This document shows positions 1 through 34,420 of a stretch of 34,420 nt of DNA, piece after piece. Under the pieces are notes generated by a model. The model was not told where the DNA came from and did no database searches. It worked only from the letters and a program-made list of their open reading frames with translations. The stretch spans positions 1 through 34,420 of the forward strand of contig RSEH01000366.1 of NCBI GenBank assembly GCA_006503475.1. The letters are read 5' to 3'. Each line of letters opens with the position of its first letter. Position 1 is the stretch's first letter. The translations under genes were made by a program, and so were the position numbers. Source of the DNA: Stentor roeselii (Eukaryota > Ciliophora > Heterotrichea > Heterotrichida > Stentoridae).

Positions 1-516
1 GTGTTTTCAAGTTGTTTTATTTTGTGTGGAACATGGAAAGGGTTTATTTATTGTGTTGATACTCCTTTTTTGGAAATAAAGAAAAAGTATTTCTTTGGAG
101 TTTGTCCAATTCGATTTGTAAGAGCAACAAAAAATTGGGAAGTGATAAGTTATTCGAATACAAATAAATCATTTTTTCAAGATTTAACACATTCAAAGAT
201 TTTATTGACCCATAATCAAAGAATACAGGTTGGAAAGTTTCGAGAGAAGATTTTTGTTTTTGTGGATTGGGTTAATGAGGTATATGTTTCAATAAACTTT
301 AAAAGTATCAGAAAAATCAGTAAGGTTTCTAGTTATCAATTGTTTTGGTGCAGATCTGAGGATTATATTCTTTTAAAACATGAGAGTTCAGGTTTTATTA
401 TAATGAATATAAAGAGAAAAGAGAACGAAATGAAATTAGAAAGTTTGAAAGGAGTAAAATACTTGATGAATAAAAAACGAGAATTTGGTTTGAGTTTTGA
501 AAGTGCGATTTTATGA
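1..516 (+). CDS. 3' part of a gene of unknown function, possibly beta-propeller-like
   Basis: An open frame runs in from the left edge and stops at TGA 514-516, leaving 171 codons. The GTG at position 1 is only where the window begins, so the true start lies outside. The protein is rich in aromatic residues and short beta-strand-like stretches such as FIYCVDTPF and EVISYSN, which loosely resembles the end of a WD-type propeller. No blade motif is clear enough to name. A 16-nt GT-AG segment at 488-503 could extend the frame past the TGA, but the extension reads like AT-rich noise, so the stop is kept. The gene converges with the kinase-like gene that follows, 141 bp away. Function unknown. Confidence 0.6.
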   Translation: MFSSCFILCGTWKGFIYCVDTPFLEIKKKYFFGVCPIRFVRATKNWEVISYSNTNKSFFQDLTHSKILLTHNQRIQVGKFREKIFVFVDWVNEVYVSINFKSIRKISKVSSYQLFWCRSEDYILLKHESSGFIIMNIKRKENEMKLESLKGVKYLMNKKREFGLSFESAIL

Positions 517-657
517 TATTGAATTAATAGTAATGTATAAGCTTATGCTATTATTAGTCATACTAAATTGTATGATTAGTAGAAATCTATTCAAATCTTT
601 GAAAACTTACAGGTAATTCAAATTTAAAATATAAATTATTCTAATTTTCTATATTCC

Positions 658-2136
658 TTAATTATTTCTAATAGATAGCTTGCTCAATATATGTTTCTTC
701 AATTCAGAAAGATTAATCTTACCGTCTTTATCTGTATCAGCCTCTTCAATGAATTTTTTTAAATCATTTTCAGGTATTGTAGGCATTTTTTTTCCAAGTT
801 CAGATAGATCCAAGGACCCACTATTATCAGTATCATATTCATTGAAAGCAATATTAAAGCATCCCATTTCATCTACAATATTCCAGTCCGTCATCGAAGC
901 AATGAACTCTGAATAATTAACCTTTCCATCTTTCCTTTGACTAATCTCATTCGTTAAATTTTCAGCGATTTTTGAATCAATTTTTGATTCCTTGAGCGCA
1001 TCAGTCATCTCTTCACAAGTAAGCATTCCATCATTGTTTTTATCAATTTTTTTGAACAAAATTGTTAGTTCTCTGTTAAATTTATCACTGACAATAAACC
1101 TGCTAATATATGTTAATATGGTTCTTTCAACATTATCAAGAAATTGGAAATTCTGCATATTTCTAGCAAGCTTATCATTTAATAGAATTAAATTAAAATT
1201 TGTAATACAATCTTTTTTGAAAATTTCATTATCAAGAGCTTTTTCAGCTTTTATTCTAATTAAAGGATTTTTTTCTAGCATTTGTTGAATTAGTGTTATA
1301 ATATTTTTAGAGATACCTTCTTTCTCATTCATGCTTATAAGTTCCTCATTAAGTAATGTTTCTTTTGTTGCTATATCCAAAGCATCCTTTATATTTTTTG
1401 AAGAAAGCATTAAATAAAAAATTATACCAGCACTCCAAATGTCGTATTCTTTATTTTGGATTTGATTAAGCATTTCTGGAGCAGTGTAAGGAGGTTTTCC
1501 CATAAAATGAATGAATTTACGTCTTTTATTAAGTTTTTGAGCGATTCCAAAGTCTATCACTTTAACCAAATTTTTGTCCCAATTTTCAATTAATTTTTTC
1601 TCTTCTAAATTTATATTTTCTGTGCTAATTGTATTATAACTAGTTATTAATATATTTTTAGGTGTTAAATTTTTATGAATAATATCATTCTTGTGGCAAT
1701 GATTAATTGCTTGCAATATTTGATATAAAATATATGTAGCATGATCTTGCTCCAATGTGTTTCTTTCTATAATTTTATATAAGCTTTTCCCATTAATATA
1801 TTCTGATAAAATATCATATGAAAATTTACTTTCATTTATACTTCTTATTTTCATTACATTTGGATGATCAGCCGACATTAGGGTATCTACTTCTTTAAGC
1901 AAACTTTTTTGCTCTTTTTTACAAAGCCCGCTTTTAAGTATCTGCTTTAACGCATATTTGTTGTTATCAGCCTTACAAATTACCGATGAAACAATACTAT
2001 ACTTATTTTCTTTCAAAACTTTGATGGTTCTATAATATTTCCTAATATTTAATTTTTGCATGATAATAGTGTGTCTAGCTTCGATAGACTTATTTATCGT
2101 GGGAGCTTGAGTCTGCTTTGATTGACTAAAACCCAT
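658..2136 (-). CDS. CDPK-type calcium-dependent protein kinase, predicted pseudokinase
   Basis: The 492 residues have the classic CDPK layout: kinase-like domain (about 35-308), junction, then four EF-hand positions. The N-terminus MGFSQSKQ fits N-myristoylation, suggesting membrane attachment. Kept kinase landmarks are K64 (YALK), E82, DFG at 195-197, APE at 219-221 and the D232 helix. Two things are missing. The HRD motif reads H154-K155-N156, so the catalytic Asp is Asn (codon 1669-1671). The Gly-rich loop region (42-55) contains no glycine at all. EF1 (D365-E376), EF3 (D435-E446) and EF4 (D467-E478) are canonical; EF2 (about 399-410) starts with Ser and looks dead. I infer a calcium-regulated scaffold or decoy rather than an active kinase. 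An insertion of about 20 residues sits before DFG. The start is the ATG that creates the myristoylation motif. Family call is firm; lack of activity is inference. Confidence 0.88.
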   Translation of the reverse strand: MGFSQSKQTQAPTINKSIEARHTIIMQKLNIRKYYRTIKVLKENKYSIVSSVICKADNNKYALKQILKSGLCKKEQKSLLKEVDTLMSADHPNVMKIRSINESKFSYDILSEYINGKSLYKIIERNTLEQDHATYILYQILQAINHCHKNDIIHKNLTPKNILITSYNTISTENINLEEKKLIENWDKNLVKVIDFGIAQKLNKRRKFIHFMGKPPYTAPEMLNQIQNKEYDIWSAGIIFYLMLSSKNIKDALDIATKETLLNEELISMNEKEGISKNIITLIQQMLEKNPLIRIKAEKALDNEIFKKDCITNFNLILLNDKLARNMQNFQFLDNVERTILTYISRFIVSDKFNRELTILFKKIDKNNDGMLTCEEMTDALKESKIDSKIAENLTNEISQRKDGKVNYSEFIASMTDWNIVDEMGCFNIAFNEYDTDNSGSLDLSELGKKMPTIPENDLKKFIEEADTDKDGKINLSELKKHILSKLSIRNN

Positions 2137-3610
2137 TTATAAGCAAATTTAAATTATATTATCTATGGTCAATTTTAATCCATGTCTCTAGCCAATCAAA
2201 TCAAAGGAAATCTCTTTGATGTATCACTGTCACGAGAAAAAGATTAAATGAATAACCAGACAGATAATTGATTTCTGTATTACTTTTGGGTAGATAATCT
2301 TCTATTTTACCTTAAAGTCTTTTGCTATACCTGATACTTGATTTTTTCCGTCCAATCAGAGATCCAAGACAGACTCTTCGCAAGATTTTCTCGAATATAA
2401 TAATAGACCGAATGAATTTTCTGAGACAGAGACTTCCTCAACCTCAGACCTTCAGCTTTACATTAAATAGGATAAAATCTAAGTAGTACCAGGCCGGTCT
2501 TTATCTATAGAACTAATAATTATAGAAAATGAAATTCTCTAAAGATTACTAAACCTATTTCGTCACAAGTAAATCCGTCTTAATTTTCTTAAATAGTTAA
2601 TAATAAGTGTTTATTATAAAATCTTTGTTTAATTTACAAGTCAGCACATGATAATAATTAATCTTATTGAAACTATGTAGTTTTTGGTTAAAATCTTAAG
2701 AGCTATATAGCTTTATATAATAAAAATTTAATTATTTTCGATTACAGATTCCGTACTGTCAAAACCTTATATTTCTTGCTATATTTTTATAAAATTCTTT
2801 AATTATAATTCAAAGTCTTCCCAAATGGAAATTACATAGCCATAAATTTTTGAGATAAGACCCTCATTCTGAGAATAATAAACCCTCTTGAATAGATTTG
2901 TCTATATTTAAATAAAAATTCAAGGAATCATTCAATATATATATGATTAAACTAAATCTCAAATATCTTGTCTGACCAGTTTATTTCAATTTGCAGTTTG
3001 GCTGATTGGTGCAGAGATCTTAAATAGAAACTATTTATAAATATTCAAGAGTGACGATTTATTATAATTATATATTGTAAAAACCTAATATACATCTTAT
3101 TATTTACACCTTTTATATAAAAGTTTGAAAATTGGTAAAATCATGATAGTATTTTCGGTAATTGAATTAGATTTGATCTTAGAAATATTATCTAAAAAAA
3201 TATAAATTTAGAGATATAATATTCAAATTCGAAAATAATATTTTATGGCAATCCCACTAGGCATTATAAATTAACTTCCAACCCTTCATATATTATACCT
3301 TTAACTATCTCTTAATTGGATAAATAGTTTGATATTAATTTTATCATAATTACAGTATTAAATGTTTTTAAATCTTATTTTAATATTTAGAAGTAGTTCT
3401 CAGTTTACAATCAATGACTTACCTTGGATGAGTCTAAATTTGGCTTGAGGTTCAATCAATGTTGCAAAGTTTTGGAGTATTGAATCGAAATGATCGTTAA
3501 TATCTAAATATATATTGAAATAATTACTTAATATATAAAGACTTTAAAGTTTATACGATAGATGAGATTATTTGATTTATTCTAATATTATTTAACTATA
3601 TCTATTTTCC
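2137..3610. other. AT-rich intergenic region without a supported gene
   Basis: About 1.5 kb between the CDPK start and the channel stop, dense in stops in all frames. Two short open frames read more like protein than their surroundings. One is 2342-2470 (+), 42 codons with no ATG, ending at TAG. The other is about 3400-3546 (-), with no ATG, containing DINDHFDSILQNFATLIEPQ. Neither has an intron that would link it to a neighbour. They could be exon debris or chance. No tRNA-like fold or tandem repeat was seen. Confidence 0.5.
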
Positions 3611-6600
3611 TTATTTACCTTTCATCATACCAATAATTTCATCCATTTTAATATCGATTTCTTTGATTTTTTGTTCTAATTTACTATTCTCATCCAGTCT
3701 CTGGGATAATTTTTTATCATTACTGGAGATTTTATTAGAATCAATTTTATCCTCTATAATTTTATACATTTTTCGATCATTTTCAGTAATTGTTTCTAAT
3801 AACTTATCCAGTCTCGATTGCCACGGGGTTTGAACTTCTATTATTGTAGGAGTAATATTATCTAAGGATGCAAAGTATGTTGATGAACTGGACACAAACT
3901 TTCTCCAAAATAGCAAAACTTCAATTTCATAAACAGTCTCAATCATTGATTTATAGTCATTTTGTTGAGCTTCATCTAAGAATTTTGCAAAAGTATCACT
4001 AAGAACTGCAATCAATAAATTGAGCATAACAATGATAATAAGTAAAGTGCCCATAGTAAACATAATATATTCCAAATAATTATTTTCTCCATGTTCAAAT
4101 CCTTCAATAGACTGATCGATGGCAACACTCCAAAAGCTTTGAAAATCATCTGAAGATGTTTCAACCATTTTCAGCAACCCAAAAGACAGGGTAAAAAATA
4201 CAAAAATGATAGCAAAGGGAATAATATCAACAATACACTTGAGGATAAGACTTACATAGAATCTGGTTTTATCAAAAGCTCGAAATCCAAGAAGGGCTTT
4301 TATAATATTGAGCATCACAAAGATCCAATTCAAAATTCTCATATATGCTTTTTCATCATCTTTTTTTAATAATTTGAGTTGGCCAGTTTCATACATGAGG
4401 ATCCAAAAGACTGAAATAATATAGCGCAGAATATCTAATGTATTCCAATTGATCATCATTTTTAAAATGTCCTCAAAGAAACTTTTATAAGCATCTGACC
4501 TTATCCAGACAAACTCAATGACATTGAATATTATGAAGCAATAAGCTAATTCCTTGATGTTTGTCATTTGATAAGCTAGTAAGAAGTATGTTCCGTATCG
4601 ATAACAAAATGCATTCATAAGTCTTAGTTTTTCATCTCGATTCATATAGTAGACTGCTGATCTTATTAGTAAATAAGAAACCGAAACAATCATTCCGATG
4701 ATGCTATAAGTAATATCTCCTTTAATAAAACTGTAGACTATCAAACCATTTACGGACGAAGAACATGCGTAATCTAATAGGCGATTATTTGTTATTTGAA
4801 TTATTAATAAGAATATCGTTTGTATAAGGGATAATAGCATGTTTATAATGAACAAACAAATATTAAGGTTACCATAAAAGACAAACATCACAACGCAGAA
4901 GCTCTGAAAGCATAGCCTTTGTCCAATTGAATAATCCTGCAGAGTATAGGAATAAATATATAGAAGGAGTTCAAAGATTCCTAGCACAAGAAAAAAAAAG
5001 AAATGATTATAAGTAAATATCAATATTATCAAAAAAATAATTGTTGGTAGGCAAAAAATTCCAACCAAAATAATGCTAAAAATATGTTTATTCACTTCTC
5101 CTTGGTTGAGCCATTTTCTTATCATGTTAAATCCACTAATCAAAAAAGCCAGGGCTCGCATATAACAGGATCGACATTTATTTTCTTTAGCTGGTTTTTC
5201 AGAAGCTTGAGGAGTCTCTTGTCCATCTTCCTGTTGTTTTATTGGTATATCAACATTTGTCAATACTTTCCGAGTTTTATTATTTTTCTGTATTTGGGTT
5301 TTTGTATCAAGTTTTATAAACTCTTTTTTAACAATTTTATCTTCTTGTTTTTGGATTGTCGTATCAATAATATTCTCACCTTCCTGTTGTATCATTATCT
5401 TATCAACAATAGTTTTATCTTTCTGATTTTCGGTTGTATAATCAACAATTATTTCATTTTCGTCAACTTGGGTTGTCATATCAACTTTTGTAAACACTTC
5501 TTGAACAGTTAATGCTTGGGTTAGTACATAAAATATCAAAACTAGTGTGTCTGAATAAAAAAACACAATTAGAATACTAGTTGATAATTGCAAAATTGAT
5601 GAATAATTAATTGAACTGATTCCAAAATAATCTTGTATACCAAGATTTACAGCTTGAATGATTTCAGAAGTTATAAGAGCAGCATTAACAATATAAAATG
5701 AATAAATATAATATATATAGTATTCTGATTCTGAATTATTCGTCACCAATGAAGCTACTAAAAAGATATTGATCCACATGAGTATAGTTAGTCCGATAAT
5801 CCCAAGTCTCAATTTTGCCCATTTAAAGCGTACATAAATTTTAATGAATTGAGTTCCGAATATTTTCATATCTTCAATATCGCAAAGACACTTGGTTAGC
5901 CTCAGACTTTCAGGAGTTCCGAGAGTAGATGATAATTTAATTTGGCTATATTTTATATGATAATCTTTTTGATCTACTTTTGTATTAACGAAAAAGCATC
6001 CTCTTAATGAAGAGCCTCTGTGATCGAAAGTTGCATACATAGGCAAGTAATCTCTCTTTGGAGACCCATACTCAATACTTTCCCCAATCAATTTATCAAG
6101 TAAGATTGGAACATTCTTACATCCACATTTCAAAATATCTTCAAAATAATCTTCAATTTCATGAAGCATAACAACAAAAAATGGGTCATTTTCTTCCATA
6201 TCACATATGTAATTTAAGAGAATTTCTGTGCAGCCTAAGGCCTGCTCATCAATCGTTTTCTTTATTGGAAAAGTTTCGAATATCGCTGAATTGTTTTTTT
6301 TCTTGTAATATATTAAAGTGTTTAAGTTTACTGAATCTTTTGCTTGACAAAATGCATTAATCACATTCTTTTTTTGTTCATTATCAAATTTATCTCTCAT
6401 TTTTTCAATATCTTCTTCTTTTAGGATTGGACATAAATCTCCTTTTGAATCGATGTGTAACTTGAAGAGATAAACTTCACTCTTTGATGAGTTTTTTCCT
6501 ACTGCGATAAAAAGAAACGATGAGAAGTAGAAGATTTTATCAATACTTTTATCCAATTTTAAAATAGGCTCAACTTTCATATTTGAAAGAGTGAGAACTT

Positions 6601-8872
6601 TTAAATATCTGTCTTGATGAATGAAAATAAGTTTGTTATGGAGCTTTATCTTTGCATCGTAATTATCCAAAAATTCTGACAAATCTGTAAATTGGAATTC
6701 GTCTTCAGTATTAAACTTTTTTATTTCGGTTTCTAAATTATAATCAATCAGGATGGTTTCCATTTTAGATTTTTGATCCAGTAAAAAATTAGGAAATAGC
6801 TTTGAACTAGATGTATATGAAACCATTAAAGTGTTAACTATTGAATTTTTAATTTTTTTTACATCATATATGCTGAAAAATTCTGGGTTAACTGGAAATT
6901 CATCTCTGAAAGATACTTCTAGATTTAGCAGTACTTTATCTTTTAAGGGATTATTATTTTTCGTTAGCATTTTCTTGTTTTGATCAACCTTTTCCGTATG
7001 AGTTGTAATTGATATTTTTCTTATATATAATTTGTTTTGATAATTACGAATAATATTTAATTCTACTGCTTGAGCGTTTCTACGAATTTTAAAGTAAATA
7101 TCATCGAAAAAACTCTTAGTATCAGAGTAAAAATCCTTTATATTATTATGAAGATATGGTATTTTTTCAGGATAAGATGATTTTCTCATATTATCACAGT
7201 TGATTATATATATCTTTTCTATATATTTTAAGTTTTCTTTATTTTTTTTATCTTCTTTATCTTTTTTACCATCTGTGTTTAGGGATTTTTCGGTATTTTT
7301 TGAATTTTCAGTGATTTTTTTATCTTCTTTATCTTTTTTATCTTCAGTGTTTTTTGAATTTTCAGTATTTGTTTTATCTTCTTTCTCTTTTTTATCTTCT
7401 GTGTTTTTTGAATTTTCAGTATTTTTTGAATTTTCAGTATTTATTGGATTCTCAGCTGAGTCTACCATTGAAGTTATGGCTGCAATAATCATTTCATCAG
7501 TATTAATGTAAACAAAATCAGGCTTTTTATTTAAATCAACAAAGTTAGTTTCAACTAGCATTTCTACATTATAATTCTTTTTATTATCTTCTTTTTTTTC
7601 GAAATTTATATTTAGGTTTATATTTATTATGTATTGCCCAAGGCAGAAGTATAAATTGATTCTAGTTTCAAATAATATAGATTTGTAATACTTTATTTTT
7701 TCATTAATAGTTGAATTAGTTATATTTGGATCTTTAAATTCTAATTTATATTCTTTCAACACTATTTTTTGTGATAAATCCCATAATATAATGACGAATC
7801 GATTTCCTGCAATCAAAATATTTTCGTAATTAGTGAATTCAAAGAATTCAAATTTTCTTAACTCACGTAAGATAATTATCTCATCCGGTAATTTAATTTT
7901 TTCGATTTTAGATGTTTGGGATTCTTTAGTAGTCAAGTTTGTTTTGTTATTGTTTTTTCGCTTTTCGGATTTAATCTCACTTGAAATTTTACCTTCTTCG
8001 ATATCTGGGCTTTCTCCTGTTACAATATCAGATTCTTCTCTTTTCATGACCCCTGGAATTTTACTTTCTTCGATATCTGGGCTTTCTCCTGTTACAATAT
8101 CAGATTCTTCTTTTTTCATGACCCTTGGAATTTTACTTTCTATTTCGGCCCATGGTTTTTTACTATCTTCATCTGGGTTTTTATTATCTTTAATATCTTT
8201 TTTAAGGATATAAATTAATGATTTTTTTCTTGAATGAATGAGGATTCTAACAAAATCTTTAGTAACCTTCATCTTAATTTGGTCAGCTTGAACTGCTAAT
8301 TTGAAATAATCATCAAAAATCATTTTTTTGAATATTTCTTTATAAAGTTCATCGCAATTACTTATAAGTTTATGATTTTTTTCTTGTCTGGAAACTTTAA
8401 TATTATCTCTATATAGCATCTCTCGGCCAGAGATAGTAGAGTCTTGATATATTGGTTTACATAAATTCAAATCATTATGTTTATATTCTAAATAACGAGA
8501 ATTCATTTTTTTTATTCCTTCATCTGTTTCATTATATATATATGAATATTCATAAGCAATTCTGGCAAGTTCATCATTATGGAAATCTTGAGAGCCATAT
8601 CTGAAATCATTTGACTCAATATTGCTTGAAGCGTTTTTTTTAAGCATATTGCTTTCTTTTTCTTGCACAATTTGAGAGCATGATCTAAGATTTTTTAGTT
8701 CAATTTCCTTCTCATCCTTGAGATTAGTATCATTTTTAGGAAACAGAGTCTCTTTCAAGTCTGGTCTACTGTCCATTAAAATTATAAGAAAAAATGTCAA
8801 ATTTTTGTTAGCTAAAGTATAATTTTTTTGGGGAATATATTGAAATTTGCTAAGAGGAGAGATTGTAACCAT
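3611..8872 (-). CDS. Giant TRP/polycystin-like cation channel with propeller-like N-terminal region
   Basis: A 1,753-residue membrane protein. The N-terminal half is cytosolic and has WD/propeller-like strands (about 340-375, NRFVIILWDLSQK) broken by low-complexity inserts. Hydrophobic segments begin near residue 1021 and include roughly 1021-1043, 1050-1073, 1089-1120 and 1263-1309, with more up to the last helix near 1600-1627. A charged loop of about 130 residues (1125-1258) separates the early helices from the rest. The last helix carries LNLLIAVLSDTF, the typical end of S6 in TRP and polycystin channels. A preceding FQSFWSVAIDQSIEGF segment fits a pore loop. The C-terminus (about 1725-1750) is a short coiled coil. 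Ciliates have large families of such propeller-channel fusions; ion selectivity cannot be read here. The start is uncertain: ATG 8872 gives the longest frame, but ATG 8776 (MDSRPDLK) may be used, since the first 32 residues look like translated leader. Confidence 0.82.
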   Translation of the reverse strand: MVTISPLSKFQYIPQKNYTLANKNLTFFLIILMDSRPDLKETLFPKNDTNLKDEKEIELKNLRSCSQIVQEKESNMLKKNASSNIESNDFRYGSQDFHNDELARIAYEYSYIYNETDEGIKKMNSRYLEYKHNDLNLCKPIYQDSTISGREMLYRDNIKVSRQEKNHKLISNCDELYKEIFKKMIFDDYFKLAVQADQIKMKVTKDFVRILIHSRKKSLIYILKKDIKDNKNPDEDSKKPWAEIESKIPRVMKKEESDIVTGESPDIEESKIPGVMKREESDIVTGESPDIEEGKISSEIKSEKRKNNNKTNLTTKESQTSKIEKIKLPDEIIILRELRKFEFFEFTNYENILIAGNRFVIILWDLSQKIVLKEYKLEFKDPNITNSTINEKIKYYKSILFETRINLYFCLGQYIININLNINFEKKEDNKKNYNVEMLVETNFVDLNKKPDFVYINTDEMIIAAITSMVDSAENPINTENSKNTENSKNTEDKKEKEDKTNTENSKNTEDKKDKEDKKITENSKNTEKSLNTDGKKDKEDKKNKENLKYIEKIYIINCDNMRKSSYPEKIPYLHNNIKDFYSDTKSFFDDIYFKIRRNAQAVELNIIRNYQNKLYIRKISITTHTEKVDQNKKMLTKNNNPLKDKVLLNLEVSFRDEFPVNPEFFSIYDVKKIKNSIVNTLMVSYTSSSKLFPNFLLDQKSKMETILIDYNLETEIKKFNTEDEFQFTDLSEFLDNYDAKIKLHNKLIFIHQDRYLKVLTLSNMKVEPILKLDKSIDKIFYFSSFLFIAVGKNSSKSEVYLFKLHIDSKGDLCPILKEEDIEKMRDKFDNEQKKNVINAFCQAKDSVNLNTLIYYKKKNNSAIFETFPIKKTIDEQALGCTEILLNYICDMEENDPFFVVMLHEIEDYFEDILKCGCKNVPILLDKLIGESIEYGSPKRDYLPMYATFDHRGSSLRGCFFVNTKVDQKDYHIKYSQIKLSSTLGTPESLRLTKCLCDIEDMKIFGTQFIKIYVRFKWAKLRLGIIGLTILMWINIFLVASLVTNNSESEYYIYYIYSFYIVNAALITSEIIQAVNLGIQDYFGISSINYSSILQLSTSILIVFFYSDTLVLIFYVLTQALTVQEVFTKVDMTTQVDENEIIVDYTTENQKDKTIVDKIMIQQEGENIIDTTIQKQEDKIVKKEFIKLDTKTQIQKNNKTRKVLTNVDIPIKQQEDGQETPQASEKPAKENKCRSCYMRALAFLISGFNMIRKWLNQGEVNKHIFSIILVGIFCLPTIIFLIILIFTYNHFFFFLVLGIFELLLYIYSYTLQDYSIGQRLCFQSFCVVMFVFYGNLNICLFIINMLLSLIQTIFLLIIQITNNRLLDYACSSSVNGLIVYSFIKGDITYSIIGMIVSVSYLLIRSAVYYMNRDEKLRLMNAFCYRYGTYFLLAYQMTNIKELAYCFIIFNVIEFVWIRSDAYKSFFEDILKMMINWNTLDILRYIISVFWILMYETGQLKLLKKDDEKAYMRILNWIFVMLNIIKALLGFRAFDKTRFYVSLILKCIVDIIPFAIIFVFFTLSFGLLKMVETSSDDFQSFWSVAIDQSIEGFEHGENNYLEYIMFTMGTLLIIIVMLNLLIAVLSDTFAKFLDEAQQNDYKSMIETVYEIEVLLFWRKFVSSSSTYFASLDNITPTIIEVQTPWQSRLDKLLETITENDRKMYKIIEDKIDSNKISSNDKKLSQRLDENSKLEQKIKEIDIKMDEIIGMMKGK
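7217..7445 (-). repeat. Lys/Glu/Asn/Thr low-complexity repeat inside the channel gene
   Basis: The channel protein here (about residues 474-552) is an irregular tandem array of TENSKNTE and DKKDKEDK units. On the DNA it is a run of near-identical 12-30 bp blocks such as ttttttgaattttcagt. It is likely a disordered linker that expands and contracts by slippage. Confidence 0.8.
7999..8142 (-). repeat. Two tandem 72-bp units coding a 24-residue duplication in the channel gene
   Basis: The landmark cgatatctgg recurs exactly 72 bp apart (7999 and 8071). Each unit encodes ESDIVTGESPDIEE plus a KIPGVMK-like half. The copies differ at only a few bases, so the duplication is recent. Confidence 0.85.
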
Positions 8873-10439
8873 TTTAAATAATCCTAATTTCTAAATTAAA
8901 ATCTTTATAGGATTCGGCAGATCCTCTCTGTGAGAGAAACACAAGCAATTCGATTTATAGATATCCCGAGAAGAGTCTTCTTCGTAATCAAGAATACAAA
9001 ATTTCATCTGAATAATCCTAGCTTAATAGATACCCTAAAATTAATCTTTTCAGATCGGCTGCTACAATACTCATTTTGGATGAATTTTCAGATTGATTTA
9101 CTTAATTTTGGGCTTATAGAAGATAGTCGAAGGAGATACTTCTAAAAATTTAAGAACTTAATTAGATTTGTTTTATCTAAGCCTTGTTAAGAAAAGATTC
9201 TCTCTTAGCTTATGTGGTTTAATATGCGAAAAATCTGGATTCTTTTCTGAAATATTACTAATTATAAGGCTTGGAATGTTTATTAATTCAATCATATATC
9301 AATACTTCTTAGCAAAATTTTTGAAATATAGTCGGGAAAAGATTTAGTATTTCTAAATGATTTAAACTAATATATTTCTTTAGCTTGAGTAATTATCTAT
9401 AATAATCTCTTGAAATTTGGGGAAAAAATGGAAAACACAATCAGAAATGGAATTTGCTTATATATCTTTTTTTCAAAGTATATCTTCAAATAGAGTTTTA
9501 TCAGTCTGGTTTCCTTGCTAAATTCAACTTTTGTATAAAAAGAACTTCTTATATTAATTATGCTCTAACATTATATTTGAAAAATTTGTTAGCTTTTTCC
9601 TATTGAATAAGTAAAATTTATAGTATAATTTTTAGGTTCACATCAAGATACCTCAATCTCTAATTATTCTATTAGTGAAGGAATAGTATTGCAGCGTGAA
9701 AATCATAATGAAGCAAAACTTTTATTTCTACCATATTGCATCATCATCTCTACTTATAAGATTACGATTAAATAATTTTTATTGTTTCTTTGAATTTTGA
9801 TGAGAGATTCTCTTAAAATAAGTTTCGATGACTAGCATTTCGAGTTACTTTTGATAATTCTTAAATTTTAAGAGATTCTCAAGGAAAAACACTCTAAATT
9901 ATTTAATATTGCATAAAAGTAAACTTTAATGAGTCAATGCAGAATCCAGTAAGTGTTTTTATATTAACTATCATCATGTTCTCATCTCATAATATTCACT
10001 TCTATATTATCAGTCTCCTGGGCTGCATCAAATAGATTTTAACATGCTTAACCCTCATATCAGAACAGCTGTCTACTAGTTATTAATCCGCTTCCGTATT
10101 TGGAAATTAGTTAAATATAAAATCTTGAGTGCTTCCTAGTTTTTCATACTACAGCACCTTAAGACTATTCAATTTTCAGCTACTTCTACTTCATCAATCC
10201 CAAAGTAAAACAGGCCTCAATAGGATGGCATATAGACCCAGAATCTTTTGTGTGAAATTCAGGAAATCGTTTATACTAATCTCAAAAACTCAAAGAAACC
10301 CTAAAGTCTTAGAATATTGAAGAAACTACATGATCCACGAAATATAAATTAATATAAGGCATATAGGAAATCATTTGTTTGGTATACCTATTACTCTTTA
10401 GGTCTATATTTATAGATTGTTTTAATAGTTGCTATTAAT
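8873..10439. other. AT-rich intergenic region without a supported gene
   Basis: About 1.6 kb between the divergent starts of the channel and B-box genes. I read one + frame through nearly the whole region. Stops (TAA, TAG and TGA) fall at about one in fourteen codons, as expected for random AT-rich DNA. The two small open frames at 8930-9145 and 10129-10320 lack convincing starts, and I recognise no family. The region presumably holds both promoters, but no discrete element could be defined. Confidence 0.5.
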
Positions 10440-11334
10440 ATGTCCTGCATTTACGAAGACTGCACTGAGGAAATCAAGGCTGTTTGCAAAATTTGCTCTA
10501 AAATAACAATTATGTGCCTTTCACACGCAGAAAAACACGGAAATGAAACTGATCACGAAGTTAGGTTATTGAAACAAGAGGATTTGAAAATGCTATCTTT
10601 AAAAAAACTAAAGTCAACAATAAGAAATTATATCGCTCAGATTGCTGGTGATACTAAAAAAATAATTATTTCATTGAAAAAAGCCTCAAGTGAAGCGATA
10701 AAATCCCTAAAACAATCGAGTAATAATGCAAAGAAAATCTCTGAGTTTGATTCATTTCTATTTTCAAAGGAAAGAGTTTCTTTTCTCATTCATGAGGTTG
10801 GACAAATCTCAAATCATATGAAAATCTTTAATATGAGCGTTCATGAAAAGGATCTCGAAGAAAATCAAGCGTTTTCTGAAGATAATCATAGCGTATATGA
10901 AAAATTTACTGCCCTTGAAATACAAAGGGAAAGTGTAGTGAATAGTTATTTTTAAATAGCTTTCAATCAACTGGATATTCAAGAAAAAAAGAATCAAGCC
11001 ATTCTCATGATTCCTTCTTGTAGATTTACTATTACTATAGAACTTTACATATCCAAAGACGGGAAATATTTGTTTGATTGTATTAAATATAAAGGTATAT
11101 TAAAACTAGATTGTACCCTATAAACAGTCAGAAACTTAGAAATATGTATTCTAAACTTAGGTAATGAATATAGAAGATTGTATCAGTAGTTTAGTAGCTG
11201 TTTGGAACTTGAAGTTGATGAGCATCGAGAAATTGCTATCTGATGATGTGGATGACTACAAAAATGACGGGTCGTATGCAAAACGCTGGAAAAACATATA
11301 TCCGGAATGCAACTATCTGGAATTCAGTGATTAA
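10440..11334 (+). CDS. B-box zinc-finger, coiled-coil protein with propeller-like C-terminus; three tiny introns
   Basis: The unspliced frame stops at 10953, but three small introns restore one frame. Exons are 10440-10944, 10960-11112, 11128-11160 and 11177-11334, giving 282 residues and a TAA stop. Residues C3, C8, C16, C19, C26, H29, H33 and H39 form a B-box-type zinc-binding pattern. A Lys-rich helical stretch (about 45-115) follows, as in TRIM-like proteins. Exons 2-4 encode strand-like sequence (YISKDGKYLFDCIKYKG, SLVAVWNLK) resembling one or two WD-type blades, too few for a full propeller. It may therefore be a shortened family member. There is no RING domain. The first intron is well supported by frame restoration; the last, of 16 nt, is less certain. 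Possible role: adaptor or ubiquitin-linked protein (inference). Confidence 0.65.
10945..10959 (+). other. 15-nt intron 1 of the B-box gene
   Basis: GTTATTTTTAAATAG. It lies in phase 1 and, if retained, gives an in-frame TAA. Removal continues the frame into ..NTFNQLDIQEKK. Size and A-rich 3' half match the other introns in the window. Confidence 0.75.
11113..11127 (+). other. 15-nt intron 2 of the B-box gene
   Basis: GTACCCTATAAACAG, phase 1, in-frame TAA if retained. Removal joins KGILKLD to FRNLEICIL. Confidence 0.65.
11161..11176 (+). other. 16-nt intron 3 of the B-box gene
   Basis: GTAATGAATATAGAAG. Its removal shifts frame and opens 52 further codons to TAA at 11332. A competing 15-nt GT-AG segment at 11180-11194 gives only a short tail before TGA. 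Confidence 0.55.
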
Positions 11335-11939
11335 AGTAGTTTAGATAAAAATAGATCAAATTAAATGAGTTATATAATATTATAAAGTTTATAAAACCAA
11401 TATCCTCTAGTTTGAATTATTAATATAAGCTTATACTTGAAGATTTTCAATCAATTATTTACTGATGCATGGCATAAAATAAATAATTCGAAGTAATGGT
11501 ACTCATTAAGGCATCAATAACCAAAATTTAGAAATTATATTGAGATTGATATTCTATAAGTAAAGATGTGAGATAAACTGATTTATTTTATTAACCTATT
11601 GATGCAATCAATGATATAGAATCAAATGACAAAGTCCAAGAGTAAAATAATTTCAATAAAAATTATAAAATAAATGACGGATATACCTCTCGACTTCGAA
11701 TACCCTCTTATAATGACTATTAATACCAAATTCATCTATAGTCTACAAACCTCTTGCCTACCTATTCTCCAGGTACATAAACAATTTATACTCTATTGCC
11801 CATATATTGTCAATATACAAGACCCCATACCTAATGTCTACCTTTGACCTACAAAGTCTACATGCTGTTCACATTTTTCTATTTGAAATCTCCCTTCGTG
11901 ACCTAATTCACAAAAAACTAAATTTTCATTCCCATTAGC
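11335..11939. other. AT-rich intergenic region, nothing recognised
   Basis: About 600 bp between the B-box gene stop and the WD40-like remnant. No open frame with protein character, no tRNA-like structure and no repeat were seen. A C-rich stretch around 11690-11890 on the + strand differs in base use from its surroundings but reads as no gene. Confidence 0.5.
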
Positions 11940-12540
11940 TTAGAGAGCATTGAAAAATTTTAAGATTCCAGACAATAAAATTATTTATGTTGCCTCTTGA
12001 ACAAATAACTATCAGGTTAATTCCTGAAGAAATGAATACATCCTCAACAATTTCAAGTTTCAAATGAATTCAATATTTCCGCTTATAATGCAAAAAAATA
12101 TTCCTTGATCATCAAACATACTTCTTTGAATGGCTTCAAACTTCAAAAGATACAAATTTTTTAAGGTTTCTTGCGATTCCGATTTTTGAGTCATAAGAAG
12201 CTGAAAAAATTAAACCATTGGCAGTTGTAAGTCCTTAAATATGATCTTTGTGAAAACTTAATTATCGGATTCAGTTTTACCTTGATGCTTAATAGGTTAC
12301 TGTTTCATCAAAGATCCTGAAATAATAAACTTGTCACCTGCAGTTAGTGAAACAGAATAGACTCCTGAGTATATCCTGAAAGAGTTGTGATATGAAAATA
12401 AGAGTTGCTTCCATATTGAACTTATTTATCTTCTGGGTTGGTTATAATAAATTTTCATTTTTGGTAAGAGCTATTGAACTAATAGCTTCAAAAGCGATAT
12501 TTATTGAAGAGGAAACAACTTGGGCACTTTTATAAAATCC
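11940..12540 (-). pseudogene. Decayed WD40-repeat-like gene
   Basis: Read on the minus strand, five fragments in two or three alternating frames each look like a WD-type blade. They are SAQVVSSSINIAF..SSIALTKNENLL (12520-12440), YSGVYSVSLTAGDKFIISGS (about 12375-12300), TTANGLIFSASYDSKIGIAR (about 12237-12161), MFDDQGIFFCIISGNIEFI then TGA then NLK (about 12119-12061), and SGINLIVICSRG with NNFIVWNLK (about 12050-11941). The spacing of roughly 100-110 bp is close to one WD repeat. Stops and frameshifts separate them, and one TGA sits where WNLK would need Trp. No 15-16 nt intron repairs these breaks. A coiled-coil-like bit (EEIEDFVINL, near 12590) may be the upstream end. Once part of a WD40 gene, now broken; the exact limits are unclear. 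Confidence 0.6.
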
Positions 12541-13120
12541 TTATACGAAGTCATCATTAAATTATAATAATTAAGTTTATAACAAAATCTTCGATTTCTT
12601 CTTAAAAGACTTCAAGTTTTCTTAAACATATCTAAATAATCAAAAAATCTTAGAATATTTTAAATAATAATTCAAAAATTTTGATTAGAAAATGGAACAA
12701 GTCGAAAATTTTATTTGAATAATTACAAAACCTTTGAGTTTACATCTAAATATCGAAAACCAACTTTCAATCTTCTTTCATTATATTCTTAACTTAAATT
12801 GTTATAATTAAAAACTTTTTCATAACTAATATTAAATAAAATCCTAAGAAACTCAAGGCTATGCTATTTAAAAATGATTATTTTCACAAGAATATGAAAA
12901 AATCTTGATTTTATCATTCCAAACTTATTAAAACCTATTTACCCAAAATCAGACACCATAAACTATTTAAATCAAAAGACATTATAATAATAATTTATTA
13001 AATAATGAACAAAGCTCTAAATTTCCAGGAAAATTTAAAATTTCCAAGAAAATCCCTCAAAAACCTAATTTCCTTCCTTTTAATCTCTCAACTCTCCTAA
13101 AACTAATCCAAATTCCAGAG
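12541..13120. other. AT-rich upstream region of the Cys-rich protein gene
   Basis: About 580 bp of A/T runs. The left end may hold more of the decayed WD40-like gene. No other gene is visible. The right end leads into a candidate TATA element. Confidence 0.45.
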
Positions 13121-13128
13121 TATAAATA
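13121..13128 (+). promoter_or_regulatory. Candidate TATA box for the Cys-rich protein gene
   Basis: TATAAATA lies about 40 bp before the ATG at 13169, in a slightly more GC-rich setting than the sequence before it. If real, transcription would begin close to the ATG and give a very short leader. AT-rich DNA makes chance matches likely. Confidence 0.35.
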
Positions 13129-13168
13129 AAAATCTGATCTCTCTAATATCAACTCGCTTCATAATAAA

Positions 13169-15220
13169 ATGTGGACTATATTGATAGTTATCTTTGCCTC
13201 ATTAGCTGCAAGTCAGTGCAGTGATGACTGTTTAAAATGTGACGAAGTTCTCGACCCCGCAAGATGCGTGAGCTGTGGACCAGGTCTATTCCCAACAGAA
13301 GAGTCCTGCTCCGAATGCAATCAAGTTCCCTACAAATGCATATCATCCGGAATAAACGATGTCTGGACCTGCTTCTGCACAGACCCCGAGTCAACCAACC
13401 ATCAAGGCAGCTGCCCTGGGGACTGTTCTCATTGTTCTGCCGAGCAAGGCGAAAGTTGTCTTGTGTGTCCACTTGGAAGCTTCTTGAACTCAGAAGAAGA
13501 ATGTGAAAGTTGCTTGAGCCAATGCTCTTCTTGTTCAGATTTAACAACTTGCCGAGAATGTTCCAACGGGCACGTCCTCGTCGATGACTTCTGCTGTTTG
13601 CCTGGTTGCTTGAAATGTGACGCGCTTCAATGTTTTAAATGCCAGGACGATCTTTACTTGGTTAATGGATTCTGCTTGAAGAGTCTCCCACTTGCAGGGT
13701 ATTTTTTTAATGGAAATGAAATTCAACCTTGTGCTGAACTTTGTGAGAGATGTGATGCTGCTGGATGCATTCAGTGTAAAGACGGCTTGGGACTTGTTAA
13801 TGGAGAATGCGTCGCTTGTGTCAGGGAACCTTGTGGGGAATGCCAGAGAGATTGCAGAATGTGCGCTGATAGGGAATGCCAGGTGTGCAAGGATGGGTTC
13901 TTCCTTACATCTGACTCTCTTTGTGTTAGTAAAGGATGCTTTGAGGGATGCATGGCTATTGGAATTAATGGACTTTGCACTCAGTGTGCACCGGGGTTTA
14001 AACTCCTCTTCAAATATAAGCTGGAAGGATGCTGTGTACCCGTTTGTCCTCATGACAAATGCGCAATTGTCTCTTGGATTGGAACCTGCATCACTTGTCA
14101 GTATGGATACTACCCGGTAGGGAAATGCTGTGCTCCTAAATGTCCTAATCCACAGTTCTGTCTTGCTTTTGATCTGTGGAGCTGGTGTGTGAAGTGTCAA
14201 AAAGGGTATTACCTAAGTCCTTCTGGGTGTTGCGTAAAACTTTGCTGCAAAGCTTCACAGAAGGGATGCTCTAAAATCGATATTTACGGAAATTGTGTTG
14301 GGTGTTATCCTGGGTGGGGACTCACAGCTGACGGATGTTGTCTTCCCAAATGTGAAAATAATCATTTACTTTATTACTCTACTATTTCAGGAGCCCTTTG
14401 CTTTAAGTGTGAGCCTGGCTATTACCCAATACATAATGGTTGCTGTGCTACGAAATGTTGTGAAAGGTCAAGGGTTCAATGTTTGCAGTTCGATTCATGG
14501 GGCAATTGCCTTCAATGCTCTCCAGGATGGATCACAGATGATCACGGATGTTGTGTACCTAAATGCTCTAAAGGTCATGTGATTAGTTACCTTACATTCA
14601 CTATTCCAAAACAGTGGTGCTTCAAGTGTGAAAAAGGATATTTCATGACTGCGCAGGGATGCTGTGCGCCTCGATGTTGCAAAAAATCGATGGATGCATG
14701 TCTGGCAATCGGAATCGACAACTGGTGTGTTAAATGCCGAGATGGCTGGGTTCTTGATAAGAGCGGCTGCTGTATTCCAAAATGTGACTTTGGCCATATG
14801 ATAACTTATGTTACTACAGTAGGGGAAATTTGCTTCAAATGTGAGAATGGATACGGTGAACTCTCTAATGGGTGCTGTGCTCCACTATGCCTTTATGGAC
14901 ATTGCTTAGCCTATTTCCCCAACGGGTGGTGTGCTAAATGCGAGGAAAACTATAAACTCAATGATCAAGGATGCTGTGAACCTTCCTGTGATATGCCCTG
15001 GCTTTGCGTTGATGAAAATGGTTATGGCTACTGCAAGATCTGCCCAGATGGTTATTGGAATCATCCGAGTGGGTGTTGTGCACCTATTTGCAAGAATGAC
15101 TATCTCTGTGAAACTTACAGATTTGACGGATTTTGTGAGAAATGCATCATCGGAGCTTATATGTTCAACAACTGCTGCTATCTGTTCGATATCGACCCAA
15201 ATGTTGACCCAAAGAATTAG
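13169..15220 (+). CDS. Secreted Cys-rich protein built from Gly-Cys-Cys repeat modules
   Basis: A 683-residue protein with a clear signal peptide (MWTILIVIFASLAASQC) and no other membrane helix or GPI-like tail, so probably secreted. The first third has furin-like/growth-factor-receptor-type CxxC repeats (CKCDEVLDPARCVSC style). From about residue 285 it changes to modules of 33-38 residues ending in GCC-x-P-[KR]-C (GCCAPRC, GCCVPKC), each with an internal CxxC and a GY or GW. Twelve CC-x2-C cores and a final CC can be counted. Modules alternate between a type beginning CCKxS and one beginning GHxI(S/T)Y with CFKC. Ciliate surface and secreted proteins often use such spacing, but I do not recognise this module from a named family. 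The gene is convergent with the acidic repeat protein gene. A likely role in a coat, matrix or secretory granule is inference. Confidence 0.85.
   Translation: MWTILIVIFASLAASQCSDDCLKCDEVLDPARCVSCGPGLFPTEESCSECNQVPYKCISSGINDVWTCFCTDPESTNHQGSCPGDCSHCSAEQGESCLVCPLGSFLNSEEECESCLSQCSSCSDLTTCRECSNGHVLVDDFCCLPGCLKCDALQCFKCQDDLYLVNGFCLKSLPLAGYFFNGNEIQPCAELCERCDAAGCIQCKDGLGLVNGECVACVREPCGECQRDCRMCADRECQVCKDGFFLTSDSLCVSKGCFEGCMAIGINGLCTQCAPGFKLLFKYKLEGCCVPVCPHDKCAIVSWIGTCITCQYGYYPVGKCCAPKCPNPQFCLAFDLWSWCVKCQKGYYLSPSGCCVKLCCKASQKGCSKIDIYGNCVGCYPGWGLTADGCCLPKCENNHLLYYSTISGALCFKCEPGYYPIHNGCCATKCCERSRVQCLQFDSWGNCLQCSPGWITDDHGCCVPKCSKGHVISYLTFTIPKQWCFKCEKGYFMTAQGCCAPRCCKKSMDACLAIGIDNWCVKCRDGWVLDKSGCCIPKCDFGHMITYVTTVGEICFKCENGYGELSNGCCAPLCLYGHCLAYFPNGWCAKCEENYKLNDQGCCEPSCDMPWLCVDENGYGYCKICPDGYWNHPSGCCAPICKNDYLCETYRFDGFCEKCIIGAYMFNNCCYLFDIDPNVDPKN
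14241..14880 (+). repeat. Higher-order repeat: three A-B module pairs in the Cys-rich protein
   Basis: A-type modules start near 14243, 14455 and 14673. B-type modules start near 14350, 14563 and 14781. One A-B pair is about 213-219 bp (71-73 residues). A modules carry CCKAS, CCERS or CCKKS and end GCC-x-PKC. B modules carry GHVISY or GHMITY, CFKCE and GY. The A-B pair, not the single module, appears to be the duplicated unit. Confidence 0.75.
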
Positions 15221-15228
15221 TTAGATAA

Positions 15229-15470
15229 AGATTAGCATAAGATTAATTCAGATGACAATAAATCCATCATCAGAGATAGAAATAATTTTATTACCCTTTA
15301 TCAAAAGATTATCATAGATCTAAAGATTAGATGAAGATTAATTAAGATGATAATAATTCCATCATTAGAGATAGAAATAATTTTATTCCCTATTCCTTCA
15401 TCAAAACATCATCGATCTAAATTAATTAATTCTATTCCTTCATCATAACATCTTCATTGACCTAAATTAT
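15229..15470. repeat. Imperfect tandem repeat of about 96 bp between two convergent genes
   Basis: Copy one (15229-15323) and copy two (15324-15421) share gagatagaaataattttatt and end in gatctaaa. A third, partial copy (to about 15470) repeats ctattccttcatca. The repeat fills most of the 366-bp gap between the stop codons of the two secreted-protein genes and probably lies in their 3' untranslated regions. Confidence 0.7.
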
Positions 15471-15586
15471 TTAAGTTTAATCCTTTCATTAATTATAATT
15501 TATTTACTACAGATAATATCGATTTATTTCATACTAAATCATAACCTTCATCACAACTCACTTAAAACCCATGAAAAAAACTAAAT

Positions 15587-18500
15587 CTAAACTCTATTAA
15601 TTTGCAAGAAATTGACATAAGTGCTTTCATACTCTTCTTCCAAATAAGCCAGTTCTTCAAGAGCCTGATCCAACTCCTGAATCTGTTTCTTAAGTAACCC
15701 AGCTTCATTCTGCATCCTTGCAAGTTCAACAAATCCTTTATCCAAATCACTACTAGGACAATAATTCTGATTATCCGAAAGCAAATGATAAAAATCATAT
15801 TCCCCACAAGTTCCATTATTATACTCAGTCGCAGAAGAAGTCTGACAAAGAGCCGAGCTTTCACACCATCCACATTCTTTGTTATTAATACAAAGCGAGC
15901 AACTAGTATACGCGTCACAATCCACTGAAGGGCACTCCAAATAACTGAAACTTTCACATTCAGCAGAACTCGGGCCTTGACTGTCTCCATCAACACAAAG
16001 GTTTTCACTGGGGCACCAAACGCAGTAGTTGTTCAACGCGCAAGCCGCGCAGTTTGTTTCTTGGTCGCAAGAGTTGCTTATGCCCAACTCGTCTTCTTGG
16101 TCTGATATCGACAGGTAGACCTTGTTTAGCTCCAGCTCTGCTTTTTTCTTCTCTGAGGATAAGGAAGTTTTAGAGTACTCGGCTTGGTATAGAAAAGTGT
16201 CGTCTAGTCTTGCTGAGAGAGAGTCAAGGGAAGAGTCTTCGGATGATTCACTTTCTTTTGATGAGTCTGATGATGGGGAAGATTCGCTGGATGAATCGCT
16301 TGACTCTGAAGAATTGGAATCTTCTGAGAGAGAGGATTGGCTTTCGGAGTCTTGGGATGTTGCAGGGCTTTCGATGTTGGAGTCGGATTCGGAAGTATTT
16401 TGGTTTGTGGAGGAAAGATCGTCGGAGGTTGTATTTTCGTTTGTTTTTGAATCTTCTGTTGTTTCTGGGTTGGTTTGATTTGAGAATTCTTCAGAAGATT
16501 CCGTATCATTTTCACTAATTAATGAATCTTCAGAGATTTCTGTTTCATTCTGACTACTTGAATTATTTTCAGATTCAGTAATATTATCGCTACTCAATGA
16601 CTCTTCAGTACTCTCATCAGTATCATTTTGACTACTAGAAGAATTACCTTCAAGTTCAGTTTCATTTCCACTATTCAAAGACTCCTCAGATGTTTCAGAT
16701 TGGTTTTTACTTGCTAAATCATTTTCAGAGTCAGTTAGATTGTCGCTTGTTAATGATTCATCTGTATTCTCAGTATCATTCTGACTACTACTAGAATAGT
16801 TTCCTTCTAGTTCAGTCGTGTTTTCGGTAATTAAAGACTCCTCAGTTATTTCTGTTTGATTTTCGCTTGTTGAATCGTTTTCAGAATCAATTATATTACT
16901 GCTCAATGATTCTTCAGTACTCTCAGTATCATTCTGACCACTAGAATAGTTTGATTCGATTTCAGTCGTATTTTCGGTAATTAAAGACTCCTCAATTGCT
17001 TCTGTTTGATTTTCGCTTGTTGAATCGTTTTCAGAATCAGTTATATTACTGCTCAATGATTCTTCAGTACTCTCAGTATCATTCTGACCACTAGAATAGT
17101 TTGATTCGATTTCAGTCGTATTTTCGGTAATTAAAGACTCCTCAGCTGTTTCTGTTTGATTTTCGCTTGTTGAATCGTTTTCAGAATCAGTTATATTACT
17201 GCTCAATGATTCTTCAGTACTCTCAGTATCATTCTGACCACTAGAATAGTTTCCTTCTATTTCAGTCGTGTTTTCGGTAATTAAAGACTCTTCAGCTGCT
17301 TCTGTTTGATTTTCACTCGTTGAATCGTTTTCAGATTCAGTTATATTGCTGCTCAATGATTCTTCAGTACTCTCTGTATCATTTTGACTACTTGAATAAC
17401 TTGATTCGATTTCAGTCGTATTTTCGGTAATTAAAGACTCCTCAATTGCTTCTGTTTGATTTTCACTCGTTGAATCAGTCTCAGATTCCGTTATATTACT
17501 ATCCAATGATACTTCAGTGCTCTCTGTATCATTCTGATCACTAGAATAGTTCGATTCGATTTCAGTCGTATTTTCGGTAATTAAAGACTCCTCAGTTGTT
17601 TCTGTTTGGTTTTCACTTGTTGAATCAGTCTCAGATTCAGTTATATTACTATCCAATGATTCTTCAGTACTCTCTGTATCATTTTGATTATTTGAATAGC
17701 TTGATTCGATTTCAGTCGTATTTTCGGTAATTAAAGACTCCTCAGCTGTTTCTGTTTGGTTTTCACTTGTTGAATCAGTCTCAGATTCAGTTATATTACT
17801 GCTCAATGATTCTTCAGTGATCTCAGTATCATTCTGACTACTACTTGAATAGTTTTCTTCTAGTTCAGTCGTATTTTCGGTAATTAAAGAATCCTCAGTT
17901 GTTTCTGTTTGGTTTTCACTTGTTGAATAGTTCTCAGATTCAGTTATATTGCTGCTCAATGATTCTTCAGTGCTCTCTGTATCATTCTGATCACTAGAAT
18001 AGTTTGATTCGATTTCAGTCGTATTTTCGGTGGTTAAAGACTCCTCAGCTGTTTCTGTTTGGTTTTCACTTGTTGAATAGTTTTCAGATTCAGTTATATT
18101 ACTATCCAATGATTCTTCAGTGCTCTCAGTATCATTCTGACTTTCAGAAGAATTTTCTTCAAGTTCAGTTGTATTGTCACCGCTTATTGTTTCATTATCA
18201 CTAGTTGAGTTATTTTCAGAATCTGTTAAATTATCACTTATTATTAACTCTTCAGTGCTCTCTGTATCATTTTGACTAGTTGAAGAGTTTTCCTCAAGTT
18301 CATTTGAATAGTCATTGTTTAATGACTCTTCAGTTGTTTCTGTTTCATTTTGATTCATGGAATTATTTTCAGTTTCAGTTAAATTTTCAATTGTACTCGA
18401 CTCTTCAGAGATTTCTGTATTGTTCAGGGTATTTAATGACTGATCTTCAGTATCGTTTTGATTGCTTAACGACTCTGAATTTTCATCAGTTTCTGTGTTG

Positions 18501-19780
18501 TTAGAAGTTGTTTGTCCTTCAGAGTCAGATTCATTAGATACTGATTCATATTGATCCGAAGTTTCAGTTTGGTTACTTGAAATTTGTTCTTCTGAATCGT
18601 TATCATTATTACCTGATAGTTGTTCATCACTTGTTGATTGACTTTCTTCTGTCTCATTCATTCCTGATTGCTCATCAGCTAAAGTATCATTTTGACCAGA
18701 TGAATTATTTTCATTACTTTCCGATTCATTGCTAACTGAATTATAATCATCACTCGTTCCATTACCTTCGACACCACTTTCTTCAACAGAGTCGGTTTCG
18801 TCACTTGTGGACAGTCCTTCAACCTCTGTATTATTACTTGTTTCTTCACTTTCTTGATTCGTTTCATCACCGCTGTATGAATTATCGAGACTAGTAGAAG
18901 ATTCTTCTTCAGTATTCGAATTATTACTGGATTGCTGTTCTTCAGTATTATTATAGTCAATTATTGATTCTTCCTCATTAGTACTGCTTGCTGTTTGGTT
19001 TTCAGTGCTAGAATTTTCTTCATCTTGAGAACTGATTTCTGAAACATAACTTTCTTCTAATATTTGAGAGGTATTATCTTGACTCTCCGCATTCTCTGAT
19101 TCAGCCAGTTCACTTGAGTTATTATCATAATCATTCTGGGTAGAGCTCTGATCACTTGAAGATAGTTCATTATACTCACTTGTGCTATTATCATTCTCTT
19201 CATTCTGGGTAGAATTACTAGAAGATCCCTCTTCAAAGTAATCACTCGACCCATTACTATCCTCATAATTCTGACTAGAGTTTTCACTACTTCCATTCAA
19301 ATAAGACTCCCCATCAGAGCTCTGCTCCGCGACTTGACTACTTTCATCATTCGATAGACTTTCAATTTCACTTCCTCCACTTTCACCATTACTTGTCTCT
19401 TCAACATGACTTTCTTCTGTTGAGTTCTGAGCAGAAAGACTTGAATTTTGATCACTTTCAAGACTTGCACTCGAATCACTTAAATCTGAAGTATTCGAAT
19501 CACTTGTTTCATTTAAGTTTGACTGAGAATCTTCTGAGTTATTTGAATTCTCTGATGAATAAGTCTGGTCTTCATCACTTGTTGAGTTTGTGTCTTGCTG
19601 AAGGAACGAAAAGCTTGTTTGCAAAAATTCAGGTTGTTCAAATGGCAAGATTTCTAGTCTTTCGACTGATAATGCAACCTCTATCAAGTTGGACAGAGAG
19701 TTTAATTCAGATGCATCGTTTTTAATTGTTGACCTGGCGAAGGTCAGGGTTCCAATGAAGATCAGCAGCTTCATAACCAT
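15587..19780 (-). CDS. Secreted acidic Ser/Thr/Asn-rich repeat protein with PSI-like domains
   Basis: A 1,397-residue protein. A signal peptide (MVMKLLIFIGTLTF) is followed by a very long acidic region nearly free of Lys and Arg. Its core is a tandem array of 50-residue repeats, each with six N-glycosylation sequons (NDT, NIT, NDS, NQT, NTT, NYS in the typical copy). The C-terminal part has two Cys clusters of PSI type: CAACALNNYCVWC near residue 1240 and CSLCINNKECGWC near 1290. A coiled coil (about 1349-1394) ends the protein. This looks like a mucin-like glycoprotein with a folded anchor domain. No transmembrane helix is visible after the signal. It likely works outside the cell or in secretory vesicles; a partner role with the neighbouring Cys-rich protein is inference. 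The start is the first ATG of the signal peptide; M3 is an alternative. Confidence 0.85.
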   Translation of the reverse strand: MVMKLLIFIGTLTFARSTIKNDASELNSLSNLIEVALSVERLEILPFEQPEFLQTSFSFLQQDTNSTSDEDQTYSSENSNNSEDSQSNLNETSDSNTSDLSDSSASLESDQNSSLSAQNSTEESHVEETSNGESGGSEIESLSNDESSQVAEQSSDGESYLNGSSENSSQNYEDSNGSSDYFEEGSSSNSTQNEENDNSTSEYNELSSSDQSSTQNDYDNNSSELAESENAESQDNTSQILEESYVSEISSQDEENSSTENQTASSTNEEESIIDYNNTEEQQSSNNSNTEEESSTSLDNSYSGDETNQESEETSNNTEVEGLSTSDETDSVEESGVEGNGTSDDYNSVSNESESNENNSSGQNDTLADEQSGMNETEESQSTSDEQLSGNNDNDSEEQISSNQTETSDQYESVSNESDSEGQTTSNNTETDENSESLSNQNDTEDQSLNTLNNTEISEESSTIENLTETENNSMNQNETETTEESLNNDYSNELEENSSTSQNDTESTEELIISDNLTDSENNSTSDNETISGDNTTELEENSSESQNDTESTEESLDSNITESENYSTSENQTETAEESLTTENTTEIESNYSSDQNDTESTEESLSSNITESENYSTSENQTETTEDSLITENTTELEENYSSSSQNDTEITEESLSSNITESETDSTSENQTETAEESLITENTTEIESSYSNNQNDTESTEESLDSNITESETDSTSENQTETTEESLITENTTEIESNYSSDQNDTESTEVSLDSNITESETDSTSENQTEAIEESLITENTTEIESSYSSSQNDTESTEESLSSNITESENDSTSENQTEAAEESLITENTTEIEGNYSSGQNDTESTEESLSSNITDSENDSTSENQTETAEESLITENTTEIESNYSSGQNDTESTEESLSSNITDSENDSTSENQTEAIEESLITENTTEIESNYSSGQNDTESTEESLSSNIIDSENDSTSENQTEITEESLITENTTELEGNYSSSSQNDTENTDESLTSDNLTDSENDLASKNQSETSEESLNSGNETELEGNSSSSQNDTDESTEESLSSDNITESENNSSSQNETEISEDSLISENDTESSEEFSNQTNPETTEDSKTNENTTSDDLSSTNQNTSESDSNIESPATSQDSESQSSLSEDSNSSESSDSSSESSPSSDSSKESESSEDSSLDSLSARLDDTFLYQAEYSKTSLSSEKKKAELELNKVYLSISDQEDELGISNSCDQETNCAACALNNYCVWCPSENLCVDGDSQGPSSAECESFSYLECPSVDCDAYTSCSLCINNKECGWCESSALCQTSSATEYNNGTCGEYDFYHLLSDNQNYCPSSDLDKGFVELARMQNEAGLLKKQIQELDQALEELAYLEEEYESTYVNFLQINRV
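16801..18160 (-). repeat. 150-bp tandem repeat array in the acidic glycoprotein gene
   Basis: The landmark gctcaatgat or atccaatgat recurs at 16901, 17051, 17201, 17351, 17501, 17651, 17801, 17954 and 18104. That is exactly 150 bp apart, except one interval of 153 bp with an extra codon. Nine units of regular length are flanked by more diverged copies on both sides. High DNA identity between copies suggests recent unequal exchange or gene conversion. Confidence 0.92.
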
Positions 19781-19993
19781 TTATCCGTTTTATATTCAAT
19801 CGTTATACAATATTTGACTTTGAGAACAAGACCGGAAAATACGAAGGATTTTAAGTATTTCAATTATTTCTTGAAACATTTTCAATTAAATCATCTTTAC
19901 TGCAAGTATGACTTGATTTAGTTTATCAATGTAAAAATCAATCTCATCAATAAATCCATTTCAATGCAAAAATTTCTTTAAATATAACTTGAA

Positions 19994-20629
19994 TTATTTG
20001 ATATTTTTTATGGCTAATTTAATTTTTTTCAAGTCATGTCTTGAAATCTTCTTTTTTATTTGAATCAAAGGTTTTTTATTGAAACTTTTTTTGACACTGA
20101 GAGTCAACTTACGAAATTTATCCAGTTCCTTTGCCAGACTATTACAATCATTAACAACACTATTGATTCTTAAAACTCTTTCAGATTTTTGATTTTCAGG
20201 TTTAACAGGTGATTCAGACAAAGAACTATTTTTAACACTAAGAGTTTTCACAGTTCTAGTCTCTTTACAAGCATTCTGAAAGTTACTGTTGACTTTTTGT
20301 ATTGTATTAATATCAATTATTCGAGGCAAGCTGGCATGTTTCACTTTTTTTCTTTGAGCCTCTTCAATCATTTCGTGTTTTTTTATTTCCTTAAAAGCGT
20401 CCCAAAGTCCATTTTTCCGTAAAAACCTTTCTTTTTCTTGTTCAGACCAAAAATCTGATAGACCGATGCTGCTTCTTCTTGAAAGTTTCCTTTGAAGTTT
20501 TTTTCCACTGTCGTTGATGGCTCCGAATCCCATTTCTTCAAGAAGACTGGCGTTTCTGTGTTGTTGTGGAGAGCTTCCTTGCATCGTGACTGACTCGCTT
20601 CTCACTGAGTGAACTTCATGATTAAACAT
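19994..20629 (-). CDS. Small basic protein of unknown function
   Basis: A 211-residue protein, not recognised. It is basic, especially at the C-terminus (KKKISRHDLKKIKLAIKNIK), with little hydrophobic sequence. RKLSRRSSIG near residue 50 resembles a PKA-type phosphosite. A mid-region (about 60-95) is helical and charged. The frame opens at ATG 20629, only 14 bp after the stop of the NOSIP-family gene on the same strand. ATG at residue 16 (MQGSSPQQ) is a possible alternative start. It is probably a real gene because codon use and length exceed chance expectation. Role unknown; the basic tail would suit nucleic-acid or cytoskeletal binding. Confidence 0.65.
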   Translation of the reverse strand: MFNHEVHSVRSESVTMQGSSPQQHRNASLLEEMGFGAINDSGKKLQRKLSRRSSIGLSDFWSEQEKERFLRKNGLWDAFKEIKKHEMIEEAQRKKVKHASLPRIIDINTIQKVNSNFQNACKETRTVKTLSVKNSSLSESPVKPENQKSERVLRINSVVNDCNSLAKELDKFRKLTLSVKKSFNKKPLIQIKKKISRHDLKKIKLAIKNIK

Positions 20630-20643
20630 TGTTTATAACTAGA

Positions 20644-21525
20644 CTAACATTGAAAGGCTGGGTTTACCATTTTGGCCTGGACCTTGTTGTGTGCGGAAAA
20701 CATTGTTCCTGAGCCTGTCATTATAATTACTTCTTTTTTTGAAAATGGCTGCGAACAACTCAGACAATGCTCAATACAGTTCTTAAAGCACTCCGAACAG
20801 AAAAGATGGCCACAAATCATCAAGTAACTATTTTTATAAAGAATCGCTTCACAACAACCTTCACACAAAAGTTCTTCAGTCATCACATTACCCTTACAAA
20901 TGACTTTAACCAACTCTTTGGCTTTAATTCTATGAGAACCTTCAGGACAAGTGATTTTTTTCTTCGGTTTTTCGACTACCTCTCTCTCTTCATCAGGAGT
21001 AGTATCAGGAATCCAGTAATTCTTTTTAAGCATTTCTTTTTTCGAAGGTATTTTCTTATCTCTATTCCTTAAAAAGTCTTTTGCCTTAGCCTGGACCTTT
21101 TTTTCCTCTTCCATCAAGCCATACCTTCTATTCTGATCAAATTTTTCAAACTCCGCCTGACCAGTCTCAGCTTCTTCAAGTCTTTCAAAATCATTTTTTC
21201 TCTTAAAAGCAATTTTTTCACTTTCCTCATTTTTCAATGCCTTCCGATACTCGCTTTGTTCCTTCCACAGAACAATTTTTTCTTTGTATTCTTTTCGCTG
21301 ATGACAAATATTCTCTAAAATGCACTCCCTGCAGAATAAATGCCCTTTGCGACATGAAGTAGGGACCTGTGCCTTTCCAAGACAGATGCCGCAGCAGGAG
21401 AATTGTTTAAAGCTTTCTCTGCCGATTCTCTGCACGTTAGTTCCCCACTTGTCACTTTCAAGCATGTGTTTTTCGCCTTGAGTGAAAATGCTGTGAGCTG
21501 TGTTGTTTTTTGAGTGTCTTGACAT
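20644..21525 (-). CDS. NOSIP-family RING/U-box E3-like protein
   Basis: A 293-residue protein. The start MSRHSKNNTA matches the conserved MTRHGKN opening of NOSIP (nitric oxide synthase-interacting protein, also CSU-type in plants). The layout also matches: an N-terminal zinc or U-box module (C45, C48, C58, H62, C65, C68), a long charged helix (about 75-165), a WIP motif (YWIPDTTPDE), then a second module (about 221-261) with CEGCC, CGHLFCSECF and CLSC. The end GSGTMFSAHNKVQAKMVNPA fits the family's C-terminal GTGFAGSG..LQAEKSRP region. Known members are nuclear and associate with spliceosomes, with ubiquitin-ligase activity reported. Here both modules keep zinc-binding Cys/His, whereas I recall animal members having a more degenerate, U-box-like pair. 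It is divergent from the EF-hand-like gene, with 52 bp between start codons. Confidence 0.85.
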   Translation of the reverse strand: MSRHSKNNTAHSIFTQGEKHMLESDKWGTNVQRIGRESFKQFSCCGICLGKAQVPTSCRKGHLFCRECILENICHQRKEYKEKIVLWKEQSEYRKALKNEESEKIAFKRKNDFERLEEAETGQAEFEKFDQNRRYGLMEEEKKVQAKAKDFLRNRDKKIPSKKEMLKKNYWIPDTTPDEEREVVEKPKKKITCPEGSHRIKAKELVKVICKGNVMTEELLCEGCCEAILYKNSYLMICGHLFCSECFKNCIEHCLSCSQPFSKKEVIIMTGSGTMFSAHNKVQAKMVNPAFQC

Positions 21526-21577
21526 GATTATTCTTTTGATTATCTCTGATTAACGAATGTTTGCTTTGGGCAAATAA
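21526..21577. promoter_or_regulatory. 52-bp shared upstream region of two divergent genes
   Basis: The only noncoding DNA between ATG 21525 (minus) and ATG 21578 (plus). It must contain both leaders and at least part of both promoters, unless promoter elements lie within the genes. No TATA-like box is clear. Confidence 0.45.
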
Positions 21578-23434
21578 ATGTTAAACCAAAATGAAAGCAG
21601 CTCTGACCTGAGCACGGGAAATATTGATGAAAATCCCAATATTAGGGTAAAACCTTCCATTCAGGCTTCTGTTTTGAACAATTTCAAACTGCCGGAAAGG
21701 AAAAAGTCTCAAAACTTCAGCCAGAGAGACTCCAGCTTGAAGGGAAGACCTTTACCTAGAAAAAACTCATCTGCAAGCAAATTCATTAGGAATAAAAACT
21801 TGATTCAGAACAAAAATGAAGGGTCTAAAAGGATTAGTGAAGAAAAGACTAGGAAATTGTTCAATTTTAGGGAAAAACAAGAAGGGAAAAATAATAGGAA
21901 AGCTAATGATGATGAAAAGTTCAGGACAGGGCCAAGACTGATAACTGAAAAACGTGGAATCCAGTCATTCTTAAAGCAACTTCAAACCAACTGCAAAGAC
22001 TTAAAGTCACGAGTCCTGCCAGGCCCTGTAATTCGAAAAAAAGACTCATTCGATAACGCGGACAACCAAGCGTTAATCAACAAAAGGTCATCAAAAAGTC
22101 CTCAAGCGATTAAAGAAAGTCCAAAAAAGGGATCCCCCAGCAAATCTCCTAATTTTTCCTTCCAACCTCTAAAGCAATCCTCATCCTCCTCAAGAAACCT
22201 TCTAAAAAACTCCTCATCAAGCAAGTCTCCCTCCTCAACACGTTTAAAAACCTTTTCCTCTCCAAAATCCGAACAACTTTTAATAAAAAAGTTTGAAAAC
22301 GAGTTCTTAAAGCTTGTAAACGACATCGATTTCGACAGTTCAGGTCTTTTAAACTACTCAAAATTCTGCCAAGTTCTTCAAAAAATGAATTTCATCAGTT
22401 CAACAATAGAAAAAACAGACGAAGAACGTGAACTTCTTCTTAAAGCTTGGAAAATGTTAGGAGGAAGTGAATCTGGAAAGATAAGCAAAAAAAATCTTTG
22501 CAATTTTCTACTTGCTGTTTCAAATATCGTTAAAAAAACCCGAGCTTCTTCTAATGACACGGCGATTTCAGGTATGAAAAACGGGACTTTGTTTATAAAT
22601 GTTGATGACGTGAAAAGAATTCATAGAGACTTTCAATTACTTCATCAAAATCGTCAGTCTCCTCGAGTAAGACCTGAGTCGACAGTGAAAACTCCTCAAA
22701 AAATGATGGTCAGACCTGGGGCTTCAGAGAAAAAAGACCTGGGTAATCATCTTGAAGTTCCTGAATTCAACTTAGAAAGTGACTTGATGAGTAATGAGAA
22801 GATTTTTAAAACATCTCCTGGAAAAATGGTTTTTAGTCCTGAACAGAAAAATCTTACAGAAAATGAAGTAAGTCTCAATTGTTTAGAAAAAAATCATAAT
22901 TCTAGAGTTTTTCAACAGGATGAAGGATTTAATACGCATTTTAGACCAACGCTTTCTATTCCTAAAGTCGCGCATCAGAAAAGTACAAGTTTGAGAAGTA
23001 TTTCTTGTAGTCCTGAAAATTTCTTGCAACGTGTCAAGTTCACTTTTCATTCGAATTCACCGACTTTGATGAAAAATGCGGGGAATAACTCGGTTTATAC
23101 TAGTGAAAGTGAAGGGACTGAAAATAGCTCGATTAATCCTCTTGTTACTCCTCCGAGTTATGCAAGTAAAGCGATTAGGTTTCATGAACCACCTGTTGAA
23201 GTACTTCAGGATAAAAGTGCAAAAAGGTATAAATGTCAGTCACCGGATAGCTATGAAGAAAGTGAAGAAAGCATTCTCGTGACAGTAGTCTTACCAAACG
23301 AGCAAGAGCAATTCATCAGAATCCACCGAGAAGACGACTTAAACGGTGTGATAAAAGACTTCGGCCGTCGAAACAATTTAGAAATAGACCAACTGATAAC
23401 CCTAAAACAAGAGATAATGCAAAAACTTAAATAA
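21578..23434 (+). CDS. Largely disordered protein with an EF-hand-like region
   Basis: A 618-residue protein. The first ~235 residues are basic and Ser-rich (SPSKSPNF, SSSSKSPSSTR) and look disordered. Residues about 225-315 form an EF-hand-like pair. The first loop is D251-F-D-S-S-G-L-L-N-Y-S-K, canonical except for Lys at position 12; the second (GGSESGKISKKN) is degenerate. The rest is again Ser/Pro-rich. The last ~60 residues (ESILVTVVLPNEQEQFIRIH..DLNGVIKDF) look like a small beta/alpha fold, possibly ubiquitin-like. Proteins with a lone EF-hand region in a disordered chain are frequent in ciliates and often cytoskeletal, but this one is not recognised by name. Stop TAA at 23432-23434 directly abuts the stop of the next gene on the other strand. 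Confidence 0.75.
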   Translation: MLNQNESSSDLSTGNIDENPNIRVKPSIQASVLNNFKLPERKKSQNFSQRDSSLKGRPLPRKNSSASKFIRNKNLIQNKNEGSKRISEEKTRKLFNFREKQEGKNNRKANDDEKFRTGPRLITEKRGIQSFLKQLQTNCKDLKSRVLPGPVIRKKDSFDNADNQALINKRSSKSPQAIKESPKKGSPSKSPNFSFQPLKQSSSSSRNLLKNSSSSKSPSSTRLKTFSSPKSEQLLIKKFENEFLKLVNDIDFDSSGLLNYSKFCQVLQKMNFISSTIEKTDEERELLLKAWKMLGGSESGKISKKNLCNFLLAVSNIVKKTRASSNDTAISGMKNGTLFINVDDVKRIHRDFQLLHQNRQSPRVRPESTVKTPQKMMVRPGASEKKDLGNHLEVPEFNLESDLMSNEKIFKTSPGKMVFSPEQKNLTENEVSLNCLEKNHNSRVFQQDEGFNTHFRPTLSIPKVAHQKSTSLRSISCSPENFLQRVKFTFHSNSPTLMKNAGNNSVYTSESEGTENSSINPLVTPPSYASKAIRFHEPPVEVLQDKSAKRYKCQSPDSYEESEESILVTVVLPNEQEQFIRIHREDDLNGVIKDFGRRNNLEIDQLITLKQEIMQKLK

Positions 23435-24889
23435 CTATTTATAATTACCCCTCCGAATAACAGTCACAGAGTCAGAAGCATTAAGACTTTTAATCAAATC
23501 ATCAGGACTTTCCAAAACCCTAGGTTTAGCCCTTGTACTCTGAAAGCAGCTATTTTTGACCCCTTTTTCCTCCTTCAACTCTCTTTTCTTAACACTTCGA
23601 ATGACTTGTGCACTAATCATTTTAATCAAATCCGCAAGTTCAACTCCATAAAAATTTCCTTCATCTTCATTAAGAAACCTGAAAGATTCAAGGACCCTCC
23701 GAGCCCATTGTCTGATATTTTTATAAGTCCCAGTGAGTCTTATGTACTTTTCCTTCTCAATTTCAATTTGCTTCATAAGTCTCGCCATTTCAACTCCCGC
23801 AGCTTTAGCAGGATTAAGTTCATTTTTTCCAATCGAAATCATTTTCAACTTTTCCTCAGCCTCCTGATTCTTCATCATATAAGAAGCGATTTTTCTCTTG
23901 CTAAAAGAAATACTTTCAACTATTTCACTGAAATTCGACTCACGAGTTAAAACCTTTTCGATGACTTCTTCAGTATCATTTGTATTCGTCGCTTTTTTCA
24001 CCTCGTCAAAAGCTTTTTCTAAATTTTGGAACTTTTTTGAGTCTGTTGTTAGTCGTTTACATTGAAGAGAATGCCAGAAACGGTGTAAAATTACTGACTC
24101 TCGTAGTTGAATCGCTTTTAAATTACGGTCGTCGTCAGCTGCTGCTTCAAGAATTTCGAGTTTTCTTCGCATTCGGATTTCGCGGTTTTTGGAAGAGTCT
24201 CGCTTTTGTTTGGCGTCTTTTTCGATTACTTGAACTTCGTGAAGCTTTTCTTTGGTTTCTCGGTTTATGAAGCTTTCGAGGTTGTTTACTGCGAATTTTG
24301 TTTGGATTCGTAGTTCTCGAACTTTTCTTTTCTTTTCTAGCTCTTCGTTTAGGATTAAGGAGTTGTTTCTTAGGGTTTTGGTTAGTGTGTAACTCTTCAT
24401 GTCTAGGAATAATCGGGTTACTCGCATTCTTTCTAGCATGTGCCGGTATATTAAGGTGTCCTGATTCGAGTCTTCCTGCTGTTTTTTCAGTTTTTCATGT
24501 TCACATTCTAAAAAAACAATCCTCTGACTAAACAATTCAACCGAGCTATCGGCAATCCTTCCAGATACCCTGGTAGTATTCAAGTCAAAGCTCTTATCAT
24601 TCAAATTTTTAACCCTTATAGAGTGCAAAGCGCTAGAAATATCAAAATGTTGTCGAAGAAACTTCAACTGTGAAGAGATTTCTTTAAGTTCCTCTCCTTT
24701 CGAGACCTTTGCCGTATCATTAGTGCTATTTTCAGTGATATTCAAGAAGTTCGAAGCATTTTGACTGGAAACCATTTGTCTGATGCGCCGACTACTGGCA
24801 GCAGTGAAAGATTGCCGCCCATTGCTGCTTGAAGTTCTTTTCCATCTGACAGTTGCAGGGGCTGAAAAGATATCGCTGCATGAAAGCAT
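23435..24889 (-). CDS. Coiled-coil protein of unknown function
   Basis: A 484-residue protein. A Ser-rich head (1-60) is followed by long heptad-like helices (about 65-100, 120-260 and 270-400; for example LFSQRIVFLECEHEKLKKQQ). A conserved-looking core MLERMRVTRLFLDMKSYTL lies near residue 150. Composition is like axonemal or basal-body coiled-coil proteins, but no family can be named from sequence alone. The C-terminus is a short basic tail. The start ATG 24889 is the first in frame and lies 110 bp from the tRNA gene. The stop TAG at 23435-23437 touches the TAA of the convergent neighbour with no base between. Confidence 0.75.
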   Translation of the reverse strand: MLSCSDIFSAPATVRWKRTSSSNGRQSFTAASSRRIRQMVSSQNASNFLNITENSTNDTAKVSKGEELKEISSQLKFLRQHFDISSALHSIRVKNLNDKSFDLNTTRVSGRIADSSVELFSQRIVFLECEHEKLKKQQEDSNQDTLIYRHMLERMRVTRLFLDMKSYTLTKTLRNNSLILNEELEKKRKVRELRIQTKFAVNNLESFINRETKEKLHEVQVIEKDAKQKRDSSKNREIRMRRKLEILEAAADDDRNLKAIQLRESVILHRFWHSLQCKRLTTDSKKFQNLEKAFDEVKKATNTNDTEEVIEKVLTRESNFSEIVESISFSKRKIASYMMKNQEAEEKLKMISIGKNELNPAKAAGVEMARLMKQIEIEKEKYIRLTGTYKNIRQWARRVLESFRFLNEDEGNFYGVELADLIKMISAQVIRSVKKRELKEEKGVKNSCFQSTRAKPRVLESPDDLIKSLNASDSVTVIRRGNYK

Positions 24890-24999
24890 TTTTATGAAGA
24901 TTTTTACAGGACTTTAGGTTTGATGACTTTTGAGAAAGGTTTAGAAGATTTTTAAAGTTGAAGAGTATTTAGTCGGGGAGAAAGAGATATTAGTGTTAA

Positions 25000-25070
25000 G
25001 GGTGGTTAGCTCAGCGGTAGAGCAATTGACTGCAGATCAATAGGTCATTGGTTCAACTCCGATACCGCCC
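25000..25070 (+). tRNA. tRNA-Cys (anticodon GCA)
   Basis: A 71-nt cloverleaf. Acceptor GGGTGGT (25000-25006) pairs with ACCGCCC (25064-25070), with one G-T pair. The D stem is GCTC/GAGC. The anticodon stem ATTGA/TCAAT encloses loop CTGCAGA with GCA at 25032-25034. The T stem is ATTGG/CCGAT with loop TTCAACT. No intron, no encoded CCA, and a T run follows, as expected for a eukaryotic Pol III gene. Confidence 0.95.
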
Positions 25071-25076
25071 TTTTTT
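25071..25076 (+). terminator. Pol III terminator of tRNA-Cys
   Basis: TTTTTT begins directly after the last tRNA base, the usual RNA polymerase III stop signal. Confidence 0.85.
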
Positions 25077-25110
25077 ATGAGATGAAGGGAAGATAAAGGA
25101 GTTGGAAAGA

Positions 25111-25603
25111 AATGTGCTTTGTTGTTGAATGTTTTTCATTTTTGTTGTTTGGGGATTCCAGGGTGTTAGAGAATGTTTTTTATTGTTGAATGTTTTTCAT
25201 TTTTGTTGTTTGAGGATTCCAGGGTGTTAGAGAAATGTTTTTTGTTGTTGAATGTTTTTCATTTTTGTTGTTTGAGGATTCCAGGGTGTTAGAGAAATGT
25301 TTTTTGTTGTTGAATGTTTTTCATTTTTGTTTTTGAGGATTCCAGGGTGTTAGAGAAATGTTTTTTGTTGTTGAATGTTTTTCATTTTTGTTGTTTGAGG
25401 ATTCCAGGGTGTTAGAGAAATGTTTTTCGTTGTTAAATGTTTTTAATTAATTGTTTGGGGATTCCAGGGTGTTAGAGAATGTTTTTTATTGTTGAATGTT
25501 TTTCATTTTAATTGTTTGGGGATTCCAGGGTATTAGAGAAATGTTTTTCGTTGTTGAATGTTTTTCATTTTAATTGTTTGGGATTCCAGGGTGTTAGAGA
25601 AAA
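25111..25603. repeat. Minisatellite of eight units of about 62 bp
   Basis: The core GATTCCAGGGTGTTAGAG recurs eight times (one copy has a T-to-A change) at intervals of 61-62 bp, the first near 25154 and the last near 25583. Between cores lie T/G-rich blocks such as TGTTGAATGTTTTTCATTTT. The strand is strongly asymmetric (few C on the + strand). The last three units share a variant (aattgtttggg). No open frame or palindrome runs through it. It lies between tRNA-Cys and the 3' end of the phosphatase gene. Confidence 0.92.
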
Positions 25604-25855
25604 TTTAATTTATTTGTTTGTTTAGATAATGGAATGATGAGAAAGAGTAAATTTTCTATTTAATGACGATGAGAAATCTTTATTAAATAACTTTAAAATT
25701 AACACCCTGACTACCTAAATTCAATAAACATTAAACCCATCTAAACCAATCAAATCATCTAAAACTTTTCCAAATCAAATTAATTACTTCTCTTTAATTA
25801 ATTCCTATCGAATATCTAAAGATCCTTCATTCGTATCTTTAATATTCTCGAAAAT

Positions 25856-27043
25856 CTAACCAACAATCCTCGCCACAATAACAGTAATATCATCAGGTTT
25901 CCCTCCCACAAACTCCGAATATTTCGCCATAAGCGAATTAACTCCAGAAAGACATCCATTAAACCCAACAGTCCTAATTTTCGCGATTTTCGTGATAATC
26001 GCAGCAAGTTTCTCAACAGAATTCCAAGAATACTGTTCTAAAATCTTCACAATTTCCGCAGGGTGTAAATTATCCCAAAGTCCATCAGATCCTAAAACAA
26101 GTACATCTCCAGGAAGAGCAGTGATTACAAATTCATCAGCATCAGCAACTTCATCACTTTTTTCCAAGTTTTTTCCAAGACCTGAAGCAAGAAGTTGCCT
26201 TTGGGAGAACTTTTTAGTGAGTTGATAAGGAGTGATTGAATTGTGAAGTTTCGGAGTCGTTTGAAAGACGACTTTAAAGGCACCGTCTGATCTTGCAAGT
26301 ATCAATCCAGAGTCACCTAAATTCAAGATGTTCAATTGCCGACCTGAAAGTAAAGCAAGTAAAAAAGTCGCACTTCCTCCAGCTTCAACTGCTTGGTATG
26401 CGTTTTTAATGATATTTTTGCAGGTAAAGGCCTTTTTCGGACTTTTCATCAGTTTCTGGCTGAAATAATCACTTTTATTCATTAACTCATGGGAAAAGTC
26501 CCGGCTTGATATCCCAAACTCAGACTTTAAAGAGCCGATGCCGTCAGCAATGCCTAAAGCGAGTTCATTGCAAAAAAAAGCATCTTCGTTTAAGTTGGAA
26601 TGTTTACCGACTGAGTACCCAGCACTTTCAAAGAAGAGATTTTTAGAAAAAGTTCTGGAAAGTTTCGAGTGAAGACTGAAAACCTCGAATTTTTTAGGCT
26701 TTTGAGTCAAATTCACGATTTTTCCTGACTTGTTTGTGACCTGCGGGTAAGAATCAACTAAAAACTGTCTTCCTTGTTGTTTGATGCAGAACTCGGAATG
26801 AGGTTCAAGCCATAGTTCTAAGAAGTACTCTTGACTTGAAATTGAGTAATGCATCTGTTTTGATTGATCTTTGTTGTAAAGATACACAAATGTTGAGGAA
26901 AGACCTGAAGTTTTTTTAAATGTTATTCGGTATAATCTGTGGTTTTTACGACGGTGAAGTTTTGAGTTCGCTAAACTGAAGAAGCGTGAAAGACGAGACA
27001 TTGATTCTTTGACGTAAAACAAAACCATCGTATCGCTGTCCAT
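25856..27043 (-). CDS. PP2C-family Ser/Thr phosphatase, PPTC7-like
   Basis: A 395-residue protein. The C-terminal ~255 residues form a PPM/PP2C domain of the PPTC7 subgroup: GYSVGKHSNLNEDAFF (D154), LGIADGIG (D167-G168), FGISSRDFSHELM, GGSATFLLALL, NLGDSG, PYQLT, LGSDGLWDN and GGKPDDIT near the end. The metal-binding Asp residues of these motifs are present, so activity is expected. The first ~135 residues are an extension not part of the domain, with strand-like and basic segments. PPTC7 relatives act in mitochondria, but no clear targeting helix is evident, so location is open. The stop TAG is at 25856-25858. The gene is divergent from the unknown basic-protein gene, with 269 bp between starts. 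Confidence 0.88.
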   Translation of the reverse strand: MDSDTMVLFYVKESMSRLSRFFSLANSKLHRRKNHRLYRITFKKTSGLSSTFVYLYNKDQSKQMHYSISSQEYFLELWLEPHSEFCIKQQGRQFLVDSYPQVTNKSGKIVNLTQKPKKFEVFSLHSKLSRTFSKNLFFESAGYSVGKHSNLNEDAFFCNELALGIADGIGSLKSEFGISSRDFSHELMNKSDYFSQKLMKSPKKAFTCKNIIKNAYQAVEAGGSATFLLALLSGRQLNILNLGDSGLILARSDGAFKVVFQTTPKLHNSITPYQLTKKFSQRQLLASGLGKNLEKSDEVADADEFVITALPGDVLVLGSDGLWDNLHPAEIVKILEQYSWNSVEKLAAIITKIAKIRTVGFNGCLSGVNSLMAKYSEFVGGKPDDITVIVARIVG

Positions 27044-27312
27044 TTATTATCTTTACAATAGTATTAATTTCATATAAATTAGAGAATAGCGATTATTTGA
27101 GAAATTGAATGTTTTAAATTATTATGAAATTGAGGGTTGATGATGATTTTAAGGATTTTGATAAGATTTGTTACTTTTAGGGGAAAGTTTTGATTTTTCA
27201 TTGTTTTTTGAAGTTGTTTCTTAGTTAAAACACTTGAAAACATCTAAAATTAAGGAAAAGTCTCGCCCGCCTTTAAAGTAAGCTGTCCATACTAAATTCA
27301 GTTATAATTTAA

Positions 27313-28143
27313 ATGGGAAGAAGAGGCACTAAGAGCAAAATTTCTACACAGAAAAAGAAACATCAGTCGCCGCAGTCTGTTGTTAAGTCATCTGCAAGTA
27401 TTCCAATCAAAAATCCTTCAAAGCAGGGCCCGCGTAAATCAAAGAGTGACGAGCTAAGTAAGATACTTAGAGTATCTCTTAAAGATTTGACTGAAACTTT
27501 AGCGTCTCGACTGGCGTTTTCTTATCGGGAATCTTCTCCTGGATACTCTTCAGTGACTTTGGCAGCCGTTCAAGAACCCAGCGAGAAAATCGACTCAATT
27601 CTGTCCTCTTTAGTAATGGAGTTAATCGAAGATATCCTAGGTCAAGTCCCAAAAGCTCCAGACCTGTGCATCTTTTTACAAGAAGCTTTAGAATGCACAA
27701 CAGCAGCAGGAGAGCTTTTAAGCCATTTCTGCAGTGAAGACTCAGCTCGTCACATGTGCCGTCTAAGTTTCTTTTACAAAATCTTAAAACCCGCATGGGA
27801 CGTGAAGAAAGGACTAAGCAAGAACCATTCAGTTAAGACAATGTTTAAAGAACAATCGTCATTTGCGAAGAACTTCAAAGACTTCAGCGTCCTTCCACTT
27901 GAAAATCTTGTTCAGTTGATTAACGGAAACAACTCTTCTAAGGTCTTTGCAAGAGTTTGCATGAATGACAGTACTGAAGGCTCCATTTCTCCTGACTTTA
28001 GCGTTGATTCGGAAGTAGAAGAGTTTCAATTGCGACTTGAAAGATGTGAAAAAGTTTGTATTAGGATGAAACCTCTTGTTTCACAAGAGTGGATTAACCT
28101 TTTGAGAAGACAGATAAGAGAAAACCTTGAACTGTCTAATTAA
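27313..28143 (+). CDS. Protein of unknown function with basic N-terminus
   Basis: A 276-residue protein, not recognised. The first ~45 residues are strongly basic and disordered (MGRRGTKSKISTQKKKHQ), which could be a nuclear signal. The remainder is predicted mostly helical with conserved-looking hydrophobic patches (SLVMELIEDILGQV, DLCIFLQEALECTTAAGELL, HMCRLSFFYKILKPAW). The end is charged and helical (VSQEWINLLRRQIRENLEL). No catalytic motif, Cys cluster or membrane segment. ATG 27313 follows a short A/T leader. It lies 159 bp before the next gene on the same strand. Confidence 0.7.
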   Translation: MGRRGTKSKISTQKKKHQSPQSVVKSSASIPIKNPSKQGPRKSKSDELSKILRVSLKDLTETLASRLAFSYRESSPGYSSVTLAAVQEPSEKIDSILSSLVMELIEDILGQVPKAPDLCIFLQEALECTTAAGELLSHFCSEDSARHMCRLSFFYKILKPAWDVKKGLSKNHSVKTMFKEQSSFAKNFKDFSVLPLENLVQLINGNNSSKVFARVCMNDSTEGSISPDFSVDSEVEEFQLRLERCEKVCIRMKPLVSQEWINLLRRQIRENLELSN

Positions 28144-28302
28144 AATATCTTAAACTCAGTAATAATCTTTGTGATTAAGAACTTAAGAAATCATGAAAAC
28201 ATCAAAAAATTTTCCATAAATCTCTAAACCTAGTAAAAATTCATTCTAAAGACCAAAAGAACCCTAAAATCCTTTTCACCAAAAAATTTTTCATAAATAC
28301 TT

Positions 28303-29958
28303 ATGTGTAATGATTCTCTCTCCATCCTCTCAAACCGGAGAAAAAACGAGTCTTCTCTTTCAGTCCGTCGAAAACTAAAAAAGCTATTCAAAGAACTTTC
28401 AACACGTTGCGGAAGTCTCATGCTTGACAGGGAACTTTTCCTTCGACTGACGTTGTTACCAGGTCTTTTAGGCGAGCAAGTTTTTAACTCACTAGACGAA
28501 GACGAGGACAACAAACTTGACGTGAAAGAGTTCGTATTAGGCCTTTGCACGATTTACGAAGGTTCTCTAGAGTCAGTCTGTGACTTTCTCTTTAAAGTCT
28601 TCAACTTCACCCGCAATGGTCAAATAAGCCGAATCGACGTGAAGAGCATTTATGAGTACCTTCCAAATATCTGTCATAAATGTAAAAAGTCATTTAGCCC
28701 AACTTGGGACTTACCTGAAGTCCTTCAGCAGTTCTTTGAAAGTGAAAAATTTCTGGTTTTTGAAAGTTTTCTTGAAAAAACAATTGCAAGACCTGAAGTT
28801 TGTGAACTTGTCCTTCAGAATATCCTCGGATTTTTACCTGAAGTTTTTGATGATATCTTCACTGAAGAGCTAGAAATAAAAAAAAACCAAAAAGTGCAGT
28901 TTGAAGGTTTTTTGAAGTATAAAAAAAGGTCTTATTTCGCAATACTTAAAAAAAACTCTCTTTTTTTATCTAGAAAAAAAGGCTCAAGGACCAAATCGAT
29001 TATTTTAACAAGTGATCTTTTTCTAGACACCCAAGAAAATCTGCAATTTTCTCTAAAAAACGGAAAATATTCTTATGACTTCCAAGCAAGTCACTCAGAA
29101 GACAAGCAGAACTGGATCGACCATCTTTTAACAACAAACAAATCACGCGATATCCACAAAGACTACAAGATTCTCGAAAAAGTGATCGGAAAAGGTGCTT
29201 ACGGTAAAGTAAAACTCGCTGAAAATCTAACAACTTCCGAGATAGTTGCCGTGAAAATCATCTCAAAAGAGCCTTTAGACAACAGGTCAGCGACACGTCT
29301 TCGTCGAGAAATAAGCATTCTTCAGATCTGTCATCATGAAAACATAGTCGCATTAAAAGACATCTACGAGACTTTCGACAATTTCTTCATAGTAACTGAA
29401 TACGTTCAAGGCGGATCTTTATTCTCTTGGATCAAAACTCGTGGATTTCGTGTAGATGAAGAAACTGCAAAGTTAATAATTTTTTCTATTGCTAAAGCTG
29501 TTCAGTACCTTCATTCACTCGGCATCGTCCATCGAGACATCAAATTAGAAAACATCTTACTCGACACTTCTTCAGACGTTAAACCAAAAATCATCGATTT
29601 TGGACTAAGTTGCATGTTAGGCCCTGGGCAGTTCTCTCAAGAAGCAGTAGGGACTTTAAAATACGCTTCACCTGAACTTATCTCACGGATTCCTTATCGT
29701 GAAACACCTGATGTCTGGGGAATCGGAGTCATTCTTTACATTCTTCTTACTGGAAAAATTCCTTTTTATGGAGAAAACGACCAAGAAATCGCGAATCGAA
29801 TTCTTAAGAAAAAAATCGATCTGGATAATGAAAGATGGGCAGAAATCAGCTGTGATGCGAAAGATGTCGTCGCAAGGCTTCTCACTCGTAAGGCGAATGA
29901 AAGGATGAAGATTCAGGAGTTGCTTGAACATTCTTGGTTTGATGGAAAAAAGTTATAA
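28303..29958 (+). CDS. EF-hand / PH / protein kinase, CDPK7-like architecture
   Basis: A 551-residue protein with calcium-binding elements before the kinase, the reverse of a normal CDPK. EF loop 1 is D65-E-D-E-D-N-K-L-D-V-K-E76; loop 2 (about N101-D112, NFTRNGQISRID) is weaker. A PH-like domain spans about 197-278, with VQFEGFLKYKKRSYFAIL and the usual C-terminal Trp (W271). The kinase domain (about 288-547) looks fully active: GKGAYGKV at 296-303, K318, HRD at 410-412 with LEN, DFG at 432-434, SPE at 456-458 and the PDVWGIGVILY helix. This EF-PH-kinase order is known from apicomplexan CDPK7. Lipid-directed, calcium-sensitive signalling is the expected role. It lies 35 bp before the histidine-kinase-like gene on the same strand. 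Confidence 0.88.
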   Translation: MCNDSLSILSNRRKNESSLSVRRKLKKLFKELSTRCGSLMLDRELFLRLTLLPGLLGEQVFNSLDEDEDNKLDVKEFVLGLCTIYEGSLESVCDFLFKVFNFTRNGQISRIDVKSIYEYLPNICHKCKKSFSPTWDLPEVLQQFFESEKFLVFESFLEKTIARPEVCELVLQNILGFLPEVFDDIFTEELEIKKNQKVQFEGFLKYKKRSYFAILKKNSLFLSRKKGSRTKSIILTSDLFLDTQENLQFSLKNGKYSYDFQASHSEDKQNWIDHLLTTNKSRDIHKDYKILEKVIGKGAYGKVKLAENLTTSEIVAVKIISKEPLDNRSATRLRREISILQICHHENIVALKDIYETFDNFFIVTEYVQGGSLFSWIKTRGFRVDEETAKLIIFSIAKAVQYLHSLGIVHRDIKLENILLDTSSDVKPKIIDFGLSCMLGPGQFSQEAVGTLKYASPELISRIPYRETPDVWGIGVILYILLTGKIPFYGENDQEIANRILKKKIDLDNERWAEISCDAKDVVARLLTRKANERMKIQELLEHSWFDGKKL

Positions 29959-29993
29959 ATATTTGGTTTTGTTGAGGGTTAATAAGAATAGAA

Positions 29994-32279
29994 ATGCAAA
30001 AATCAGGCAAAGACTGGACTTTTCGATTTGGAGATATTCAGGATTTATTTAGAACTGACATGTTAAATTTGAAGACTTCTAAGTATCTCCTAGCTTTTTG
30101 CCTTATTCTGGTAATTTCTTTAGAATGCTTTCAAGAAACGGTTCCTTGGTACTTGTCTCTTTTTCTACTTTTTCCTCTTGTTTCGAATAGGATTTTACAG
30201 CAAGGAATTTTAGAGGTTTTCTCTTTTTTTTACTTAAAAGAAGTACTTAGTGATAGTTTCTTGCAAGCGCTTGGAGGACTTTTGCCTTCTTTTCTTATTG
30301 CGTACTGCTTTTGCAGCAGTTTAGAAGTTTTTTCAGGATTGTTTTTTTTGAAGTTTTTTCTGCTGCAGTCTTTGAGCCCTGCTTTGTTTTTTTCCTTCTT
30401 GGTTTACTTTTTACTTTTCTTTCTCTTGCAACGTGACCTCCGGCGGGTTTGGCTGAAATCAAGAGAAAAACAAGAAAAAAACGCGATTTTTAATGAACTT
30501 TGGATGACGATCCCTTTTCCAGTCCTTCTTCTCAATCATCAAAATACTTTCATTCAATGCAACTTTGCATTTCAAGAGAAATTTAAAGGAAAAAAACGGG
30601 TTGATGAAATGTTTCAAGGCGAAAACAACAGAAAAATTCTCCAAATGACTGGAAAAGTCGCTCAAGGAAGACCCTTTGACCAGGCGATTCTCAGAGAAAA
30701 TAACTGTGTCTGGCTTGTATTTGTAAGAAATGTTGACTGGAAGATTCAAAGATGCGCTGAAATCAGTTTCATTGAAATGACTGACGAAAAAATCAACAAA
30801 CAAGCATTTTCACCAATTCTTGAAAAAAATTCAGAACTTTTAAAAAATTTCGAAAAAAGAACTTTAGAAATTTTTTTTCAACAGGAAAAATTGGACTGTT
30901 GTTTTTTAAAGGTTTTCAATGAAATTTGTGTTAATTTCTGGATTTTTAAGATTTTTTTGGAATTGCAGGTGAAATGTGAAGATGACTTGAAAGGACTGGA
31001 TTTTTGTATTGAATTGTTGAATGCTGTGGAAATTTGTTATAGTTCTGAGGATTCGAAGGAAGTTTCTTTTCAGATAAATTTTAACACGAGGAAGTTTTTT
31101 GTTTTTACGAATGAGGTGAAGTTAAAAGTTTATCTTTTTACACTTTTGAGTTTTATTAAGTTGAAAGCAAGAGAAGACTCGATGGTGACTTTGACGGTGA
31201 AAGAAACTGAATCAAATCAGAATGCGAGTCGTCAAAGTCTTATTATCAACTTTGTGTCAGCATCTCTGAGCCTTTTAGAGATCGAAGCTTTTTTACAGCC
31301 ACGAAGCTTACGGATAGATGAGCCGATCGACCTTCCACAGATCTCGGCATGGCTCTTGGCACAGATTGGAAAGGGGCTGAATATTGAGGTGCAGCGGCCT
31401 TGCCTTTCAAACAACCTCTTCTCCCTCGAGCTTCTTCTAAACTTCCAAAATTTCGACCAAAGCCAAAACCACCCAACTGCCCCTCGAGTCCTTCTCTGGC
31501 AAAACCCAATAAAAACACGTCAAAAAACTCAAGAAAACCTGAAACTAACTCATCCAATTTCCATATTTCTCCTTCCAAAGCCTATTCTCAAGCTAAAAAA
31601 ACTCGAAATAAAAAGCAACTCCAGCAAAAACTCAAGTCTCAACGAATCTCCTCAATCTCTTCCAAACTTTCTCCACCCTAGAAGTTTTGCGACAATTGCA
31701 GGAATATCAGGTGGATTTTTAAAGCGTTCAGCAACAGTCTTCAAACTTCGAAAATCACGGAAAAACAATAATCGTTCTCCGAACTATTCACCAACAAACA
31801 ATCGGCCAATAAAGCGATTTTTTTTTCGTGAAAGTCTAAAAAAGTTGAATTTTGAATTCGGTGTTTTTAAAGTTTTAATCGTCGACGATTTTGAAGAAGG
31901 CCGTAGAGTGTTGCAGGGTTTATTGAAAGTAATAATGAATGTCAGTTGTGAGTTCGCAAAAGATGGACTTGGAGCAATAGAGATGTTTGAGAGTTACGCA
32001 GGTCAAGGGTTTATGTACCAAGTGATTTTCATGGATTTAGTCATGCCGAGGATGGGCGGGTACGACGCCGCTTTACAGATAAGAGGAAGGGAAAAGAAAA
32101 ACTCTTTTCCAAGGACTTTTATTTGTGCTGTTAGTGGAGATAGTGACTGTTATGAAAAAGTTGCTAAGTTTGATATAGATGAAGTAGGTAAGGGGTAAAT
32201 AGCTATCAAGCCTCTTGATATCGCTAAAATTGAAGCTGTTGTTAGGCATGCCAAAGCAATCAATGAAGCCACTGAATGA
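29994..32279 (+). CDS. Membrane hybrid histidine kinase-like protein with degenerate kinase core and intact receiver; one 15-nt intron
   Basis: Exons are 29994-32187 and 32203-32279, giving 756 residues. The N-terminus (about 28-155) has several membrane helices. A PAS-like region (about 165-260) follows (MTIPFPVLLLNHQNTFIQCN). Where a His-containing H-box should stand (about 278-300), the helix NSELLKNFEKRTLEIFFQQE has no His. The ATP-binding region lacks a recognisable N-box and G-boxes (LFTLLSFIKLKAREDS sits at the N-box position). A Ser/Asn-rich linker leads to a complete receiver: D631-D632, D681 (FMDLVMPRMGG), S714 and K734. The last of these is created only by splicing (DEV-AIKPL). So phosphotransfer from itself is unlikely, and the receiver may be fed by another kinase (inference). 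The stop TGA lies 13 bp before the next start. Confidence 0.85.
32188..32202 (+). other. 15-nt intron in the histidine-kinase-like gene
   Basis: GTAAGGGGTAAATAG in phase 1. Retained, it ends the protein at TAG (32196-32198). Removed, it restores the receiver's conserved Lys-Pro and its last helix. The conserved Lys makes this intron the best supported in the window. Confidence 0.92.
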
Positions 32280-32292
32280 TTTTAGTAATAAT

Positions 32293-33870
32293 ATGGAAGT
32301 CGTCGATGTTAGACTACTTGTCATGGCTGTTTCAGCGGATTTGATGAAGAAATTGCAGGAAGTCGTTAAGTATAAAAGACCGAATCTTGTTGAGTATTGC
32401 TCGAAAACTCGATCTTTGTTGAAAAGGGTTAAAAAAATTGTGACTTGGTGTAAAAATTACTCTATTGTACTTAAAAAGGAAAAGGAACTCACTGAATGGC
32501 TTGATGAACGAAAAGCGATTCAGAAGTCGATTGCTCAACTTTTCTTCGAGCTAAAAACCCAGCAATCAATAAGCCTACGAACAGCTCCATTCGCAATAGC
32601 AGAAGCCAGTGACGTTCTCTGTCGTCAAGAGTACTTCGGTTTCCCAGTTCTCCAAACCTTCGACAAGAAAGAAAAAGTTCCAGTATCAAAATTAAACCGT
32701 TTAATGAAGCACAAGTGTTTATCTTTAGACCTTCCTTTAGGCGCATCAATAAGAATAGAAGAAGGTTTATTGAAAGTAAGAAGAGAAGAGTTTTACTTCA
32801 AGTTCACCTTAACCCCTGAATTTGAATGGGAACTTTTAAAGCCAAACTACTTGCGTAAGTTCATTTATCAACCAGAGTTAAAATGGAAGTTCATCAAACC
32901 CTTTCGACTAAGAAGCCAAGAATTGACCCCAGCGCAGGTAACAAGCAAATAGGCAGAAGCGATTCATTCAGAAATCTCAAATGCTATAAAAAGTTGTAAC
33001 AAGTCTCAGATCCTAGTAGAAACTGATGGAATCTTAAAGAGAAAAGGACTTGTTTCACTTCTTCGGTTTTTATATACTCAGGGTAGAGGCTTAAAGAAGT
33101 TTTCAATGAATTATAATGAAAAAAGCTCTTTGCAAATAAATTATTGGCCTGAATTCCCTTCTTGTGTCATTTTAAAGATTAAAGATGAGACTATTGAAGT
33201 TTTGAATTATCCTCATTCTTTTCATGTTGACTTCTCAAATGACCTGACACTTATGATAGACTCAGCTATTCAAAAACATAAAAAATTAAGACTTGAAAAA
33301 ATTGGAATTTTTGATGAAGAAGTGTCGAGAGTTGTCTTTGATGGGGAATATGGAAGAACTGAAGTGGATGTTAATTATTTCTCTGGAAGTTTCGTGGTTT
33401 ATATGAAGGGAAAAGTTGATAATGAACTTGCAAGTGCTTTGAATTGTGGAAATTTTGAAGAATTTTATCAGATGATGGAGAGAAAGGCGATCACTGCCAC
33501 TGTTGAAAGCTTTTGTAGAGGGTTTGGGAAACAGTTGGTGCAGGAACCTCTGAGGTTCTGTAAGTGTCTTTATTTGATGAATGAAAGTCATAGAAGGGAG
33601 AATATTATAGGATATGTTGATCTCGGTTCAGTACTTCCAACAGATCCGATGGGAAACATGTTAGTTTTTGCATTAAGAATCTGTAAAAATCCAATAAAAT
33701 CAGAACTTGTCGCTTTCAACGAGACCAAAGAAGAGCACATCATTCACATTCTGGACCTAAAACCTGAAATTTCATTAGAAAGTTTTTTAAAGAAAAGCAT
33801 TATTCAAGGAAAAGACAGAATGATGCTTATGAGAATTCCAATAACTTTACTTTCTAAACCAGAAATTTAA
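32293..33870 (+). CDS. MED14: Mediator subunit 14-like protein; one 15-nt intron
   Basis: Exons are 32293-32937 and 32953-33870, giving 520 residues. The order of motifs follows the N-terminal half of MED14/RGR1, the backbone subunit of the Mediator complex of RNA polymerase II. It opens with a helix plus RSLLKRVKKIVTWCKNY (41-57), matching the family's LKFANRTRQLFIRLLALVKW region. A helical stretch then leads to FAIAEASDVLCRQEYFGFP (100-118), matching the PAAIDVLTTGSYPRLP region. Next come LDLPLGASIRIEEGLLKVRR, FEWELLKPNYL (like WRLLKLEIL) and LQINYWPEFP. Typical members exceed 1,000 residues, so this one is short and lacks the C-terminal half. The start could be one of the upstream in-frame ATGs, but those overlap the previous gene. 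Recognised by eye only. The stop lies 4 bp from the stop of the convergent gene. Confidence 0.68.
32938..32952 (+). other. 15-nt intron in the MED14-like gene
   Basis: GTAACAAGCAAATAG in phase 0, whose last codon would be a TAG stop. Removal fuses LTPAQ to AEAIHSEI and keeps one open frame through 33870. Confidence 0.88.
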
Positions 33871-33874
33871 CTAA

Positions 33875-34420
33875 TTAATTTTCTTTATCATTTACCTCCA
33901 ATGATAAGAATTCTGCTTTTCCTGCGGGTGAAATTCTTGGAACTGGGGCGCCTGCGTCGTGTAAGTTGTTAACACCACCAATGACTGTTTTGGCAATTGA
34001 GCCAATGGTCTTGAAAATTGTTTTCGCTACAACGGTAGCTGGATCTTCGGGGGTTGCAGGATTATCATCAGCAGGAGTGTCATCAGCAGGAGTGTCATCA
34101 GCAGGAGTGTCATCGGCAGCTCCAGGTTCATCAGAACCTGTGCTTGTGGGAGCAGGGTCTTCTGTGCCAGGGGCAGTATCTGAGGGGGCACTGGAAGAGG
34201 TTTCTTCAGGATCTTGTTTCAAATTCATTTGGATAGCCTCAGTTTCTTCTGTGGTATCTTCAGTTGTTTCATCGTCATCCAATTCTGCAAAGAACTCTTC
34301 TAAAGTCTCTTGTTTTGTTTGAATGGCTTCAGTTTCTTCAGTCGTTTCTTCAGTTGTTTCATCGTCATCCAATTCTGCAAACAACTCTTCTAAAGTCTCT
34401 TGTTTTGTTTGAATGGCCTG
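33875..34420 (-). CDS. Partial acidic repeat protein, 5' end outside the window
   Basis: An open frame of about 180 codons enters from the right edge and ends at TAA 33875-33877. No ATG start is inside the window. The visible N-terminal part is a 30-residue acidic repeat (EEFFAELDDDETTE, AIQTKQETL). Then comes a Pro/Ala/Asp-rich stretch with four DDTPA-like units, and an Ala/Val/Ile tail (VAKTIFKTIGSIAKTVIGGV) that may be amphipathic. The C-terminus is EFLSLEVNDKEN. Not recognised. The acidic repeats suggest a binding or secreted spacer protein, but nothing shows a signal peptide because the start is missing. Confidence 0.7.
   Translation of the reverse strand, partial: QAIQTKQETLEELFAELDDDETTEETTEETEAIQTKQETLEEFFAELDDDETTEDTTEETEAIQMNLKQDPEETSSSAPSDTAPGTEDPAPTSTGSDEPGAADDTPADDTPADDTPADDNPATPEDPATVVAKTIFKTIGSIAKTVIGGVNNLHDAGAPVPRISPAGKAEFLSLEVNDKEN
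34061..34120 (-). repeat. Four tandem 15-bp units in the acidic repeat gene
   Basis: gtgtcatcagcagga repeats with few changes and encodes DDTPA units (the first-read copy on + is DDNPA). Confidence 0.9.
34231..34420 (-). repeat. 90-bp tandem repeat in the acidic repeat gene, continuing past the edge
   Basis: gtctcttgttttgtttgaat recurs 90 bp apart (ending in 34321 and 34411 regions). Each unit encodes 30 residues ending AIQTKQETL. At least two copies are seen, and a partial third (TEAIQMNLKQ) begins the divergence at the left end. Confidence 0.85.

Follow-up and report, generated by a model that had tools for sequence, protein, structure and literature searches.

MED14 forms the backbone of Mediator, a complex that assists RNA polymerase II in starting transcription. 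Yeast Med14 is a protein of 1082 residues. Its residues 1-711 cross-link to the middle module of Mediator and its C-terminal region contacts the tail; when the C-terminal part is deleted, the tail subunits are lost (PMC4631838). In human MED14, the KID, RM1, and RM2 regions have been placed at residues 1-578, and a human core Mediator whose MED14 consists of the N-terminal half only (the construct tested comprised residues 1-760) sustains basal as well as p53-activated transcription and also binds RPB1 (PMC12719649).

The Mediator of ciliates has been described as strongly divergent. In Paramecium, MED31 alone was recognized by similarity, and in Tetrahymena the account given is of MED31 with ciliate-specific partners and most components missing (PMC12716044). 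According to the same paper, several Tetrahymena subunits had been predicted by Bourbon 2008 (PMC2475620), and a review describes the Tetrahymena complex as divergent and found through Med31 (PMC6562869). A literature search, outside which most subscription papers fell, retrieved no work treating MED14 together with Stentor, and none of the titles among the matches listed concerned a heterotrich Mediator.

We analyzed a stretch of 34,420 nucleotides (the window), the full length of its contig, and found in it a gene of two exons in the same frame, at 32293-33870, whose spliced product has 520 residues (215 codons from exon 1 and 305 from exon 2). Its parts are as follows:

32293 to 32937, plus strand: MED14 exon 1, 215 aa, with the N-terminal Med14 domain (PF08638)
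32938 to 32952, plus strand: 15-nt intron GTAACAAGCAAATAG, which has A at position 10 and ends in an in-frame TAG
32953 to 33870, plus strand: MED14 exon 2, 305 aa followed by TAA, probably the repeat region, as suggested by its place in the gene

Once the 15 bases are removed, ...RSQELTPAQ runs directly into AEAIHSEIS..., and the coordinates and the splicing of the frames confirmed both the intron and the length of 520 residues proposed in the initial annotation. The start of the protein is uncertain. The frame is open upstream as far as 32203 and has two additional in-frame ATG codons at 32248 and 32263, both overlapping the coding end of the neighboring gene, and in the genome-wide search the PF08638 match begins at 32260, upstream of the ATG at 32293.

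The MED14 identity that had been claimed for the gene was established for exon 1. Against Pfam, exon 1 matched PF08638 with 36.3 bits (E 5e-9; curated cut-off 25.6), and two further families gave E-values of 0.025 and 0.047, under their cut-offs. A search of the whole genome (44.4 Mb) with PF08638 returned this locus with 37 bits as the sole match at E <= 1. The four best matches of exon 1 in PDB were all MED14 chains (E 7.7e-8 to 3.3e-7), in an alignment that placed exon 1 on human MED14 residues 68-251; they made up four of the six matches at E <= 10, the others being Nesprin-1 (E 0.3) and one at E 0.78. An HMM built from three MED14 proteins found exon 1 at E 5e-5. The initial annotation had also proposed a profile-profile comparison, and with small home-made profiles this was positive for exon 1 and negative for exon 2. 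For exon 1, hhalign gave E 2.3e-7 over residues 29-187 against human MED14 and E 4.5e-6 against a profile of human and S. pombe. The corresponding results for exon 2 were a single non-colinear match to human MED14 with a probability of 0.2%, and a probability of 0.1% against human and S. pombe.

The domain order is the same, as far as it can be detected, as in the Med14 of S. pombe and S. cerevisiae (PDB 5n9j, 5u0p, 7ui9). Compared with the N-terminal half of human MED14, the N-terminal domain is homologous, and the overall length would be similar provided that exon 2 represents the repeats.

The intron that separates the exons belongs to a type that recurs in this genome. We counted the places where two frames, each 100 codons or longer, are joined across a GTA...AG element of 11-40 nt, in 230,278 bases made up of 20 other stretches of the same genome and the window. 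The commonest length was 15 nt (n = 5), followed by 20 nt (n = 3); these counts are small, and the five joins of 15 nt include the MED14 intron. A control with GCA...AG gave one join at 15 nt and at most two at any length. All five of the counted 15-mers had A at position 10, and the sole join of 16 nt overlaps a 15-nt intron of the upstream neighbor. In the window alone, at a limit of 60 codons, there was no excess at 15 nt, with one join each at 15, 16, 19, and 20 nt.

Three independent cases came from other genes. The exons of MED31 are also joined by a 15-nt intron, as are those of MED7, where the intron GTACCATCCAGTTAG was read from the DNA. The third lies in the upstream neighbor, too close to the end of the gene to enter the join count:

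32188 to 32202, plus strand: upstream-gene intron GTAAGGGGTAAATAG, 15 nt, A at position 10, a supporting case outside MED14

Its splicing restores the end of the upstream gene as ...DIDEVAIKPLDIAKIEAVVRHAKAINEATE, followed by TGA at 32277-32279.

Stentor coeruleus likewise has 15-nt GT...AG introns with A at position 10 and standard stops: of its 8806 annotated introns, 8173 are 15 nt long, and the branch A is mostly at position 10 (PMC9505925). In Blepharisma stoltei, UGA is read as tryptophan (PMC9942806). In our data TGA works as a stop: 11 frames of 250 codons or more terminate in TGA, after which a mean of 5.5 further codons are open, and TGA occurred in none of 23 tubulin matches. This use of TGA fits Stentor and not Blepharisma stoltei, and Blepharisma was therefore ruled out as the source. 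The sequences thus combine a TGA stop with introns that are 15 nt long, run from GT to AG, and have A at position 10, as is typical of Stentor, and it is on intron anatomy and stop-codon use that the assignment to the ciliates is based. Reading of TAG as a sense codon was also considered. Among frames of 250 codons or more, 20 terminate in TAG, beyond which the median open continuation is 13 codons, and the three continuations that run longest (243, 263, and 382 codons) are the downstream exons of counted 15-nt introns. The continuation of 305 codons behind a TAG in the MED14 gene stands outside this set, exon 1 being just below the limit of 250 codons. Read-through was rejected, since the long continuations are exons behind 15-nt introns.

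The upstream neighbor is a 740-aa frame whose only Pfam match is a response-regulator domain (PF00072, E 1e-9), and 13 bases lie between its TGA and the MED14 ATG. The two belong to a series of four tightly packed plus-strand genes at 27313-33870, and the gap between them is very short for separate promoters. Elsewhere in the window, the G+C content steps from 26-30% in positions 1-12000 to 34-39% from 12001 on, with the jump near 13 kb (about 12750-13000), which could reflect an isochore-like organization or the joining of two sources. A plus-strand frame at 13130-15220 encodes a cysteine-rich repeat protein of 696 aa that, judged by eye, has a signal-peptide-like start. On the minus strand, 15587-19780 holds a frame of 1397 aa that has a long Ser/Thr/Asn/Glu repeat array rich in N-x-S/T and whose end is rich in cysteine; on inspection by eye, its product looks like a surface or secreted protein.

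A stop codon stands between the two frames of the MED14 gene, as would be expected if they were separate genes or a pseudogene broken by the TAG. We find this hardly credible, because the stop sits exactly within a 15-nt GTA...AG element of the type that splits MED31, MED7, and the upstream neighbor, and both frames are otherwise open. The pattern GTA-N6-A-N3-AG occurs 12 times on the plus strand of the window, about once per 2.9 kb, so that its placement by chance exactly on the sole stop between the exons is unlikely. At its other end, the gene is closed in by a further frame:

33875 to 34420, minus strand: convergent open frame of at least 181 aa, acidic and repetitive, running off the contig end inside a repeat

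This frame ends four bases past the MED14 stop codon, which leaves no coding room for more MED14 beyond 33870, and the C-terminal half that contacts the tail appears to be absent at the locus. Additional exons or a separate gene could still supply that half, in which case MED14 would not be reduced at all. A match of the RM5 model elsewhere in the genome, in a 53-aa frame of L030 (E 0.027), would fit such an arrangement, but it is weak and under the cut-off (19.5 bits against 22), and together with the convergent frame this makes a longer MED14 quite improbable. The C-terminal half is regarded here as peculiar to the long form and not as a criterion for the family. From the placement of exon 1 on human residues 68-251, the protein would by length end near human residue 580. 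The gene had been described in advance as a minimal MED14 keeping the part that binds the head and middle modules; the N-terminal domain and the lack of room for a C-terminal half agree with that description, and its extension to exon 2, for which no significant match was found, is by deduction.

Exon 2 is the part of the protein for which an origin outside MED14 has to be weighed. It could be an unrelated, lineage-specific domain that has replaced the MED14 repeats behind a genuine N-terminal domain, and the protein would then still dock on the head and middle modules, via a different scaffold. Exon 2 has no database match: it gave no family in Pfam, in particular no match to RM2 or RM3, the RM2 model had zero matches across the genome, and the best of its PDB matches, none of them credible, was at E 0.43, to unrelated enzymes. 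Most comparisons were no better than shuffles. Its score against human MED14 was reached by 83 of 500 shuffles in local and 309 of 500 in global alignment, and that against yeast Med14 by 286 of 1000; with the HMM of three MED14 proteins it stood outside the 12 best rows, and one shuffled sequence reached E 0.0085. AlphaFold without relatives was uninformative, with a pLDDT of 34 both for the read-through protein and for a model of the first 215 aa of exon 2. Against this, a marginal similarity falls at the expected place. Exon 2 aligns colinearly with S. pombe Med14 268-413 (LRLYYWPQL aligned with LQINYWPEF) with a score of 64, where shuffles had a mean of 42.5 (s.d. 6.8) and reached the score in 20 of 2000 cases. 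With a three-species MED14 profile, exon 2 scored 25.3, where shuffles scored 19.5 (s.d. 3.0) and six of 150 reached it, as did none of 47 other open frames, the best of which scored 25.2; these are several tests of one idea, uncorrected for their number. The known MED14 proteins are themselves weakly conserved in this region, with a domain E-value of 13 between yeast and S. pombe. Given these marginal colinear matches and the poor conservation among known MED14 proteins, exon 2 is probably, but not demonstrably, the repeat region that follows the N-terminal domain. We infer its membership in MED14 from position only, and consider a lineage-specific replacement unlikely, though with a somewhat better claim than a hidden C-terminal half.

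The best reading is that of a genuine MED14 cut down to roughly human residues 1-578. It belongs to a known family, and its tail-less form is plausible, if unproven. We consider it likely that the gene encodes the only detected MED14 of the organism, reduced to the part that builds the core of Mediator. Exon 1 is the N-terminal domain that joins the middle and head modules in yeast and human, and exon 2 would supply the repeats that extend along the middle module. The protein is predicted to enter Mediator, to scaffold the head and middle modules together, and to help them grip RNA polymerase II. Without the C-terminal half, by which the yeast protein holds the tail, it would be a head-middle scaffold that lacks tail docking. 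Human MED14 extends to residue 1454, and its N-terminal half was obtained by engineering (1-760, PMC12719649), whereas the end found here is that of a natural gene.

The initial annotation had also stated that ciliate Mediator subunits are hard to find by search. This is untrue of MED14, MED6, MED7, and MED31 in this genome, all of which were found by ordinary Pfam models. Genome searches placed MED31 (E 6.0e-26), MED7 (E 1.8e-15, or 3.4e-18 when spliced), and MED6 (E 1.3e-26) over their cut-offs, as the three of eight other subunit models that passed. A gene for MED21 is probably present as well, to judge from the best match of its model in the genome:

L031, 1498 to 1836, minus strand: MED21 candidate, 112 aa

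This candidate had E 0.009 in the genome and 6.3e-7 alone, with 30.2 bits under a cut-off of 37.3. MED10 gave nothing better than E 0.71 in the genome search, and no match at E <= 1 was obtained for MED12, for MED16 (a tail subunit), or for MED17 (the main partner in the head), in searches that were without a positive control. The results for MED17 and MED10 count against the reading given above. The Mediator models matched none of 14 control genomes, of which those named were prokaryotes. In viral contigs, a search for relatives gave seven pattern matches with P0001 and 14 with P0002, none of them confirmed.

The MED31 domain was found in a spliced frame of 452 aa that also contains an enoyl-CoA hydratase/HIBCH-type domain:

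L002 (C494), 1830 to 457, minus strand, intron 1633-1619: MED31 fusion frame, PF05669 at residues 9-105 (E 2e-29) and ECH_2 at residues 130-442 (E 1e-47)

A Mediator subunit appears here to be fused to a metabolic-enzyme domain. To our knowledge, no fusion of this kind has been described.

MED31 is recognizable here, as it is in Tetrahymena and Paramecium (PMC12716044). Unlike those two ciliates as they are described in that paper, MED14, MED6, and MED7 were also found with ordinary Pfam models. The presence of four plainly recognizable subunits, MED14, MED6, MED7, and MED31, in a Stentor-like genome suggests that the ancestor of ciliates may have had a conventional Mediator core and that the divergence came later. 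The sequences are useful for reconstructing the ciliate Mediator and could seed profiles for the subunits missing in other ciliates, although a finding of this kind is in itself unsurprising.

More tentatively, and with somewhat less than even confidence, we propose a natural core-only Mediator, in which MED14 stops at the point where its tail-binding half would otherwise start and there is no tail module. Activators would then reach RNA polymerase II via the head and middle modules or via lineage-specific subunits. If this is true, the human core Mediator engineered to carry only the N-terminal half of MED14 would gain a natural counterpart, and a MED14 that ends naturally at the core would raise the question of how far regulation can go in the absence of a tail.
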